NCBI RefSeq assembly: GCF_004005995.1
Contig: NZ_CP034767.1
Coordinates: 3,348,001-3,412,000, forward strand
DNA: 64,000 nt
Direction of reading: 5' to 3'
Source: Devosia sp. 1566
Lineage (GTDB): Bacteria > Pseudomonadota > Alphaproteobacteria > Rhizobiales > Devosiaceae
Numbering within the stretch: position 1 is the first letter of the stretch; each line of letters begins with the position of its first letter. The notes below the pieces were generated by a model. The model had not been told where the DNA came from. It saw only the letters and a program-made list of their open reading frames with translations, and did no database searches. This document shows positions 1-64,000 of the stretch, one piece after another. Made by a program: the position numbers and the translations under genes.

Positions 1-60
1 GACGTTGAAGAACGAGCTCTAGCGTACTTAAGCCCGCGGAAGGCAGATCGCATCGTCCAA

Positions 61-345
61 ATGACGCATCAGTTCGGCGGGGATACCCGCGCCTACTCGA
101 CCGCAAGGAACGGGGACCGCATCGCCACCATCGTCTGTCACGCTATGGCACAAGGACTGGCGGGCATGATCGACTTCAAAGAAGGTCACCCAGACCCTGA
201 CACCGCGGGGGCCGTCCATCATGAGTACGGCTTTGCTTTGGGGAAGTCTGTGGCTGAACACTGGCCTATGTCCCTCGAGGACATGGTCCATGCTTTCCGC
301 AATCCAGGCGGGGAATTTTTGCGGGGGATCGAGCATGAGCGATAA
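61..345 (+). CDS. small hypothetical protein (94 aa)
   Basis: I do not recognise a named family. The 94-residue protein begins MTHQFGGDT and has a readable centre (NGDRIATIVCHAMAQGLAGMID) but no membrane segment or signal peptide. Its stop overlaps the start of the next gene (ATG at 335, TAA ending at 345), which is the arrangement expected of co-translated genes and the main reason to prefer this strand over the overlapping reverse reading frame. Together with the following small ORFs it looks like part of a plasmid- or phage-type accessory cluster. Function unknown. Confidence 0.5.
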   Translation: MTHQFGGDTRAYSTARNGDRIATIVCHAMAQGLAGMIDFKEGHPDPDTAGAVHHEYGFALGKSVAEHWPMSLEDMVHAFRNPGGEFLRGIEHER

Positions 346-610
346 GCTGATCGCGGTCATCCCGAGAGACTCCGGGTGGCAGCTCCGCGTGAGCCTTGCT
401 GGGTCCGGAGGCCCGCACCTCCTCCGTCTGAGGGCTTATTTCCGCGGAGAAGATGGCAAGTTCCGCCCGGGCAAGCCGGGACTGAGTCTCCCGCTTCGTG
501 TTCTGCCTGCACTGGTTGGGGCGCTACGCGATGCCCAGGCTCAGAGTCCAGGTAATGCCATCCTAAGGAGGAACCGGCGCAATGAGCTCCTCAGAAAGCA
601 GAGGCCATGA
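335..610 (+). CDS. PC4 (transcriptional coactivator p15)-like ssDNA-binding protein
   Basis: This 91-aa protein starts at the ATG overlapping the previous gene, not at the upstream in-frame ATG at 221. Residues about 15-65 match the PC4/p15 pattern: a strand ending LLRLRAYF, a turn with GEDGKFRPGKPG, then SLPLRVLPALVGALRDA as the helix. PC4-fold proteins bind single-stranded DNA as dimers, and small bacterial versions are common on mobile elements. The C-terminal 20 residues are basic (RRNRRNELLRKQR). The frame stops at a TGA but remains open and protein-like after it (next entry), so the original protein may have been longer. Confidence 0.6.
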   Translation: MSDKLIAVIPRDSGWQLRVSLAGSGGPHLLRLRAYFRGEDGKFRPGKPGLSLPLRVLPALVGALRDAQAQSPGNAILRRNRRNELLRKQRP

Positions 611-751
611 TCGGAGCTGATCGGCATCCTTGATGCCCTGGACGGCGACCCCGACCAAGATCCGGAAACCGACCTCAACATCAACCCCACCAGTTTGCAG
701 GCCGTGGACCGTGTTCCGGCCAAGCACATCACGCGCCGGAGGGCAGCATGA
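611..751 (+). pseudogene. in-frame continuation after the PC4-like gene, without its own start
   Basis: Directly after the TGA of the PC4-like gene, in the same frame, 46 codons read as an acidic protein segment (SELIGILDALDGDPDQDPET, then DLNINPTS) and end in a TGA that overlaps the next gene's ATG (ATGA at 748-751). There is no ATG or GTG to start it. The composition and the overlap suggest a real coding segment, separated from its 5' part by a nonsense mutation or other decay. It could also be a separate gene with a lost start. Confidence 0.4.
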
Positions 752-951
752 AGCCTATCCTTGTCCCCACCTTAGCAGAGCTTGCAATCGAAATGGAGAA
801 GGCTGTTGCAGCCTTTCGGACTGCGGAAGCTGCTTGGGATGCCTATCCCCACCCCGGACCCAGCCGGGATGACCCGATCAACGTGCGGCTCGATGCGGAA
901 ACAGGGAACTGCCTCGACGTGGCAGCGCAAATAGGGGAGCTGCCAGCATAA
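748..951 (+). CDS. small hypothetical protein (67 aa)
   Basis: A 67-aa ORF starting MKPILVPTLAELAIEMEKAV, predicted mostly helical at the N terminus (AELAIEMEKAVAAFRTAEAA), followed by a loop rich in Pro and Asp. Its ATG overlaps the preceding stop (ATGA), consistent with translational coupling in the same accessory mini-operon. No family recognised. Confidence 0.4.
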   Translation: MKPILVPTLAELAIEMEKAVAAFRTAEAAWDAYPHPGPSRDDPINVRLDAETGNCLDVAAQIGELPA

Positions 952-1026
952 TCGCTTACCTACCTTCGGATCAAAGCGCGGGCTCTGAGCTTCGGCGGCG
1001 ATTACCTAATCAGCGCAGGCAATGGG

Positions 1027-1283
1027 ATGGATGACAAACTCATTGCCCAGCTTGTGTCCGGCCTCCTGGACGAGAGTATCCGCTAATCAAGCTCATAGAG
1101 AAAGGCCTGACGCTGACCAAGCGCGACCTCCTTACCCGGCTCAACCAGATGGAGAAGGCGCTGGGTACTCAGGCGCAGCGTGCCGACGCGGCCGAGCGCG
1201 CCAACAGCGCCTTGATTGCCGAAGTGGTGCGGCTGCGCGCCATGGCACTAGAAAGCACCGCCCCATTGCCTGTTTCGGCTTAG
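1027..1283 (+). pseudogene. frameshifted small coiled-coil protein
   Basis: The sequence reads MDDKLIAQLVSGLLDESIR from an ATG at 1027 and hits TAA at 1084. The frame one base back (from about 1077) continues as LIKLIEKGLTLTKRDLLTRL, QMEKALGTQAQRADAAERAN and ends at TAG 1281-1283. Joined, the two frames make a roughly 85-aa Leu/Glu/Ala-rich protein likely to form a coiled coil. I infer a frameshift near 1077-1090. The upstream 952-1026 contains nothing clear. Confidence 0.4.
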
Positions 1284-1397
1284 AGCCGCCCAACGATTTA
1301 TTAATCGATTACAACGAAGTGGTGAGCGTGACACCTGCAGTGAAGGCGGTGGCGTAGGCGTCGCTTTGATAGTTCCACTGTTTCGAGCAAATGACTG

Positions 1398-3575
1398 ATG
1401 TCGAATAACTCCCCCACGACCATCGTAGATGGTCTGTCCAGACCCTTCCGCCGCGACTTAACCTTCGGAACTTTGCACATGGGTTTGGGGCTTTTGCTCG
1501 GCCTCATCCCAGTGCTGTTCAACCATCGGTTCTTCCTCAAGGACGACATGGAGCATCAGTTCCTGCCCATGTTCTACCATGTGGGCCGATTGCTGCGCCT
1601 GGGTGAGTTTCCGACCCTGACGCTGTCGAGCTGGTTTGGCAGCAACATTGTTAGCGAATTTCAGTTCGCGCTGTTTAATCCCGTGAGCTTAGCACTTAAC
1701 GCCATACTGCCCTCTTTCACGGATTATGAAGCCGGCGCGGCGTTTCTGGCTTGCGTATATTACGCCATTCTCGCCCCCGGCTGTTTTGTGCTGGCACGCA
1801 CCTTCAGTATCGAACGCGGCTGGGCTTCCTTGCTCGCTTTGTGCATCACGTCAGGGAACTTCCTCAGCTATTGGGGCGCTTCAAACTGGTTCCCCATGTT
1901 CTCGTCCTTTGCCTGGTTCGTTTGGGCGTGGGCGTTTCTGCGCCTGTCGCTCCGGGGCCGCCGTTATTGGCTGGGGGCAGCGCTGTTTTGCTACCTGACC
2001 ATCACGATGGGCTTTCCCTACACCATCCTGCTCCTTGGCTTCGTGGCCGCGCTGCACCTGGTGGAGCAGTTCCGTGTTGATCGCTCGTGGGTGCGCGCCC
2101 TGCTGTCTGTGATGCCCCTGGGTATTGCATTGTTGCTCAGTGCCCTGCCGCTGCTTGCTTTGGTGGGGGCAAGCAGCGTTTCGTCGCGCACGAGCACGGT
2201 GTTCAACAACGGCTTCATGATGCCCAATCTGGCGGACGTGCTGCAGGTCAGTGCGCCGCTACATTTCGGCTTTCTCAAGCTGTGGCACGGCTACGGCCCG
2301 GCCGAGACCCCGATCTTTTATGTCGCCTGGTTCCTGGCGCCGCTGGCAGCATTGCTTGATTGGAGGTCGTTCAACTGGCGGCAGCCGGCCGTGCTCTCGC
2401 TGTTGATCCTTGGAGGTCTAGTGGTGATTGCCTTTCAGGGGCCCGAAGAGTTTTCGCTCCTGCATTTCCTCCTGCGCTGGATACCGTTCCTCCATCTAGC
2501 GCTGCTGCTGCTGTTCGCTCTTGTTGTTACGCAGGTGGGCCTGGTCTGGTCACGTTATCGGCTGATGCTGGCTGGCGCCCTAATCGGCTTGGCGCACTTG
2601 ACCTCTTGGCAGCTGACGCCCGGCCGCGGACGGGTCTTGCTGGTTTCCCTTCTCATCTGCGTTGGCGCGTTTGGGATGTTGGCCATGCTGCGCCAGCGGC
2701 GCGCCGCCATGCTTGGCTGGGCCGGCGCAGTCACCTTGCTGCTGTTCACCGCCACGCATGGCCTGATCCGCCAAAACAATGCCTTTGAGGATGTGAACTT
2801 TCCGCGCTATTCGAGCGCCGCTGCAGACGCCCTGACCACAGATGCGCCGCCCGCCTATGAAATCGTGCTTGGGCCGGCCGGCTATGGCACCAATCCTGAG
2901 CGCGCCGCTGAATTTGTCAGCGGCTATATTTTCTTCGAACAAGGCAAGAGCCGCATCAATGGCTACAGCGCCATCGGCCACCAGCCCCTAACCGATCTGC
3001 TCTGCATGCCTTGGAATGGCTCCACCTGCCCGGAAGCGGCGACGCGGCTGTTCGCTATAGAACCGGAAACCGGTCAGCCTTTTGTGGACCTGTTTCGTAT
3101 CAACAGCATCATCGCGCACAGGGGCGAGCACCTGGAGACCTTGCTGCCGCAGCTCGGTTCCGAATGGCGGCTCGCATTTGACGGTGTTTATACCCAGCGC
3201 TACATTCGCGAACTGACTACCATGCCTGGCTCCTTGGCCTGGGCCTCCCCCGGAATAGCGGCGGCGCAAACAGCGCCCGCGACCTTCACCCAAGCTAAAT
3301 TGAGAGTTGCGAACACAGGCGCAGAACCGGGGACTCTGGTGTTTGCCCGGGCGTGGTGGCCGGGTTACCGAGCCGAGTTAAACGGAACGCCCATAGCGGT
3401 GCGGGCGGTTGACGGTATCTTCACCGCCATAGACATCGCGGCCGGGAGCAATGGGGAACTTAGGCTGTTCTATGCACCCCCGCTGCTCACCGCCGGCTTA
3501 ATCGGAGTTGCGCTAGGTTTGATCCTGACCCTTACCCTGCTGCTGGCGTACCGGCGGTTGGTGGTGAAGGGCTAA
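1398..3575 (+). CDS. YfhO-like multispanning membrane protein (GT-C type)
   Basis: A 725-residue integral membrane protein with about a dozen hydrophobic segments spread over residues 25-470 and a final one near 695-720. The first extracytoplasmic loop carries an acidic motif, KDDMEHQ (residues 48-54), in the place where GT-C glycosyltransferases and YfhO proteins keep their Asp residues. A large soluble region (about 470-690) precedes the last membrane helix. YfhO-type proteins are thought to transfer sugars from polyprenyl carriers to cell-surface polymers; the substrate here cannot be told. It stands alone, between decayed accessory genes. Start ATG at 1398 has only a weak ribosome site. 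Confidence 0.65.
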   Translation: MSNNSPTTIVDGLSRPFRRDLTFGTLHMGLGLLLGLIPVLFNHRFFLKDDMEHQFLPMFYHVGRLLRLGEFPTLTLSSWFGSNIVSEFQFALFNPVSLALNAILPSFTDYEAGAAFLACVYYAILAPGCFVLARTFSIERGWASLLALCITSGNFLSYWGASNWFPMFSSFAWFVWAWAFLRLSLRGRRYWLGAALFCYLTITMGFPYTILLLGFVAALHLVEQFRVDRSWVRALLSVMPLGIALLLSALPLLALVGASSVSSRTSTVFNNGFMMPNLADVLQVSAPLHFGFLKLWHGYGPAETPIFYVAWFLAPLAALLDWRSFNWRQPAVLSLLILGGLVVIAFQGPEEFSLLHFLLRWIPFLHLALLLLFALVVTQVGLVWSRYRLMLAGALIGLAHLTSWQLTPGRGRVLLVSLLICVGAFGMLAMLRQRRAAMLGWAGAVTLLLFTATHGLIRQNNAFEDVNFPRYSSAAADALTTDAPPAYEIVLGPAGYGTNPERAAEFVSGYIFFEQGKSRINGYSAIGHQPLTDLLCMPWNGSTCPEAATRLFAIEPETGQPFVDLFRINSIIAHRGEHLETLLPQLGSEWRLAFDGVYTQRYIRELTTMPGSLAWASPGIAAAQTAPATFTQAKLRVANTGAEPGTLVFARAWWPGYRAELNGTPIAVRAVDGIFTAIDIAAGSNGELRLFYAPPLLTAGLIGVALGLILTLTLLLAYRRLVVKG

Positions 3576-3707
3576 GCCGATGGCCATCTATATAGCCTCT
3601 ACTTCAGACGCGAGTTCGTCCATCTAGAGGGTGCGCGCAGCCGAAAAGGACAGCGCGCTGCCCTATCTTTCAAGGGCATCGGTGAACTAAATGGCGGGAG
3701 TGGGAGG

Positions 3708-4750
3708 ATGCAAATGGCTCGGTGCAATAGGCTGATAGCGATGGCGCCGGGGCGTTCCTCTGCTCAACATCCGGGGTAACAATGGCCCAGGACGGCGCCA
3801 CCCGATATGGCCCCTTCACGCTTCCACCTAATGCTCCCAATACAATCCAGATGCGAGGGGACTTCACTCCTACGACCGCGCGCGAGTTTGCGAATGCGCT
3901 GCAGGCCCGCCCCGGCGCCAACCTTCTAGACCTAGCCAGCAACGGCGGTGACGCTCTCGATGCCCTTGCCGTCGCCGGAGAAGTGTTCGCCCGCAAGATG
4001 GACACTAGGATATCGGCAGGAGCCGGCTGCTACTCAGCTTGCGCTTATGTGTTTCTAGCCGGAGACAACCGCCAGGCCGCAGGCGAACTGGGCGTGCACC
4101 AGGTTTCCGGCCCGGGTGACGTTGACCTGACCGCAGCTCAGTACACAATTGCCGATATCCTCGACGCTATGGCAAAGTTCGGTGTCCACTCCGCCGTAGT
4201 CACCACCATGTTCCGCACGCCGCCAGAAGGCATGTATGTTTTCAGCCGGCAGGAGCTGGCTGCCCTATCCATCGAGCGAGGTGAGGGAGACCATACCCCA
4301 TTGGCAGCTCAGGAAAATCAGACAGCTGCGCCCGAGGCACCGGCATACAGCTCAAACGTGCAAGTAGTCGCCCAAACGCGCACTGAGCCCTTTCCTGAGT
4401 TTCTCGACCTAGTAATGCCCGTTGCGACCCCTGCCCCGCTATCGCAGACGCTGGAGCGCATCGGCTTTACAGAAGCGGGCGTTCGGATAGCCGCTCCGGT
4501 TCTTGCTGCCGTTCTGGGTGCAGACACTATTCCCAGCCTGTCAGAAATTCGGGTGCTGTTCGGGCCATTGAACTACGGCTCCAAAAACTTTGTGCCTTAC
4601 AGGGTGAGCCTCTATGGCGGCCCTGAGCGGCTCCACCTTGGAACGATAGCTCTTACGGATGTTGGCGACTACAAGCAGGGCAGCGATCCGATGGCTGCTG
4701 CGGGCGGCAATGATGGGCATTTAGGAAAACACCGACGCTCTCGGCATTGA
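3708..4750 (+). pseudogene. ClpP-like periplasmic protein, frameshifted signal peptide and altered C terminus
   Basis: The main frame (from ATG 3782, 322 aa) has a ClpP/crotonase-like core: LASNGGD at residues 51-57 and a probable nucleophile in CYSACAYVFLAG (Ser85). Such COG3904-type proteins are normally exported. A good ribosome site and ATG at 3708 start a signal-peptide-like MARCNRLIAMA, and the main frame just upstream of 3782 reads GAFLCSTSGVTMAQDG, the end of a signal peptide. A frameshift near 3740-3750 therefore appears to separate the signal peptide from the enzyme. The C-terminal domain breaks off after ALTDVGDYKQG into unrelated basic sequence. I think the gene is inactive or makes a cytoplasmic form. 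Confidence 0.5.
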
Positions 4751-4979
4751 TGCTGCGCTAAGGCTGAATGGACAGCCATCAGGGCCACAGCAAGAAGGGC
4801 CACGCCCTGCGCGTCTTTTCCGCCTTCACCGAAAGGCGGTTCACAGGTCGAGACATTATTTTTCCCGGTTCCACCACGCCGAACGGCCACGCTGCTGCAC
4901 ATGTTAGGCTTGCTTTTACGGTCCAGAGCTAAGCGACGTCGCTTACCTTCGTGAATTCAACCATTCTAAGTAAGGAAAG
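4751..4979. other. intergenic debris
   Basis: Another frame just after the ClpP-like gene reads ENTDALGIDAALRLNG, possibly more of its decayed C terminus. Otherwise nothing supportable is seen up to the tRNA fragment. Confidence 0.3.
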
Positions 4980-4998
4980 TGGCGGAGCGGGAGGGACT
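4980..4998 (-). other. tRNA-Ser 3'-end fragment, probable integrase attachment site
   Basis: The + strand reads TGGCGGAGCGGGAGGGACT. Its complement, AGTCCCTCCCGCTCCGCCA, is the acceptor-stem and T-arm end of a bacterial tRNA-Ser, including CCA. The similarity stops inside the T-loop, so no complete tRNA is present. Tyrosine integrases typically use this part of tRNA genes as att core. The fragment lies 125 bp from the end of the integrase gene, as expected of an attL/attR site. The partner copy is not in the window. Confidence 0.55.
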
Positions 4999-5123
4999 CT
5001 GCACGAATTCCACGTTTTCGCCCGGATATTGGCGGTTTGCACGCGGCATAAAACGCCGGTTGGTACAAGCCGAGGTACAATCGCGGATCCAGCTCGGCTT
5101 TGCAAGGGTCTGCATTGTGCCCC

Positions 5124-6062
5124 TCACTTCCATTGACACATAGTCTGCCCCGAGGGCCGAAAGACCTGTGCAGCACCCCTGACCCTCGCTACGCTTGCCG
5201 GCGAGGGTCGTCCTGCCAGCCTGAGCCCCACCCAACCGGTCCTGCGCTTGGCATAATGCGTCATGGCAGTGTGCACCGAGGCATGACCGGCAGAGGCGGC
5301 GACCTCCTCGGGCGCCATCCAGCTCTTGGCCGTAGCCATCCCGACATGGCGCAGGGTGTAGAGGCTAACCCGCGCGATGCCGAGGCATTTGCAGATGCGG
5401 GCTAATCGCGAAGCGAGCCGGTTATGGAGCTTCTTCCAGGCGCCGGCCTCCTGGACCGCCGTACGCAGGCGCTCGACGAACTTCACAAGAGCGGCAATGG
5501 CCTTCTTGCCCATGGATTGGAGATCACGCGCGCGTTCCTCGCCATTTCCCCGCCCATTGGTGGCCTTGGCGTTCTGCACCATCAACATCATGCCCTCCAC
5601 CCGAGCGTTGAGATATTCGACCGGCCGCAGGAAGAGCGCTGCCCCGAAGACCAGGAAGCCCCGGATCAGCTTGTCATCTGACCGTCCCGAATCATGGAGG
5701 AACTGCTCCAGCCGGGTGAACTGCGCGATGGGCAGGCTCTTGCGCTTCTTTGCCGAGGTCTTTCGAGGTCCCGAGTTCGTCGGCAAGGGCCCCCTGCGCA
5801 AGCGCTCTACAAGGAGCGTACGTGCTGTAGGATGAAATGGTAACGTCTCCAGTGCCATCAGGATGGCGGCCCGATACTGCCGCACGGTGCTGGGCGACCA
5901 GCGTTCATCCTGGGCACAGAACCAGCCGGTGAGTTCCAGCATATCCCCGCCGGCCCGATCTTCCCGCTCGGCCATCAGGCGTAAGTCATGGACCCTCTGG
6001 CGATAGGCCGCTATTGTTTGTTCGCTACGGCTGGCGATCCGCCCGGTGCAATCGGTGGTCAT
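5124..6062 (-). CDS. tyrosine recombinase / phage-type integrase
   Basis: A 312-aa site-specific recombinase. Residues about 15-90 form a SAM-like N-terminal DNA-binding domain (ending in HPTARTLLVERLRRG). The catalytic domain follows a basic linker (KTSAKKRK). Visible active-site residues are Arg146 (LRPVEYL), Arg238 in YTLRHVG, His260 (SAGHASVH) and the nucleophile Tyr270 (MTHYAK); the usual His of HxxR is a Tyr here. The gene lies next to a tRNA-Ser 3' fragment, so it probably integrated an island at that tRNA. The C-terminal 40 residues (GLRLAGRPSPAS onwards) extend past the usual end and may be a changed tail. Confidence 0.8.
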   Translation of the reverse strand: MTTDCTGRIASRSEQTIAAYRQRVHDLRLMAEREDRAGGDMLELTGWFCAQDERWSPSTVRQYRAAILMALETLPFHPTARTLLVERLRRGPLPTNSGPRKTSAKKRKSLPIAQFTRLEQFLHDSGRSDDKLIRGFLVFGAALFLRPVEYLNARVEGMMLMVQNAKATNGRGNGEERARDLQSMGKKAIAALVKFVERLRTAVQEAGAWKKLHNRLASRLARICKCLGIARVSLYTLRHVGMATAKSWMAPEEVAASAGHASVHTAMTHYAKRRTGWVGLRLAGRPSPASVARVRGAAQVFRPSGQTMCQWK

Positions 6063-6459
6063 GGTGACCGTCTCCCCTTGTTACTCGACGCATCGCGAAC
6101 ACCCTGTCCACGAACGCGGCAAGCCACAAGCTCACAAGCCGGTGATCGATTCCGGCCATCTCTGGTAGGCCTATATTCGTCCCCGGCGCGGCGATGGACG
6201 AACCCGACGGTCAATTCCTACAAGTGCACCGATCGGCCGCACACCACGTCGAGGCCACCTGGGCGCCCAATTGATGGCAATCGCGCGGCACCAAACCCAC
6301 GCGTGCAAGACGGGTGTCTGCTTAATCCCTGCTTCCAGATGCGGCGCTGTGCCTGCGGCGACCTTGATCGATATCCGCTGCATGTTGCGCGCTGCTAGCG
6401 GGATCCTGGTCCGTCGGTGAACTTTCGAAGCTGGACAAGAACGGAAACCGGCTCTAGCA
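6063..6459. other. intergenic, nothing recognised
   Basis: About 400 bp between the integrase gene and the cobalamin riboswitch. Reading frames exist on both strands but none has a convincing start, composition or family resemblance. It may contain the integrase promoter and that of the riboswitch transcript. Confidence 0.3.
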
Positions 6460-6625
6460 ATTTGTTGCCTCGGTGCCCGCGCTTGCGGGAGAATCGGAAA
6501 CGCGGTGCAAAACCGCGGCGCGCCCAGCGCTGTAACGGGGATCCTCGGGAACTATGCCACTGGTCTTGGCCGGGAAGGCTCCCGAAGGAGTTGAACCGAA
6601 GCCAGAAGACCGGCCAGGCCTATAT
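6460..6625 (+). promoter_or_regulatory. cobalamin riboswitch
   Basis: Conserved elements occur in the right order: TCGGTGCCCGC (about 6470), GAATCGGAAACGCGGTGC with its pairing partner GCAAAACCGCGG, the core CGCCCAGCGCTGTAACGGGG (the B12-box part of the consensus), then GCCACTGG (6556-6563), GGGAAGGCTCCC and finally GAAGCCAGAAGACCGGCC. This is the layout of the adenosylcobalamin-type aptamer. The bluB start lies about 50 bases downstream, so B12 binding should reduce expression of the DMB synthase gene. Confidence 0.88.
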
Positions 6626-6673
6626 CGGTCGCTGTGTGGAGAGCAGCCCCTGTCAAACCACAGGAGCATCGCC

Positions 6674-7372
6674 ATGCCTGCCAGTTTTGATCGCCCCGCC
6701 GCCCTTCAATATGCACCGTCAGGTCCGTTTTCCGCCGAGGAGAAGGCCGCGGTGTACAGGGCCATCCAGACGCGCCGCGACGTGAGACGGGATTTTCTGC
6801 CCGACGCCATTCCGGAGCCGGTGCTATGGCGCATGCTAGAGGCCGCCCACCATGCTCCCTCAGTAGGGTTGATGCAGCCCTGGAACTTCCTGATCGTCAC
6901 CGCACTAGCACAAAAAGCGCGGATCAGGGCCATTTTCGAGCGCGCCAATGCAGAGGCGATGGCCATGTTCCCGCCTGAGCGCAGAGGAGCCTATGCGGCC
7001 CTCAAGCTTGAGGGCATTTTGCAGGCTCCTGTCGGGATTTGCGTGACCTGCGACCCGGGCAGGGCAGGTCCGGTGGCGCTTGGGGCGACCCATATGCCGG
7101 ACATGGCCGTGTTCAGCACGGTTTGTGCCATCCAGAACCTGTGGCTGGCCGGCCGCGCAGAAGGGGTTGGTGTCGGCTGGGTGAGTATCCTCGATGAAGG
7201 AGCTCTCAAGGAGGTGCTGGGCATTCCCTCCCAGCTACGTGTGGTCGCCTATCTCTGCGCGGGGCTGGTAGAGCAGACAATGACGAGCCCAGAACTCGAG
7301 CAGCGTGGATGGCGCCAGCGCCTCCCGCTCGAGCAGCTGGTCTATCGTGATCGCTGGGGTGAGACCGCCTGA
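6674..7372 (+). CDS. bluB: 5,6-dimethylbenzimidazole synthase BluB
   Basis: BluB cleaves reduced FMN with oxygen to make 5,6-dimethylbenzimidazole, the lower ligand of B12. The 232-aa protein has the nitroreductase fold: the FMN-contacting RRDVRRDF at residues 34-41, APSVGLMQPWNF at about 61-72, and GVGVGWVSILD in the C-terminal half. The start is ATG 6674, behind CAGGAG; an in-frame ATG at 6554 lies inside the riboswitch and is rejected. The gene stands alone under a cobalamin riboswitch. Length and motifs match intact family members. Confidence 0.92.
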   Translation: MPASFDRPAALQYAPSGPFSAEEKAAVYRAIQTRRDVRRDFLPDAIPEPVLWRMLEAAHHAPSVGLMQPWNFLIVTALAQKARIRAIFERANAEAMAMFPPERRGAYAALKLEGILQAPVGICVTCDPGRAGPVALGATHMPDMAVFSTVCAIQNLWLAGRAEGVGVGWVSILDEGALKEVLGIPSQLRVVAYLCAGLVEQTMTSPELEQRGWRQRLPLEQLVYRDRWGETA

Positions 7373-7526
7373 AAGCGCCGTATGTCCAGCCAGAGATGGT
7401 CTTGATCGGCAAAGCCTATTCCCGCTCTGCCATTGATTATCGGGCGCCGTGACACAGTAGCCTACGGGCCGAAAATTTCTTAAAGAACATGAGTTAGGGT
7501 CCGTTAGCCAATACTGAGGGGCCAAC

Positions 7527-8858
7527 GTGAAGTTGTTCGACATGCGACCGCCATACGCAGCTGTTCCTGAGCGAAAGCTGGGCAGCAGGTTGGATCGCAT
7601 TCGCTCCTTGCTGGGTCTATCCTCCGCCAGTCTTCGCTGTTTAACGGCCGGCGGTTCAACTCCAACTGTTCAGAGTGGATCCTCCCTTGTGTTGAAAGGT
7701 GCCGCTTTGAACTTTGAGCGGCGCGCGCGGACAGTCCGGCTACCCTTGGTCCTGGCCAACCTCTATGCCCACGAAACGCTCGCTCCCGACCAACTAAGGT
7801 TTGCTGACGGTTCGCCGGTTGGCTTTCTTGCTTTTCTGCCTCTTGGTGGGAACGCCCACTCTCCCAGCCATCTGCTGACGTTGGGTGATAAAACGCCACG
7901 GAGCCTCGGCACGGCGAACCAATTAGCCATGATTGCGCTGGAGGCCTTTCATCCCGGACAGATTGAAAGCGGAGGTCCCGCATCATTCGACGTGAGCGAC
8001 GACCTGATACTCATAGACCAGGCTACAGCGAGCGCCGGTTTGGGCATTTGGCAGTGTCATCTGGCTGAAAATGCGCTTCGGTGGAGTTCTGGAGTTTATG
8101 ACCTGTTTGGTATCGAGCGAGGCGCCCCTCTGAGCCGGGACCGCACAGTCAGCCACTATTCGGATACCTCGCGAGCCGCGATGGAAGAATCCCGCGCGCG
8201 GGCTATCGAAGCTAGAGGCGAGTTCACCATGGACGCCGAGATCATCCGAGCGGATGGTCAGAAGCGATGGATGCGTCTTTCAGCAGGGGTCCAGTTGACC
8301 AACGGCCGCCCTGAAAGGCTCTTCGGCACCAAGCAGGACATCACCGAGGATCGTCTCCTGATCGACCGCATGCGTCATCTTGCAGAGACAGATGCCATGA
8401 CGGGTTTAGCCAACAGGGCACGCCTTCAGGCGCGCCTGGATCGGCCGCAAGGAATCAGCGCCTTGCTGCTCGTGGACCTCGATGGCTTCAAGGCCATAAA
8501 CGACACTTACGGTCACGCCTTTGGTGATGCATGTCTCAGAGAGATGGCACAGCGGTTGCGTGCTTGCTGTGTCGACGTTCCTCTTGTCGGCAGACTTGGA
8601 GGTGACGAGTTCGCGGTAGTTTTACACGCGGAGCATGGGCCTGAGTATGCTGAGCGCTTGGCCCGTCAGATAGTGGAGGTCATGCAGTTGCCGTTTGAAT
8701 ATCATGGTGCAAAGGTCCAGCTGGGCGCCTCCGTGGGGCTGGCCTTTCGTTTGGAAGAGGCAGGAGAGGAGCTTTTCCGGCAGGCAGACCAGGCGCTATA
8801 TGCCGCGAAAGCTGAAGGCCGCGGAACAAGCCGCAGTTTCAGCAGAGCCGGTTGCTAG
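7527..8858 (+). CDS. PAS-GGDEF diguanylate cyclase
   Basis: A 443-aa signalling protein expected to make c-di-GMP from two GTP. Residues 1-145 are unassigned. Residues about 160-280 form a PAS domain with PAC tail (GLGIWQCHLAENALRWSSGV ... RLFGTKQDITEDR). The cyclase domain follows (TDAMTGLANRARL, VDLDGFKAINDTYGHAFGD) with intact GGDEF at residues 358-362. No RxxD inhibitory site is visible five residues before GGDEF, so product inhibition may be absent. No transmembrane helix is evident, so sensing is probably cytoplasmic. GTG at 7527, preceded by GAGGGG, is the likely start; ATG 7542 is an alternative. Confidence 0.85.
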   Translation: MKLFDMRPPYAAVPERKLGSRLDRIRSLLGLSSASLRCLTAGGSTPTVQSGSSLVLKGAALNFERRARTVRLPLVLANLYAHETLAPDQLRFADGSPVGFLAFLPLGGNAHSPSHLLTLGDKTPRSLGTANQLAMIALEAFHPGQIESGGPASFDVSDDLILIDQATASAGLGIWQCHLAENALRWSSGVYDLFGIERGAPLSRDRTVSHYSDTSRAAMEESRARAIEARGEFTMDAEIIRADGQKRWMRLSAGVQLTNGRPERLFGTKQDITEDRLLIDRMRHLAETDAMTGLANRARLQARLDRPQGISALLLVDLDGFKAINDTYGHAFGDACLREMAQRLRACCVDVPLVGRLGGDEFAVVLHAEHGPEYAERLARQIVEVMQLPFEYHGAKVQLGASVGLAFRLEEAGEELFRQADQALYAAKAEGRGTSRSFSRAGC

Positions 8859-8913
8859 CGGTCGACGCAACTCCATCATGGTCATCGCTCCATTGATAGG
8901 TCGGCTTCATCTC

Positions 8914-9150
8914 TCAGGGTGTCTTGGTAGAGGAGGGGGAGGCAAGCGCGGGATCCCACTCAGCAACAAGGTCGAGGGACGAGGTGGGCCCGTTCCATCT
9001 GTATCCGTTGCCGTACCAACACTGGTTGCGGCAGAGAAAAACCCAAGGACTGTCGCTCGCGCGCATTGGACCAATATGTTGGCCATCCTGGGTGCGATAA
9101 AACTTGCCGTCCTCGATCATCACTGCATTCTCAACCATGGTGTACCTCAT
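8914..9150 (-). CDS. small hypothetical protein with Trp/Gly-rich phage-type motif
   Basis: A 78-aa protein with the sequence FYRTQDGQHIGPMRA, then YGNGYRWNGPTSSLDLVAEW. Short proteins of this pattern (a GxxxGPM strand, a Trp-rich turn, and DLV.EW near the end) are found in alphaproteobacterial phages and elements, but no function is known to me. The real start may be the internal Met before IEDGKFYR. It ends a row of three very short minus-strand ORFs. Confidence 0.5.
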   Translation of the reverse strand: MRYTMVENAVMIEDGKFYRTQDGQHIGPMRASDSPWVFLCRNQCWYGNGYRWNGPTSSLDLVAEWDPALASPSSTKTP

Positions 9151-9165
9151 CCGGGCTTTCGGCGC

Positions 9166-9237
9166 TCAAGACTCGACCTTAGTCGGGACATGTGGCTCGA
9201 TGATGTATCTCCGGTAATGGTTGGCGAGCGCGGACAT
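9166..9237 (-). CDS. possible 23-aa ORF
   Basis: Reads MSALANHYRRYIIEPHVPTK and three further residues, starting 6 bp after the stop of the next upstream small ORF, with AAGGCGAC ahead of the ATG. The composition is protein-like and the spacing fits a compact phage-type operon, but the length alone cannot prove it. Confidence 0.25.
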   Translation of the reverse strand: MSALANHYRRYIIEPHVPTKVES

Positions 9238-9243
9238 GTCGCC

Positions 9244-9363
9244 TTAAGCGTCGCGGCGCCCTTGTTGATGCTCCAGCGGGGAGCGCTTAGCTGCCACAGC
9301 AGCCTTCTGGTCCAACTCATCGAGGAAATGGCGCGACCACGTTTGGTTTTCAACCTTGATCAC
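9244..9363 (-). CDS. possible 39-aa ORF
   Basis: From GTG 9363 it reads VIKVENQTWSRHFLDELDQK, then AAVAAKRSPLEHQQGRRDA. The sequence is helical and charged, and it leads directly into the 23-aa ORF at 9166-9237. Possibly a small phage-type protein or a remnant. Upstream (9364-9508) nothing is recognised. Confidence 0.25.
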   Translation of the reverse strand: MIKVENQTWSRHFLDELDQKAAVAAKRSPLEHQQGRRDA

Positions 9364-9508
9364 GCCGAGGCGACAAGCTTATCGGAAGCTCGCACTCGAA
9401 GTGCACGACCCCACTGGGTTTTCCTGATCCGGCGGTATCAACCGGCTTGGTGCATTAGCTCCTGTCTGCCCTTTCCAACCTCGTCGGCGAGTGCTCGCCT
9501 TCTCTCTT

Positions 9509-10315
9509 CTATGCGACGGTCGGCTCCCTGTAGCGCTCACCGCTTGTCATCAGCGCCCAGACCATCCGGGCGAAGAACTGGCTGATCGATTCTGACTCAG
9601 GGTCGCCCAAAATCGAGTTCAGCTTGGTGAAGGCGGCCTTGACGAAGCGAGAGGACGACGACAGATCGCCGGGCAATCCGATCGCGCCCAGGCCGCGGCT
9701 GTAGACGTCGAAGCTGAGCTGGTTCGAGAAGTGCTGCTCGGGCGGGTTCGTCGACAGGTGCATGAAGTTGTTGAGGTTGAAGGACTGGATGTCAAAGGTC
9801 GGGTTATTGGTGAGCACGCCGATAGGGTTGTCGTAGACCTTCAAGCCGTCGCGCACCGACTCCACAGTGATGGACTTGTCGCGGTCCGAGATGATCCAGT
9901 GCAGCGGCGAGAGCGGGAACGCCTCGCTATACGAGATATCGACGAGGTTGAACGCGCGCAGCTCGTCCTTGACCTGGTCCACCGTTTCGAACTTGCCCAG
10001 GATCCAGGGGATGAACTCGAAGGGCGTAATATTGGTCTTGCCGGGGTCCTCTGGCTTGTAGTCGGCGTTGCCCCAAAAGGCGAGGCCCGCCATGCTGAGC
10101 CCCTTCTCGTTGGTCGCATCGTAGTACAGCGGATAGCCATCCGAGACGGTGGCCATGCCGATGATGGCGTGGTGCGTGTCGAGCCTGGGCATTCTGCGGA
10201 ACTCAAAGGGGAAGTTGCGCGGCGTGACCGTGACGGTCTCGTTATAAGAGAACTCCAGATCGAGATTGCGGCCGAAATAATGGTCTTTGGTGGTGTAGTT
10301 GGCGCCCGTGCACAT
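9509..10315 (-). CDS. bile salt hydrolase / choloylglycine hydrolase-like protein, C-terminally truncated
   Basis: An Ntn-hydrolase of the conjugated bile acid hydrolase/penicillin V acylase family (cleaves amide bonds). All expected active-site residues are visible: nucleophile Cys2 (MCTGANY), Arg16 and Asp19 (GRNLDL), Asn83 (FWGNADY), Asn171 (LTNNPTFD) and Arg223 (SSSRFVKAAF). The family is normally about 315-335 aa. This one ends at 268 with an unrelated tail (MVWALMTSGERYREPTVA) where a further 50-60 residues should form the last core strands. No other frame downstream supplies them. Start ATG 10315 behind GGGAGAT. The product is probably unstable or inactive. Its resemblance to gut actinobacterial and firmicute enzymes suggests transfer. 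Confidence 0.8.
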   Translation of the reverse strand: MCTGANYTTKDHYFGRNLDLEFSYNETVTVTPRNFPFEFRRMPRLDTHHAIIGMATVSDGYPLYYDATNEKGLSMAGLAFWGNADYKPEDPGKTNITPFEFIPWILGKFETVDQVKDELRAFNLVDISYSEAFPLSPLHWIISDRDKSITVESVRDGLKVYDNPIGVLTNNPTFDIQSFNLNNFMHLSTNPPEQHFSNQLSFDVYSRGLGAIGLPGDLSSSSRFVKAAFTKLNSILGDPESESISQFFARMVWALMTSGERYREPTVA

Positions 10316-10331
10316 CTGCCGATCTCCCGTT

Positions 10332-10647
10332 CTACCGACTGCCTCGGCTGGCGCAGCCCTGCCCCAAACGCGACATGATTTTTCTGTTGTTCAGCTGCGC
10401 CTTGCTGGCCATTGGTAATCTCGGCCTGGAATGCCGTGCGGGCATTGTGCAGGCCCTCGACGAATTGCTGCCAGGAAGCATCAGTGGCGGCGCCCAGGCC
10501 GTCGAGTTGTTCGCGCCCTTCGCGCAGCCGGGCTTCCACAGCTGCCTTGCGCGCGTCGAGCTCGGCCTTGGTTCCATGAGCTGCGCTGGCCGCCGATTGC
10601 TCGAGGTACTCGATCTCAAGCCGGAACGCGGCCTCCTGCGCCCTCAA
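10332..10647 (-). CDS. coiled-coil protein resembling sll1863-type stress proteins
   Basis: From a TTG at 10647 the frame reads about 105 residues of charged heptad-like sequence (RLEIEYLEQSAASAAHGTKA; LREGREQLDGLGAATDASWQ; HNARTAFQAEI). This resembles the soluble coiled-coil proteins annotated as sll1863-family stress response. No stop occurs before the bile-salt-hydrolase gene: the frame stays open to 9841, across that gene in another frame. The natural 3' end therefore seems lost, which suggests a junction near 10330. The N terminus is also uncertain because TAG lies just upstream. Confidence 0.45.
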
Positions 10648-10659
10648 CCCCCGCGATGA

Positions 10660-10761
10660 CTACGGCGCGGCGAAGTTCATAATCGGCAGCGGTAGCGGGA
10701 ACAAGGCCCACGGGCCCGCAAGGACGGCCACGAGCAGGGCTACAGATGCCTTGGACGTCAA
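10660..10761 (-). CDS. possible 33-aa single-helix membrane protein
   Basis: A TTG-initiated ORF with one hydrophobic stretch, SVALLVAVLAGPWALFPLPL, just upstream of the coiled-coil gene and behind AGGAAGGAACC. An ATG four bases upstream opens a different frame (MFDVQGIC) that loses the hydrophobic run, so a frameshift is also possible. Small one-helix proteins next to such coiled-coil genes occur in rhizobia. Confidence 0.3.
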   Translation of the reverse strand: MTSKASVALLVAVLAGPWALFPLPLPIMNFAAP

Positions 10762-10765
10762 ACAT

Positions 10766-11232
10766 GGTGGTTCCTTCCTGTCAGTGCGCGGCTGTCTTAA
10801 GTGCAGGCTGCGATCGGGCACCCGAACCGTGGTGGGGCACCGAAGTCGGATTTGAAAGGCGGCGAGGGACGCGTCGGGCTCCAGCTAACGGACTATGTTG
10901 CACGATGAATATGCCGCGTGCGCCAGCTCCGTGAATAAGGAGCAGTTCGACGGCATCGGCTTTCCAGTCCGTGGACCGTCCATCACGACCCGGCCGTCGC
11001 CCCCAGATAACAAACCGCGTGCACATGCTGGCCTCTACCAAGTGAGGCGCTTCATTGCGCTCATGCCGTGTGGTTGACCGACTGCAGCTGATCGTTACGG
11101 AACCATCCCTACGCGTGGTCATTGGAAAGATCCGCCCATTCGGCGTCATCGGGATGTAAGCGGCCGCACTCCTCTACCGCGACCTTGATCTCTTGCTGAG
11201 TCAGCACGAAACCCCTTGGCCGCAAGGAGAAT
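10766..11232. other. intergenic with a possible short minus-strand ORF
   Basis: No gene is recognised with confidence. At 11109-11207 (minus) a GTG-started 32-aa frame reads LTQQEIKVAVEECGRLHPDD then AEWADLSNDHA, which is protein-like and may be a remnant or a small gene. A longer minus frame at 10781-11149 has biased, Arg-rich composition and is probably not coding. Confidence 0.3.
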
Positions 11233-11703
11233 ATGATGACCATTCTCGATATCGGCCCAGAGCGGCAGGCGTTCAATCTCGAGCAAGCCACGCGCGAGAA
11301 CCAGAATTACCGTGCCGTGGCTTGGAGTGGCCGCTACCTTCAGGTTACCTTGATGTCGATCCCGGTGGGAAGCGACATCGGGCTGGAGGTTCATCCCGAG
11401 ACCGACCAGTTCCTGCGGCTGGATGCTGGGCAGGGCCGGGCCCAGATCGGCCCGGCAAAGGACCAGCTCACCTTCGAGCGCGAAGTGTGCGACGGCTGGT
11501 GCGTGTTGATACCCGCGGGCACCTGGCACAACGTTACCCATATCGGCGGCCAGCCCATGCAGCTCTACGTCATCTATGCTCCTTCACACCACCAACCCGG
11601 AAAGGTGCACCAGACCGCCGCTGCCGCAGCCTCCGATGCTAATGACGAACCCGCAGACTGGTCGGTCCAGCCCGCGAGGACGCGTCCGGACCAGCACGCA
11701 TGA
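11233..11703 (+). CDS. cupin-domain protein
   Basis: A 156-aa single-domain cupin. The first conserved motif is around VGSDIGLEVHPETDQFLRLDAG (residues about 46-67, with the metal-ligand-type H and E), the second is PAGTWHNVTHIG (about 97-108). Cupins of this mannose-6-phosphate-isomerase-like group bind a metal in a small barrel; the substrate is unknown. The C-terminal 35 residues are low-complexity (TAAAAASDAND). AAGGAGAAT precedes ATG 11233. It has no operon partners. Confidence 0.75.
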   Translation: MMTILDIGPERQAFNLEQATRENQNYRAVAWSGRYLQVTLMSIPVGSDIGLEVHPETDQFLRLDAGQGRAQIGPAKDQLTFEREVCDGWCVLIPAGTWHNVTHIGGQPMQLYVIYAPSHHQPGKVHQTAAAAASDANDEPADWSVQPARTRPDQHA

Positions 11704-12420
11704 TCGTCCGATCTGGAGACGACCCGTTTCGATCATGCAGCTTCAGCCATATCAAAGGGGCGTTCGGTGGCTGGGCTGGGTGCATCAACATACGTCATCA
11801 AGGAGCGGCTGGAGCGTTGCTCGTTTCCGGCTGCCAAGTCTTTTGACGGCCGCTACCGGGTGGCCGGGGTGGAAGAACGCGTCCCACTCCGGATGTTCAA
11901 CCTGCCCTATCAACATCCTAGAAGCCTCCTGTCCGGTTCGGCGCCTCGGCACGGCGTCGACAGGAGGTGACGGTGCCTGCGCCGCCGTGAGCATCTAGGC
12001 GGGTTGGATGCCGATCACGCGCCTTAGCGTGGCCGCTTTGAGACATTCTTCAGAGTGCCCGCTATGTCTGAAATGGGCTCGACAGCAGTCCCCTCCCCCG
12101 TTTCGCCAATGGGGTGGCTACCGCACGGGAAGCAGTGGCGAAAGCTGCCCTTCACCTAGGCTGAAATTTTCGCCCCGGTTATTGAACCTAGGCGGGTCCA
12201 CGGGCGTTCGTGGCTAAGGCCTAATGTAACCCCAACCGTCCGCTTATGGGTTTCTCTACGCCCACCGTCACGAGCTCGCGGTACCCAGAGTGGCGACCAT
12301 GGCCCTCTGTAGCTTCGTCGTCGCGGCCACTCAGGTAAAGGCCGGCCGGTCCTGTACCGAGCTGCCCCCGTGCAGACAGCTGACATGGCCCTTTCTGCCG
12401 GCCCCTGGAAGGAAGAGCTG
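11704..12420. other. intergenic region with dispersed repeat
   Basis: About 700 bp without a supportable gene. It holds one copy of a 133-bp dispersed repeat (12070-12202) and the 10-mer GTCCGCTTAT at 12238-12247, which also forms the ends of the element at 20427-20557. The promoter of the exporter genes should lie in its last part. Confidence 0.4.
12070..12202. repeat. 133-bp dispersed repeat, copy 1
   Basis: Nearly identical to 35408-35539, with about five substitutions and one 1-2 base gap. Shared landmarks are CGACAGCAGTCCCCTCCCCC, CCAATGGGGTGGCTACCGC, CAGTGGCGAAAGCTGCCCTT and GGTTATTGAACCTAGGCGGG. In this copy the frame QWRKLPFT-EIFA is interrupted by TAG. Confidence 0.85.
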
Positions 12421-14154
12421 ATGCTGGTCCGCCTCGTCCGGGAGTACCTCCAGCCCTACCGACCCTGGTTGGGCCTGATCGTGGTGTTGCAGCTGGTCAG
12501 CACAGTGGCCGCCCTTTATCTGCCCAGCCTCAACGCGGACATCATCGACCGCGGCGTGGCGGTGGGCGACACGCCCTTTATCGTGCAGACGGGCGCCATC
12601 ATGCTGGTGGTCGCGCTGTTGCAGATCGGGGGCTCGATTGCCGCGGTCTGGTTCTCGGCTCGGACCGCAATGAGCTTTGGACGGGACCTTAGATCCGCGA
12701 TCTTTCACCGGGTCGGCTCCTTTTCGCAACGCGAAATGCAGCAATTCGGGGCGCCCTCGCTGATCACCCGGGAAACCAATGATGTGCAGCAGGTGCAAAT
12801 GCTCGTACTTACGAGCTGCACCCTGATGGTGACGGCTCCCCTGATGATGGTGGGAGGCGTGGTGATGGCCATGCGGGAGGATTTCGGGCTTTCCTGGCTG
12901 CTGGCGGTCTGCATTCCCGCCCTTGTGGTGGCGGTTTTGCTCATCGTCTCGCAAATGGTGCCGAGCTTTCGCGCCATGCAGGAGCGGATCGACGAGGTCA
13001 ACCGGCTGCTGCGCGAGCAGATCACCGGAGTGCGCGTGGTGCGCGCCTTTGTTCGCGAGCCCCATGAGGTCGAGCGGTTTGCCGAGGCCAACGAGCAGCT
13101 CACCGCAGTGGCGGTGCGGGCGGGACGCTGGATGGCCACCATGTTCCCCACCGTCATGCTCATCCTCAACCTCTCCTCGGTGGCGGTGCTCTGGTTTGGC
13201 GGGCATCGGGTGGCGAGCGGACAAATGGAGGTCGGCTCGCTCACGGCGTTCCTCGCCTATCTCGTGCAGATCCTCATGTCGGTGATGATGGCAACCTTTA
13301 TGCTGATCATGGTTCCCCGTTCAGCGGTTTGCGCCGACCGGATCACTGAGGTGCTGGACGCCAAAAGCTCGGTGCTCCCTCCCCAGGTGCCGGTCACCGA
13401 GCTGCCCGAGCGGGGCACCCTGGTATTCGAAAAGGTCGAGTTCACCTATCCCGGCGCCGATTTGCCCGTGGTTCGCGACGTGTCCTTCGCCGCCCAGCCG
13501 GGCCAAACCGTCGCAATCATCGGCTCGACGGGCGCGGGCAAGAGCACGATCATCAACCTCGTGCCGCGCCTGTTTGACGTGACCGGCGGAAGGGTGCTGG
13601 TGGACGGCGTGGATGTTCGCCAGCTGGATCCCGACCTGCTTTGGAGCGTGATCGGGCTCGTGCCGCAACGCAGCTGGCTGTTTTCCGGCTCGATCCGGTC
13701 CAACCTGCAATATGGCCGGCCCGATGCCACCGACGAGCAGATGTGGGAAGCCCTCGAGGTCGCCCAGGCGCTCGACTTCGTCAGGGCCATGCCCGAGCAG
13801 CTCGATGCGCCCATCGCCCAGGGCGGCACCAATGTCAGTGGCGGCCAGCGCCAGCGCCTGTCCATCGCGCGGGCCCTGATCCGCAAGCCGCAGATCTATC
13901 TGTTCGACGACTCTTTCAGCGCCTTGGACCTAGCGACCGATGCGCGTTTGCGGGCCGCCCTGCATCCAGTCACCCGGGACGCGACCGTGGTGCTGGTCGC
14001 CCAGCGCGTGTCCACCATCCGTGACGCCGACCTTATCCTCGTGATCGACAATGGCGCGATCGTGGGCCGGGGCCGCCACGACGAACTGCTGGAAGGCTGC
14101 GCGACCTATCGCGAGATCGTGGCTTCGCAATTGCGCGCAGAGGAGGCGGCATGA
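12421..14154 (+). CDS. ABC exporter half-transporter, degenerate ATPase site
   Basis: A type-1 ABC exporter of 577 aa: six membrane segments in residues 1-310, then the ATPase domain with Walker A GSTGAGKST (368-376) and signature VSGGQ (about 472-476). Walker B reads YLFDDSFSALD, with Asp497 where the catalytic Glu should be, and the H-loop reads VLVAQRVSTI with Gln for His. Both changes mark the degenerate half of heterodimeric exporters (TM287/288, BmrCD, LmrCD types). The next gene supplies the canonical half. Start ATG 12421 follows GGAAGGAAGAG; the frame upstream to GTG 12370 is poorly conserved-looking. Likely exports drugs or lipophilic compounds. Confidence 0.88.
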   Translation: MLVRLVREYLQPYRPWLGLIVVLQLVSTVAALYLPSLNADIIDRGVAVGDTPFIVQTGAIMLVVALLQIGGSIAAVWFSARTAMSFGRDLRSAIFHRVGSFSQREMQQFGAPSLITRETNDVQQVQMLVLTSCTLMVTAPLMMVGGVVMAMREDFGLSWLLAVCIPALVVAVLLIVSQMVPSFRAMQERIDEVNRLLREQITGVRVVRAFVREPHEVERFAEANEQLTAVAVRAGRWMATMFPTVMLILNLSSVAVLWFGGHRVASGQMEVGSLTAFLAYLVQILMSVMMATFMLIMVPRSAVCADRITEVLDAKSSVLPPQVPVTELPERGTLVFEKVEFTYPGADLPVVRDVSFAAQPGQTVAIIGSTGAGKSTIINLVPRLFDVTGGRVLVDGVDVRQLDPDLLWSVIGLVPQRSWLFSGSIRSNLQYGRPDATDEQMWEALEVAQALDFVRAMPEQLDAPIAQGGTNVSGGQRQRLSIARALIRKPQIYLFDDSFSALDLATDARLRAALHPVTRDATVVLVAQRVSTIRDADLILVIDNGAIVGRGRHDELLEGCATYREIVASQLRAEEAA

Positions 14155-16160
14155 CCGCGCCAGACAGGAGCAATTCGCCGCCCGCCGAGGCAACCGGCGA
14201 CGGGCGGCTGAAGGAAACCGAGCGCATTCCGCCAAGCGCCGGGGGCCCCGGGCGAGGCCATTTCGGCGGTGGCATGGTCGGCCAGAAAGCCATGTCCTTT
14301 GGACCCTCGGCGCGCCGGCTGGTGGCGCGCCTGGCGCCCGAAAGCGCCAAAGCCCTCGCCGTGGTGGCGCTGGCGGTTGTGAGTGTGGCGCTCACCGCCC
14401 TTGGGCCGAGGATCCTGGGCCGCGCCACCGACCTGATCTTTTCCGGACTGATGGGGGGACAGCTGCCGGCGGGCCTGAGCAAGGCGGAGGCCGTAGCCAC
14501 GCTGCGCGCGCGGGGGGATGACCAGTTCGCCGACATGGTCGCCTCGATGAGCCTCGTTCCCGGCCAGGGCATCGACTTCACCGCCGTGGGCGAAGTGCTG
14601 CTTTGGGCACTGGGGGTTTATATGGCTGCCTCGATACTGGCCTGGCTGCAGGGCTTTTTGCTCAACGATGTCGTGCAGGGCACCGTGCTGCGCATGCGCG
14701 CCGAGGTCGAGGACAAGGTCAACCGCCTGCCCCTGAGCTATTTCGACCGGCAGCCGCGGGGCGAACTGCTCAGTCGCGTCACCAATGACATCGACAATGT
14801 CAGCCAAACGCTGCAGCAAACCATGAGTCAGCTGCTCACTTCCCTGCTAACTGTTGTGGCGGTGCTGGGGATGATGTTCCTGATCTCCCCCCTCCTGGCG
14901 CTGGTGGCGCTGGTCTCGATTCCCTTGTCCCTGGCGGTCACCCGGGTGGTGATGCGCCGATCCCAAGGCTTGTTCGTCGAGCAATGGCGGCGCACCGGCC
15001 GGCTCAATTCCCATATCGAGGAAACATTTTCCGGACACGCGCTGGTCAAGGTGTTCGGGCGCCAGGGCGAAGTCGAAACAGTGTTCGCGCGCGAGAACGA
15101 GGCGCTTTACCGCGCCAGTTTCGGGGCCCAGTTCATCAGCGGCCTCATCATGCCGCTGATGATGTTCATCGGCAATCTCAACTATGTCGTCATCGCCGTC
15201 CTGGGCGGCGTGCGGGTGGCGAACGGCACCATGTCGCTGGGGGACGTGCAGGCCTTCATCCAGTATTCCCGCCAGTTCACCCAGCCGGTGACGCAGGTGG
15301 CCTCCATGGCCAACCTGATGCAATCGGGCGTTGCGTCGGCCGAGCGGGTCTTCGAGCTGCTCGATGCCAAGGAGGAAAGGCCGGACCGCCCCGGCCCCGT
15401 GACCGCGCTGGACGCACGCCGCGGCGAGGTGCGCTTCCAGAACGTGTCGTTCTCCTACCAGCCCGACACGCCGCTCATCGAAAACCTTTCGCTGGTCGTC
15501 GAACCGGGCCAGACGGTGGCAATCGTTGGCCCGACCGGGGCAGGCAAGACCACCCTGGTCAATCTGCTGATGCGTTTCTACGAGGTGAGCGGTGGCCGGA
15601 TTACGCTGGATAGCGTCGACATATCAGCCATCCCGCGGCGCACGCTACGCAGCCGGATCGGCATGGTGCTGCAGGACACCTGGCTCTTTCAGGGGACTAT
15701 CCGCGACAACATCGCCTATGGGCTCCCCGGCGCCACTGACGAGCAAATCCTCAAGGCCGCCCGCGCGACCTTTGTGGATCGCTTCGTGCATTCCCTGCCG
15801 GCGGGCTACGACACGATGATCGACGAGGAAGGCTCCAACCTTTCGGGGGGCGAGCGGCAGCTGGTGACGATTGCCCGCGCCTTCGTGTCCGACCCCGCGC
15901 TGCTTATTCTCGACGAGGCGACCTCCGCGGTGGACACCCGCACCGAATTGCTGCTGCAACAGGCCATGTCGGCCTTGCGCAGCGAGCGCACCTCGTTCGT
16001 GATCGCCCATCGCCTGTCCACCATCCGCAATGCCGACCTGATACTCGTGATGGAGCGCGGCACCATCGTTGAGCAGGGCACACATGATGAGCTGCTGGCC
16101 AAGGAAGCCGCCTACGCCAAGCTCTACAACGCCCAGTTCCCGGCGCAACCTATAGATTAG
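14151..16160 (+). CDS. ABC exporter half-transporter, canonical ATPase site
   Basis: The partner of the preceding gene, with its ATG overlapping that gene's stop (ATGA). Of 669 aa, residues 1-60 are a Pro/Gly-rich tail, followed by six membrane segments and an insert between the first two (LPAGLSKAEAVATLRARGDD). The ATPase domain has Walker A GPTGAGKTT, signature LSGGERQL, Walker B LLILDEATSAVD with the catalytic Glu, and H-loop VIAHRLSTIRNAD. The pair should work as a heterodimer with one active and one degenerate ATP site. The extended N terminus and periplasmic insert match the longer subunit of LmrCD-like exporters. Confidence 0.9.
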   Translation: MTAPDRSNSPPAEATGDGRLKETERIPPSAGGPGRGHFGGGMVGQKAMSFGPSARRLVARLAPESAKALAVVALAVVSVALTALGPRILGRATDLIFSGLMGGQLPAGLSKAEAVATLRARGDDQFADMVASMSLVPGQGIDFTAVGEVLLWALGVYMAASILAWLQGFLLNDVVQGTVLRMRAEVEDKVNRLPLSYFDRQPRGELLSRVTNDIDNVSQTLQQTMSQLLTSLLTVVAVLGMMFLISPLLALVALVSIPLSLAVTRVVMRRSQGLFVEQWRRTGRLNSHIEETFSGHALVKVFGRQGEVETVFARENEALYRASFGAQFISGLIMPLMMFIGNLNYVVIAVLGGVRVANGTMSLGDVQAFIQYSRQFTQPVTQVASMANLMQSGVASAERVFELLDAKEERPDRPGPVTALDARRGEVRFQNVSFSYQPDTPLIENLSLVVEPGQTVAIVGPTGAGKTTLVNLLMRFYEVSGGRITLDSVDISAIPRRTLRSRIGMVLQDTWLFQGTIRDNIAYGLPGATDEQILKAARATFVDRFVHSLPAGYDTMIDEEGSNLSGGERQLVTIARAFVSDPALLILDEATSAVDTRTELLLQQAMSALRSERTSFVIAHRLSTIRNADLILVMERGTIVEQGTHDELLAKEAAYAKLYNAQFPAQPID

Positions 16161-16800
16161 TCGATAGTTCGCCACTGGCCCGCCTGATTAGCGTAACAAG
16201 GCGACGTTCGCCTGCTGAGAACGTCTTACGGAACCGTACCGAAAGAGACCACCTAAGCTTTGTCATAACCCTTGCAGTCGAGCTGGCTTAGCAGCCTGTC
16301 TGCTGTGGCCCATTCCCTGCCTTTGTGCCTCACGGCCTGCATCGGCAGGAACGGGGTGGGTAGCGGACTGGCAGATTCCGGGGGCCACGTTTCAGAAGCT
16401 GCCGCTCTATGAGAAGGCCCGGCATACTCGGGCCTTGTGAGACGTGCGCTGGCACAGGCGGAAGTCTCTGCTCTGCACTCCATTCTTGTCCCTGCTTGGA
16501 AAAGCGCTGCTCGTCAGCTTGGTCTTGTCCTCGGTTTCTTGACAGGTGCCTTTTTCCGGGAGGCGGCGGCGTTGGCAGGCCTTTATGTTCTGTTCCTCGG
16601 CTTTGCATTCTACGGGCCCCCTCTTGGCCGGGGAACCCGATGCAGGTGGGGTTTTTCATCAACCATCTCACATTCATGGCCGGCTTGCTGTTCGCCCGTG
16701 CATGGACCGGGCGGACGCTGACCCTCGCTTCGCCGGCGTCATGGCGCGCATGGTCAGCTCACGACACGGATAGTCGTTCATCAGGCAAGAGGAGGGCATA
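16161..16800. other. intergenic debris
   Basis: About 640 bp with no convincing gene. Around 16353-16367 it carries GGGGTGGGTAGCGGA, a motif shared with 17805-17819 and 43954-43968. A minus frame ending at 16253 (KGREWATADRLLSQLDCKGY) is protein-like and may be a gene remnant. AAGAGGAGGG at the end is the ribosome site of the orphan signal peptide. Confidence 0.35.
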
Positions 16801-16875
16801 ATGCTCAGACGCACTTTCCTGTCACTGTCGGCGGCGCTGGTACAGCTCATTGCTGTGCCCACACGAGCCCAATAA
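16801..16875 (+). pseudogene. orphan signal peptide (24 aa) of a truncated gene
   Basis: After a strong AGGAGG site the ORF encodes MLRRTFLSLSAALVQLIAVP then TRAQ and stops. This is a textbook signal peptide (basic start, hydrophobic core, a TRA cleavage end) with no mature protein after it. The following 45 bp run into the convergent HxlR gene. It is best read as the 5' stub of an exported protein whose body was deleted; a leader or small secreted peptide is less likely. Confidence 0.5.
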
Positions 16876-16920
16876 GCCGACCAGCCGCACAACGGGCGGC
16901 CAGGTCCTGGCAAATGGATG

Positions 16921-17265
16921 CTACTCCTCCGGGGGTTGCAGTTGCCGACGATACAGGATCCCCCATTCATGCAGCCCGGCGAGGACGGGCTCCAGGGAAT
17001 GGCCCCGCGGGCTTAGTTCGTATTCGACCCTGGAAGGAACTTCGGCGAAGACGGTCCTGACGACGACTCCGTCCGCCTCCAACTCTCGCAGCTGCAGCGT
17101 CAGCATCCTCGGTGTCGATCCGGGGACCAGATGGTGAAGTGCGCCAAAGCGACGTCGTCCGCTCAGCAGTGCATAGAAAATCAGTGGCTTCCACACCCCG
17201 CCCACAACGGAAAGGGTTGCCTCTATCGGGCATCCCGTTCTCTGCTCAGACCGCTTCCAGCGCAT
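16921..17265 (-). CDS. HxlR-family transcriptional regulator
   Basis: A winged-helix regulator with family hallmarks: a conserved Cys in QRTGCPIEATLSVVGGVWKP, then GRRRFGALHHLVPGSTPRML, the wing RELEADGVVVRTVFAEVPSR and VEYELSPRGHSLEPVL. The start is uncertain: the internal Met giving MRWKRSEQ at 17265 fits the family length better than the upstream Met at 17298. It is divergent from the SnoaL-like gene, with about 120 bp between them, and probably controls it and itself. Such regulators often respond to electrophiles or redox stress through the N-terminal Cys. Confidence 0.82.
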   Translation of the reverse strand: MRWKRSEQRTGCPIEATLSVVGGVWKPLIFYALLSGRRRFGALHHLVPGSTPRMLTLQLRELEADGVVVRTVFAEVPSRVEYELSPRGHSLEPVLAGLHEWGILYRRQLQPPEE

Positions 17266-17384
17266 CGCATTACTTTCAAGAATGGTACTCGCAGCCAAAC
17301 TTGTGCGTACTTGTTTGTGCCCGCCGCATCACTCAGTTTGCCAACACAGCGGCCAGAGATGGCGGAAATCGGGAGTGCTGCCAT

Positions 17385-17768
17385 ATGAGCTTAACCGACG
17401 AGAACAAGGCGTTCATCCAGGAAATGATCAGTTCAAAGAGGCGCCTCGAGGACTACCCCGATCGTTTCGACGATGACCTGATCATGCATGAACCAGCGTC
17501 CCTGCCCTTCGGGGGGACATATCGGGGATTAGGTGAGTTTCAGAAGTTCTATCCCGCGGTGCGGGCGTTCTATGACTTCGAGCGCTTTGAGCTGCTTGGA
17601 GTGTACGGTGATGGGGATATCGTGTTCGCCACCATTCGCGCAGGTCTGGTCGGTTCTGCCGGGACAATCCATTTGGCCGAGCAGTTTCTGTTTGCTGGAA
17701 GCAAGCTGGTGGAGGTTCGCTTGCACATTTGCGACGACGGTGCCGCAGCCAAGCGCCTGCGGCGATGA
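17385..17768 (+). CDS. SnoaL/NTF2-like protein
   Basis: A 127-aa protein with the NTF2-like fold seen in SnoaL-type cyclases and ketosteroid isomerase relatives: N-terminal helix (ENKAFIQEMISSKRRLEDYP), then DDDLIMHEPASLPFGGTYRG and a run of strands ending in LAEQFLFAGSKLVEVRLHIC. The start MSLTDENK at 17385 is chosen; the frame is open further upstream but reads across the promoter region. No catalytic assignment is possible. Divergent HxlR gene suggests inducible expression. Confidence 0.7.
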   Translation: MSLTDENKAFIQEMISSKRRLEDYPDRFDDDLIMHEPASLPFGGTYRGLGEFQKFYPAVRAFYDFERFELLGVYGDGDIVFATIRAGLVGSAGTIHLAEQFLFAGSKLVEVRLHICDDGAAAKRLRR

Positions 17769-17887
17769 GAGCGGCATTCCGGTTCGGCTCCGGACCGCCC
17801 CTTTGGGGTGGGTTGCGGAAGGTCTGCTTTAGTTTTCCCGAGTGGAAAAGCTGAGATCCAGTTGCCCATGGCTTGAAGAATCCTGTG
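17769..17887. repeat. short intergenic repeat copy (17786-17825)
   Basis: GGCTCCGGACCG, then TTTGGGGTGGGTTGCGGA, nearly the same as 43934-43973. A shorter match (GGGGTGGGTAGCGGA) lies at 16353. These appear to be a family of short intergenic sequences. Confidence 0.6.
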
Positions 17888-18019
17888 CTATCTAACGATT
17901 GCAGAGAGAAGCCCGGCAATAATAACATTGACTAAGCCATCGATAAAGCGGCTGTCAGAGCGTTCACTGGTGATGAGAAGGCGCCAATAGAGTAGGTCGC
18001 CGGCGGCATCGTTGAACAG
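17888..18019 (-). pseudogene. C-terminal remnant of a TetR-type regulator
   Basis: The minus strand reads LFNDAAGDLLYWRLLITSER then SDSRFIDGLVNVIIAGLLSA before TAG. The pattern (a DLLYWRLL helix, then FIDGLVN, then a hydrophobic last helix) is the end of a TetR-family ligand domain. A TAA lies directly upstream, and no helix-turn-helix part is found. The following 18020-18359 contains nothing else I can support. Confidence 0.5.
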
Positions 18020-18359
18020 TTAGGTGTTAGCTGCCCGACGACGGCGCTCGATCTGCAAACGGCCCCGGACGTCGTTGGCTAAGTCAGGGGTGCGTCACAA
18101 TGCCCTTTTCTTGCGTCAGGTTTCATTGCCACAACGTGACGTGGGGCGTACGCTCGCCTGCTCTCCGCAACAAAGCTTCACGGAACAGAGATGTACGTTG
18201 TATGGCTCCCATTCATACGAACGGCGGCTTCTCGGGAAACCACAAGTTAGCCTGGAACGATAGAAATGGGATCGCTACGTTCCGGCATTTTTATGCCTGC
18301 TTTTGGTAATTAAGACTGGGCTCGCGTTCAAAAGTGTACACTGCCTATGCCGGCGTGCG

Positions 18360-19286
18360 CTATTCTTCTTCGGTCATAACTAACTTGGAACCGCGAGCCT
18401 TGAACACTTCGGACACCCAGTCCACGAATATTCTCAATTTAGCATTCAGGTGCCGGTTGGGCGGATAAACGACATGGAGAGGATGCAGCGGCCGCGTCCA
18501 ATCTGTGAGAAGCGGTATCAAGCTTCCGTCCTCGATAAAAGGTTGCGCCATAACACCGAACGTCTGGCCGATGCCGAGGCCAGCCTTGATTGCCGTCAAA
18601 TGGGCAGTGATTTCATTGACGGCCACCTGTGCGTCGCCGCCTGTTTCGATTTCCTCGCCGCTCCGGTGAAAGAGCATCGGAAAAGGCTTAGACGTTAGCG
18701 ACGAGAAATAGTTCAGGCTGACATGCCCCCGATCAAGATCGGACGGGTGCTTGGGGATGCCATGGCGTTCAATATAGCGGGCGCTGGCGCAGGTCACATA
18801 ATCAAGCTCGCCGATCTTGCGAGCGATCAGTGAGGTGTCACCCAATTCACCGCCACGGATGACGCAATCCACGCCTTCGCCAATTAGGTCAACTGGGCGA
18901 TCACTGATACCCAAATAGAGTTCGATATCGGGATAAAGGTCGCGGAACTGCGGCAATGCGGGGATCAGTACGCAATTTGCCAACTGCGATACGATATCGA
19001 TCCTCAGTCGACCCTTCGGCTGCGCCTGGTTTAGCCTCACCGCCGCATTCATGTCCTCCAGTTCGGCGATCAGCCGATTGGAGCGTTCATAATATGCGGC
19101 GCCCTCTGGAGTCACGGCGACTTTGCGGGTTGTCCGCTGGATCAGCTTCGTGCCGAGAGAGGCCTCAAGGTCAGCGATCAGCTTGCTTGCCGTTGACCGC
19201 GGTAGGTTGAGTTGGTCGGCAGCTTTGGCGAATGTGCCGGCCTCGACGATGCGCACGAAAGTTCGAAGTGCCAGAAGCTGATCCAT
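18360..19286 (-). CDS. LysR-family transcriptional regulator
   Basis: A 308-aa LysR protein of the group that controls divergent oxidoreductase genes. The helix-turn-helix is at residues about 5-60 (ALRTFVRIVEAGTFAKAADQ, LPRSTASKLIADLE), followed by the linker helix and a substrate-binding domain (GRLRIDIVSQLANCVLIPAL; GLGIGQTFGVMAQPFI). It is divergently transcribed from an SDR gene with a 121-bp gap containing a perfect inverted repeat. That SDR is its likely target. Confidence 0.88.
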   Translation of the reverse strand: MDQLLALRTFVRIVEAGTFAKAADQLNLPRSTASKLIADLEASLGTKLIQRTTRKVAVTPEGAAYYERSNRLIAELEDMNAAVRLNQAQPKGRLRIDIVSQLANCVLIPALPQFRDLYPDIELYLGISDRPVDLIGEGVDCVIRGGELGDTSLIARKIGELDYVTCASARYIERHGIPKHPSDLDRGHVSLNYFSSLTSKPFPMLFHRSGEEIETGGDAQVAVNEITAHLTAIKAGLGIGQTFGVMAQPFIEDGSLIPLLTDWTRPLHPLHVVYPPNRHLNAKLRIFVDWVSEVFKARGSKLVMTEEE

Positions 19287-19306
19287 GAGTCCAAGTTAAT
19301 TCTGAC

Positions 19307-19324
19307 TATGCATGACCGTGCATA
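19307..19324. promoter_or_regulatory. inverted repeat, candidate LysR operator
   Basis: TATGCATGACCGTGCATA has 6-bp perfect arms (TATGCA/TGCATA) 20 bp upstream of the LysR start and about 85 bp upstream of the SDR start. Position and symmetry fit a LysR recognition site. Confidence 0.5.
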
Positions 19325-19407
19325 ATGAAATCAAAACTACGATCTTTAAGCAATAGGAAGGCGGCTCTAAATCCTGCCCAGAACTTACCCTAAGGACTGG
19401 ATTTATC

Positions 19408-20163
19408 ATGCACCAGAGATTTGACGCAAAAATCGCTGTCATAACAGGCGGCACATCTGGCATAGGCTTCGCGACCGCAAAGGCCTTAGCACAGGAAGGC
19501 GCGTTCGTATTTATTACCGGCCGTCGACAGGCAGAACTCGACGCCGCAGTAGCCGCGATCGGCGACAACGCTGTTGGCATTCAGGCGGACTCTTCCAACA
19601 TGAAAGACCTTGATCAGCTTTTCGATAGTATAAAAGCGCATAAAGGCCGGATCGACATATTGTTCGCTAACGCCGGTGGTGGCGCGATGCAGTCTCTTGG
19701 CGAAATTAATGAAGGGGACTTCGACGATACGTTTAACCGGAATGTTAAGGGCGTGCTCTTCACGGTGCAAAAAGCTCTTCCGCTTCTGGCCGATAACGCC
19801 TCTATCGTTCTGACTAGTTCGACTACCAGCATCATGGGCACCGCGGCTTTCAGCGTTTACAGCGCATCCAAAGCCGCCATTCGCAATTTTGCTCGCAGCT
19901 GGATCCTCGACGTCAAGGACCGCGGCATTCGCATTAATGTCGTAAGCCCCGGCCCAGTCCGGACGCCTGGCCTAGTCGATCTTGCTGGCCCTGATGCGAC
20001 GGCCCAGCAGAGCATGCTCGATCATCTGGCCAGCCAAATCCCGCTCGGTCGCATTGGTGAGCCCGAGGAAATTGCCAGGGCCGTGTTGTTCCTCGCCTCA
20101 GACGAGGCGAGCTTCGTGAACGGCGCGGACCTGTTTGTCGATGGTGGATTGGCGCAGATTTAG
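19408..20163 (+). CDS. SDR-family NAD(P)-dependent oxidoreductase
   Basis: A classical short-chain dehydrogenase of 251 aa: cofactor motif TGGTSGIG (residues about 12-19), NAG in LFANAGGG, catalytic Ser in IVLTSSTTS and YSASK with Tyr and Lys. GRR after the second strand suggests NADPH. The C terminus shows the family's [17 protein letters not shown] motif. The substrate is unknown; the pairing with a divergent LysR is typical of quinone/aldehyde-responsive reductases. Start ATG 19408 follows CTAAGGACTGG. Confidence 0.88.
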
Positions 20164-20729
20164 TGGCAGTGGTCCACGTCTCTAGGCGTCCTCGCCTTTA
20201 CGGCTTGCCGGTAAAAGCGACACGTTGACTAGTGTGACATCAGTGTCTGAAGGTGAGACCGCGATGCTGTACGGAATCGATTGGCCCAGCCGACCTCCAC
20301 GCCTCTGCAATGAAAGACGACCCGGTGGCTAGCTGACGTATTTGTATGTCGACTGCTGTGACCATGCTGCTCTCCAGCAATACGTTCAGCAGCAACTACA
20401 GTGCTGCTAGGCTGATGCCGAATGCCGTCCGCTTATCGGTAGCTGCAAAGTGGGCTCGAACGGCAGAAATGGGGTCGGCAGCAGTCCCTTGCCCCACTTC
20501 AACTCTGGGGTGGTTTGAAGACTGACAGCTTTTATTCGCTGACACGCATAAGCGGACGTCTGCTGCATGCCGCAAAAAAAGAAAGCGCTCATTTGGCGTG
20601 AATACTGTCTTGTGCGAACTGGCGGAGACCCGACCAACATAGGGACTGATGAGGTTCGTTTAACCCGCGGCGCAAACGCCGGTGGCGGCAGAACTAAGCC
20701 TCTTTGTAGTCTTCCTGACGAGCCCAACT
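20164..20729. other. intergenic region with MITE-like element
   Basis: About 560 bp without a supportable gene between the SDR gene and the end of the glycoside hydrolase operon. Its notable content is the 131-bp element with terminal inverted repeats (separate entry). Confidence 0.4.
20427..20557. repeat. 131-bp element with 10-bp perfect terminal inverted repeats
   Basis: Begins GTCCGCTTAT and ends ATAAGCGGAC. Inside is GAAATGGGGTCGGCAGCAG, matching the left part of the 133-bp repeats at 12070 and 35408. The 10-mer GTCCGCTTAT also occurs at 12238-12247. Structure and dispersal suggest a small non-autonomous or decayed mobile sequence. Confidence 0.55.
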
Positions 20730-22235
20730 TCACGCGGGGCGCACCCTAATAGCTAAGTGGGGTAGCCCGGGCAATTCGACAGCGAACGCTGCATCGGGCT
20801 TGCGGGGTTGGAAATGGGTACCGTGTCGGGTCGGATGGTTTTCCGGGGCGTTGATGATACGCGCCGGAACCACAGTCATGTTCCAGGTGTCTATAAGATC
20901 CACCTCGTACTTGCCGTTGTCCTGCGGCAGGCCGGTAGCCCAGATCACCGGCTGGTGCTCGCCGAAGTAGATGATCGTTGTGTCACCGTCACGAGCCCCA
21001 GAGATGCGGTTCCATGGGAAGCTCATTGCCGGGTCGATCGGCTCAAAGCCGTCTTGCGTGCTTTGCTCCAATACCTCCCGCAAGAAGCCTATTCGCTTCC
21101 AAGCTTGGCCGCGCAGCTCACCGCCCTTTGCCCACCAGATAAGATCTTCGGGATGGGAGAACGTCTCGCCATGTCCTGCGTAGCCCCCACGCATCGTGGT
21201 GGTCCAGAACCGGTGGGTCAACTCCTCAGCTGTTATGTTGCCCCAGCTTTGGATGATATTGCCTTCATACTCCGGTTCGTCGTTCACGACGGGCTTGCCA
21301 TATGCCAAGCGCCATTCCCCAGTACGCTTCACGTCCCAGTTCTGGATGCATACGTGGGTCACCCAAGCCTTACGATGGTCGTAGTTAGCCTCCAGATCAC
21401 CGTTGTGGATCGAGCGAAGATGTCCATAGGGATCGTTTTCCTCGATGATGTGGAAGTAACGGTCCCACTGGTGCAGGGGTTTGGTATCAAGCAGAAAATC
21501 ATACTCGTTGGCCAACGACCACCAGACATTGTGGTAGGCGGAAAGACGGGCCGTAAGATACGCAAAATACCGGTAATCCTGTTGCTCGTTCATGTCGCTG
21601 TAGCCCCAACGATCATATGGGTGGAGCATGATGATATCGGCCTGGATGCCCAGGTCGCCGAGCGCCTTCACCTGCTTCTCAAAGTGCCGGAAGCTCTCTG
21701 GGTTTGGACGGTCGAAGTCCAGCTCTCCCAAACCATCTCGCTGGTATACGTCATGCAACGCTTCGTTGACGTTGTAGGGGTAGTCCTTGGGAAATACCCC
21801 CATTCGCATCTTGTTGAAACGCGTTTTGCTCAACGTCGCAAGCGTCTTCTCCTGTTCGGGGAGGGGCTGGTGCGTCCAGGCGTAGCACGTGGTGCCGAAT
21901 GGCAGAAACGGCGTACCGTCCGCGTGGGCGAAATGGAAACGGTTGGCTACCCGGACAGGACCGTGGCAGCCAGGATGCGGTTCGGAGACCCTCAAACTTC
22001 CGGTCTTACCGTCCAGGTCCGGGGCACTGGATCGCGTTAAATATGTCCAATCCCCGATATTGTCGGGCATGAAGCGAATGCGGTAGACCCCTTCGCCGTC
22101 GTAAAAGCCCGGCACTCGAACGACACGCCCGTGCTGCTGGAACATCGCCTCGAGGGCAACCTCGAGGAACGGATTGCCTTCCGATGGGCCGTTCAGCGCG
22201 ACCTCGAAAACATCCCACTGGGCAATTGTTGTCAT
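20730..22235 (-). CDS. cytoplasmic glycoside hydrolase (DUF5060/DUF4038/DUF5605 type), copy 1
   Basis: A 501-aa glycosidase. An N-terminal beta domain (VFEVALNGPSEGNPFLEV, DUF5060-like) is followed by an apiosidase-like (DUF4038) TIM barrel (TPFLPFGTTCYAWTHQ; MLHPYDRWGY; NVWWSLANEYDFLL with the probable acid Glu; KPVVNDEPEYEG with further candidate Asp/Glu) and a C-terminal beta domain (ISGARDGDTTIIYFGEHQP). There is no signal peptide, so it should act on imported glycosides. The start is ATG 22235 behind AGAGGAAG; the longer frame is rejected. It shares roughly half its residues with 23422-24969, and is last in the importer operon. Confidence 0.82.
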   Translation of the reverse strand: MTTIAQWDVFEVALNGPSEGNPFLEVALEAMFQQHGRVVRVPGFYDGEGVYRIRFMPDNIGDWTYLTRSSAPDLDGKTGSLRVSEPHPGCHGPVRVANRFHFAHADGTPFLPFGTTCYAWTHQPLPEQEKTLATLSKTRFNKMRMGVFPKDYPYNVNEALHDVYQRDGLGELDFDRPNPESFRHFEKQVKALGDLGIQADIIMLHPYDRWGYSDMNEQQDYRYFAYLTARLSAYHNVWWSLANEYDFLLDTKPLHQWDRYFHIIEENDPYGHLRSIHNGDLEANYDHRKAWVTHVCIQNWDVKRTGEWRLAYGKPVVNDEPEYEGNIIQSWGNITAEELTHRFWTTTMRGGYAGHGETFSHPEDLIWWAKGGELRGQAWKRIGFLREVLEQSTQDGFEPIDPAMSFPWNRISGARDGDTTIIYFGEHQPVIWATGLPQDNGKYEVDLIDTWNMTVVPARIINAPENHPTRHGTHFQPRKPDAAFAVELPGLPHLAIRVRPA

Positions 22236-22352
22236 ATACTTCCTCTTGAACCTCGCTGCGCTTGGGCAGTCCCGAGTAGTAGATCGAAATGCGCTCTGCA
22301 GCGGTCGACAGGCCGATCCCATCGCGGCCCTGTTCGGGAGAGCCTGCAAACC

Positions 22353-23420
22353 CTACGGTGAACCTTCCAATCGTCGGCCACCCTCCTGCATGAACAGATG
22401 GCCCTTGCCCGGCGCAAAAGCGATCTGCAGGGTTTGCCCGGGGCGTACGTCGAGGCGGTCCTTGAACACGCCCGTCATCTCCGTCCCAGCAACTTCCAGG
22501 ACGATGTGCGTCTCCGCACCCGTGGGTTCGACGAGCAGCACCTTCGCCATGCGCCCCCCCTCGGACACGATCTCCAGGTGCTCGGGCCTGATGCCGTAGA
22601 CCAAGGCCTTGCCCTGGCCGTCGAGAGGGATCGTGCCCAGATCGAGCAATGTGCCGTCCTTGGCGCGCAGACCACCCGCTTCGGATTGCCCGCCGATGAA
22701 ATTCATGGATGGGGATCCGAGGAAACCGGCCACGAACATGTTCACCGGTCTGTCGTACAGGTCCAGTGGCGAGCCGAACTGCTCGACCCTGCCGGCGTTC
22801 ATCACAACGATCTTGTCGGCCATCGTCATGGCCTCGATCTGGTCATGCGTGACGTAGACGATGGTCGACTCGAGCCGTTGGTGGAGGGCCTTGATCTCCG
22901 CGCGCATCTGCACGCGGAGCTTGGCGTCGAGGTTAGACAAGGGCTCGTCGAACAGGAATACATCGGGGTCGCGCACGATCGCGCGCCCCATTGCGACACG
23001 CTGGCGCTGGCCTCCGGAAAGCTGGGAAGGCTTGCGACCCAGCAGAGGGGTGAGGCTCAGGATTTCCGCCGCCTCTTCGACCTTCCGGCGGATCTCCGGC
23101 TTCTTCATGCCCGCGATTTCAAGGGAGAACGCCAGGTTCTGGGCGACCGTCATCTGCGGGTACAAAGCATAGTTCTGGAACACCATCGCGATGTTCCGCT
23201 CCTTGGGGGAGAGGGCGTTCACCACCCTCCCGCCAATATCCACGCGGCCCTCCGATATCTCCTCGAGCCCGGCTATCATCCTGAGGAGCGTGGACTTGCC
23301 GCAGCCCGAAGGACCCACGAGGATGACGAACTCTCCATCCGCGATATCGATGTCGACACCATGGATGACCTGCTGCGCTCCGTATGCCTTTTGCACGCCC
23401 CTGATCGATATTGGTGCCAT
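22353..23420 (-). CDS. sugar ABC importer ATPase (UgpC/MsmX type)
   Basis: A MalK-type ATPase of 355 aa: Walker A GPSGCGKST, Q-loop VFQNYALYPQMT, signature LSGGQRQRVAMGRAI, Walker B VFLFDEPLSNLD, H-loop VTHDQIEAMT, then the C-terminal TOBE/OB region (GIRPEHLEIVSEG). It powers the permeases encoded at 24974-26772. The start is MAPISIRG at 23420, with AGGAGG in front; ten more upstream codons are open but overlap the preceding gene. It sits between the two glycosidase genes, an unusual placement that ties hydrolases and importer into one unit. Confidence 0.92.
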   Translation of the reverse strand: MAPISIRGVQKAYGAQQVIHGVDIDIADGEFVILVGPSGCGKSTLLRMIAGLEEISEGRVDIGGRVVNALSPKERNIAMVFQNYALYPQMTVAQNLAFSLEIAGMKKPEIRRKVEEAAEILSLTPLLGRKPSQLSGGQRQRVAMGRAIVRDPDVFLFDEPLSNLDAKLRVQMRAEIKALHQRLESTIVYVTHDQIEAMTMADKIVVMNAGRVEQFGSPLDLYDRPVNMFVAGFLGSPSMNFIGGQSEAGGLRAKDGTLLDLGTIPLDGQGKALVYGIRPEHLEIVSEGGRMAKVLLVEPTGAETHIVLEVAGTEMTGVFKDRLDVRPGQTLQIAFAPGKGHLFMQEGGRRLEGSP

Positions 23421-23421
23421 C

Positions 23422-24969
23422 TTATGACCTCCTACGGTCCTTGCGTGCACGTACTCGCACGGCTTGGTAAGGTTTTCCCGGCAGCTTTAGCCCGAAAGCC
23501 GCATTGGCCTGGTTCGAGACCTTTGCGCCGCCACTCACCCGTTGCGGATGAACGCGCGGCAAGTCGGCTCTTGGTAGAGATGTGACCGTCATGTTCCAAA
23601 CGTCGATGAGATCGATCTCCCAGTCGCCGTCCTCTTCGGGCAGCCCTTCCGCAAATTCCCTGGGCTGATGCTCCGAGAAATAGATGATGCGGACGTCCGC
23701 ATCCTGAACACCGGAGATCCGTACGTGGAAGCTCTCGCTTAAGCCTGTAAGCGGCTCGAACCCGTTCTTTACATCCTCGAGGAATATCTGGCGTGCGAAG
23801 GCAATCCTTGCTGGCGCCTCTCCTTTGAGCACTCCGCCCTTGGACCACCAAAGCTCATCTTCGGCGTTGAGATAACTCTCGCCATGGCCGATATAGCCGC
23901 CACGGCTGAGCGTACACCAGTACCGATCGACCAAGCTCTTGGCGTCGATGTTTCCCCAAAGCTTGGGTATATCGCCCTCGTACTCTGGTTCATCATTGAC
24001 GACGGGTTTGCCGTAGGCGTCTCGCCACTGCTCGGTCTTCCGAACATCCCAATTCTGAATGCAGACGTGGGTTACCCAAGGCTTGCGGTGGTCGTAGTTC
24101 TTGTCGGCGGCTCCATTGTGAATCGATTTGAGGTGACGGAGCGGATCCCCCTCCTCGATAAGCTGGAAGAAGCGGTCCCAAAGGCCCATGGGCTTTTGAT
24201 CAAGGAGGAAATCATACTCGTTGGCGAGGGACCACCAGACATTCCGGTAACTTGAAAGTCGAGCAACCACATATCTAAGATAACGAAGGTCCTGCTCCTC
24301 CGTCATGGTACAATAGCCCCACCGGTCATATGGGTGGAACAAGATAACATCCGCTTCGATGCCGAGTTCGCTCAAGCGGCCTACCTGTCTCTCGAAGTGT
24401 CTGAAGCACTCGAAATTGGGCCGGTCCATATCGTGGGTGCCGTCCACCGTTCGCTCGAACACGTGGTGCAGTGGTTCGTTGGTGTTGTAGATGTAGTCTT
24501 TGGGGAAAATGCCCATCCGAATCTTGTTGAATGGACTACTAGAGAGGGTCTGAAGCGTTTTCTCCTGCAACTCGGCAGTTTGATGTGTCCACGCATAGCA
24601 AGTTGTGCCGAACGGTAGAAATGGCGTCTCATCAGCGTAGGCGAAGTGAAATTGGTTGCGGGCTCGGACCGGACCGTGCACCCCAGCACGCGGCGGCACC
24701 GCAACAAAGCCTCCCACTAAACCATCCAGTTCAACGGCGTTCGAATGTAACTCGAACTTCCATTCGCCTTCGACGTCAGGGCAGAAACGCACCACGTACT
24801 TGCCGTTGCCATCGTAGAACCCCCAGACTCGAACGAGACGATTGCCAAGGGAGAAGGTTGCTTCCAGCTGCACATCAAGATAGGGATTTCCCTCGGCGGG
24901 CCCGCGGGCAACCGTCTCGAAAACGTCCCACACCGGAACCGTGGGGGCTGAGTGCTTTTGCGAGATCAA
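23422..24969 (-). CDS. cytoplasmic glycoside hydrolase (DUF5060/DUF4038/DUF5605 type), copy 2
   Basis: A 515-aa paralogue of the enzyme at 20730-22235, with the same three-part layout: VFETVARGPAEGNPYLDV, FLPFGTTCYAWTHQTAELQE, LFHPYDRWGYCTMTEEQD, VWWSLANEYDFLLDQ, KPVVNDEPEYEGDI and a C-terminal ISGVQDADVRIIYFSEHQP. It has no signal peptide. Translation seems to start at TTG 24969, five bases after the permease stop. The GH140-like relatives known are apiosidases; two diverged copies could handle different aglycones or anomers. That substrate is an inference from the family and the downstream pathway genes. Confidence 0.82.
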   Translation of the reverse strand: MISQKHSAPTVPVWDVFETVARGPAEGNPYLDVQLEATFSLGNRLVRVWGFYDGNGKYVVRFCPDVEGEWKFELHSNAVELDGLVGGFVAVPPRAGVHGPVRARNQFHFAYADETPFLPFGTTCYAWTHQTAELQEKTLQTLSSSPFNKIRMGIFPKDYIYNTNEPLHHVFERTVDGTHDMDRPNFECFRHFERQVGRLSELGIEADVILFHPYDRWGYCTMTEEQDLRYLRYVVARLSSYRNVWWSLANEYDFLLDQKPMGLWDRFFQLIEEGDPLRHLKSIHNGAADKNYDHRKPWVTHVCIQNWDVRKTEQWRDAYGKPVVNDEPEYEGDIPKLWGNIDAKSLVDRYWCTLSRGGYIGHGESYLNAEDELWWSKGGVLKGEAPARIAFARQIFLEDVKNGFEPLTGLSESFHVRISGVQDADVRIIYFSEHQPREFAEGLPEEDGDWEIDLIDVWNMTVTSLPRADLPRVHPQRVSGGAKVSNQANAAFGLKLPGKPYQAVRVRARKDRRRS

Positions 24970-24973
24970 TGGC

Positions 24974-25849
24974 TTATCCCTTCACGGCGCCGGACGTGAG
25001 CCCGCTGACGAAGTAGCGCTGGAAGATCATGTAGACGAGTATCGCTGGAAACACGGTCATCACGATGGCTGAATTGAGTTGGGCATAATCACGCGAGAAC
25101 TGCCCCTGGAAGGACATCAGCCCGAGTGGAAGCGTCCACATCTTTGGGTCCTGCAAAAGGACCAACGCCATTCCAAACTCGTTCCAGGTAGAAACAAAAT
25201 CAAGGATAAGTAAGGCAGCAAGCACTGGCAGGGAGATCGGTAAGAAAATTCTGCGGAAGACTGTGAAGTGGGATGCACCATCTATCAAGGCAGCCTCGGA
25301 AATCTCCTTCGGCACAGCCCTGAAGAAGCCGTGCAGGATGAAGACCTGGTACGGCACACCAAACGCGAGATACGCAAGGATCACCCCAGGGTAGCTGTTG
25401 ATGAGGCCCAATCCGTTCACCAGCGTGAAGATCGGCGCCAGCATCACCTGGAACGGGATCATCGCGCCAAAGAGTACGAAGACGAGGAGGAACTTGCCGA
25501 TACGCCCCAGATCGATGCGAGCTAGGGCATAGGCCGCCATGGCTGAGATTACGAGACCCAACGGCACCTTGATCAGAGTGATAATGAAGCTGTTGCGGAA
25601 AGTGGTCGAGAAGTTACCCCGCTCCCATGCACCCGCGAAGTTCTCGAAGCGCATGGTCTCCGGCGGTGCGAAGGCCGACGTGGACATGATCTCGGGATTG
25701 GTCTTGAGAGCCGTGAAAACGATGAAGACGAAGGGCGCCACCCAAATTAGGGCCACCGAGACCAGAACGATCCAGAGCACGATGAGAAGTGGGTCGCGAC
25801 GCTTGGCGGGAGCTTCCGCATCCTCCAGGCTGGAGATGATCGAGGTCAT
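24974..25849 (-). CDS. sugar ABC importer permease (MalG type)
   Basis: A 291-aa inner-membrane permease with six hydrophobic segments and the EAA loop EISEAALIDGASHFTVFRRI, which contacts the ATPase. Its N-terminal tail (TSIISSLEDAEAPAKRRDP) is cytoplasmic. The start overlaps the end of the upstream permease (ATGA, 25846-25849). It pairs with that MalF-type protein to form the channel for the substrate delivered by the binding protein at 26814. Confidence 0.92.
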   Translation of the reverse strand: MTSIISSLEDAEAPAKRRDPLLIVLWIVLVSVALIWVAPFVFIVFTALKTNPEIMSTSAFAPPETMRFENFAGAWERGNFSTTFRNSFIITLIKVPLGLVISAMAAYALARIDLGRIGKFLLVFVLFGAMIPFQVMLAPIFTLVNGLGLINSYPGVILAYLAFGVPYQVFILHGFFRAVPKEISEAALIDGASHFTVFRRIFLPISLPVLAALLILDFVSTWNEFGMALVLLQDPKMWTLPLGLMSFQGQFSRDYAQLNSAIVMTVFPAILVYMIFQRYFVSGLTSGAVKG

Positions 25850-26772
25850 CGCGAAGCCTCCTCACGTCGCTGGGACCAGCGAAGGTATGGGATGATGACA
25901 GCCAACGTAATAAGAAGAAGGATCACCGAAATGGCCGAGCCCCTCCCGAAGTTGAAGATCTGCATGGATTGCGTGAACGCCCAAAGTGCCAACATCTGCG
26001 TGGACTGAGCGGGGCCGCCCCCTGTCATGCCATAGACGATGTCGAAGGCTTTCAGCGAGGAGATGGTCGAAAGCACCAGTACGATGGTGATCGTCGTCAT
26101 GAGAGCCGGCAGTGTCACGTGGACGAAGCCCTGCCAACGGTTGCATCCATCAATGCGTGCCGCTTCCACCAGGGAGCGGTCAACGTTCTGCAGTCCTGCC
26201 AGAAACAGGACCATCGAAAATCCGACATGCTGCCAAGTGTAGGCAACGAACATGGAATAGAGCGCGACTTTGCGGTCGCCCAGCCAGTCCTGAATCAATC
26301 CTGTCATTCCCCAGGAGGTCAAGATCTGATTGAAGAGCCCGAAGAACGGATCGTACATCCACCGCCACATCGTTGCGACCGCAATGGGAGCAACAATGAC
26401 TGGCAAGTAGTAGATGGCTCGAAGCGGGACCCGACCGAACAGGTTTTCATTCAAACCAAGGGCAAGCAGCAGTCCGAGCACCGGCGGAAAGATTACGGAC
26501 ATGACGGTCCAGATCACCGTGTTCCTGAAGGCTGCCCAGAAAACGGGATCTTCCGTGAAGATGCGTCGGTAGTTCTCGACACCGATCCATGCTCGGTCGG
26601 CCGACAGCCCGTCCCAACTTTGAAAGCTCAGGAAGATCACCTCGATGATGGGCCAGATGGCGAAAGTGGCGTAGACGAGTATAGCCGGACCCATGAGCAT
26701 GGCGGCCTGCGTCCGAGGCGAACTGAACAGCTTAGGTGATGTCATTTGGAAGTCCGATGGTACGGGGTCCAC
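25846..26772 (-). CDS. sugar ABC importer permease (MalF type)
   Basis: A permease of up to 308 aa with six membrane segments and the EAA loop LVEAARIDGCNRWQGFVHVT. The start is uncertain: GTG 26772 has no clear ribosome site, and ATG 26745 (MTSPKLFSS) is an equally good choice. It is the second gene of the importer operon, directly after the binding protein gene. Confidence 0.9.
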   Translation of the reverse strand: MDPVPSDFQMTSPKLFSSPRTQAAMLMGPAILVYATFAIWPIIEVIFLSFQSWDGLSADRAWIGVENYRRIFTEDPVFWAAFRNTVIWTVMSVIFPPVLGLLLALGLNENLFGRVPLRAIYYLPVIVAPIAVATMWRWMYDPFFGLFNQILTSWGMTGLIQDWLGDRKVALYSMFVAYTWQHVGFSMVLFLAGLQNVDRSLVEAARIDGCNRWQGFVHVTLPALMTTITIVLVLSTISSLKAFDIVYGMTGGGPAQSTQMLALWAFTQSMQIFNFGRGSAISVILLLITLAVIIPYLRWSQRREEASR

Positions 26773-26813
26773 AGCAAAGGATTGCCGCAGACCCCAGACG
26801 CAAGCATCAAAGC

Positions 26814-28061
26814 TCAGCCGCGGTTGCCGATGAAGGTCTGCATGGCAGCGGCAGCGGCATCCGCCTCCATGTTGCCTGACGCGACTTCATTGATCACGCG
26901 GAAGTACTCGGTTGTGACGTCTAGCGGGAAAGCCTGATCCCCGTTGACGAAGGTACCGGTCGCGCCTTCGAAAAGAGCCAACCAGTCTCGATACATAGCT
27001 GGCGCATCCTCGGCAACCTGAACGTTGGTGTTCACGGACAACGCGCCAAACGAGCCTTTGATTTGGTCCTGTAACTCGTCCGACGTAAAGAAATCCAAGA
27101 ACTCTGCAGCTAGATCTGGATTGTCTGCCTTGGAGGAGATGTACCAATATTCAGCGAAACCATAAAGTCGGCCAGTTCCAGTCGGCAGTTTGAACACGCC
27201 AAAGTCGTTTACATCCGAAGTGTTCTCGGCGAGCTGATTCACGAACCAATCGCCCTGCAGTGCCATCGCCGCACGGCCGGCATAATACAGCTGGTTTGAC
27301 TGAGGCTCATCAATGCCCATGAAAGGCGAGAGAATATAGTTCTCCCCCCATTTTTTCATTTCGGCGAACGCTTCCGTGGCACATGGCGTCGAGCTCCAGT
27401 CTGCCTCCATGCTCGTCAATGCGTCATGGGTCTCCGCACCGCACTTCGCTTCAAGCAGCATGTCCATAAGCCGCATCACATGCCAATTGACGGTTCCACC
27501 GAACGTGATAGGAGCAATGCCTGCCTGCTTTAGCTTCTCAGCAACTTCGACCAACTCGTCGTATGTGGTTGGCGGCGCCGTTATCCCCGCTTTCTCGAAG
27601 AGATCCTTGTTGTAATAAATGCCTTCACCCGAGAACCGGAACGGGATACCGTGCTTGCCTTCAGCAAAAGCACTATTGAATGCAAGGGACGGAGCCGACA
27701 GGCGCTCTTCCCAGCCGTACTGATCATAGTACTTGGACATGTCTCTACTCAGACCTGCCTTAACGTACTCGCCGCCCAGCCCCAGCCCAGCCCAGCTCAT
27801 GTAAATGTCCGGTCCGGTATTAGATCCAGCCGCCACCCGCAGTGACGTTTTGTGCTCGTCAGTACCCCGCATCACGATCTCAACGTCGACACCCGGGTGC
27901 GAGGCCTCGAATGTTTCTTCAATGCTCTTGAGAGCATTCACCTGCTTTTCAGCCTGGTAGCTGATCGTCCAAATAGTCAGCCGCTGGTCCTGCGCGTACG
28001 CGGCACCTGCTAAGCAGGTCAGTGCGGTGCTAAGCGCGAGCGCTCGTACAAATTTAGCCAT
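26814..28061 (-). CDS. sugar ABC importer substrate-binding protein
   Basis: A periplasmic extracellular-solute-binding protein (family 1) of 415 aa. The signal peptide is MAKFVRALALSTALTCLAGA with cleavage near AYAQD. Conserved segments include RLTIWTISYQAEKQVNALK, YYNKDLFEKAGI and AALQGDWFVNQL-type motifs. The start at 28061 has GGGAGGAA in front; the track-like longer frame runs through the promoter. A strong TTGACA box lies 63-68 bp upstream. As first gene it likely determines what the island imports, plausibly an apiose-containing glycoside. Confidence 0.92.
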   Translation of the reverse strand: MAKFVRALALSTALTCLAGAAYAQDQRLTIWTISYQAEKQVNALKSIEETFEASHPGVDVEIVMRGTDEHKTSLRVAAGSNTGPDIYMSWAGLGLGGEYVKAGLSRDMSKYYDQYGWEERLSAPSLAFNSAFAEGKHGIPFRFSGEGIYYNKDLFEKAGITAPPTTYDELVEVAEKLKQAGIAPITFGGTVNWHVMRLMDMLLEAKCGAETHDALTSMEADWSSTPCATEAFAEMKKWGENYILSPFMGIDEPQSNQLYYAGRAAMALQGDWFVNQLAENTSDVNDFGVFKLPTGTGRLYGFAEYWYISSKADNPDLAAEFLDFFTSDELQDQIKGSFGALSVNTNVQVAEDAPAMYRDWLALFEGATGTFVNGDQAFPLDVTTEYFRVINEVASGNMEADAAAAAMQTFIGNRG

Positions 28062-28100
28062 GTTGCATTCCTCCCGGAGGTATTGACCCCTCGACGAAGG

Positions 28101-28129
28101 AACATGCAAGCACACCAAACGAATGTCAA
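28101..28129 (-). promoter_or_regulatory. promoter of the importer operon
   Basis: On the minus strand: TTGACA (28124-28129), a 17-base spacer, then CATGTT (28101-28106) as a weak -10, about 40 bp before the binding protein ATG. Just upstream TCGAAA (28134-28139) resembles the CGAAAG repeats before the transketolase operon, so the same DeoR regulator may act here. 28140-28479 holds nothing else that I can identify. Confidence 0.5.
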
Positions 28130-28479
28130 ATAGTTTCGATTTTTGCGCAATTCCGCGGTATAAGTGCGAGATGTTCAGTCGGTCACACGGCAGATGTTCT
28201 CGACCAACAAACTATTTCTCTCAACCAGGCCACTGTCGACGAGCCGCTGCACTCCTGGGCAGTGACTGAGCGCTCCCAAGTTAACGGATCACCGGCATAG
28301 CCAAGAAGGCGTAGTTATTGCGCCCGTGCCGCGCTGCCGGCGCCGGTGCCTGAGGAGGTGCAATTGGTCGAGGAAGCCATTTACCTAAGCCCAAAGCTGA
28401 CTATCCATAAAACGGGTCCGCTCCGGCGACCAGGTTGGAGCTCGGGCAGGGCTTAGGTTCTTACTCCGTTGGAGCGCCC

Positions 28480-29307
28480 CTATTGTGCAATTAGAACATG
28501 CACGCCGCGCTTCTCGAATTGGGCACGATCTTCGTCCGAGATGCCTTCGTCTGTGATCAAAGTGTTGACCAGTTCGACGCCACCCAGGGCCGAGAAGGAT
28601 ACCTTTCCGATCTTAGTCGAATCGGCCAGCAAATAGACCTGCGAAGCTGCTTTGATCATCGCCCGCTTGACGTAGATGTCCCCGATTGCGGGATAGGTCA
28701 GCCCCACATCGAAGGACACGCCCGCCGTCGCGAGAAACAGCTTCTGCGCATATATCCCTACGAAGAACTCCACGGACTTCTCACCGCTTAGCGACAGCGT
28801 CGGTGCCTTGAACTGCCCAGCTGGCATATGAACCGTGTTGGTGGGAATCGCACCCAAGATCAGCGCTATGTTTAGGGCATTGGTGATGATGTTGAGATCG
28901 TGCCGCGACTTCAGATTCTCGGCGAACTGGGTCGTTGTTGTTCCCGAGTCTATTATCAGAGTATCACTGTCCGACACCAGTGCTGCTGCCGCGACACCAA
29001 TAGCGCGCTTCCTGTCCATGTTCTGAACATGCTGCAAAGTCATGGATTGAACCTGCTGAGGAACGGATTTCAGGTATGCGCCTCCATGCTCTCGGGTGAT
29101 GAAGCCATCTCGGTCCAGCCTCTCCAGGTCTTGGCGGATTGTCGCCTCGGAAACGCCGAACGCGGCCGAGAGGTCCCGCACGCGTGCGCTGCCCTCTTCC
29201 TGCAGCCACTCAAGGATGCGCATGCGTCGGGGCTCAGCCAACAATTGCGGCCGACTGCCTGCTTGGACATCTCCTTTACCTTTGTGGCCTGCGTCGATTT
29301 TTGGCAC
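28480..29307 (-). CDS. DeoR-family transcriptional regulator
   Basis: A 275-aa repressor-type protein: N-terminal DeoR helix-turn-helix (RMRILEWLQEEGSARVRDLS; VSEATIRQDLERLDRDGFI; EHGGAY), then a sugar-phosphate-binding DeoRC domain with DSGTTTTQFAENL and the LFLATAGVSFDVGLT and LLADSTKIGKVSF motifs. Such regulators sense phosphorylated sugars. The start is GTG 29307 preceded by AAGGAGG. It sits between the import/hydrolase operon and the catabolic operon and probably controls both. Confidence 0.88.
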   Translation of the reverse strand: MPKIDAGHKGKGDVQAGSRPQLLAEPRRMRILEWLQEEGSARVRDLSAAFGVSEATIRQDLERLDRDGFITREHGGAYLKSVPQQVQSMTLQHVQNMDRKRAIGVAAAALVSDSDTLIIDSGTTTTQFAENLKSRHDLNIITNALNIALILGAIPTNTVHMPAGQFKAPTLSLSGEKSVEFFVGIYAQKLFLATAGVSFDVGLTYPAIGDIYVKRAMIKAASQVYLLADSTKIGKVSFSALGGVELVNTLITDEGISDEDRAQFEKRGVHVLIAQ

Positions 29308-29420
29308 CTATTAGCCTCCTTGGCGGTACAGCCATCATAGCGTTAGATCATGCAGAGCAGTGCTAGTTACAATACGTTTGAACAGCCAAAAGCAGCACAA
29401 AGCACATTAAGATCGCCACA

Positions 29421-29449
29421 ATCGAAAGGCAAAACGAAAGAAATCGAGG
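29421..29449. promoter_or_regulatory. candidate DeoR operator (CGAAAG repeats)
   Basis: Two CGAAAG copies at 29423-29428 and 29435-29440, 12 bp apart, followed by TCGA at 29444. DeoR/GlpR-type repressors bind repeated TTCG/CGAA-rich sites. The location between the regulator gene and the transketolase gene fits control of both. Confidence 0.4.
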
Positions 29450-29542
29450 ATTTTGTCATTGCACGACCGCAATCCGAACGATAGTGATTGAACTAGAAGG
29501 GGCTTCAAGCAACCCGCTCCACGTACCGCCTGAGAGGCTGCC

Positions 29543-30382
29543 TTGCTATCACCCACTACGCCGCTCACGAATGATCTCGTAGGCGCCATTGCGCAAAGGG
29601 CCCTGTGGATTCGTCGCCGCAGCTTCCAGATGGTCTATGAAGCCCAGCTCGGTCACCCCGGCGGCGACTTCAGCGCCACCGACATCCTGGCCACGCTCTA
29701 CTTCGGCATTATGCGCTACGATCCCAAGTCGCCCCGAGACCCCGGCCGCGACCGTTTCGTCATGAGCAAGGGCCATTGCACCGGCGCCTTCTACTCCGTC
29801 CTCGCAGCAGCCGGCTACTTCCCCCAAGCCGACCTTTCCACCTACATGCAGCCGCTCTCCAAGCTGAACGGCCATCCCAACCGCAATTATTTGCCGGGCG
29901 TTGAAACCAACACTGGCCCCCTGGGTCATGGCCTGCCCGTCGCGACCGGCATTGCCATCGCCGGCCAGATCGATGGTGCCGACTACCGCACATTCGTGCT
30001 GACCGGCGACGGCGAACTCCAGGAAGGCAGCAATTGGGAATCGGCGCTCACCGCCGCCCACCGCAAGCTCGAAAACCTGACGCTGATCGTTGACCGCAAC
30101 CGCCTGCAACAGGGCGCCGGCACCGAGGAAACCGCATCGCTTGATCCGCTCGACGACAAATGGCGCGCCTTTGGCTGGCATGTGGAAGTGGTCGACGGCC
30201 ACGACTACCGGCAGTTGCTCGACGTGCTGTCGGCCTCACCCAAGGGCCGCGCCAAACCGCTTTGCGTGATCGCCAACACGTTCAAGGGCAAGGGCGTAAG
30301 CTTCATGCACGACAACGTCTCTTGGCATCATGGCGTGCCCACGAAAGAACAATACGAACAAGCCTTAGTGGAGCTGGTCTGA
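29543..30382 (+). CDS. aptA: transketolase N-terminal subunit, probable apulose-4-phosphate transketolase subunit A
   Basis: The thiamine-diphosphate-binding half of a split transketolase (279 aa): GHPGGDFSATDILATLYFG, KGHCTGAFYSVLA, GPLGHGLPVATGIA and the cofactor motif GDGELQEGSNWESALTAAHR ... LIVDRN. It starts at TTG 29543, with GAGAGG upstream, as no ATG fits. Its stop overlaps the next gene's ATG. Split transketolases of this form include AptAB, which converts D-apulose 4-phosphate plus glyceraldehyde 3-phosphate to dihydroxyacetone phosphate and xylulose 5-phosphate. The assignment rests on the adjacent kinase and isomerase; a general sugar transketolase role remains possible. Confidence 0.7.
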   Translation: MLSPTTPLTNDLVGAIAQRALWIRRRSFQMVYEAQLGHPGGDFSATDILATLYFGIMRYDPKSPRDPGRDRFVMSKGHCTGAFYSVLAAAGYFPQADLSTYMQPLSKLNGHPNRNYLPGVETNTGPLGHGLPVATGIAIAGQIDGADYRTFVLTGDGELQEGSNWESALTAAHRKLENLTLIVDRNRLQQGAGTEETASLDPLDDKWRAFGWHVEVVDGHDYRQLLDVLSASPKGRAKPLCVIANTFKGKGVSFMHDNVSWHHGVPTKEQYEQALVELV

Positions 30383-31341
30383 TGAGTGCTGCCCCTTCCA
30401 AGAAAGATGGCTACTTCGATTGCCGCGACAGCTTTGCCGCTACCATCGAGGCACTGGCAGAAGCCGATCCGCGCATCGTCACAGTCGTCAGCGACAGCGT
30501 CGGCTCCTCCAAGCTGGGCGGCTTCCGCAAGAAGTTTCCCGAGCGCATGGTCAATGTCGGCATTGCCGAGCAGACCCTGGTCGCCGTCGGCGCGGGCCTT
30601 GCCAATGGCGGCAAGATACCGTTTGTTTCCGCCGCCTCGTGCTTCATCACCGGGCGGGCAATGGAACAGGTCAAGGCGGATATCGCCTATAGCAATGTCA
30701 ACGTGAAGCTGATCGGGCAGTCGAGCGGCGTCGCTTACGGCGAACTCGGCCCGACGCACCACTCCATAGAAGATCTCGCCTGGCTGCGCCTTTTCAACAA
30801 TCTCCAGCTCATCGTACCCGCCGATCCTTGGCAGACCGCCGAAGCCATCAAGGCCGCAGCAGCCTTTGATGGCCCGGTTTTTGTTCGCGTCAGCCGCATG
30901 GCCGTTCCCGCGCTGGAGCGCCCGGCTGGTGCACGCTTCGAGATCGGGAAGGCGGAGACGCTACTGGACGGTCACGACGCGGCCATTATCGCCAACGGCA
31001 CCACGGTGCACCGGGCCGTCGCCGCAGCCAGAACCCTTGCTGCCGAAGGCATTTCCACCCGCGTGGTCAACATGGCAACGGTAAACCCGCTCGACGAAAC
31101 CGCCATCGCCGAGGCCGCCGCCACCGGCGCTATTGTTACAGTGGAAGAGCATTCCGTCCGTGGCGGGCTTGGCGGCGCAGTCGCCGAGATCGTTTCCACC
31201 ACCAATCCGGTCCCCATGCGCATCCTGGGCTTCCCGGGCTTTGTGCCCACCGGCTCGGCCGAATGGCTGTTCGACCATTTTGGACTGAACGAAGCCGGCA
31301 TCGCGGATGCCGTTCGCCAGACGGTCGCGCGCAAGAAATGA
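30382..31341 (+). CDS. aptB: transketolase C-terminal subunit, probable apulose-4-phosphate transketolase subunit B
   Basis: The pyrimidine-binding and C-terminal half (319 aa): the conserved Glu in VNVGIAEQTLVAVGAGLA, SAASCFITGRAMEQVK, GPTHHSIEDLAWLR and the C-domain VVNMATVNPLDETAIAEAAA ... VEEHSVRGGLGGAVAE. Start ATG 30382 shares its A with the stop of subunit A, a coupling that fits equal subunit production. Its own stop overlaps the kinase ATG (ATGA). Confidence 0.7.
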   Translation: MSAAPSKKDGYFDCRDSFAATIEALAEADPRIVTVVSDSVGSSKLGGFRKKFPERMVNVGIAEQTLVAVGAGLANGGKIPFVSAASCFITGRAMEQVKADIAYSNVNVKLIGQSSGVAYGELGPTHHSIEDLAWLRLFNNLQLIVPADPWQTAEAIKAAAAFDGPVFVRVSRMAVPALERPAGARFEIGKAETLLDGHDAAIIANGTTVHRAVAAARTLAAEGISTRVVNMATVNPLDETAIAEAAATGAIVTVEEHSVRGGLGGAVAEIVSTTNPVPMRILGFPGFVPTGSAEWLFDHFGLNEAGIADAVRQTVARKK

Positions 31342-32837
31342 CGGGCGAGTTGATCCTCGCCATAGACCAGGGCACCACCAACACCAAGGCCCTCCTGGTG
31401 GACGCCACCGGCCAAGTGCTGCACCAGGCGTCTGTGCCAAACATCGTGACCTATCCTCAGCCCGGCTGGGCCGAGCAATCCGCTACCGGGCTGGTTGAAG
31501 GCGTCGACCAAGTCATTGCAGAGGTCATCGCCAAAGCTGGTGACCCTTCTATTGCGGCGATCGGTATCTCCAACCAGCGCGAGTCTATCATCGTCTGGGA
31601 CGCTGCAACGGGCGAACCCATCGGCCCCTGCATCATTTGGCAATGCCGCCGATCAGCTCCGACCTGCGAGGCGTTGCAGGCCGCCGGGCATGCGGAGACG
31701 ATCGAGTCAAAGACCGGACTGTCGCTCGATCCCCTGTTTCCGGCGGGCAAGATCGGCTGGTTGCTCGACAATGTGCCCGACGCCCGCAGACGCGCCGAGA
31801 AGGGCAAGCTCCGCGCCGGTACCGTCGATAGCTGGCTCCTCTGGAACCTTTCGGGCGGCGCAGTCCACGCCACTGATCATTCCAACGCCTCGCGCACCCA
31901 GCTCTTCAATACCCAGACCCTGCAATGGGACGCCGAGCTGTGCGACCTCTTTGGCGTGCCACTTCCGCTGCTCCCCGAGGTGCGCTCCTCTAATGCACAG
32001 TTCGGCTTTCTCGCCGCGGGGGCCACCGCTCTCCCAGCCGGCGTTCCCATACAAGCCATGATCGGGGACTCCCACGCAGCCCTCTTCGGCCACGGCGTGC
32101 GCACACCAGGCACGGCCAAGGCCACCTATGGCACGGGCACCTCGCTGATGGCGCTGACGCCCGGCCGCCTCAGCTCGCACCATGGGATTTCCAGCACCAT
32201 CGCCTGGAGCCTGGACGGCGCCGTCCAACACGCGCTCGAAGGCAATATCTCCGTTTCCGGTCAGGCTGCCGCGTTTGCGGCCGAGCTCTTGGGGATCGGC
32301 GACGCCGCCGCGCTGTCGGCGCTCGCCCAAACCGTTCCCGACAGCAATGGCGTGGTCTTTGTGCCGGCCCTGGTGGGCCTTGGCGCCCCCTACTGGCGCG
32401 CCGACGCCCGCGGCACCATCACCGGCCTGACCCTTGGCACCAAGCCCGCGCACCTCGCCCGTGCCGCCCTTGAAGCCATCGCCTTCCAGGTCCGCGATGT
32501 TTATGCCGCCATGGAAGCTGACATGGGCTCTCCTTTGGGCGAATTGCGGGCGGATGGCGGCGCTTCCCGCAATGCAGTCCTGATGCAGTTTCAGGCCGAC
32601 ATTCTGGGTCGGCCGGTTGTCGCCGCTGCCGCTCCCGAAGTCAGCGCACTGGGTGCCGCTGCCCTCGCCTTCTCGGCCCTCGGCATTGCTCTGCCTGGCG
32701 TGCCCGCCGCCGCGCAGTTCGCCCCGGACATAGCCCCCGACACACGCGCGACCCATCTCTGCCGCTGGCACGCAGCCATTGGACAGACGCTGGCGACCGG
32801 CAAAACCAATCAACAAAATCCCGGAGGAACCCAATGA
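31338..32837 (+). CDS. apsK: FGGY-family sugar kinase, probable D-apulose kinase
   Basis: A 499-aa FGGY kinase resembling glycerol kinase: N-terminal phosphate loop LAIDQGTTNTKALLVDATG, ISNQRESIIVWD, WQCRR, TYGTGTSLMAL in the second domain and the ADGGASRNAVLMQFQADILG signature. The start overlaps the transketolase stop (ATGA at 31338-31341); an earlier in-frame start at 31263 is inside that gene. In the known D-apiose pathway an FGGY kinase (ApsK) makes D-apulose 4-phosphate. By sequence alone other ketose or polyol substrates are possible. Confidence 0.65.
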   Translation: MTGELILAIDQGTTNTKALLVDATGQVLHQASVPNIVTYPQPGWAEQSATGLVEGVDQVIAEVIAKAGDPSIAAIGISNQRESIIVWDAATGEPIGPCIIWQCRRSAPTCEALQAAGHAETIESKTGLSLDPLFPAGKIGWLLDNVPDARRRAEKGKLRAGTVDSWLLWNLSGGAVHATDHSNASRTQLFNTQTLQWDAELCDLFGVPLPLLPEVRSSNAQFGFLAAGATALPAGVPIQAMIGDSHAALFGHGVRTPGTAKATYGTGTSLMALTPGRLSSHHGISSTIAWSLDGAVQHALEGNISVSGQAAAFAAELLGIGDAAALSALAQTVPDSNGVVFVPALVGLGAPYWRADARGTITGLTLGTKPAHLARAALEAIAFQVRDVYAAMEADMGSPLGELRADGGASRNAVLMQFQADILGRPVVAAAAPEVSALGAAALAFSALGIALPGVPAAAQFAPDIAPDTRATHLCRWHAAIGQTLATGKTNQQNPGGTQ

Positions 32838-33823
32838 CCACGCCCCGCTTTGGAGCAGGCATCTGGCACTTTGCCACCTATCTCGATCGCTACGCCACCG
32901 ACGGCTACGGCACGCCGCGCAACATCATCGAGGCCATCGATCTGGCCGGCCAGGTCAAGGACCTGTCCGTCGTCGACCTCAACTGGCCCTATTTCGGCGG
33001 CGAATTCTCCGACACGCAGATCAAGGCGGCGCTCGATCGCAACAATCTCGGCGTCATCGGCATAACCCCGGAGATCTACACCCGCGACTTCGTCAAGGGC
33101 GCCTTCACCAATCCCGACGCCGGCATCCGCCGCAAGGCCCACGAGTTGATCACCGCGGCCTGCGATGTCGTGCGCTTCCACAAGGCCGACTATGTCAAAC
33201 TCTGGCCCGGCCAGGACGGCTGGGACTATCCATTCCAAGTTGATTACTCAACCCAGTGGCAGCGCTCGCTCGACGGCGTTGGCCAGCTCGCAAGTGAAAA
33301 CCCGGACCTCAAATTCGTCATCGAATACAAACCGCGCGAACCCCGCGTGCGCATGAGCTTTGGCTCTGTCGCCCGCACCATCCTTGGCATCGAAAAGATC
33401 GGCCTGCCAAACGTCGGCATTCTCCTCGATTTCGGCCACGCCATCATGGGCGGCGAATCTGCGGCTGACTCAGCCCAGCTCGCGATAGATCACGGCCGAC
33501 TTTTCGGTATGGACGTAAATGACAACTACCGCTCCTGGGATGACGACCTCGTGGCTGGCAGCCTCCATCCCATAGAACTCTTTGAGTTCTTCTATGTGCT
33601 CAAGAAAAACAACTGGAACGGCGTCTGGCAGCTTGACCAGTTCCCCTTCCGCGAAGACAGCGTTGCCACGGCAACCCATGCAATCGATTTTCTCAAGGCT
33701 GCCGCACGGGGCCTCGATCGCCTCGACACGGATGCGCTGCAGGAAGCCCAAAGCCGCCATGATGCCATCGGGGCGCTCAAGATCGCGCAGAAGGCCCTGT
33801 TCAGCGCAATGGGAGAGCAGTGA
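32834..33823 (+). CDS. apsI: TIM-barrel sugar isomerase, probable D-apiose isomerase
   Basis: A 329-aa xylose-isomerase/AP-endonuclease-2-like barrel. Metal-ligand candidates are E in FVIEYKPREPRVRMSF, D/H in ILLDFGHAIMGGES, D in LFGMDVNDNYRSWDDD and the late D in WQLDQFPFRED. ATGA overlap with the kinase gene, preceded by GGAGGAACCC. In the D-apiose pathway ApsI converts apiose to apulose before phosphorylation, and it is of this fold. Gene order (transketolase, kinase, isomerase) supports the call; the exact substrate is inferred. Confidence 0.65.
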   Translation: MTTPRFGAGIWHFATYLDRYATDGYGTPRNIIEAIDLAGQVKDLSVVDLNWPYFGGEFSDTQIKAALDRNNLGVIGITPEIYTRDFVKGAFTNPDAGIRRKAHELITAACDVVRFHKADYVKLWPGQDGWDYPFQVDYSTQWQRSLDGVGQLASENPDLKFVIEYKPREPRVRMSFGSVARTILGIEKIGLPNVGILLDFGHAIMGGESAADSAQLAIDHGRLFGMDVNDNYRSWDDDLVAGSLHPIELFEFFYVLKKNNWNGVWQLDQFPFREDSVATATHAIDFLKAAARGLDRLDTDALQEAQSRHDAIGALKIAQKALFSAMGEQ

Positions 33824-34728
33824 TGAGCAATCTTCCCTTCAACAAGCGTGCGCGTCTTATTCTCAACACCGATGCCAAGAACGAGGCCGACGACCAGTTC
33901 ACCATCGTTCATGCCCTATTGACCCCCACTTTTGATTTCCATGGCATCATCGCGGCTCATTTTGGCGATCATCGCTCCAAGACATCGATGCAGGACAGCC
34001 GGATCGAGATTGATCATCTCCTGGAGCTCATGAACCTTTCTGGCCGCATCCCGGTCGCTGATGGCGCTGCCAAAGCCCTGCCCGACGAGAACACGCCGGT
34101 GCCCTCCCCCGGCGCCCAGCTCATTATTGATCAGGCCATGCGCGATGACGACCGCCCGCTCTATGTTGCCTTCCTTGGACCGCTGACCGACATGGCCTCG
34201 GCCCTGCTCATGGAACCACGCCTTAACGAACGCCAAGTAATCTGCGTCTGGATTGGCGGCGGCGTTTGGCCCTCAGGGGGCCGCGAGTTCAATTTGATGA
34301 ACGACATCGCTGCGGCAAATGTCGTCATGCGCTCCAAAATACAAGTCTGGCAGATCCCCTCCACCGTTTATCGCATGATGGCCGTCAGCTATGCCGAGTT
34401 GCAGGAGCGCTGCGAGGACAAAGGAGCTGTCGGCAAATACCTCGTTGACCAGTTGATCGAGTGGAATCTGCGCGTGCACCAAGGGCCGATCGAGCACCGC
34501 TCGCTTGGCGACACGCCTGCCCTTTCCGTCATTCTCAACCCAATGGGTGGCGTGTCAGAATGGCGGCCAGCGCCTGAGTTCTCGCCCCAGATGCACTACA
34601 TCCACAACGGCCAGAACCGTCCGATCAAGGTCTACGACACCATCGACGTGCGCTATATCCTTGAGGACTTCTACGCCAAGCTCGCCCGCTTTAACCGGGG
34701 CGTTCAGGGCTTAGCGAATTTCGGCTAA
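33823..34728 (+). CDS. nucleoside-hydrolase-family protein
   Basis: A 301-aa protein of the inosine-uridine nucleoside hydrolase fold. The calcium-binding Asp cluster is LILNTDAKNEADDQF, a variant of the usual DTDPGxDDA, with later motifs VAFLGPLTDMASALL and REFNLMNDIAAANVVM (the N...D pattern before the C-terminal acidic residue). ATG 33823 overlaps the isomerase stop (TGATG). Family members cleave N- or C-glycosidic ribosides. Its role in an apiose operon is unknown; a glycoside or lactone of the branched pentose is one guess. Confidence 0.75.
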   Translation: MSNLPFNKRARLILNTDAKNEADDQFTIVHALLTPTFDFHGIIAAHFGDHRSKTSMQDSRIEIDHLLELMNLSGRIPVADGAAKALPDENTPVPSPGAQLIIDQAMRDDDRPLYVAFLGPLTDMASALLMEPRLNERQVICVWIGGGVWPSGGREFNLMNDIAAANVVMRSKIQVWQIPSTVYRMMAVSYAELQERCEDKGAVGKYLVDQLIEWNLRVHQGPIEHRSLGDTPALSVILNPMGGVSEWRPAPEFSPQMHYIHNGQNRPIKVYDTIDVRYILEDFYAKLARFNRGVQGLANFG

Positions 34729-35067
34729 TGCGATGCCACTTCCAGTATGGGCGACGTGCCGGTGTCACCATCAAACGTTCCGCGCACCATTCAACGAGGA
34801 TGGTGGCTCCTGCTACCGGCACCTGGAAGCACACTCGTCAGATCCGTCTGACGAGCCCCTGCCGGCAAAACACGTAAACGCACGCGCTTGGTTTTCTTAG
34901 GTATAGTGCGGAGGAAGCTCGAGCTCACGCCTCCATCGTCCCGCTCGAGGTCGAACTGAAGGCGTCGTTCAGCTCCTGTCGAAGTGATAACATGGAAGGA
35001 CAAAGGCGGCGCAACAAACCACTGTTCTTCTGGTCGCGAGCTACGAGTACGAAGCCACTATTTGCCA

Positions 35068-35214
35068 TCACCCACCCGAGGTTGGGCCAAGATTGATGTC
35101 GAGCAGGGCGGGCATTGGGCTGCATCCCGCCAGAACAATGAACCGATCGGCTTCTATGTCAGCGCTGCCATCGACTGACCAGACTAAATCCTGAACAAGG
35201 TCCTCAATTGTCAT
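35068..35214 (-). CDS. possible 48-aa ORF
   Basis: Reads MTIEDLVQDLVWSVDGSADI then EADRFIVLAGCSPMPALLDI. Acidic, protein-like composition and ATG start, but there is no family match and the region is rich in debris. Confidence 0.25.
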   Translation of the reverse strand: MTIEDLVQDLVWSVDGSADIEADRFIVLAGCSPMPALLDINLGPTSGG

Positions 35215-35407
35215 TGCAATGAAGGTTCGTCTTCTACGACGATATGGTTTTTGGGCGTCTGATGCATACAGAAGCGGACAGTTCGGCAGCGCCCGATCGA
35301 GGAGCAAAAGAACACACAGCAGCAGCCAGCCGGCGATTCATGTTTGAGATCCGCAACCCTCGGCACAACGTCTGCTATTAGGAAAGCGAAAGCCCCTTTA
35401 AACGACG

Positions 35408-35539
35408 GAAATGGGGTCGACAGCAGTCCCCTCCCCCGTTTCGCCAATGGGGTGGCTACCGCGCGGAGGCAGTGGCGAAAGCTGCCCTTCACCTACGCTG
35501 AGATTTTCGCCCTGGTTATTGAACCTAGGCGGGTCCACG
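35408..35539. repeat. 133-bp dispersed repeat, copy 2
   Basis: Near-identical to 12070-12202. In this copy the frame through the repeat is open (35344-35658) and reads QWRKLPFTYAEIFALVIEPR then RVHEIPDSADAQAVNKWRDD. The repeat may therefore derive from the coding sequence of an unrecognised protein. Confidence 0.85.
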
Positions 35540-35728
35540 AAATCCCCGACAGCGCCGATGCTCAGGCCGTCAATAAATGGCGGGACGATTTCCACGGTGG
35601 ACTCTTACCGCCCCGTATCAACCACCTTCGGCGCGCCGCCTGCAATTCCACAAAATGACCAGAGCTAGTTGCGCCGCCCACTGGTACTGACCAAAGGCGA
35701 TTGGGACGCTCAAGTTATGTGGTTTTTG

Positions 35729-35742
35729 TTGATGTAAATCAA
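35729..35742 (+). promoter_or_regulatory. FNR/FixK-type box upstream of the arginine deiminase operon
   Basis: TTGATGTAAATCAA is a perfect match to TTGAT-N4-ATCAA. A possible -10 (GCTAAT, 35762-35767) follows at a distance close to that of FNR-activated promoters. It lies 200 bp before the operon and predicts induction when oxygen is low. Confidence 0.7.
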
Positions 35743-35941
35743 GACCAATGTGGGCGGGTACGCTAATTGAGAACACAGTTCTCCTGCTTCCAGGTGGCCG
35801 GCGATTGCCCGCCCCAGATATCCAATGGTTGATCGAGTTGTTTATGTCTACACAGCACATCAGCAGATTGTTCTATTCGAAAAAATTAGCCGACGAAAAG
35901 GCGAATTCCCCCCGGGGGCCGCGAACAAAAGGCTGCAAGAT

Positions 35942-37384
35942 ATGACTTCTTCTTCCGATCCAGTGCCGGACGATGCCACCGTCCTGCAGTCGAGGTTTCC
36001 CACCGCCTATTCCATCCTGTTCGGTTTCATCGTGCTGGTCGCAGCGCTGACGTGGATCATCCCAGCCGGGCAATATGAGCGGGTGGAGAACGAGGCGGTG
36101 GGTCGGACGGTCGCTGTAGCCGGTACATATACTGAGGTGCCGCCCAATCCGCAGGGTTTTCTCGACGCTATGCTCGCCCCCGTAGCCGGCTTCTATAACC
36201 CCGACAGCTATGCCGCCAACGCTATCGACGTGGCTTTGTTCGTGCTGTTCCTGGGCGGTTTCCTCGGCGTCGTGAATGCCACGGGTGCCATTGACACTGG
36301 TATCCGTGCGGCCATGACGAAGCTGCAGGGGCACGAAATCTGGATGATCCCGATCCTGATGTGCCTCTTCGCGCTTGGCGGCACCACCTTCGGTATGGCC
36401 GAAGAAACGCTGCCGTTCTATGCAATCCTGATCCCCGCAATGATCGCTGCGCGTTATGACGCCGTCACCGGGGTCGCCGTAATCCTGATCGGCGCAGGCA
36501 TCGGCGTACTCGGGTCGACCATCAACCCCTTCGCCACGGTCATCGGATCAGACGCGGCGGGGATCCCGTTTACCGACGGCATCGCGCTGCGTGTGGTGCT
36601 GCTAATCGGCGGGTTGGTGATATGTATCGCCTATGTCATGCGCTACGCCAGGCGTGTGCAGGCCGATCCCACCCGCTCCGTCGTCGCGCATCAGGCTGCG
36701 GCGTACCGTCGTCTCTTTTTGGCTGACGGAGAGGAGGCCGAAAACAAGCTAAGCACCACGCAGAGCATCGTCCTGGTCGTGTTTGCCCTCACCTTTGCGG
36801 TAATGATCTGGGGAGTCTCCTCACAGGATTGGTGGATGGCGCAGATGAGCGCGCTTTTCATTGGCGCCGCAATCGTCACAGGCATCATCGCCCGGCTAGG
36901 CGAAAAGCGGCTGACCGGAAGCTTCGTCGACGGCGCGCGAGATCTGCTGGGCGTCGCATTGGTGATCGGGCTGGCCCGCGGCATCGTGGTGATCATGGAA
37001 AACGGCCGGATCGCCGACACCATTCTGCACGCTGCCGAAAGCTCGCTTGGAAGTCTGGACAAACTCGCCTTCATCAATCTTATTTTCTGGATCGAGGTCG
37101 GGATGAGTTTCTTCGTGCCGTCTTCATCCGGTCTCGCCGTGCTGTCGATGCCAATTCTGGCACCGCTGGCGGACTTTGACGGAGTCGACCGCGCCCTCGT
37201 CGTCACTGCTTATCAATCCGCCAACGGCCTCGTTAACCTCATCAACCCCACTTTCGCGGTGGTCATCGGAGGGCTTGCCATGGCGCGAGTGCCTTATGAC
37301 CGCTGGCTCGTCTTCATCTGGCCTCTACTCCCGATCTTGGCCGTGTTCATCTCGGCGGCACTCAGCGTAGCCGCCATCCTCTGA
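35942..37384 (+). CDS. YfcC-family basic amino acid antiporter (ArcD role)
   Basis: A 480-aa membrane protein of the YfcC/DcuC group: about 12 hydrophobic segments, with [20 protein letters not shown] at the start, [20 protein letters not shown] and the conserved [30 protein letters not shown] near the end. Position ahead of arcA-arcB-arcC indicates exchange of arginine for ornithine. The start MTSSSDP at 35942 is preferred over a longer frame from 35825, which runs through the promoter. Confidence 0.85.
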
Positions 37385-37409
37385 CTTCGGGGCTGTAAGG
37401 AGATATCCG

Positions 37410-38639
37410 ATGTCTGACACCAGCCTTGGCGTGCATTCCGAAACCGGCAAGTTGCGGCAGGTCATTGTGTGCCGTCCCGGCCTCGCGCACCGTCGTCTGA
37501 CGCCAGAGAACTGCGGCGAATTGCTGTTCGATGACGTGTTCTGGGTGAAACAGGCGCAGAGAGACCACGACGAGTTCGTGGCAGCCATGCGCAGCGAGGG
37601 GGTGGAGGTTTTCGATACCAACGACCTGCTGGCTGAGACCCTGAACATAGCGGCGGCCCGAAAATGGGTACTCGACTACCGCATTTCCGCAAATAATGTC
37701 GGCGTGGGTATGCAACGCGCCTTGCGCGAGTGGATGGACGAACTGCCGGGCGAGGAACTGGCGAAGTGGCTTATCGGCGGGCTGATTGTCGCCGACTTGC
37801 CGTTTCGCGCGACTGGGATGTTCGGCAGCTATCTGGGCCACTACGGCTTCATCCTTCCCCCCCTGCCGAACACTCTTTTCACTCGTGACAACTCGGCCTG
37901 GATTTACGGCGGGGTGACACTGAATCCGATGTATTGGCAGGCAAGGCGGCCCGAGACGCTGCTCACCGCTGCGATCTACCGCTTTCACCCGAGGTTCAGG
38001 GACCACGTCGAGTTCATCTGGGGCGATCCACTGCAAGATCATGGCCTGGCAACCTTGGAGGGTGGCGATCAGATGCCGGTGGGCAATGGCGTAGTGTTGG
38101 TCGGAATGGGCGAGCGAACCTCACCACAAGCGGTAGGCCTACTGGCTCAGGCGCTCTTCGAGCAGGGGCGCGCCGAGCATGTTGTCGCCTGCCAACTGCC
38201 GAAAATGCGAGCCGCGATGCACCTGGACACCGTACTCACTTTTTGCGGGGACAATGTCGTCACCTCCTTCAAGGAGGTGGCCGACGAAATGACTTGCTAT
38301 CATCTGCATCCGAGCAAGCTGGGCGACCCCTTGAGTATGTCGCACGATGACAGGCCGATGCTCGACGTCATTGCTGACGTCCTCGGATTCAAAACCCTGA
38401 ACGTGGTGCCGACGGGGGGCAAAGATCCATTCGAGAAATCGCGCGAGCAGTGGAATGACGGCAACAACGTGCTGGCGCTGCGGCCCGGTCTCGTCGTGGG
38501 CTATGACCGCAATGACGACACCAATGCGGCACTGCGCGCAGAAGGTATCGAGGTGCTCGAGATGCCTGGGGCTGAACTCGGGCGCGGGCGAGGCGGCAGC
38601 CGCTGCATGTCTTGTCCCACCATTCGCGACCCCGTCTGA
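37410..38639 (+). CDS. arcA: arginine deiminase
   Basis: Hydrolyses arginine to citrulline and ammonia, the first step of the anaerobic ADI pathway. The 409-aa protein has the family's [19 protein letters not shown] terminus, [37 protein letters not shown], and the catalytic Cys in [16 protein letters not shown] at the C terminus. AAGGAGATATCCG precedes the ATG. It lies 25 bp after the antiporter gene and 10 bp before arcB, in one operon. Confidence 0.95.
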
Positions 38640-38649
38640 GGAGAGAACC

Positions 38650-39651
38650 ATGGCTTTCAACCTAAAGAACCGCAATTTCCTGACCCTGCGCGACTTCACG
38701 CCAGACGAAATCCGCTTCTTGCTGAAGCTATCGGCCGACCTCAAGGCCGCAAAATATGCCGGCACCGAAGTTGAACGACTAGGCGGCAAGGAAATCGCGC
38801 TGATCTTTGAAAAGGACAGCACCAGAACCAGGATCGGGTTCGAAGTCGCCGCGCACGATCAGGGAGCTGCGGTCACCTACCTAGGCCCGACAGGTACCCA
38901 TGTAGGCTATAAGGAGTCGATGAAGGATACTGCCCGCGTGCTGGGTAGGGTCTATGACGCAATCGAATATCGTGGCTTTTCCCAAGGCATCGTAGAGGAT
39001 CTGGCCCGTCACGCCGGCGTTCCGGTTTATAACGGGCTCACTGACGAGTTCCATCCTACTCAAATCCTCGCTGATTTCCTGACAATGCAGGAGCACGCCG
39101 AGAAGCCGCTGCGCGAAGTTGCATATTGCTTCCTTGGCGACGCCGGCAACAATATGGGCGACAGCCTGCTTATCGGCGGCGCCAAAATGGGCATGGACGT
39201 GCGATTGTGTGCCCCAGAAAGTCTGTGGCCGACTCCCGCGATCCGCGACGACGCCGAGGCCATTGCGCAACAAACCGGCGCCTCAATAATGATGACAGAT
39301 GACGTGGCCAAGGCCGTGAAAGATGTGGATTTCGTCTACACCGACGTGTGGGTCTCGATGGGCGACAGCGCCGACAAGTGGGGTGAGCGGATCCAACTGC
39401 TCAAACCTTACCAAGTCACGAGGCAGGTGATGGAAATGACCGGCAATCCACGTGCACGATTCATGCACTGCTTGCCCGCCTTCCACAACACGGAGACCCA
39501 GGTCGGCCAGCAAATCCATAAGGAATTCGGCATCCGCGAGATGGAGGTGACCGATGAGGTGTTCGAGAGCCCGGCATCCATTGTATTCGACCAGGCCGAA
39601 AACCGGATGCACACCATCAAGGCCGTTCTCGTCGCGACGTTGGGGAACTAG
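38650..39651 (+). CDS. arcB: ornithine carbamoyltransferase, catabolic
   Basis: Splits citrulline with phosphate into ornithine and carbamoyl phosphate. In 333 aa it shows the carbamoyl-phosphate motif [25 protein letters not shown], and the ornithine-side [15 protein letters not shown]. The latter (rather than the shorter anabolic HCLPAHR form) and the gene order point to the catabolic enzyme. The start is ATG 38650, after GAGGAGAGAACC. Confidence 0.94.
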
Positions 39652-39654
39652 GCC

Positions 39655-40584
39655 ATGCTCGTCGTAGCCGCCCTTGGTGGCAACGCGCTGTTGCAACGCA
39701 ATCAATCGCTGACCGCGGAGAACCAGCGCGCAAATGCCCGGATTGCGGCCAAGGCACTGGCACAAATTGTGCAGGCTGGGCACCAACTCGTGGTAACCCA
39801 CGGCAATGGGCCGCAGGTCGGCCTGTTGGCATTGCAAGGTGCGGCATACAAGCCAGATGAAGCCTATCCCCTGGACATTCTGGGCGCAGAAACAGGCGGC
39901 ATGATAGGCTATTTGATTGAACAGGAACTCGAAAACGCGCTGAACCATTCCCGAGCCGTGGCGACATTGTTGACGCAGGTGGTCGTTGATCCCAACGATC
40001 CAGCATTCAGCCGGCCAACAAAATTCATCGGGCAGGTCTACAGCCGCCAGGAGGCCGAAGCTCGGGCCCGGGCCGCCGGGTGGAGCATTGCCGCAGATGG
40101 CGAACACTGGCGCCGCGTTGTCGCTTCGCCCCGGCCGCTTGAAATTCCTGACCTCCGTGTCCTGCGGCTACTGCTGGAGCAGGACGTAATCGTGATCTGC
40201 TCGGGCGGCGGCGGTATCCCGGTCAGACGCCTGCCGGACGGCAGTCTGTCTGGCATCGAGGCCGTGATTGACAAGGATGCGGCAAGTGCCCTGCTGGCTC
40301 GCGAACTGGGTGCGGACGCATTGCTGCTATTGACTGACGTTGTCGCCGTAATGCGCGATTTCGGTACACCCTATCAAAATTCTATCAGCATGATCACGCC
40401 TCAAGAGGCGCTGCAGCTGTACCTGCCTGCCGGATCTATGGGGCCCAAAGTTACCGCTGCCGCCGAATTTGCTGCTGCCACTGGCGGCCTCTCCGGAATT
40501 GGGCGTTTGGATCAGGCGACCGACATTTTAGCCGGCCGCGCCGGTACTCAAATTTCTTCCAAGGCGGGAGGAGCAGCGCTGTGA
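39655..40584 (+). CDS. arcC: carbamate kinase
   Basis: Transfers phosphate from carbamoyl phosphate to ADP, giving the ATP yield of the pathway. The 309-aa amino-acid-kinase fold protein has VAALGGNALLQRNQ, VVTHGNGPQVGLLALQ, VICSGGGGIPVRR, EAVIDKDAASALLA and GSMGPKVTAAAEFA. It starts 3 bp after arcB and is the last gene before IS debris, so the operon's 3' boundary is set by the insertion. Confidence 0.94.
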   Translation: MLVVAALGGNALLQRNQSLTAENQRANARIAAKALAQIVQAGHQLVVTHGNGPQVGLLALQGAAYKPDEAYPLDILGAETGGMIGYLIEQELENALNHSRAVATLLTQVVVDPNDPAFSRPTKFIGQVYSRQEAEARARAAGWSIAADGEHWRRVVASPRPLEIPDLRVLRLLLEQDVIVICSGGGGIPVRRLPDGSLSGIEAVIDKDAASALLARELGADALLLLTDVVAVMRDFGTPYQNSISMITPQEALQLYLPAGSMGPKVTAAAEFAAATGGLSGIGRLDQATDILAGRAGTQISSKAGGAAL

Positions 40585-40663
40585 ACGAGATCCAAAGAAC
40601 GACATGTTGATTGTCACCGAGATCTGACCCTCTAGTGGAGTGGGCCCTTCGGGCCGGACGCAA

Positions 40664-41145
40664 TCAGCTTGCATCTCTGACCATGAGGCGGGCGTGTTGA
40701 TCCTCGAAATGCACTGGGCTGAGATAGCCTAGGGCTGAATGGAGCCTTCGGCCATTGTAGATCTGGTCAATGAATCGGGGAAGGTGTTCGACCACATCAG
40801 CAAACGTCTCGAACTCCATCGAGTAGACGCCCTCAACCTTGAGCGTCTTCATGAAGCTCTCCGCTTTGGCGTTGTCATAGTGGTTTCCTCTTCGTCCCAT
40901 CGAACCAACAAGGCCGTTGGCGACCAGGGATTGCCGATAGGCGCCAGCCGCGTATTGCGATCCGCGATCCGAGTGGTGAAGGCAACCAGGCGGCGGTTTG
41001 CGCCCCTCGAAGGCGCTATGGAGCGCTGACAGAGTCAGCCGAGCATCTATGGATCGGCTGATGGCATAGCCCACCACGCGGCGTGACCAGGCATCGAGGA
41101 CGATGGCAACATAGACGAAGCCGCCGATGACGGCGACATAGGTTC
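40664..41145 (-). pseudogene. IS3-family transposase, 5'-truncated fragment
   Basis: The reverse strand encodes the C-terminal half of an Orf[42 protein letters not shown] and [20 protein letters not shown], i.e. the second and third acidic residues of the DDE core. The N-terminal part with the first Asp is absent: similarity starts abruptly near 41145. The sequence up to about 40610 probably holds the old element's right end. Confidence 0.8.
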
Positions 41146-41385
41146 TTTAATTGATCGCGCGCGCTCGGTGAGTTTGTCGCGTGTATCGGTCACCTGCAAG
41201 GTTCTTTCCGAAGTGTGCCAGTTTATGACGCTTCATCTCGGCATCCAAGGCTCCGATCGCCCTAGGTGATATTCGCGATGCAACTGGTGCTCGCAGGTAG
41301 ATCTCCCGGGCTTGGATCGGCTGCCTGCCGCTCTGACCGATACGGCAACTGTTTGAGCGCTGCTTGCTGCGCTCTATTTCTCTCC

Positions 41386-42004
41386 TCAGGCCTCCTTTAC
41401 ATCAAAGACGGTGCCGTCGCGCCATAGCGCATGCATGATGACCGACAGTTTCCGGGCAAGGGCAACCACGGCTTTTTTGTGGCTGGTTCGTCGTTTCAGT
41501 GCGAGGGCCCAATCCTTCAAGTGCTGCCCCTTTCCCGACCTGGCGCGACACAGCAGGCTATTGGCTGCCTCATAAAGAACGGTTCGCAGCATGCGGTCGC
41601 CGCGGCGCGAGATACGTCCCCCATAGTCCATCTTCCCAGATTGATACCGTCGTGATGTGAGGCCGATATAGGCCCCAACCGAGCGCGATCGCCGGAAGCG
41701 TTCAGGGGTGTCGATGGTCGCAACAAACGTAACCCACTAACGGCACCAACACCTGGGATCGTCATGAGGCGTCGGCACGCCTCGTCCTTTCGCGCATCGC
41801 CAAGCATCACCTTCGACAACTGCGCTGCCTGACGCAACGCCTCGGTCCGCAAACGAAGCAGGGGAAGAATGATGTCGCCGAGCATCGGTGCACGGTTGAT
41901 CGCCTCCTGAACACGCTGCTCGTAGGTACTCAGTTGCTTGGGGAGGCGAACACCAAAGCTTGCCAGAAGCCCCCGGATCGTATTCTCGACATTCATCCGG
42001 GATT
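41386..42004 (-). pseudogene. IS110-family transposase remnant, frameshifted
   Basis: Two frames together encode the C-terminal two thirds of an IS110-type transposase: first SRMNVENTIRGLLASFGVRL ... RLMTIPGVGAVS (from about 42000 to 41735), then after a frameshift SVGAYIGLTSRRYQSGKMDY, GGRISRRGDRMLRTVLYEAA and KLSVIMHALWRDG (ending at 41386). GVGAVS and the RRGD motif are typical of the transposase_20 domain. The N terminus was cut off by the IS3-type element inserted at 42005. 41146-41385 holds no gene. Confidence 0.75.
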
Positions 42005-42039
42005 TTGGTCTGCCCCGCATTGGCGGTCCGGGATTATTG

Positions 42040-42897
42040 TTAATGCATAATTGGGCTTGATGCCACCGTGGGAGGGGTTGATCCACTCTGGGGTGGCGGC
42101 CATGAGATGGCCTCTGGTGCGGGTGGCTTATAGCCGAGCGATGAATGGGGTCGGGTGGTATTGTAGTGCTGGCGCCATTGTTCGATGACGATCTGCGCCT
42201 CCTTGAGCGTGTAGAAGATTTCGCCATCGAGCAGTTCATCACGCAGTCTGGCATTGAAGCTCTCGCAATAGCCATTCTCCCAGGGACTACCCGGCATGAT
42301 GTAGGCGGTCCTGGCGCCAACGGCAGCGATCCAGTCCCGGACAGTCTTGGCGATGAACTCGGGGCCATTGTCTGAACGAATATGCCCAGGCGCTCCGCGC
42401 AGGATGAACAGGTCGGTGAGTACATCAACGACGTCGACCGCCTTGAGCCTGCGACTGATCCTGATGGCCAGGCATTCCCTGGTGAACTCGTCGATGACGT
42501 TGAGCATGCGGAACTTCCGGCCATTGTGGGTTCTGTCCTCGACAAAGTCATAGGACCAGACGTGATTGGAGTGCTCGGGCCGCAGCCGGATGCAGGCTCC
42601 GTCATTGAGCCAGAGCCGCCCGCGTTTGGGTTGCTTTGGTGGAACCTTGAGCCCCTCTCGCCGCCAGATCCGCTCCACCCGCTTGTGGTTCACCACCCAT
42701 CCAGCGCGATGCAGCATCGCCGTGATCCGACGATAGCCATACCGGCCATACTGGGTGGCAAGCTCGATGATGTCGGCCGTCAGAGCCGCTTCATCGTCGC
42801 GGGTTTGGGGAGCCGGGCGCTGGGTGGATCGATGCTGGCCCAGAACCCGGCAGGCTCGCCGCTGCGAGATCCCAAACCGGGCAACAACATGATCCAC
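42040..42897 (-). CDS. IS3-family transposase OrfB
   Basis: A 285-aa integrase-core protein with HTH_21 (QYGRYGYRRITAMLHRAGWV) and the DDE domain: Asp in VWSYDFVEDRTHNGRKF, Asp in IRSDNGPEF and Glu in PWENGYCESFNARLRDELL. All three catalytic residues are present, so it may be functional. GTG 42897 is a nominal start; the frame is open upstream into the end of orfA. Production as an OrfAB fusion by -1 frameshifting near GGGAAAC (about 42930) is likely. Confidence 0.9.
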   Translation of the reverse strand: MDHVVARFGISQRRACRVLGQHRSTQRPAPQTRDDEAALTADIIELATQYGRYGYRRITAMLHRAGWVVNHKRVERIWRREGLKVPPKQPKRGRLWLNDGACIRLRPEHSNHVWSYDFVEDRTHNGRKFRMLNVIDEFTRECLAIRISRRLKAVDVVDVLTDLFILRGAPGHIRSDNGPEFIAKTVRDWIAAVGARTAYIMPGSPWENGYCESFNARLRDELLDGEIFYTLKEAQIVIEQWRQHYNTTRPHSSLGYKPPAPEAISWPPPQSGSTPPTVASSPIMH

Positions 42898-42920
42898 ACA
42901 AGCACGGCGGCGAGCGGGGC

Positions 42921-43199
42921 TTAGAAGTTTCCCCGGGCGGCCTCCGCCAGCACCATCTTGTCCAGGGTCAGGTCCGATACGGCCCGGCGCAACCGCGCAT
43001 TCTCGGCCTCGAGCTCTTTAAGCCGCTTCACCTGGTCGCCCTTGAGGCCACCATACTCCTTGCGCCAGCGATAATACGAGACTTCCGTCACCGCTATCGC
43101 CGGGGCAGCTTCCGCCACCGTCTTCCCCTGCGAAGTCAGCACGTCAACCTGACGAAGCTTGGCGACAATCTCTTCAGCCGTAGGCCGTTTCCTGGGCAT
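42921..43199 (-). CDS. IS3-family transposase OrfA
   Basis: A 92-aa helix-turn-helix protein: RKRPTAEEIVAKLRQVDVL, the HTH around VAEAAPAIAVTEVSYYRWRK, then a leucine-zipper-like ELEAENARLRRAVSDLTLDK. The start ATG 43199 has GGAAAGG eight bases upstream. It ends AARGNF, where the frameshift to orfB occurs. Confidence 0.9.
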   Translation of the reverse strand: MPRKRPTAEEIVAKLRQVDVLTSQGKTVAEAAPAIAVTEVSYYRWRKEYGGLKGDQVKRLKELEAENARLRRAVSDLTLDKMVLAEAARGNF

Positions 43200-43268
43200 C
43201 TGCATATCCTTTCCAAATGGGAGCTTCCCATACTTCAAAAAGGACCACTTCTGTGGGGGCAGACCAAT

Positions 43269-43343
43269 TTCATGCCTGCCACCACGCGCTTCCTCGATGG
43301 CTTCCTGCCCTGGATCCGCAAAACACTCGACAGCAAGGATTGA
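43269..43343 (+). pseudogene. C-terminal end of a gene cut by the IS3 element
   Basis: Immediately after the right inverted repeat, a frame reads MPATTRFLDGFLPWIRKTLD SKD and stops at a TGA that overlaps the TTG start of the next gene. This coupling shows that a larger upstream gene existed and lost its 5' part to the insertion. Family not recognised. Confidence 0.45.
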
Positions 43344-43861
43344 CGACGACTGCCAAACTGCATGTTCGCGAAGGTGGACAGGACCTGTTCTACAGCTACG
43401 CCGATCTTATGGCTTTTCACGGCTTCGGCTTTCCCGGTGGCGTTGCACATGGCTTCAAAGTGCTGGAGCGTGCCCTGCCACTGCTGGCGGGGGGCGAGGC
43501 GCCGGAGCGCCGGGAAATCCACATCCAAACCGCTTTTCGTGGCCCGGGAGCGCGCGACGCCTTCGAGATGGTCACACGCTCGCTGACGGAAAACCGGTAT
43601 CTGGTGGATGCGGCGCTGGAACGCCCCGACCTGGGCGAAACCCTGGAGCGCTATATCTTCGTGCTGAGCTACCGCGGCACCACCGTCCGTCTGCAACTTC
43701 GCGAAGGGCTGGTGCGGGATGAGTTCATCGCGCTCGGGCGCAAGGCCGATCGAACGGCCGAGGAGGAGTTGCGACTGACTTATCTCAAACAAGAGATGGC
43801 AGAGCGTTTATTGGCGACCGCCGCAGCTAAAGTGTACGACGTCACATACAGTTCCAGCTGA
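43340..43861 (+). CDS. FmdE-like uncharacterised protein
   Basis: A 173-aa protein from TTG 43340, which overlaps the stop of the truncated upstream gene. It resembles the FmdE fold: the segment LMAFHGFGFPGGVAHGFKVL recalls FHGHxxPG...G, followed by REIHIQTAFRGPGARDAFEM. The usual second His and the Cys of metal-binding FmdE proteins are missing (Phe-Gly-Phe instead), so a metal or cofactor role is doubtful. Its operon partner was destroyed by the IS, so expression is uncertain. Confidence 0.45.
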   Translation: MTTTAKLHVREGGQDLFYSYADLMAFHGFGFPGGVAHGFKVLERALPLLAGGEAPERREIHIQTAFRGPGARDAFEMVTRSLTENRYLVDAALERPDLGETLERYIFVLSYRGTTVRLQLREGLVRDEFIALGRKADRTAEEELRLTYLKQEMAERLLATAAAKVYDVTYSSS

Positions 43862-44113
43862 GGGATATCAGGCGCAATCCTACGGCAGGATTGGGGACGT
43901 GACGAAAACTCTCCGGACAGCCCTTAAGGGGTAGGCTCCGGACCGGCATCTTTGGGGTGGAATGCGGACAGGCGGCTCGTGGACAGGAATGCCACCAAAG
44001 CAGTCATAGCTCTGCTAGCGCGATCACACGTCAAATATTCTGAGGGACATGAGACGGATCGATGAAGTCCATCTGGAGTATCCCTTTGCCGGCGCTGAAA
44101 TTCTACCTTGTGA
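43862..44113. other. intergenic: hairpin and repeat copy
   Basis: A perfect 7-bp stem, CAATCCT-ACGGC-AGGATTG (43875-43893), lies 13 bp after the FmdE-like gene; there is no T-run, so a terminator is only possible. GGCTCCGGACCGGCATC, TTTGGGGTGGAATGCGGA (43934-43973) is a second copy of the repeat at 17786-17825. Confidence 0.45.
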
Positions 44114-45037
44114 TCAAACCACCAGACCTGCGGTATGCTGCCTCACGATGGCGCACAGCGCATCGGCCATGGGCGAGATAGGGTTGCGTCTCGACGTTAG
44201 AAGGTGAAGCGGGCGCCAAATCGATAGGCTCTTTACCGGTAAGAAGGCTAATCGATCGTCTCCCAGTGCCGTAGCTGCAAGCCGTGGGAGGAAGGCAACG
44301 CCAAGATTTTGTTCAACCATCATCAACTGCGCAATTGTAGAGAATGCTTTCAACTGGCCTGTAAGAAGCTGGCGCGGAAACATAGGGGAGCTCTCGAGCA
44401 ATCTCGAAATCCCTGTCTCAGCCATGAGCGAAATTATTGTTTCGCCTTCAAGCATTCCGAAATCGACCTGTCGCAAACGGGCCAGTGGGTTATCTCGGCT
44501 ACAAACGAGGCAGACCTCGTCGCGACCGATTTCTTCAGCGACAAGCTCGGCGGTGGGCTGCCAGCGCGAGGCAACAGCAAAGTCAACTTCGCGTTCCAAA
44601 ATGCGCGCCTCGATACGGCCGGCGACGTCGTCCGACACTGCGATTCTGATACGGGGATGCACCAGCCGGAATTCTCGAATTGCGGGCAGGAGTAGGGTCT
44701 TAATCAGCGAGGGCGCTCCAGCCACTGCTATTTCGCTGCCACCTTGATCCCCTGCAAGCTGCAGGTCGCGCAAGGCTCTCCCATGAATGGACAGGAGATG
44801 CCGACATTCGTCCGCGAAGCGCTCTCCCGCAGGGGTTAGTCTTACCGGTCGCGTGCTGCGATCAAAGAGTAAAGTCCCGGCGTGCTGCTCGACTTGCTGC
44901 ACCGCCTGGGTAACGGCGGAGATCGCAATGCGCAGCCTTGCTGCGGCTGCACTGAACGATCGCTCCTCCGCCACGGCCAGCACAGCACGATAATGTCGCA
45001 CGCTGATATTCGCATGTTCCGAAAATATCTTCTCCAT
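44114..45037 (-). CDS. LysR-family transcriptional regulator
   Basis: A 307-aa LysR regulator: helix-turn-helix in residues about 15-75 (YRAVLAVAEERSFSAAAARL; AISAVTQAVQQVEQHAGTLL), then the effector domain (SEIAVAGAPSLIKTLLLPAI; NLGVAFLPRLAA). It is divergent from the FAD/Fe-S dehydrogenase gene, 64 bp apart, with an inverted repeat touching its own start codon. That dehydrogenase gene is the probable target. Confidence 0.88.
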   Translation of the reverse strand: MEKIFSEHANISVRHYRAVLAVAEERSFSAAAARLRIAISAVTQAVQQVEQHAGTLLFDRSTRPVRLTPAGERFADECRHLLSIHGRALRDLQLAGDQGGSEIAVAGAPSLIKTLLLPAIREFRLVHPRIRIAVSDDVAGRIEARILEREVDFAVASRWQPTAELVAEEIGRDEVCLVCSRDNPLARLRQVDFGMLEGETIISLMAETGISRLLESSPMFPRQLLTGQLKAFSTIAQLMMVEQNLGVAFLPRLAATALGDDRLAFLPVKSLSIWRPLHLLTSRRNPISPMADALCAIVRQHTAGLVV

Positions 45038-45054
45038 ATTCGATATTTACGAAT
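45038..45054. promoter_or_regulatory. inverted repeat, candidate LysR box
   Basis: ATTCGATATTTACGAAT: 5-bp perfect arms around 7 bp, containing T-N11-A. It directly abuts the LysR start codon and lies about 50 bp before the dehydrogenase gene. Confidence 0.55.
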
Positions 45055-45101
45055 AACACCTGATTGCAGCAATACGGAATGGCATCAAGGATAGTTGCTC
45101 C

Positions 45102-47954
45102 ATGCGCCACTTTCTGCCTCACACGGCGACCGAAGTTCCCTCACCTAAGGTCGCCGAACTGATCCTGGCCCTACGTCGAGCGGGGTTTCGCGGCGCGCTC
45201 GATCATGATGGGGCCAGCCGGGCGGCCATGTCGACCGACAACAGTGTCTACCAAATTACGCCCGTTCTAATAGCAGCACCGATGGACGAAGCGGACGCTG
45301 TACTTCTGGTCCGGGTCACCGGAGAACCACAGTTTCGCTCGATTCCACTGACAGCACGCGGCGGAGGTACCGGCACCAACGGCCAGTCGTTGAACAGCGG
45401 GGTCGTGGTCGATTTTCGACGACACATGTATAAAGTGCTGGCCGTTAACGAGGCTGAGGGATGGGCCGATGTGGAGCCAGGGGTCGTCCTTGACAGTCTT
45501 AATTCGCAAGTGCGGCAAACCGGACTGTTTTTCGCGCCAGAGACGTCGACCTCCAACCGCTGCACCATTGGCGGCATGGTCGCTACGGACGCGTCCGGGA
45601 AGGGTTCGCGCCGTTATGGCAAGACCGCCGACAATGTGCTTGGCCTGACCGCCATTCTGTCAGACGGCACGCTGGTGAATAGCCTCCGAGACACAATCCC
45701 CACCAGCATTGCAACGGAGTTGGAAGCGGCGGGCAATGAAGGGCGTGCGGCGCTGCTGGAACAAGTCCCAAAACTGCCGCGCCGCTTTTCCGGCTACGAT
45801 CTAGACCGGGCGCAACGCGGGGCTGATGGTTTCGAATGGTGGCGGCTATTTGTTGGCGCTGAAGGGACATTGGGGCTGGTGACGCGCATCAGGGTGCGGC
45901 TCGTTCCAGCACCGCCCCATCGACGGCTATTGGTCGCTGGCTTTTCCACTTTTCTCCACGCACTGGAAGCAGCGGAAGCTCTGCTCGCGTTCGAGCCTCT
46001 GGCCGTCGAATGTCTGGACGAATGGGTGCAGCGGCTGGCCGATGAAGCGGGGCTGCTGACCGACCTGCCCCCTGCCCTGCGCAGCAAGGATGGTGTCCGC
46101 CCGGTCTACGATTTCATCGAGTTTTCAGGTGACGATCAGAACCTGCTCGACCGCCAGGTCGCCGCTACCGCAGCCGCATTACATCAGTTGCCGGGCTTTA
46201 CCGGGTTTCATCTCGCGACCAGCGATGCCGAGATTTCCCGACTTTGGGCCGTTCGCAGCGCCAGCGTTGGCCTTTTGGCACGCGGCGATGGCAAGCGCGT
46301 GCCCGTTTCCTTCGTCGAAGATTGCGCCCTGCCTCCGGCAAGCCTCTCTGCCTTTGTCGAGGCGTTCGGCGCGCTAATGGCACGCCATGGCCTGCGCTAC
46401 GGCATTTATGGCCATGCCGATGTGGGATGCCTGCATGTGCGGCCAGCGCTTGATATCAGTGACGCGGCAGATCGCGCCCTGCTGGGCGAAATCTCTGCCG
46501 AAGTTCTCGCTTTGGTTTCAAGACTTGGCGGCATTTTCTGGGGCGAGCACGGCAAGGGTGTACGGGGACAATACTTGGCTGAGTTTGTCGGCCCGGTAGC
46601 CTATGAGGCCTTCCGCCGGGTCAAAGCCGCGCTCGATCCGCACGAACGGTTTAATCCGGGCAAATTGGTAACATTGAAGCGCGAGCCGATGCGGGTAAGT
46701 TCGACGCCGTTCCGCTCGGGCGCTAATGGCGACGCCTATGACGCGGCCTTCCGCTGCAATGGCAATGCGATCTGCCACAGCTTTGCCGCGAGCCAAACAA
46801 TGTGCCCCTCGTTCAAGCTGAGTAACGAGGCGCTGCACTCTCCGCGCGGCCGGGCAGAGGCGCTCAAGCTCTGGTCTAATACGCCGGTGGCCGAGCGCGA
46901 GCGTGGCCTAGACCGCTCCGTGCATGCGGCACTCGACGCGTGCCTGGGATGCAAGGCCTGCGCCAGCACCTGTCCGGTGCAGATCGACATTCCCGAGATG
47001 AAGTCGCATTTTCTCGCCGACTGGCATCAGCGCCACCGCAGACCAGTCGCCGATCACGCGGCGATCCTGGTGGAACGCTTTCACCTCGCCTTGGCACTGA
47101 CGAGACCTTTAGCTAGTTTGCCGCCGGTAGCCGCCCTGATGCGAGCCGGTGCGCAGCTCTTAGGTCTGATCGATATTCCGACCCTGTCTCGGCGCGGCCA
47201 TGGATTGGTGCACATGTGCGTTGATCGTGCAGTGGCGCATCCGCCCCAAGCCAACTCAGTGCTGCTCGCCATCGACGCGATGACGAGCCTGTTCGACACC
47301 GAAGCGATCGCCGATATCGGCGCGGGCCTAAGCGCCTTGGGCTTTCACCCGATCGTGCTCGACCTGCCTGGCGGCGGAAAGGCTGCCCATGCCAAGGGTG
47401 ACCGCCGGCGATTTCTCACCATGGCGCGAGAGCTGCGCGATGCGCTCGACAGGCTCGAGCGTACCGGGCTTCCAGTTGTCGGCATCGACCCAGCCTTCGT
47501 GACGCTGTTGCGTGAAGAGTATCGCCATGCCGGGCTGATGCCTCGGCAGAAAGTGCTTTCGCCAGTCGAATTCCTCTTGTCCCTGCCGCCGGAAAAACTC
47601 CGTCGTGCCCCTGCCGGCGCCTCGCAGGAGATTTTTCTACATTGCATGGAGAGTGCGCGTGGCCAGACGGCCGTGAAGGATTGGCAGCAGCTCGGCGATC
47701 GCCTTGGCATCGCCTTTACGGTAGCGCAGACCGGCTGCTGTGGTATGGCCGGCCTTTACGGTCATGAGCGGCACAATCAGGACAACACCAGGCGCCTCTT
47801 TGCCATGGCCTGGTCGCCGGCGATCGAAAGACAGTTGGCAAGCGGGCAGGAGCGCGTTCTGGCGACTGGCTTTTCCTGCCGTTGTCAGGCGGGCCGCTTT
47901 GCCAACGCCAAGGTGGCGCATCCGTTGCGACTGATCGCCGAACGCCTGCAGTAA
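45102..47954 (+). CDS. FAD/4Fe-4S D-2-hydroxyacid dehydrogenase (YdiJ / D-2-hydroxyglutarate dehydrogenase-like)
   Basis: A 950-aa fused flavoprotein. Residues about 40-280 are the PCMH-type FAD-binding domain (PLTARGGGTGTNGQSLNSGV; PETSTSNRCTIGGMVATDAS), residues about 280-520 the FAD-oxidase C domain (ending EHGKGVRGQYLAEF), then an iron-sulfur part with CLGCKACASTCPVQID (one full CxxCxxCxxxCP cluster) and CNGNAICHSF, and a C-terminal CCG-like TGCCGMAGLYGHE. The layout equals that of E. coli YdiJ, which oxidises D-2-hydroxyglutarate. The ATG is at 45102, and a LysR gene is divergent. Confidence 0.82.
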   Translation: MRHFLPHTATEVPSPKVAELILALRRAGFRGALDHDGASRAAMSTDNSVYQITPVLIAAPMDEADAVLLVRVTGEPQFRSIPLTARGGGTGTNGQSLNSGVVVDFRRHMYKVLAVNEAEGWADVEPGVVLDSLNSQVRQTGLFFAPETSTSNRCTIGGMVATDASGKGSRRYGKTADNVLGLTAILSDGTLVNSLRDTIPTSIATELEAAGNEGRAALLEQVPKLPRRFSGYDLDRAQRGADGFEWWRLFVGAEGTLGLVTRIRVRLVPAPPHRRLLVAGFSTFLHALEAAEALLAFEPLAVECLDEWVQRLADEAGLLTDLPPALRSKDGVRPVYDFIEFSGDDQNLLDRQVAATAAALHQLPGFTGFHLATSDAEISRLWAVRSASVGLLARGDGKRVPVSFVEDCALPPASLSAFVEAFGALMARHGLRYGIYGHADVGCLHVRPALDISDAADRALLGEISAEVLALVSRLGGIFWGEHGKGVRGQYLAEFVGPVAYEAFRRVKAALDPHERFNPGKLVTLKREPMRVSSTPFRSGANGDAYDAAFRCNGNAICHSFAASQTMCPSFKLSNEALHSPRGRAEALKLWSNTPVAERERGLDRSVHAALDACLGCKACASTCPVQIDIPEMKSHFLADWHQRHRRPVADHAAILVERFHLALALTRPLASLPPVAALMRAGAQLLGLIDIPTLSRRGHGLVHMCVDRAVAHPPQANSVLLAIDAMTSLFDTEAIADIGAGLSALGFHPIVLDLPGGGKAAHAKGDRRRFLTMARELRDALDRLERTGLPVVGIDPAFVTLLREEYRHAGLMPRQKVLSPVEFLLSLPPEKLRRAPAGASQEIFLHCMESARGQTAVKDWQQLGDRLGIAFTVAQTGCCGMAGLYGHERHNQDNTRRLFAMAWSPAIERQLASGQERVLATGFSCRCQAGRFANAKVAHPLRLIAERLQ

Positions 47955-47962
47955 ATCTTCGC

Positions 47963-48970
47963 CTAGACCCTGTTCCAACAGGCGACCAAGTGGCCGAGGG
48001 CCTTTTCCATCAGGGGCGGGGTTTCGACCCTGCACTTATGGCTGACCAGCGGACAGCGTGCCTGAAACCGGCACCCCTGCGGTAGGTTTGCCAGATCGGG
48101 AACTTCGCCCTGATAAACAATGCGCTTACGCGCGCGCTGCAGGGCAGGATTGGCAACTGGCACTGCCGACAACAGGGCTTCGGTATAAGGATGGGCGGGA
48201 CGCCTATAGATGGTGTCGCGGTCGGCGATTTCGGCCATGCGACCGGCATAGAGGATGGCGACCCGGTGGGAGATGTGGCGCACGATGGAGAGATCATGAG
48301 CAATGAACAGATAGCTCAGGCCCAACTCGCGCTGCAGATCCTGCATGAGGTTGACCACCTGCGCCCGCACCGAAACATCGAGCGCCGATACCGGCTCATC
48401 GGCGACGATCAGATCGGGCTGCAACGCTAGGGCGCGGGCAATACCGATGCGCTGGCGCTGTCCGCCCGAAAACGCGTGCGGAAAGCGCTCGGAGGCATCG
48501 ACCGGCAGGCCTACCAGCCGCAGCAGATCGGTGACCCTGTCCCGGGCGTCGTCCAGTGACTTGGCGAGGCCATGAACCAAGAGAGGTTCGGCGACGATAT
48601 CGAGCACCCGCATGCGAGGATTGAGGCTTGCATAGGGGTCCTGCAACACAAGCTGCATGCCGCGCCGCAGCTGCCGCAAGCGCTCACCGCGCATCTGGGT
48701 GATGTCCTTGCCCTTGAAGATGATCTGACCACTCGTATTCTCGACGCGACGCAGCACGGCGCGGCCAATCGTAGTCTTGCCTGAGCCTGATTCACCCACA
48801 AGTCCCAGGGTTTCGCCCGGTCGCAGATCGAAGGAAATATCTTCAAGCGCCGTCAGCTTGCGCGGCTTGCCCCAGAAACCGCCTCCTGCCAGCGGATATT
48901 CGACGCCAACACTGCGGACACGCAGCGTCGGTGGCAGTTCGGAGCGGATTGAGGATAAGGGCTGGTGCAT
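47963..48970 (-). CDS. peptide-type ABC importer ATPase (OppF/DppF type)
   Basis: A 335-aa ATPase: Walker A GESGSGKTT, signature FSGGQRQRIGIARAL, Walker B LIVADEPVSALD, H-loop IAHDLS, and the C-terminal oligopeptide extension with the iron-sulfur-type Cys pattern (GCRFQARCPLVSHKCRVETP). The start is ATG 48970; the longer frame overlaps the upstream ATPase gene. It is the last gene of the importer operon, convergent with the dehydrogenase gene (8 bp apart). Confidence 0.92.
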   Translation of the reverse strand: MHQPLSSIRSELPPTLRVRSVGVEYPLAGGGFWGKPRKLTALEDISFDLRPGETLGLVGESGSGKTTIGRAVLRRVENTSGQIIFKGKDITQMRGERLRQLRRGMQLVLQDPYASLNPRMRVLDIVAEPLLVHGLAKSLDDARDRVTDLLRLVGLPVDASERFPHAFSGGQRQRIGIARALALQPDLIVADEPVSALDVSVRAQVVNLMQDLQRELGLSYLFIAHDLSIVRHISHRVAILYAGRMAEIADRDTIYRRPAHPYTEALLSAVPVANPALQRARKRIVYQGEVPDLANLPQGCRFQARCPLVSHKCRVETPPLMEKALGHLVACWNRV

Positions 48971-48977
48971 GAAAATC

Positions 48978-49976
48978 TCAGACCGGAGAAATTTGCGCAA
49001 GGGGCCATGCAGGCGTCGTCGCCTTCCAGCAGGCCGCCTCGCCACCGGGTACGGGCACCATGGGCGGGGGCGCCTGGCAACGATCGCCCCCGATTGGACA
49101 GCGGGGCAGGAACGGGCAGCCGGTTGGAGGATGCAGGAGGCTTGGCGGGCTGCCATCGATGGAAATCAGCCGCTCGTCGACTTCATCAAGGCTTGGGGTC
49201 GAGCGCAGCAGGCCTTGCGTATAGGGATGGGCCGGTGTCGTAAAAAGGCTATCGGCCGTCCCAGATTCTATGATGCGGCCGGCATACATGACGGCAACGC
49301 GATGGCAGAGGCCTGCGACGATGCCTAGATCATGGGTGATCAAGATGATCGAGAGGCCCAGCCGCTGCTGCAACTCGGCCAGCAATTCAAGGATCTGCGC
49401 TTGGATGGTGACGTCTAACGCTGTGGTCGGCTCATCGGCAATCAGTAGTTCGGGTTCGCAGGCGATGCCCATGGCGATCATGACGCGCTGGCGCATGCCG
49501 CCTGAGAGCTCGTACGGATGCTGGTCGAGGCGGCGGCGCGGCGCGCTGATGCCGACGGCTCCCAGGAGTTCCTCTGCGCGATTGCAGGCTTGGAGGTGCG
49601 AGAAACCGAGGTGGCACTGCAGCACTTCGCAAATCTGCGCGCCGATGGTCAGCAGCGGATTGAGCGAAGTCATCGGGTCTTGGAACACTATCGACATTTC
49701 TTTGCCGCGCACAGAACGGGCCAGCCGCTCGCCATCGCTTCCAAGCAGGCTCCGCCCATGCCAGCGGATGTCGCCGCCGGTGATGCGTCCTGGAATATCA
49801 ATCAGGCCCATGGCTGCCTGGGCGGTAACGCTCTTGCCGGAACCGGACTCGCCGACAATGCCCAGCGTTTCGCCTCTGCCCACCGTCAGCGAGACATCGT
49901 TGAGGGCATGGACGACGCCGGCCCTGGTGTCGAATTCGACTTGCAGACCGTCAATGGCGAGAAGAGGCGCGCTCAT
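48978..49976 (-). CDS. peptide-type ABC importer ATPase (OppD/DppD type)
   Basis: A 332-aa ATPase paired with the next gene: Walker A GESGSGKSV, Q-loop FQDPMTSLNP, signature LSGGMRQRVMIAMGI, Walker B LLIADEPTTALD, H-loop ITHDLG, C-terminal GCPFLPRCPIGGDRCQ. Its ATG overlaps the upstream permease stop (ATGA at 49973-49976). Confidence 0.92.
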   Translation of the reverse strand: MSAPLLAIDGLQVEFDTRAGVVHALNDVSLTVGRGETLGIVGESGSGKSVTAQAAMGLIDIPGRITGGDIRWHGRSLLGSDGERLARSVRGKEMSIVFQDPMTSLNPLLTIGAQICEVLQCHLGFSHLQACNRAEELLGAVGISAPRRRLDQHPYELSGGMRQRVMIAMGIACEPELLIADEPTTALDVTIQAQILELLAELQQRLGLSIILITHDLGIVAGLCHRVAVMYAGRIIESGTADSLFTTPAHPYTQGLLRSTPSLDEVDERLISIDGSPPSLLHPPTGCPFLPRCPIGGDRCQAPPPMVPVPGGEAACWKATTPAWPLAQISPV

Positions 49977-50962
49977 TTAGCGGTCTCCACCACTGTCTGG
50001 CCCGGACGCGTACGGCGTTCAGCAGATTTAGCGCGGGCAAAGCGCTTTTCGCGCTCCTGCGGGTCAGTGGTGACACGCACCCAGTTGGCGAAGAGATTGA
50101 TCGACAGCACGGTGGCGACAATCGACAGCCCAGGGAAGGTGATGAGCCACCAGGCGATAAACAGGTAGTCGCGCCCACCGGCGACATCGAGGCCCCAGCT
50201 GGTCTCCGGCGGCTGTACGCCAAGGCCCAGGAACGACACGGCGGCCTCGGCCAGCACGACATTTGTGAACTCCAGGATCCCCAGAGTGACCAGAGGCGAA
50301 ATCAGGTTCGGCAGGATATGCCGGAAGATGATACGTCCCGGCTTGCAGCCCACGACCTCGGCCGCCTCTACATAGGGCGTTTGCCGCACCGACATGACAA
50401 TTCCGCGCACCAGCCGGGCATAGACCATCCAATTGGTTACCGCGAGCACGATGATCATGGTGGTAGTGCTGGCGCCGATGACGGAAACGATCAACAAGAT
50501 CAGTAGGACACCGGGGAACGAAACCTGGATATCGACGAGCCGCATCAGGATGCTATCGACCTGGCCGCCCAGATAGCCAGCCCAAAGCCCTACCGTGACT
50601 CCCAGCGCCCCGGCCAGCAGCACAACGCTGGAGCCGATGATCAGGGTGACGCGCGATCCCCAGATGACCCGGGACAGAACGTCGCGGCCGAGGTGGTCGG
50701 TTCCGAGCGGATGCGCCCATGTGCCATTGGCCAGCCATGCCGGTGGCTTGAGGCGTGACATCACGCTTTGCGCGGCAGGATCATAGGGGGCAATCAGAGG
50801 CGCAAAGATTGCCATGCCGATGATCAGCAGGATAACCAACAGTCCGATGAGGCCGGACTTGTCGCGCCAGAGTTCGCTCAACAGCTCGTGGAGGGCGACA
50901 AGGCGGCGCGACCGGGCAGCGGCGGATCTGGCGGAACGAGGCGTCGTTGTGGTGTCCGTCAT
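49973..50962 (-). CDS. peptide-type ABC importer permease (DppC type)
   Basis: A 329-aa inner-membrane permease with six hydrophobic segments, the OppC-type N-terminal region (LSELWRDKSGLIGLLVILLI) and the EAA loop VEAAEVVGCKPGRIIFRHIL. The C-terminal cytoplasmic tail is long and basic (EREKRFARAKSAERRTRPGQ). It follows the DppB-type gene by 1 bp. Confidence 0.92.
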   Translation of the reverse strand: MTDTTTTPRSARSAAARSRRLVALHELLSELWRDKSGLIGLLVILLIIGMAIFAPLIAPYDPAAQSVMSRLKPPAWLANGTWAHPLGTDHLGRDVLSRVIWGSRVTLIIGSSVVLLAGALGVTVGLWAGYLGGQVDSILMRLVDIQVSFPGVLLILLIVSVIGASTTTMIIVLAVTNWMVYARLVRGIVMSVRQTPYVEAAEVVGCKPGRIIFRHILPNLISPLVTLGILEFTNVVLAEAAVSFLGLGVQPPETSWGLDVAGGRDYLFIAWWLITFPGLSIVATVLSINLFANWVRVTTDPQEREKRFARAKSAERRTRPGQTVVETAK

Positions 50963-50963
50963 A

Positions 50964-51884
50964 TCAATTCAGCCGGATGCGGGGATCGATCAACTTGAAG
51001 ACGATGTCGAGCGTCAGATTGATGATCACGATAAGAAGGGCGATCGAAAAGACGATAGCCTGCATCAAAAAAAGGTCGCCCCGCTGGATCGCTTGGATAG
51101 CGGTCAGTCCGAGGCCAGGCCACGCGAACACGGTCTCGACGACCACGGTATAGCCAGCCAGGGTCGAGATCAGTTCCCAGCCCGAAAGGGTCAGAAAGGA
51201 AATCAGAATATTGCGCAGCGCGTGGACGCCAAGGATGCGGCGAAATCCCAGGCCCTTGGAGCGCGCGGTCTTGACATATTGCTGGTTGAGTTCGTCGATC
51301 ATGGAAGATCGCACCAGCATGGTGAGGCGCGCCAACGGCGAGAGCGCGAGGGTGAGCGCGGGCAGAATGATGTGGGCGGGGCTGCCCATGCCCGAAGTCG
51401 GCAACACTTTCAGCTGCACGGCAAAAATCAGGATCAGCAGCAGACCGACCCAGAATTGAGGCATCGACAGCGCCAGCAGCCCTAGGCTTACGGTCACCCG
51501 GTCGACAATACCGCCGGGCCTCAGTGCCGCGACCATGCCGAGAGGCAGGGCCAGGACCATGGCAAAACCCAGGCCCGCGCCGATCAGCATCAGCGTATTG
51601 GGAAGCCGCTCGAACACCACTTCGATGGCCGGCCGGCGTTGCCAGAGGCTTTGGCCGAAATCCAGCGTCGCCAGATCACCCAGGAACCATAAGAACTGCA
51701 GCGGCACCGGTTGATCAAGCCCGATCTGGGCCGCGAAAGCGGCCCGCTGTCCATCAGAGGCTGAGAGCGGCAGCATGAGCGCGACGGGGTCGGTGAAGAG
51801 GCGCGTGACGACGAAGACCGTCAGTGTCACGCCCAGAACAACAAGCAATCCCTGCCACATTCTTCGCAGAATAAATGCGCCCAT
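50964..51884 (-). CDS. peptide-type ABC importer permease (DppB type)
   Basis: A 306-aa permease beginning MGAFILRRMWQGLLVVLGVT as in DppB/OppB proteins, with the EAA loop YVKTARSKGLGFRRILGVHA and the usual C-terminal LIDPRIRLN. It lies 22 bp after the binding-protein gene and pairs with the DppC-type gene. Confidence 0.92.
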   Translation of the reverse strand: MGAFILRRMWQGLLVVLGVTLTVFVVTRLFTDPVALMLPLSASDGQRAAFAAQIGLDQPVPLQFLWFLGDLATLDFGQSLWQRRPAIEVVFERLPNTLMLIGAGLGFAMVLALPLGMVAALRPGGIVDRVTVSLGLLALSMPQFWVGLLLILIFAVQLKVLPTSGMGSPAHIILPALTLALSPLARLTMLVRSSMIDELNQQYVKTARSKGLGFRRILGVHALRNILISFLTLSGWELISTLAGYTVVVETVFAWPGLGLTAIQAIQRGDLFLMQAIVFSIALLIVIINLTLDIVFKLIDPRIRLN

Positions 51885-51906
51885 GCTGCAGTTCCTCCGG
51901 CCAGCC

Positions 51907-53394
51907 CTACTCGGTGACCGACATTTCCTTGATCATCAGCTTGGCATCGGGGCGCGGCGTCCATTCCATGCGCTCGGACATGCCGTAGATATCCTGCAGG
52001 TTGAATAGGGGCACGGTGTAGTTGAGATCGTGCGCCTTCTGGAACACTTCGGCATATAGCGCCTCGCGGGCTGCAACATCGGTGGTGATGCGCGCTTCGT
52101 CGATCATCGCGGCCATTTCGGCATCGGAGTTCGAGGCTGCTGCACCGTCCATGTGATAGATGAAGGAGGCTTCGCGATCGGCATCCAGCAACTCGTTGGA
52201 GTTGGCGATGAAGATCGAATCCGGCCGGGGGCCGTCACCCATCAGCGTATCGAGATACTGCGAGAATTCCTCAATATGGACCTCCGGTACCAGTCCGATC
52301 TCGCCCCAATAGGCGGCAACCGCTTCGATCTGCTCGCGATCCTTGAGCCAACGGCCTGACTCGCCATAGACGTGGATGGTTTCGCCAGCAACGCCGGCTG
52401 CTTCGATCAAAGCGCGTGCCGCGTCAGGATCGTAGGCGTAGGATTCGAGGGCATCGTTGAAGCCGAAAGCTGCCGGATTGACGTGATGGCCCTTGGCCAC
52501 GGTGGCGAAGCCGAGGAACAGGCTATCGGCCATGGCCTGGCGGTCGATGGCGAGGTTGAGCGCTTTGCGCACTTCGGGGATGGCGATGATCGGATTGTCG
52601 GTGCCAAGCACGAAGACCGAGGTTTCAAGGCCCGGCACGGCCGCAAACTTGGGAACGCTGGTGGTGAATTCAGGCAGCAGATTGGTGATAATATCGAGCT
52701 CGCCTGCCATCAGGCCCGAGAGGCGCGTGCCGGGCTCGCCGATGAAGCGATAGGTGACGCTGTCGATTGCGGGCTCGCCATCCCAGTATTCCGCGTTGGC
52801 TTCAAGGACGATATCGGTGCCCCGGTTCCAGGACACGAACTTATAGGGGCCGGTACCAACGGGTGCGGCTGCCAGGTCGCCGTTGGCAGCATAGCCGGGG
52901 GCGATCATCTTCATCCAGTACATGCGGGAGGGCAGGATCGGATCGGGGCCAGTGGTGATGATGCGGACGGTAGTGTCATCGATCTTTTCAGCCGACGCGA
53001 TGGTGCCGAAATAGCCGAGCTGCTCGGAATTGTTGGCCGGATCGAGCACGCGGGTAACGCTGGTGACCACGGCGTCTGCGTTGAAGGGCTCGCCATTGTG
53101 GAAGGTCACGCCTTGGCGCAGCTTGAACTCCCAGGTCAGCTCGTCGACCTGAGTTGGGGCTTCTGCGGCAAGCCCGGAAACGAGTTCGCCGGTCGCCGTG
53201 CGCGCCATCAGCGTTTCATAGATATTGTCGTTGACCTGGCGTTCGCCACCATCGTCGCGCAGCTGAGGATCGAGGGTCGAGGGCTCGGAGCCGATGGCCA
53301 CCGTAACGGACTGGGCGAGGGCTGCGGGACCCGCAGCGGCGGTCAAAACGGCGATGGCGGATGTGGCGAGAAGACCACGAAGCATAAAGTTCAT
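51907..53394 (-). CDS. peptide-type ABC importer substrate-binding protein (SBP_bac_5)
   Basis: A 495-aa periplasmic binding protein. The signal peptide is MNFMLRGLLATSAIAVLTAA with cleavage near ALAQS. Family-5 motifs: GSEPSTLDPQLRDDGGERQV, LRQGVTFHNGEPFNADAVV, GTGPYKFVSWNRGTDIVLEA and FNLAID-like NLAIDRQAMADSL. The real start is ATG 53394; the open frame upstream passes through the promoter region. Ligands of this family include peptides, opines and glycosides, and the ligand here is unknown. Confidence 0.92.
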   Translation of the reverse strand: MNFMLRGLLATSAIAVLTAAAGPAALAQSVTVAIGSEPSTLDPQLRDDGGERQVNDNIYETLMARTATGELVSGLAAEAPTQVDELTWEFKLRQGVTFHNGEPFNADAVVTSVTRVLDPANNSEQLGYFGTIASAEKIDDTTVRIITTGPDPILPSRMYWMKMIAPGYAANGDLAAAPVGTGPYKFVSWNRGTDIVLEANAEYWDGEPAIDSVTYRFIGEPGTRLSGLMAGELDIITNLLPEFTTSVPKFAAVPGLETSVFVLGTDNPIIAIPEVRKALNLAIDRQAMADSLFLGFATVAKGHHVNPAAFGFNDALESYAYDPDAARALIEAAGVAGETIHVYGESGRWLKDREQIEAVAAYWGEIGLVPEVHIEEFSQYLDTLMGDGPRPDSIFIANSNELLDADREASFIYHMDGAAASNSDAEMAAMIDEARITTDVAAREALYAEVFQKAHDLNYTVPLFNLQDIYGMSERMEWTPRPDAKLMIKEMSVTE

Positions 53395-53793
53395 TGAAAA
53401 CCCCTGTTGAGCAACGAGAGGTGCTTCGATGCTTTGGGCCAGGTCTGGTCTAAAAAACCAGGGCGTCCATGCCCCAGCCTCCTGCACACAGCCGCAGCCT
53501 TCAGCGCTTCCCTGCACCATTAAGTTATTGACCTGCATGCCATTCTCGTCCCACTTGCCGAACCGGAGAACGCCAATGGCCCGAGTGTCACTTGTCACCA
53601 AATTGTTGTCAACGCGCTTGATCAGTATACTGACATTATTGGCAGTTGCGGGTTGAACCGTTCCGACAGAGTGTCGGATGGCCGTGCCAGTTTGTGACGC
53701 CCTTCCCTAGAGAGGCGACGTGCTGACTGATTTCATCCCCTCCTTCATCTGCGATGATGCAGTCACCGATCCTTCAGCCAACCGAGAGCAACC
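53395..53793. promoter_or_regulatory. divergent promoter region with palindrome (53622-53633)
   Basis: About 400 bp between the importer operon and the TauE-like gene. TCAGTATACTGA at 53622-53633 is a perfect 12-bp palindrome with a GTATAC core, as in many GntR-type operators. On the minus strand TTGACA (about 53604-53609) lies near it and could be a -35 for the importer operon. No gene is seen. Confidence 0.4.
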
Positions 53794-54528
53794 TTGACCT
53801 TATTGACCCAACTGGAATGGCCGGTCCTGCTGATGGCTGTCTTAGCGCTGATCGGTGCCGGCGCTGTGCAAGGGTCGACCGGGTTCGGCTTCAACATGCT
53901 GGCGGCACCCATCCTTGCGGTGATCGACCCCGTGTTTGTGCCCGGACCGATGCTAGTGATGGCAGGGCTGGTTTGCGTCGGCGGCATGATACGGGAGTGG
54001 AAGTCGGTGGATTTCCAGGGCCTAGGCTTTTCGCTCGGCGGTCGGGGGCTGGCAGCGATCCTGGCCGTCTTTTGCCTCGGGTTCCTGGACGAGGCGACGT
54101 TTTCGCTGATTTTTGGCGGCATGGTGCTGCTGGCCGTGGCCCTGTCACTGGCCGGCTGGAAGGTGACGGCGACGCCGCGCAATCTGTTTATAGCCGGCAG
54201 CTCTTCCGGGTTCATGGGCACCCTCACTTCCATCGGCGCACCCCCCATGGCGCTGGTCTACCAGAATGCCCAGGGGCCGGTAATGCGCTCGACGCTGAAT
54301 GCTTTTTTTGTCGTGGGCGCTGCGATTTCGTTGATCGCACTCTCGCTCAGCGGCAACATGTCGCTGGACGATCTCTGGCTGGCGCTGCTGCTGACGCCCT
54401 GCGCCCTGTTCGGCTTTCTGTTTTCCCATTGGGGACGCGTGCTGGTCGACAAGGGGCGCGTGCGCATGGTCGTGCTTGTCGTATCCACTGCCTCGGCAAT
54501 CATCCTGATTGCCCGCCAATTCGTCTGA
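53794..54528 (+). CDS. TauE/SafE (TSUP) family membrane exporter
   Basis: A 244-aa membrane protein with about eight hydrophobic segments and the two TSUP repeats (GAGAVQGSTGFGFNMLAAPI near the start and SSSGFMGTLTSIGAPPMALV in the middle). The family moves sulfite, sulfoacetate and other organic anions. It begins at TTG 53794 (CGAGAG upstream) and is followed 12 bp later by an SDR gene, so the two form an operon. The anion is unknown. Confidence 0.82.
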   Translation: MTLLTQLEWPVLLMAVLALIGAGAVQGSTGFGFNMLAAPILAVIDPVFVPGPMLVMAGLVCVGGMIREWKSVDFQGLGFSLGGRGLAAILAVFCLGFLDEATFSLIFGGMVLLAVALSLAGWKVTATPRNLFIAGSSSGFMGTLTSIGAPPMALVYQNAQGPVMRSTLNAFFVVGAAISLIALSLSGNMSLDDLWLALLLTPCALFGFLFSHWGRVLVDKGRVRMVVLVVSTASAIILIARQFV

Positions 54529-54540
54529 TCGGAGATCGCC

Positions 54541-55305
54541 ATGGACCGCCAATTTGATCGGGCCGTGCTTATTACCGGGGCCGGCAGCGGCATTGGCGCT
54601 GCCACGGCACTCGCCGTGGCAGGGTCAGGGACGGCGCTCTTGCTGCATACGCGGCAGAACCAGTCCGGTCTCGACGAGATTGCCCGTCAATGCCGGGAGC
54701 GAGGCAGCGTGGTCGAGACTATGCTTGGTGACCTTGCCGAGCCAGCCGTGCCGCAAACGCTGGTACGCGCGACCCGGCAGCATTTCGGCCGCATCGACCA
54801 GATTGTCAGCAACGCAGGTCAGGCGCACAAATCGACATTCGGCGCGCTAACGCCGGAAGATGTCGAGCGCGCCTTTGCCGCGATGCCGCTCGCCTTCGTG
54901 CGGCTGGCGACGGCAGCGTTGTCGGATCTTGAAAGCTCGGACTGGGCGCGTGTCGTTGTCGTCAGCTCGTTTGTTGCGCATGTCTTTGGCACCAACAACC
55001 TGCTGTTCCCGGCCTCGGCAGCCGCCAAGGCAGCGCTTGAAGCGCTGGCCAAATCGCTTGCATCGCAACTGGCACCCCAAGGCGTTACTGTCAATTGCGT
55101 CGTGCCCGGCTTTACCCGTAAGGATCAGTCGGGACATGCGGCGACCTCACGCGAGGCGATGGAGTCGGCCACCGGAGTGACCCCCATCGGACGGCTCGCC
55201 GAACCGGGTGATATCGCCAACGGCATCGTTTATCTGCTGTCGCGCGGCGCGCGCCAGGTCACGGGGCAAACGCTGCATATCGATGGCGGGCTGATGCTGC
55301 CCTAA
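54541..55305 (+). CDS. SDR-family oxidoreductase lacking the catalytic Tyr
   Basis: A 254-aa short-chain dehydrogenase fold: cofactor motif TGAGSGIG (residues 11-18), VSNAG, VVVSSF with catalytic-type Ser, and the C-terminal RGARQVTGQTLHIDGG. The usual YxxxK reads FPASAAAK: Lys is kept, but the Tyr position is Ser. It either uses another residue or does not act as a normal dehydrogenase. Start ATG 54541 behind CGGAGATCGCC. Its stop overlaps the stop end of the convergent DadA-like gene by 4 bp. Confidence 0.82.
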   Translation: MDRQFDRAVLITGAGSGIGAATALAVAGSGTALLLHTRQNQSGLDEIARQCRERGSVVETMLGDLAEPAVPQTLVRATRQHFGRIDQIVSNAGQAHKSTFGALTPEDVERAFAAMPLAFVRLATAALSDLESSDWARVVVVSSFVAHVFGTNNLLFPASAAAKAALEALAKSLASQLAPQGVTVNCVVPGFTRKDQSGHAATSREAMESATGVTPIGRLAEPGDIANGIVYLLSRGARQVTGQTLHIDGGLMLP

Positions 55306-56555
55306 CGGCCGAAGCGGGCCGCGTCGAAGGCGCCGATGGGAAAGTCCAGCGGCTCCCCGGCAATCAATTGCGCAACCACGCGTCCGGTTGCCGGTCCATT
55401 GGCAAAGCCGATATGGCCGTGCCCAAAAGCAAAGACCAGACGGGGATGACGCGCGGCCTTGCCGATGACCGGCAGGCCATCAGGGGTCGATGGCCTGCTG
55501 CCTATCCAGATTTTCTGTTCAGGGTCTTTGGCGAGCGGCAGACTCTGCTGCGCATCGGCAACCACCGCTTCGATCTGTCGATAGTCTGGCGTGTCATCGG
55601 GGCGCGCCAGTTCGACGCCGCTCAGCACCCGGATCGCCCCGTCCATCGGCGACATCACATAGCCCCCGGCGGTATCGAAAATCGGCCGGTTGAGTCCTGC
55701 ATTGCCGCGGAGTTTGAGATGAAGATGATAGCCCCGCTCAGCTGCCAGTGGGATGTGGTATCCCAGCCTGGCAGCCACCCGTGCCGACCAAGCACCGGCT
55801 GCCAGAACGCCATATTGCGCAGACACCTGACCCGTTGCAGTGTGCACGATGACGTTATCTTCGCCACCTTGAAAAACATCTGCCCAACCCCTGACAATCC
55901 TGCCGCCGTCGGCGAGAAACGCCCGGCGATAGGCTGCGACGAGCTCGCCAGGACTTTCCACCGATGCGGTATCCGTAAACAGCAGACCCGAACCGAAACG
56001 CGGCGCCAGATGGGGCTCAGCCTCGCGGACCTCCTCAATCGACAACACCTGATGGCGCACGCCATGCTCGGTCAGCACGGTCCGCTCTAGCGCGCTGGCC
56101 CCGACACCGTGCTCATGCCGATAGAGTCGCAGATAACCGTTATGCCGGATCATGTGCCGCGCGCCGACGCGCTCAGCGAGCGCGACATGGCGATCAACAC
56201 AGAGCGCAACCATCGGTGCCAGGGCCGTCGCGGCCTTGCGCCAGGCGGTTTCGTTGGCGGCAGCGACAAAGCGCCGCCCCCATTGGGTCAATGACGGCAG
56301 CGCAGCGAGGCGCACACGCACGGCGACATCGCGGCCCGACAGATATCCGGGTAGTTTCTTCAGCACGCCAGGCCCGGCCACCGGAAAGATCGATCCGCGG
56401 CTCAGCATGCCAGCATTGCCATAGGAAGCGCGGCCCAGCGGCTCATCCGGATCGACGATGGCGACCAACCTTCCGCGCGACTGCAGTTCCAGCGCCGAGG
56501 CGAGCCCGACAATGCCGCCGCCAATAACAACAACGTCCACCGTAGTCTCTGCCAT
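55302..56555 (-). CDS. D-amino acid dehydrogenase (DadA)-like FAD oxidoreductase
   Basis: A 417-aa member of the DAO/DadA family: N-terminal FAD motif VVVIGGGIVGLASALELQSR, YGNAGMLSRGSIFPVAGPGV, and the C-terminal PDGLPVIGKAARHPRLVFAF, GHGHIGFANGPATG. It should oxidise a D-amino acid (or related imino compound) to a 2-keto acid and ammonia, passing electrons to quinone. It lies 2 bp after a DapB-like gene and shares its operon with a TPP enzyme. Confidence 0.85.
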   Translation of the reverse strand: MAETTVDVVVIGGGIVGLASALELQSRGRLVAIVDPDEPLGRASYGNAGMLSRGSIFPVAGPGVLKKLPGYLSGRDVAVRVRLAALPSLTQWGRRFVAAANETAWRKAATALAPMVALCVDRHVALAERVGARHMIRHNGYLRLYRHEHGVGASALERTVLTEHGVRHQVLSIEEVREAEPHLAPRFGSGLLFTDTASVESPGELVAAYRRAFLADGGRIVRGWADVFQGGEDNVIVHTATGQVSAQYGVLAAGAWSARVAARLGYHIPLAAERGYHLHLKLRGNAGLNRPIFDTAGGYVMSPMDGAIRVLSGVELARPDDTPDYRQIEAVVADAQQSLPLAKDPEQKIWIGSRPSTPDGLPVIGKAARHPRLVFAFGHGHIGFANGPATGRVVAQLIAGEPLDFPIGAFDAARFGR

Positions 56556-56557
56556 AG

Positions 56558-57361
56558 CTAGTCTAGAATACTATCGAGGCCGCGGCGCAGCCCAGAGAAG
56601 CTTCCGACCTTGCGGATGGCGAGGAGCGTGCCCGCGACATAGGGGGCGGGTGCGGCGCCCGCATCGTGCCGCAGCGTCAGACGCTCATTGTCGGCGCCAA
56701 AGATCACTTCGCAGGAAAGGGCATAGGACGGTACGCGCACCGAATGCACCTGTACCGCATGGGGCGAGCCGATCGACGCCCCGCGTGTGGCCGGCAGGCC
56801 GGTGAGTTTGTCGACCGCTACCACAGTGCCCGCCCCGCGGATCGGCGCCAGGAATTCTGCCATTTCGCGGGCGGTGCCCGAAGGCACGTCGGTCTTGGCG
56901 CCGGGTCCGTAATCGATGATTTCGACATCGGGCACATAGCGCGCCGCATCGAGCGCGAAGCGACGCAACAGCGTTGCGGTGATGGAAAAATTGCCCGCGG
57001 CCAGCACGCCTCGCCCCTGCGCCTCGGCGCTAGCGGCGATCTCCTCGAAATCGTCTGCCGAAAGCCCCGAGGTGCCGATAACCAGGTGGCGTCCGGCCGC
57101 CAATGCCATCAAGGCATGGGCTTTTACCGCCTGAGGCTTGGTGTAGTCCACCACGACGTCCGATGGTGTGTCCAAAGCTTCTGCCAGCGTTGCGGCAATG
57201 GTAAGGCTCGGCCCGGCACCGATCAGCGCCGACAAGTCCTGGCCAGCGCTGCTGCGCGCCACCGCTCCAGTCAGCGTCAGGTCTTCCGCTCTGGCGATAG
57301 CAACGGCCAGGGCCTTGCCCACCTTGCCAGTCGCTCCGGCGAGCGCCACGCGTATGGTCAT
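56558..57361 (-). CDS. DapB-like (4-hydroxy-tetrahydrodipicolinate reductase family) protein
   Basis: A 267-aa DapB fold: N-terminal cofactor motif IRVALAGATGKVGKALAVAI, VVVDYTKPQAVKAHALMALA, LVIGTSGLSADDFEEI, and the substrate region YGPGAKTDVPSGTAREMAEF that corresponds to the DapB HHxxKxDxPSGTA motif. Here the HH-x2-K part reads IDYGPGAK, with the catalytic His pair replaced, so lysine biosynthesis is unlikely. The start is ATG 57361. The operon (TPP enzyme, this, DadA) suggests reduction of a cyclic imine in a catabolic route. Confidence 0.8.
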   Translation of the reverse strand: MTIRVALAGATGKVGKALAVAIARAEDLTLTGAVARSSAGQDLSALIGAGPSLTIAATLAEALDTPSDVVVDYTKPQAVKAHALMALAAGRHLVIGTSGLSADDFEEIAASAEAQGRGVLAAGNFSITATLLRRFALDAARYVPDVEIIDYGPGAKTDVPSGTAREMAEFLAPIRGAGTVVAVDKLTGLPATRGASIGSPHAVQVHSVRVPSYALSCEVIFGADNERLTLRHDAGAAPAPYVAGTLLAIRKVGSFSGLRRGLDSILD

Positions 57362-57372
57362 CACAGCTCCAA

Positions 57373-59142
57373 TCAGGAAGACGCCGGCATCCCTAGGCGT
57401 ACATTGGTCACAGGTGGGATCGAGAGCGGATCGTGGCCGATTCGCCGCAGCCATGAATAGACCGGCGGCGCCACGTCGGCGATGGATTCCACCACAATGT
57501 CGATGAACACTAGGCCATCGAAGGCAAAGGCTTCGGCCAGTGCCGCATCGAGGTCCTCGGCGCTGACGACACGAAATGCCTTGATGCTAAAGGCCTTCGC
57601 CAACAGCGACGCATCTAGCCCAGTAAAGTCTACCGAATAGGTGGCGTTGTGGCCATGCAGGCGCTGCAGTGCCTTGATCCAGCCGAAGCAGGCATTGTTG
57701 AAGTGGATCAGGATAGCCGGCACATCGAGCCGCACCAGCGTTTCGAGCTCGCCCATCGACATGGCGAACGAGCCATCGCCAAAGAGCCCGATCGGACGCA
57801 CATGCGGACGGGCCAGATGCGCGCCGACCACGGCGGGAAGCGCATAGCCCAGGCCGCCGTAGGCGCGCGGAATGATGAACACCGACTCCACATCGTGAAG
57901 GCGCAGCAGCCGTGTCATGTGCGGCGTGGGCGTGCCCGGATCGGAAAGGATAGAATAGGGCCGATCCATCTGCGCGTTGAGCGCCTTGACGATGCGCTGC
58001 GGTTTTAGCGGAAGGGAATCGTCGTCGAATTCGCTTTGCGCCGCCTGCCAGAATTCGCCGCGCCAGAGGTTGAGGCGATCCGCCCAGGCAGAGTCCACCG
58101 CCATGCCATCTGGAATGGCTGCCAGCCAATCTTGGCAGACAGCCCTGATGTCGCCGCAGATGCTGAGCGCGTTCTCGGTATTGTGCCCCAGGACCGAGGC
58201 ATCAATGTCCACCTGGACGATTTTGCGATGCCGATTGGCGCTAGGAAAGGTCCAGCCAATGGTCACCACGGAGCCGATCTTGGAGCCGAGATAGATCAGA
58301 AGATCAGCTTCCTCCATGGCTCGATTGGCGTGGGGGTGAAAGCCATTGTCGCCGACTACGCCGATCGCCAGGGAATGATCGTCGGCCATGGCGGACTGGC
58401 CGGTTATGGTGTTGACCACCGGCAGGTTAAGCCGTTCGGCAATCTTTTGCACCAGCGGGCCAGCCTTGGAGCGGTTGGTACCACCGCCTGCCACCAGCAG
58501 TGGACGCTTGGCCGCGCCGATCAATTCGATCAATTCACGGATCTGGCCAGCCCCTGCCCCCGCAGGATGGGACGGAAAGTGGCCGCATTCGGTTTCGACA
58601 TGCAGCGAAATGGTATCGACCGCCACGACCTCGGCCAGCACGTCTTCAGGGATCACCAGATGGACGGCGCCAGGGCGTCCACTGGTCGCTAGCCGGAAGG
58701 CACGGCGCACATATTCGGGTAGTTTGCGTGCGGCCTTGATCTGCCAGGACCCCTTGGTCACCGGCTCAAACAGCTTGGCGCATTCGAGCTCGGTAATGAC
58801 CCCCTGCCCCTCCATCTTGAGCGGCGTATCGCTGGTGATCAAAATAATGGGCACCGATGAATAATGCGCTTCGGCGATCGCCGGCAAGGCATACATGGCA
58901 CCAGCGCCGCTGGGCACTTCCATGACTGCAGGTTTGTTGGAAAGCCGGGCATAAGCATCAGCCATGAACCCGCCAGAGCGTTCGTCGCGTACCATGACAT
59001 GGCGCACCCTGTCCTGCGCCCGACGCATCGCATCGTAGAGCGGCACATTGGTGTCGCCCGGAACGCCGAAGATCACCTCGACCTCGTAGGCAATCAGCAT
59101 TTCAACGAGGATTTCGGCTCCGCTCAGATGGATCGGGTGCAT
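57373..59142 (-). CDS. thiamine-diphosphate enzyme (acetolactate synthase-like)
   Basis: A 589-aa TPP enzyme with the three usual domains: the N domain with the activating Glu in VRDERSGGFMADAYARLSNK, a central domain (AKRPLLVAGGGTNRSKAGPL), and the cofactor motif GDGSFAMSMGELETLVRLDV ... FNNACFGWIK. The family includes acetolactate synthase, sulfoacetaldehyde acetyltransferase, oxalyl-CoA and keto-acid decarboxylases. Residues near the active site (TDTPLKMEGQGVITELE) do not point to one of them. It is the first gene of the minus operon, divergent from an Lrp gene. Confidence 0.85.
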   Translation of the reverse strand: MHPIHLSGAEILVEMLIAYEVEVIFGVPGDTNVPLYDAMRRAQDRVRHVMVRDERSGGFMADAYARLSNKPAVMEVPSGAGAMYALPAIAEAHYSSVPIILITSDTPLKMEGQGVITELECAKLFEPVTKGSWQIKAARKLPEYVRRAFRLATSGRPGAVHLVIPEDVLAEVVAVDTISLHVETECGHFPSHPAGAGAGQIRELIELIGAAKRPLLVAGGGTNRSKAGPLVQKIAERLNLPVVNTITGQSAMADDHSLAIGVVGDNGFHPHANRAMEEADLLIYLGSKIGSVVTIGWTFPSANRHRKIVQVDIDASVLGHNTENALSICGDIRAVCQDWLAAIPDGMAVDSAWADRLNLWRGEFWQAAQSEFDDDSLPLKPQRIVKALNAQMDRPYSILSDPGTPTPHMTRLLRLHDVESVFIIPRAYGGLGYALPAVVGAHLARPHVRPIGLFGDGSFAMSMGELETLVRLDVPAILIHFNNACFGWIKALQRLHGHNATYSVDFTGLDASLLAKAFSIKAFRVVSAEDLDAALAEAFAFDGLVFIDIVVESIADVAPPVYSWLRRIGHDPLSIPPVTNVRLGMPASS

Positions 59143-59371
59143 ATCGGCTTGTCCTTAATGGGTCAGACCCCAACCCTAGATCGCACCCCTAACGCTTCCA
59201 TGGCACGTTCTGTCGGCCAGCGTGGTCCAGGCCGACACATAGTCGGCGATCACGGATGGGTGCCGCTTGCCCTTCACCTTACCTTTTGAAGTGCTTGATC
59301 TCCGCACAAGAGACGTGCAGCTTAAAAGGACGGCGTCTTATTAGGCAACCACGCCGACGAGGAACACTGAC

Positions 59372-59857
59372 ATGAGCGAAGTCCGCGATCATATCGACCG
59401 TCAACTGATCGGGCTTCTGCTCGCCAATGGCCGGGAATCCACCACCGATTTAGCCAAGAAGCTCGGTGTGGGGCGGACCACTGTGCATGAGCGCATCGCG
59501 CGGCTTGAAAAGAACGGCCTCATCGCCGGGTATTCAGCCATCCTGTCTCAGGATCCCTTCAACGATTCGACGCTTGCCATGGTCATGGTGTCGATCGTCC
59601 AGAAACGGCAGAAGGACGTGCTCGACAACCTCAAGTCACTGCCCGAAGTGGTGAGTTGCTTCACCATTACGGGAGACTACGATCTCGTGGTCATGGTGCA
59701 GGCGCCACGCGTCGAAGACATCGACGCCGTGCTCGACGAAGTGCTAAGTTTTTCCGGTGTCGAGCGCTGCCGCTCTTGGATCATCCTGGGCAAGCACTTC
59801 CAGCGAGGTGCCGCCCTTGGCATTGAACCGACCTCGGTTGGCCGGGTCGCCGTCTAG
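59372..59857 (+). CDS. Lrp/AsnC-family transcriptional regulator
   Basis: A 161-aa regulator: helix-turn-helix (RQLIGLLLANGRESTTDLAK, LGVGRTTVHERIARLEKNGL) and the RAM domain (VMVSIVQKRQKDVLDNLKSL; ITGDYDLVVMVQAP). It lies between the TPP operon and the lysine-dehydrogenase-like gene and probably responds to an amino acid. GACGAGGAAC before the ATG is a good ribosome site. The gap 59143-59371 must hold promoters for both directions; nothing specific is seen. Confidence 0.88.
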   Translation: MSEVRDHIDRQLIGLLLANGRESTTDLAKKLGVGRTTVHERIARLEKNGLIAGYSAILSQDPFNDSTLAMVMVSIVQKRQKDVLDNLKSLPEVVSCFTITGDYDLVVMVQAPRVEDIDAVLDEVLSFSGVERCRSWIILGKHFQRGAALGIEPTSVGRVAV

Positions 59858-59858
59858 C

Positions 59859-60959
59859 TCAGGCCGCGCTGGCGATCACGTCGCCCAGTGCATAGGTAAC
59901 GCCGAAGCGGTTGGCAAGAAAGGCCTCAAGGGCAATATCTTCCTGGCGCACGAAGCCCGATTGAGGCAGCTTGCCCATGGCCATCAAGTCCAGAGCCGCA
60001 CAGATCCCCGAGGCGGTGGTCACCTGGATGGCGCTGCGACGGATCTTGCCGACATTGCACGCGTAGATTTTGTTGGCATAGGTTTCCTGCACCAGCTTGC
60101 CACGCTTGCGCCCGCTGACCGTAACGAAGACAACGACCACATCCTGCAAGGTCGTGGGCAGCGCATTTTCGAGGATATCCTTGAGCATCTCCCGGCGATA
60201 GCGCATGCCCAGATCGTTGAGGATTGCCTTCATGATCGCCGCGTGGCCGGGATAGCGGATGGTTCGATAATTGAGGGTGCGGACGCGGCCCATATAGGTC
60301 TCGCACAGCGTGCCCAACCCGCCTGAGGTGTTGAACGCCTCGTAGGTCACGCCATCGAGCGAGAACTCCTCGCGTTCTTCCATGGGGGGCACTTCCACCA
60401 CTTCTCCATCGGCGATTGCTTCGCACGGCTGACAATACTCATTGATGACCCCGTCCGTGCTCCAGGTGAGGTTGTAATTGAGCGCATTGGAGGGGTATTG
60501 CGGTAGGGCCCCTACCCGCATGCGGATGCTGTCGACCGTGTCGAAATCCTTGGCCAGATCGTGCGCCACCACGGAAATGAAGCCCGGCGCCAGCCCGCAT
60601 TGCGGCATGAAGGCGCTGGAAGCGTTGGCTGCGAGGGCCTTGACCTGGCGGGTGCTCACCACGTCTTCGGTGAGATCGAAGTAGTTGGTCTTGGTCGCGG
60701 CCGCCGCATTGGCGATGGCGACAGTCAGGTGGTAGGGGGCGGCACTGAGCACCGCATATTTGCCCTCGAGCAGCGGCGCCAGCGCAGCACGGTCGCGCAC
60801 GTCCACCACTGCGGTCGCCACTGGCCCTGAAAGTTCCAACCCCGCCAACTGCTCGGCCGAATGATCGACCACCGTGACTGCATAGTCGCCACTAAGAGTG
60901 AGCATATCGGCTATGGTGGAGCCGATCTTGCCCGCTCCTACGATGATGATATCTTTCAT
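59859..60959 (-). CDS. saccharopine-dehydrogenase-family protein, probable lysine 6-dehydrogenase
   Basis: A 366-aa NAD(P)-linked enzyme: Rossmann motif DIIIVGAGKIGSTIADMLTL, PQCGLAPGFISVVAHDLAKD, STDGVINEYCQPCEAIADGE and SLDGVTYEAFNTSGGLGTL. Proteins of this length and sequence in alphaproteobacteria lie beside aminoadipate-semialdehyde dehydrogenase genes and are associated with lysine dehydrogenase activity. The aldehyde dehydrogenase at 63071 fits this. The start is ATG 60959 after AGAGGAG; the upstream extension of the frame is rejected. The gene converges with the Lrp gene (1 bp gap). Confidence 0.75.
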   Translation of the reverse strand: MKDIIIVGAGKIGSTIADMLTLSGDYAVTVVDHSAEQLAGLELSGPVATAVVDVRDRAALAPLLEGKYAVLSAAPYHLTVAIANAAAATKTNYFDLTEDVVSTRQVKALAANASSAFMPQCGLAPGFISVVAHDLAKDFDTVDSIRMRVGALPQYPSNALNYNLTWSTDGVINEYCQPCEAIADGEVVEVPPMEEREEFSLDGVTYEAFNTSGGLGTLCETYMGRVRTLNYRTIRYPGHAAIMKAILNDLGMRYRREMLKDILENALPTTLQDVVVVFVTVSGRKRGKLVQETYANKIYACNVGKIRRSAIQVTTASGICAALDLMAMGKLPQSGFVRQEDIALEAFLANRFGVTYALGDVIASAA

Positions 60960-61083
60960 GCGCTTGGCTCCTCTTTCGCGAGCAGCATGCGCGCCTTTGC
61001 CGCCTGCCAAAAGGAGACAATGTTCGGCGCTCAGGAAGGGTCCGGGCATTACGTCGGTGTTTCCGGCAAAGTGTCGCCCGGAC

Positions 61084-61692
61084 CTATTTTCGGTGGACCG
61101 GCGGCGCACGAAGACGCGTGCGGCCATGTTGGTTGGTGGTTTCCAGGACGCGCATCAGGAGGTCGATGAACTGCTGCCGATCCCCGGGGTTGAGCTGGGA
61201 CAACATCTGGTCGTCGACCCGGCGCAGCTGCTGCTCGGCGACCCCGACCAGACCGCGGCCTTTTTCGGTAATCTCGACCAGCACCAGACGCTTGTCTTCG
61301 AGGCCAGCCGTGCGCCGCACCAGGCCGCGCACCTCGAGGCGTTTGAGCACATCGGCAACATTGCTGCGATCGATGCCCGACGCGCCTGCCAGCGCGGTCT
61401 GGTCGAGATCCTCCCCCTGCGCCAGGATCGAGAGCAGCGCAAACTGCACCTCGGTCAAGCTCTGGCTGCCCTGCCGTTCCTCGAACATGGCGGAATGGAT
61501 CTGGTGCAGCCGGCGCAGCAGGAAACCTGGATGGCTCCACATCGGCACGCTGGCCACAAGGGTACTCATCTGCGGAGTGGGTTCTGCTGGAGCAGCGTGG
61601 GTGGTGGCGGACAGTTGCCGAGACTGCCGTCGCGGCTCGGTGCGCTCCTTGTGAACGCTCCGCATCACCCGGTCATCGTCTTTTCGGCTCAT
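61084..61692 (-). CDS. MarR-family transcriptional regulator
   Basis: A 202-aa MarR protein, longer than usual because of about 45 unstructured N-terminal residues; a shorter start at the internal Met before STLVASVP is possible. The winged helix includes LTEVQFALLSILAQGEDLDQ, IDRSNVADVLKRLEVRGLVR and RTAGLEDKRLVLVEITEKGR. It is divergent from the aminotransferase gene (161 bp) and upstream of the lysine-dehydrogenase-like gene, so it may control both. Confidence 0.85.
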   Translation of the reverse strand: MSRKDDDRVMRSVHKERTEPRRQSRQLSATTHAAPAEPTPQMSTLVASVPMWSHPGFLLRRLHQIHSAMFEERQGSQSLTEVQFALLSILAQGEDLDQTALAGASGIDRSNVADVLKRLEVRGLVRRTAGLEDKRLVLVEITEKGRGLVGVAEQQLRRVDDQMLSQLNPGDRQQFIDLLMRVLETTNQHGRTRLRAPPVHRK

Positions 61693-61853
61693 CGGCTCTC
61701 CCCGCGGTCACCCCAATCAAGCCTGACCGCGCCCGGCAATGCAATAAGCCCCGTTCATTCACAAAACTCATGACCTCGTGACCAGATAGCATTGGCGGGA
61801 CATCGCGGGCAGGGCTAGGTTTTTGACTGAACGGGTTCTCAAAACGGTAGATC

Positions 61854-63074
61854 ATGATCCGACAAGCCAACCGCATGGGGTCGATCCAGGTATCCCTGAT
61901 CGTGCGGATCAGCGAAGAAGCCGCCCGCCGTAAGCAGGCGGGAGAGGACATCATCTCACTGGGCACTGGCGAACCGGATTTCGACACGCCCGAACACATC
62001 AAACAGGCCGCCAAGGACGCGATAGACGCCGGTCAGACTAAATATACTGGCAACGTCGGCACTTTGGCGTTGCGTCAGGCCATCGCGCGCAAGTACGCGC
62101 AGCAGGGGGTGACGATCACCCCGAACCGCATCATTGCCAGCACCGGCGCCAAGCAGGTGCTGTTCAACGCCATGATGGCAACGCTTGATCCGGGCGACGA
62201 AGTCATCGTCCCCACGCCCTATTGGACCAGCTATGCCGATATCGTGGCCATCTGCGGCGGCAAGACTATCGAGCTGACGACAAATCAGGAGGACGGCTTC
62301 GTACTTGCGCCCGAGACGCTTGCCGAAGCCATCACCGATCGAACCCGCTGGCTGCTGATCAACTCGCCGTCCAACCCTGCGGGGAGTACATGGTCCCAGG
62401 CCCAGATGCGCGCGCTACTTCCGGTGCTCCAAGCCAATCCACATGTCGCCCTGATGTCGGACGAGATCTACGAGCACCTGGTCTATGACGAGTTTGATTT
62501 CTGCTCCGCGCTCCAGGCCCTGCCAGAGCTGGAAGATCGGACCCTGGTCGTTAACGGCGTTTCCAAGGCCTATGCCATGACGGGCTGGCGGCTCGGCTAT
62601 GGTGTCGGACCGGTTGACCTGATCGCGGCTATGTCGGTCGTCCAGGGTCAGGCGACATCGGCGCCGAGTTCCATCTCCCAAGCTGCGGCCGCTGCAGCCC
62701 TGCTGGGCCCCCAAGACGAAGTCGCGGAACGGCGCGATCAATTCGATCGCCGGCGCAGGCTGGTTGTCGATGGACTCAACGCCATCGACGGTCTCGTATG
62801 CGCCCCGCCGCTTGGAGCATTCTACGCCTTTCCAAACTGCAGCGCCCTCTTCGGAATGCAAAGCGCTGGAGGCAAGGTCATCGGCGACGATGTCGATGTT
62901 TGCGACTTTTTCCTTGAAAGCGCGGGGGTTGCCTTGGTGCCGGGCTCAGCGTTCGGCAGCCCTGGCCACATGCGGCTATCTTACGCCTATGCCGAAGCAG
63001 ACTTGCGTCGCGCGCTCGGGCGCCTGCACACTGCCCGTTTGACACTCACCCGACCAGCCAGGACCCTGACATGA
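61854..63074 (+). CDS. class I aminotransferase (aspartate aminotransferase-like)
   Basis: A 406-aa PLP enzyme of fold type I: SLGTGEPDFDTPEHIKQAAK, the aspartate-aminotransferase YTGNVGTLALRQAIARK, NSPSNPAG, SDEIYEHLVYD and the PLP-binding Lys in NGVSKAYAMTGWRLGY. Its stop overlaps the start of the aldehyde dehydrogenase gene (ATGA). With that gene and the lysine dehydrogenase, transamination of 2-aminoadipate to 2-oxoadipate is a plausible role; aspartate/2-oxoglutarate activity is the default family reaction. Confidence 0.85.
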   Translation: MIRQANRMGSIQVSLIVRISEEAARRKQAGEDIISLGTGEPDFDTPEHIKQAAKDAIDAGQTKYTGNVGTLALRQAIARKYAQQGVTITPNRIIASTGAKQVLFNAMMATLDPGDEVIVPTPYWTSYADIVAICGGKTIELTTNQEDGFVLAPETLAEAITDRTRWLLINSPSNPAGSTWSQAQMRALLPVLQANPHVALMSDEIYEHLVYDEFDFCSALQALPELEDRTLVVNGVSKAYAMTGWRLGYGVGPVDLIAAMSVVQGQATSAPSSISQAAAAAALLGPQDEVAERRDQFDRRRRLVVDGLNAIDGLVCAPPLGAFYAFPNCSALFGMQSAGGKVIGDDVDVCDFFLESAGVALVPGSAFGSPGHMRLSYAYAEADLRRALGRLHTARLTLTRPARTLT

Positions 63075-64000
63075 CCCATACCGATATCCTACATGCCGCA
63101 GGCCTGACCGACACGGACCTGAACGGCGGCACGCTGGCCGTGGACAGTCCCGTCGATGGCGCCCAGTTGGCGCAGCTTGCGACCCACAGCGTTGCGGATG
63201 TCGAAGCCATGATCGGCCGTGCCAAAATCGCGTTCGACAGCTGGAAAAGCGTGCCGGCACCGCGCCGGGGCGAACTGGTCCGCCTGTTCGGCGAGGAATT
63301 GCGCGCAGCCAAGGACGACCTCGGCGCTCTGGTCACGCTGGAATGCGGCAAGATTCTCCAAGAGGGTCTCGGCGAGGTCCAAGAAATGATCGACATCTGC
63401 GATCTGGCCGTCGGCCAGTCGCGTCAGCTCTTCGGGCTCACCATCGCCTCGGAGCGCCCCGGCCATTCGATGCGCGAAACCTGGCATCCGATGGGAGTCT
63501 GCGGCATCATCACTGCCTTCAATTTCCCCGTCGCGCCCTTCGCCTGGAACTTTGCCCTCGCGGTCATTGCCGGCGACTCCGCCATCTGGAAGCCATCGGA
63601 GAAAACCCCGCTCAGCGCCATGGCCACCATGCGCATCTGGGAAAAGGCGGTCGCCCGCTTCGGCGATGCCCCGGCAGACTTGCTGCAGCTCGCCATCGGC
63701 GAGCAGGAGGTCGGTGAGGTGCTGGTGAAATCGAAGGATGTGCCGATCGTTTCGGCGACGGGCTCGACCCGCATGGGCCGCGCCATCGCGCCGATCATCG
63801 CCGAACGCTTCGGCCGCAGCATTCTTGAACTGGGCGGCAACAATGCCATGATCGTTGCCCCCTCGGCCGATCTCGACAATGCAATTCGCGCCATCGTCTT
63901 TTCCGCCGTCGGCACCTGCGGCCAGCGCTGCACCAGCCTGCGTCGCCTCATTGTGCACGAAACCAACCACGACAAGTTGGTCGAGCGTCTGCGCGGCGCC
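63071..64000 (+). CDS. aldehyde dehydrogenase, ALDH7/aminoadipate-semialdehyde type (partial, runs off window)
   Basis: The first 310 residues of an aldehyde dehydrogenase; the frame is open at the window end. Visible motifs: HPMGVCGIITAFNFPVAPFA, IWKPSEKTPLSAMA, SATGSTRMGRAIAPIIAERF, the general base Glu in LELGGNNAMIV and the catalytic Cys in GTCGQRCTSLRRLIVH. GQRCTSLRRL is the version seen in ALDH7 (antiquitin, AmaB), which oxidises 2-aminoadipate 6-semialdehyde. ATG 63071 overlaps the aminotransferase stop. Confidence 0.85.
   Translation, partial: MTHTDILHAAGLTDTDLNGGTLAVDSPVDGAQLAQLATHSVADVEAMIGRAKIAFDSWKSVPAPRRGELVRLFGEELRAAKDDLGALVTLECGKILQEGLGEVQEMIDICDLAVGQSRQLFGLTIASERPGHSMRETWHPMGVCGIITAFNFPVAPFAWNFALAVIAGDSAIWKPSEKTPLSAMATMRIWEKAVARFGDAPADLLQLAIGEQEVGEVLVKSKDVPIVSATGSTRMGRAIAPIIAERFGRSILELGGNNAMIVAPSADLDNAIRAIVFSAVGTCGQRCTSLRRLIVHETNHDKLVERLRGA

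Follow-up and report, generated by a model that had tools for sequence, protein, structure and literature searches.

A probable apioside utilisation island in Devosia sp. 1566, with a candidate second apiosidase of the nucleoside-hydrolase fold

Introduction

Apiose, a rare branched sugar, is a component of the plant pectin RG-II as well as of flavonoid and aroma glycosides, and its catabolic pathways are already known. Little was found in the open-licence literature on how soil bacteria obtain the sugar from its glycosides. The locus described here, part of a 64-kb window of Devosia sp. 1566 (the whole stretch of DNA analysed), raises the question of whether one island could import an apioside, free the apiose and degrade it. 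Sequence comparison suggests that the island very probably serves apioside utilisation, which would comprise import, cytoplasmic release of apiose and catabolism by the isomerase route.

Organisation of the island

All genes named in a preliminary description of this DNA are present at 20730-34728 (Table 1). The families and gene order given there are borne out by the open reading frames and Pfam domains, as are the single DeoR gene between the operons and a left-pointing operon made of a sugar ABC importer and two glycosidases. On the catabolic side, Pfam recognises the two halves of a split transketolase (N; Pyr/C), an FGGY kinase and a PF01261 TIM-barrel isomerase. On the import side it recognises two proteins of DUF5060, Apiosidase (PF13204) and DUF5605 domains, an SBP_bac_1 protein, two BPD_transp_1 permeases and a MalK/UgpC-type ATPase. 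The + operon runs AptA-AptB-AplK-ApsI and ends in a nucleoside-hydrolase-like protein (NH) that the preliminary description had not named; NH belongs to this operon, since the + genes overlap each neighbour by 1 to 4 bases. The island is not a chance assembly, as these genes are met again in similar order in named relatives and further genomes; D. submarina (L011), for example, carries the ApsI-NH operon.

Table 1. Features of the island, with positions in the window
Feature	Position	Strand	Evidence
GH1, DUF5060-PF13204-DUF5605 glycosidase, Devosia GH-A orthologue	20730..22235	-	Pfam; PDB 4n0r; tree
MalK/UgpC-type importer ATPase	22353..23420	-	Pfam; NCBIfam PRK11650 above cut-off
GH2, second DUF5060-PF13204-DUF5605 glycosidase (start codon uncertain)	23422..24969	-	Pfam, identity, tree
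Sugar ABC permease 2	24974..25849	-	Pfam; 77-78% to Rhizobium L032/L035
Sugar ABC permease 1	25846..26745	-	Pfam; 77-79% to Rhizobium L032/L035
SBP_bac_1 solute-binding protein	26814..28061	-	Pfam; signal-peptide-like N terminus by eye
DeoR-family regulator	28480..29307	-	Pfam; NCBIfam AgaR-like below cut-off
AptA, predicted N-terminal half of split apulose-4-phosphate transketolase	29543..30382	+	Pfam; 73% SL42
AptB, predicted Pyr/C half of split transketolase	30382..31341	+	Pfam; 65% SL42
AplK, predicted FGGY apulose kinase, GlpK-like group	31338..32837	+	Pfam, NCBIfam, identity, tree
ApsI, predicted D-apiose isomerase, PF01261	32834..33823	+	Pfam, PDB match, identity
NH, nucleoside-hydrolase-fold enzyme, proposed second apiosidase	33823..34728	+	Pfam PF01156/PF07632

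Catabolic genes

The chemistry of ApsI, AplK and AptAB, a pathway of isomerase, apulose kinase and split transketolase, was reportedly established by Carter and co-workers in 2018. Judged by its kinship, ApsI is the diagnostic gene of the island. It is 88% identical to the homologue of Rhizobium sp. SL42, 71% to that of Croceibacterium, 60% to that of Pantoea and 55% to that of Streptomyces, and in the PDB it matches 3ktc (E 1.4e-125) far better than the second entry (5e-16); we take 3ktc to be the Pectobacterium D-apiose isomerase (ApsI). The SL42 isomerase is encoded in an operon with AptA, AptB and the kinase, and adjoins an Rbs-type sugar importer. The DNA surrounding the best 80 of 372 ApsI loci encodes AptA in 69, AptB in 70 and an AplK-like kinase in 69 cases. 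An order-wide search matched ApsI in 2 of 249 genomes, too sparse for use.

AptA and AptB are 46% and 40% identical to their counterparts in E. coli SE15, whose cluster sets the apiose gene list for the screen in PMC13001218, a paper that covers Enterobacteriaceae clusters. As described in the sections of that paper on this cluster, the E. coli genes do not include ApsI, for which two oxidoreductases are thought to substitute, and the kinase is called AplK, the name adopted here in place of the earlier ApsK. The island kinase has 42% identity with AplK of E. coli, 43% with GlpK of that species and 45% with the GlpK-like kinase of its own genome. As raw identity does not set AplK apart from GlpK, the kinase taken by itself is no marker of the pathway, and its identity was rejected as proof of apiose. 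A closer kinship of kinase and isomerase to another pathway had been named earlier as a refuting condition; the isomerase shows no such kinship, and the kinase does not decide the matter by identity alone. In the tree the kinase groups with ApsI-linked kinases (99/99), apart from GlpK, while the placement of E. coli AplK is not settled. No apiose-named NCBIfam model occurs among the matches listed for ten island proteins (for the ATPase, 25 of 188). Taken with gene context, the kinship of ApsI, AptAB and AplK supports the isomerase, kinase and split transketolase route that had been suggested.

Glycosidases, importer and regulation

The two glycosidases, here called GH1 and GH2, score 67.0 and 62.2 bits against PF13204 (cut-off 26.5). 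GH1 matches PDB 4n0r with E 3.2e-96 and groups with Devosia GH-A at 100/98; GH2 is 58% identical to GH1 and groups with the Rhizobium ApsI-linked glycosidases at 100/100. No signal peptide was seen on either N terminus by eye, and both enzymes are presumably cytoplasmic. E245 and E321 are invariant across 30 aligned glycosidases and are also kept in 4n0r, and the Glu of an ANEYD motif is present in both proteins and in all 35 aligned rows.

The beta-apiosidase BT1012 (BT_1012) bears a family number that is presumably GH140. The catalytic Asp of BT_1012 (Asp187) is absent from the island enzymes, which have Glu there; this column match is drawn from a loose alignment without BT_1012, together with the Asp 82% / Glu 17.3% split among PF13204 members at that position given in the relevant part of PMC4032388. 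Both enzymes have DUF5605 in place of the C-terminal PF12904 domain, which Pfam does not find; its absence is a weak criterion for GH140, since the same account (PMC4032388) places PF12904 in about 60% of the PF13204 proteins. By these residues and domains the two glycosidases are classed in a subgroup that has a Glu/Glu pair and different accessory domains, and not as GH140 in the strict sense, so that of their earlier placement in the group including GH140 the PF13204 domain stands and strict membership does not.

Co-occurrence links these glycosidases to the pathway. In 136 Devosiaceae genomes, ApsI is found in 41 and the glycosidase in 42, with both in 37 (Fisher 2.5e-23), and a glycosidase lies 2.6-14.5 kb from ApsI (start to start, same contig) at 33 of 42 Devosiaceae ApsI places. 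ApsI was not matched in five of the 42 glycosidase genomes (G005, G267, G322, G328 and G337). Four of these five do match AptA, at 79-80% in both G328 and G337, at 87% across part of the protein in G005 and at only 54% in G322. A glycosidase or NH is present in all 41 ApsI genomes. A rule that every apiose island needs one of the two fits 41/41 but was rejected as non-significant, because NH occurs in 28 of the 41 and chance alone would place it in all four glycosidase-less genomes about 1 time in 5.

Rhizobiaceae operons extend the link to a second pathway. ApsI-AptA-AptB-AplK-SBP-perm-perm-GH-ATPase form one run in L031, L032, L035 and L043, and L038 has such a run without the kinase. In R. 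johnstonii 3841 and Rhizobium sp. TAL182, an SBP-perm-perm-GH-ATPase operon follows genes assigned to the oxidative D-apiose pathway; these names were assigned here from families and order, and the enzymes of that pathway are listed in PMC11747546. In the tree, glycosidases from the isomerase-pathway loci L031/L043 nest with those from the oxidative-pathway loci L115/L118/L120 (100/99). Since related operons adjoin two chemically different pathways that share apiose, the predicted coupling of glycosidases and importer to apiose is supported. Among 199 sampled Rhizobiaceae, ApsI or an apionolactonase-like gene is present in 8 of 9 glycosidase genomes versus 42 of 190 others (Fisher 7e-5); the link with ApsI alone (1/9 vs 3/190, p 0.17) is not significant. 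None of the queried apiose genes lies within about 9 kb at six of the nine glycosidase operons. One of these genomes (G494) has neither marker, and its glycosidase operon lies close to a divergent AptAB/kinase set that is joined by a gene resembling fucose isomerase; in Aureimonas AU20 the operon lies among aromatic-degradation genes. The seven queried oxidative-pathway genes had no match in the window, nor was the apionolactonase-like gene seen in any of the best 80 of 372 ApsI loci.

The SBP_bac_1 protein has xylo-, chito- and malto-oligosaccharide binding proteins among its PDB relatives. By Pfam, an Rbs-type importer (Peripla_BP_4 binding protein, RbsA/RbsC) is absent, and SBP_bac_1 with BPD_transp_1 permeases is found instead. 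A shared operator was sought upstream of the two operons and no common 16-mer was found at up to 3 mismatches; one 14-base palindrome lies upstream of aptA. An A/T-rich stretch upstream of aptA looks conserved among some Devosia loci.

The nucleoside-hydrolase-fold protein

Nucleoside hydrolases fall into three known groups, in which the last metal Asp is preceded by His, Trp or Cys. NH keeps the fold and the metal-site Asp motifs (D17, D23/D24 and D230 align with RihA/RihC), one such Asp being Gly in three Microbacteriaceae relatives. At the position before the last metal Asp, NH has none of the three residues but Gly, as do 42/42 aligned rows of its subfamily (at least 36% identity), against His in RihA and RihC and Trp in two other Devosiaceae nucleoside-hydrolase-like proteins. 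The subfamily adjoins ApsI or a glycosidase at 31 of 32 Devosiaceae places, while none of the 16 more distant Devosiaceae NH places listed does so. It also stands beside the apiose pathway in four actinobacterial loci, and in two Microvirga it occupies the operon position of the glycosidase beside oxidative-pathway genes. A secreted NH-like neighbour of the Croceibacterium ApsI was rejected as further support, being only 26% identical over part, and its row was excluded from the motif count and tree. No paper joining apiose with nucleoside hydrolase, or SAR11 with apiose, was found in the open-licence literature.

It is tentatively proposed, at a little under an even chance, that the NH subfamily represents a further class of intracellular apiosidase, unrelated to the first by descent, metal-dependent and of nucleoside-hydrolase fold. 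Beta-D-apiofuranose is ribofuranose without C5 and with a hydroxymethyl on C3, and its 2,3-cis-diol would sit in the place of ribose. The loss of the nucleobase-contacting residue would follow from the proposed leaving group, an alcohol of a sugar or aglycone. NH would have been swapped with, or added to, the PF13204 glycosidases ahead of two apiose pathways in two phyla.

Proposed working and alternatives

In the proposed scheme, the ABC importer with its SBP_bac_1 protein would take up a small apiose-containing glycoside, from which cytoplasmic GH1 and GH2 would free D-apiose, NH possibly helping or replacing them. The plant flavonoid apiosides suggested earlier are one possible substrate. 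ApsI would convert D-apiose to D-apulose, AplK would phosphorylate the latter, and two-carbon transfer by AptAB would yield DHAP and xylulose 5-phosphate. The DeoR regulator probably keeps both operons repressed until some metabolite of the pathway is present.

A catabolic operon for another pentose or tetrulose is very improbable. A split transketolase and GlpK-like kinase are not unique to apiose, since L124 combines a divergent AptAB/AplK set with a SorC-type regulator and a gene resembling fucose isomerase; however, the AptA/B and ApsI of the island belong with the ApsI-linked sets, and the oxidative apiose clusters share the glycosidase/importer module. It is unlikely, though worth weighing, that the importer and catabolic genes handle apiosides while GH1 and GH2 cut some other bond, such as that of the adjoining sugar or aglycone, apiose being released by NH or an unlinked enzyme. 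Two or three glycosidase matches in 32 of the 42 Devosiaceae glycosidase genomes, mostly in two paralogous groups where mapped (GH-A, GH-B) as if two bonds were cut, would fit this, as would the additional GH3 and GH42 genes of Microbacterium STN6 and the bare label of 4n0r, 'putative glycoside hydrolase'. Against it, L110 and L112 combine a single glycosidase (GH-A) with an Rbs-type importer and ApsI operon, and each Rhizobium operon has one.

As for NH, databases label it a nucleoside hydrolase, and each of the 50 solved entries listed for its fold is a hydrolase of nucleosides or ribosides. It is nevertheless quite unlikely to be an ordinary (ribo)nucleoside hydrolase that shares the operon by happenstance and serves to salvage nucleosides or supply ribose, given its neighbours in Devosiaceae, Actinobacteria and Microvirga and the invariant Gly. 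A possible though somewhat doubtful role is action on a different furanoside within the plant apiosides (e.g. an arabinofuranoside), or on an apiosyl phosphate or N-glycoside by-product. Furanoside cleavage is the chemistry of the family, and of the 28 Devosiaceae genomes that hold both ApsI and NH, 24 contain a glycosidase as well; yet NH replaces the glycosidase in the Microvirga operons, and the glycosidase-less ApsI genomes, at a non-significant four, all have NH.

The island thus offers defined candidates for an importer and cytosolic apiosidases. If NH does act on apiosides, a fold known for N-ribosides would have been turned to O-glycosides, and some share of the proteins labelled 'nucleoside hydrolase' would merit re-examination. 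Such enzymes could be of use for apiose-free flavonoids and for freeing aroma compounds.

Comparison with known systems

The sole solved relative of the glycosidases found by sequence, 4n0r, presumably from Bacteroides/Phocaeicola vulgatus, aligns over profile positions 4-463 of 505, and its PDB listing names no substrate. The PF13204 catalytic domain is shared with BT1012/BT_1012 as described in the pertinent parts of PMC4032388 and PMC7939467, and the Glu of an NxEP-type motif lines up with those of further PF13204 proteins; BT_1012 has the Asp187/Glu284 pair and PF12904, whereas the island enzymes have Glu/Glu, DUF5060, DUF5605 and no signal peptide. Unlike the inosine-uridine nucleoside hydrolases (1mas, RihA, RihC), NH has Gly at the His/Trp position and an apiose-linked context, and it carries a WQ(I/V)P segment and a tyrosine where RihA/RihC differ. 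The enzymes of the oxidative D-apiose pathway are different from those of the island; nevertheless, its assigned Rhizobium clusters carry the same importer and glycosidase operon, and its assigned Microvirga clusters an SBP_bac_1 importer plus NH. As in D-apiose isomerase pathway clusters, ApsI, AplK, AptA and AptB all lie in one operon of the island. The SL42 and E. coli SE15 clusters have an Rbs-type importer, the latter without ApsI, whereas the island has ApsI and combines it with an SBP_bac_1 importer, two glycosidases and NH.

Organization of the island

The island consists of a DeoR gene flanked by two divergent operons, as seen from the open reading frames of the window, and the plus-strand operon has overlaps of 1-4 bases between its genes. 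By eye, the N-termini of the glycosidases GH1 and GH2 and of NH, a nucleoside-hydrolase-fold protein, have no signal peptide, while that of the binding protein has one. The preliminary description had placed the island genes correctly, and the apiose function it proposed is very probably right; NH was absent from its account.

Features of the window and of related loci
Feature	Location	Strand	Content
Island	window 20730-34728		both operons and DeoR
Left operon		minus	in reading order SBP_bac_1 binding protein, permease, permease, GH2, MalK/UgpC-type ATPase, GH1
Right operon		plus	in reading order AptA, AptB, AplK, ApsI, NH
Right of the island	window 35825-38639		DcuC-type carrier, then arginine deiminase-like gene
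Same genome, beyond the island	L001 (G000:C1:1624203-1625288)		third PF13204 protein
Island with Rbs-type importer	L112:17007-17570		NH-like match (29%), 2.4 kb past GH
Microbacterium STN6 island	L127:2358-7945		added GH3 and GH42 genes
Croceibacterium plasmid	L006:11986-14453		ApsI (71%) adjoining a nucleoside-hydrolase-like protein with signal-peptide-like start; GH65 gene; TonB receptors
Pantoea sp. At-9b conjugative plasmid	L007:9983-10975		ApsI (60%), flanked by pckA and exopolysaccharide genes

The catabolic enzymes

The D-apiose isomerase ApsI is 88% identical to a TIM-barrel isomerase of Rhizobium sp. SL42, whose gene precedes those for AptA, AptB, and an FGGY kinase, with an Rbs-type importer divergent from them. 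Its top match by far among solved structures is 3ktc (E 1.4e-125; next 5e-16), which we take to be the Pectobacterium ApsI. The transketolase halves AptA and AptB share 46% and 40% identity with RS02710 and RS02715 of E. coli SE15. These two are among the genes that define the E. coli apiose cluster in a report where cluster-carrying strains of P. carotovorum, E. fergusonii, and E. coli grow on D-apiose and the Escherichia clusters are described without apsI (PMC13001218).

The ApsI scan kept the best 80 of 372 relatives, the nearest named ones being D. submarina, D. ureilytica, D. soli, and D. crocina (95-97% identity). At these 80 loci AptA, AptB, and an AplK-like kinase accompany ApsI at least 69, 70, and 69 times, respectively, which are lower bounds because 24 loci are shorter than 20.9 kb.

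The proposed kinship to apiose-pathway enzymes holds for ApsI, AptA, and AptB; the kinase is weaker evidence for the pathway. It is 42.5% identical to SE15 AplK, 42.8% to SE15 GlpK, and 45% to the GlpK-like kinase of its own genome. A 23-row tree clusters it with kinases linked to ApsI in Devosia and Rhizobium (99/99) and places GlpK apart, without resolving where E. coli AplK belongs. A divergent AptAB/AplK set (about 52/61/48%) lies with Rbs-type genes at L124, L025, L039, and L050, with a SorC-type regulator in the three looked at (L124, L025, L050), and in L124 also with an SDR and a fucose-isomerase-like gene. This set is perhaps another sugar pathway made from the same parts; at three of the four loci, however, ApsI is no more than about 10 kb away.

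Pelagibacteraceae (2) or uncultured AG-/AH-series Alphaproteobacteria, presumably marine single cells, account for 22 of the best 80 of 372 ApsI loci (L059, L065, L067, L068, L071-L076, L078-L089). Here ApsI is 76-79% identical to that of the window and the kinase matches reach about 23-35%; the three kinases entered in the tree all group with GlpK. Apiose use by SAR11-like bacteria would be unexpected.

The window ApsI is also 79-80% identical to that of six actinobacterial loci (55% for Streptomyces NBC_00184). Its partners are less conserved across loci (AplK about 41-43%, AptB about 50-53%), and conservation so far above theirs suggests transfer or an unusual constraint. AptAB and AplK are absent among the annotated neighbours of the Croceibacterium ApsI, as are AptAB or a kinase among the annotated genes near the Pantoea one.

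Linkage of glycosidases to apiose pathways

Among 136 Devosiaceae genomes (ApsI E up to 1e-60, GH E up to 1e-20), 41 carry ApsI, 42 GH, 37 both, and 90 neither (Fisher 2.5e-23, a value that overstates independence because the genomes are related). A GH lies 2.6-14.5 kb from ApsI (start to start, same contig) at 33 of 42 full-length ApsI places, a further short fragment (G324:C5) being left out; the other nine have no GH on their contig. Among the 20 mapped stretches, the commonest layout is the ApsI operon, mostly a DeoR gene, a Dpp-type (SBP_bac_5) importer, then GH-B and GH-A, two paralogous groups. In place of this importer and its two GHs, L110 and L112 have an Rbs-type importer with a single GH-A, and the window has the SBP_bac_1 importer with GH2 and GH1. 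The closest named homologue of GH1 is from Devosia ginsengisoli (84%).

In the tree GH1 falls with Devosia GH-A, and GH2 with the GHs of the Rhizobium ApsI loci L032, L035, and L038 (100/100), whose SBP-perm-perm-GH-ATPase arrangement the window shares as far as the ATPase. Hence, the island appears to be a Devosia one that received a Rhizobium-type importer/GH module. Separately, the genes added in the Microbacterium STN6 island hint at apiosyl-hexosides as substrate.

The strongest argument for an apiose substrate is that the GH/importer operon lies beside two pathways with different enzymes and one starting sugar. In two strains, R. johnstonii 3841 and Rhizobium sp. TAL182, the SBP-perm-perm-GH-ATPase operon directly follows a different set. 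This set comprises an importer of Rbs type, a dehydrogenase of the Gfo/Idh/MocA family, a hypothetical protein of 620 residues, and both DhaK and DhaL; in 3841 it further includes a four-carbon acid sugar kinase as well as a PGDH_C protein. From its families and gene order we take this set as the oxidative apiose pathway. The enzymes listed for that pathway, in a strain that grows on D-apiose, are apiose dehydrogenase, apionolactonase, apionate oxidoisomerase, 3-oxoisoapionate kinase, and 3-oxoisoapionate-4-phosphate decarboxylase (PMC11747546). GHs beside the oxidative (L115, L118, L120) and ApsI (L031, L043) pathways form a single clade (100/99).

In a sample of 199 Rhizobiaceae genomes, nine carry the GH (E up to 1e-100). 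One of these nine has ApsI and seven have an apionolactonase-like gene, making eight with either marker; among the 190 genomes that lack the GH, 42 have one (Fisher 7e-5). Apionolactonase-like genes may be undercounted, because scoring was limited to six candidates per genome. The link of GH to ApsI alone is not significant in this sample (p 0.17), and none of the queried apiose genes lies within about 9 kb of six of the nine GH operons (L119, L121, L122, L123, L125, L126). Neither ApsI nor an apionolactonase-like gene was found in the GH genome G494, where the operon is near a divergent set of kinase and transketolase genes accompanied by a fucose-isomerase-like gene. These results count against an apiose substrate, as does the GH operon of Aureimonas AU20, which lies among aromatic-degradation genes.

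Proposed mechanism and comparison with known systems

Alongside the families, gene order, linkage, and fold established here, a route may be proposed. The ABC importer would take up an apioside, apiose would be freed in the cytoplasm by GH1/GH2 and perhaps also NH, and ApsI, AplK, and AptAB would convert it to DHAP and xylulose 5-phosphate, with both operons putatively under DeoR control. NH is attractive as a putative apiosidase because, on stereochemical reasoning, beta-D-apiofuranose has the same cis-2,3-diol as ribofuranose. Its subfamily is the part of the island with the potential to surprise specialists.

Both GHs have the Pfam makeup DUF5060-PF13204-DUF5605. A profile of 30 GH relatives found one solved structure, 4n0r, in which the candidate catalytic pair E245 (ANEYD) and E321 (NDEP) is kept. 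The third PF13204 protein of the genome has a stronger PF13204 score (107.8 bits). The GH1 homologues P0142, P0143, and P0159 have PF13204 domains, yet are named alpha-L-rhamnosidase in UniRef, a label that is probably wrong.

BT1012 has been termed a beta-apiosidase (PMC7939467). Its residues are given as Asp187/Glu284, and at the first site 82% of PF13204 members are reported to have Asp and 17.3% Glu (PMC4032388). In contrast, the candidate pair of the window GHs is Glu/Glu; they seem to fall into the Glu class and are therefore not filed as GH140. The catabolic pathway itself is already known; what is new in the island is its joining to another importer type and to non-GH140 glycosidases without signal peptides.
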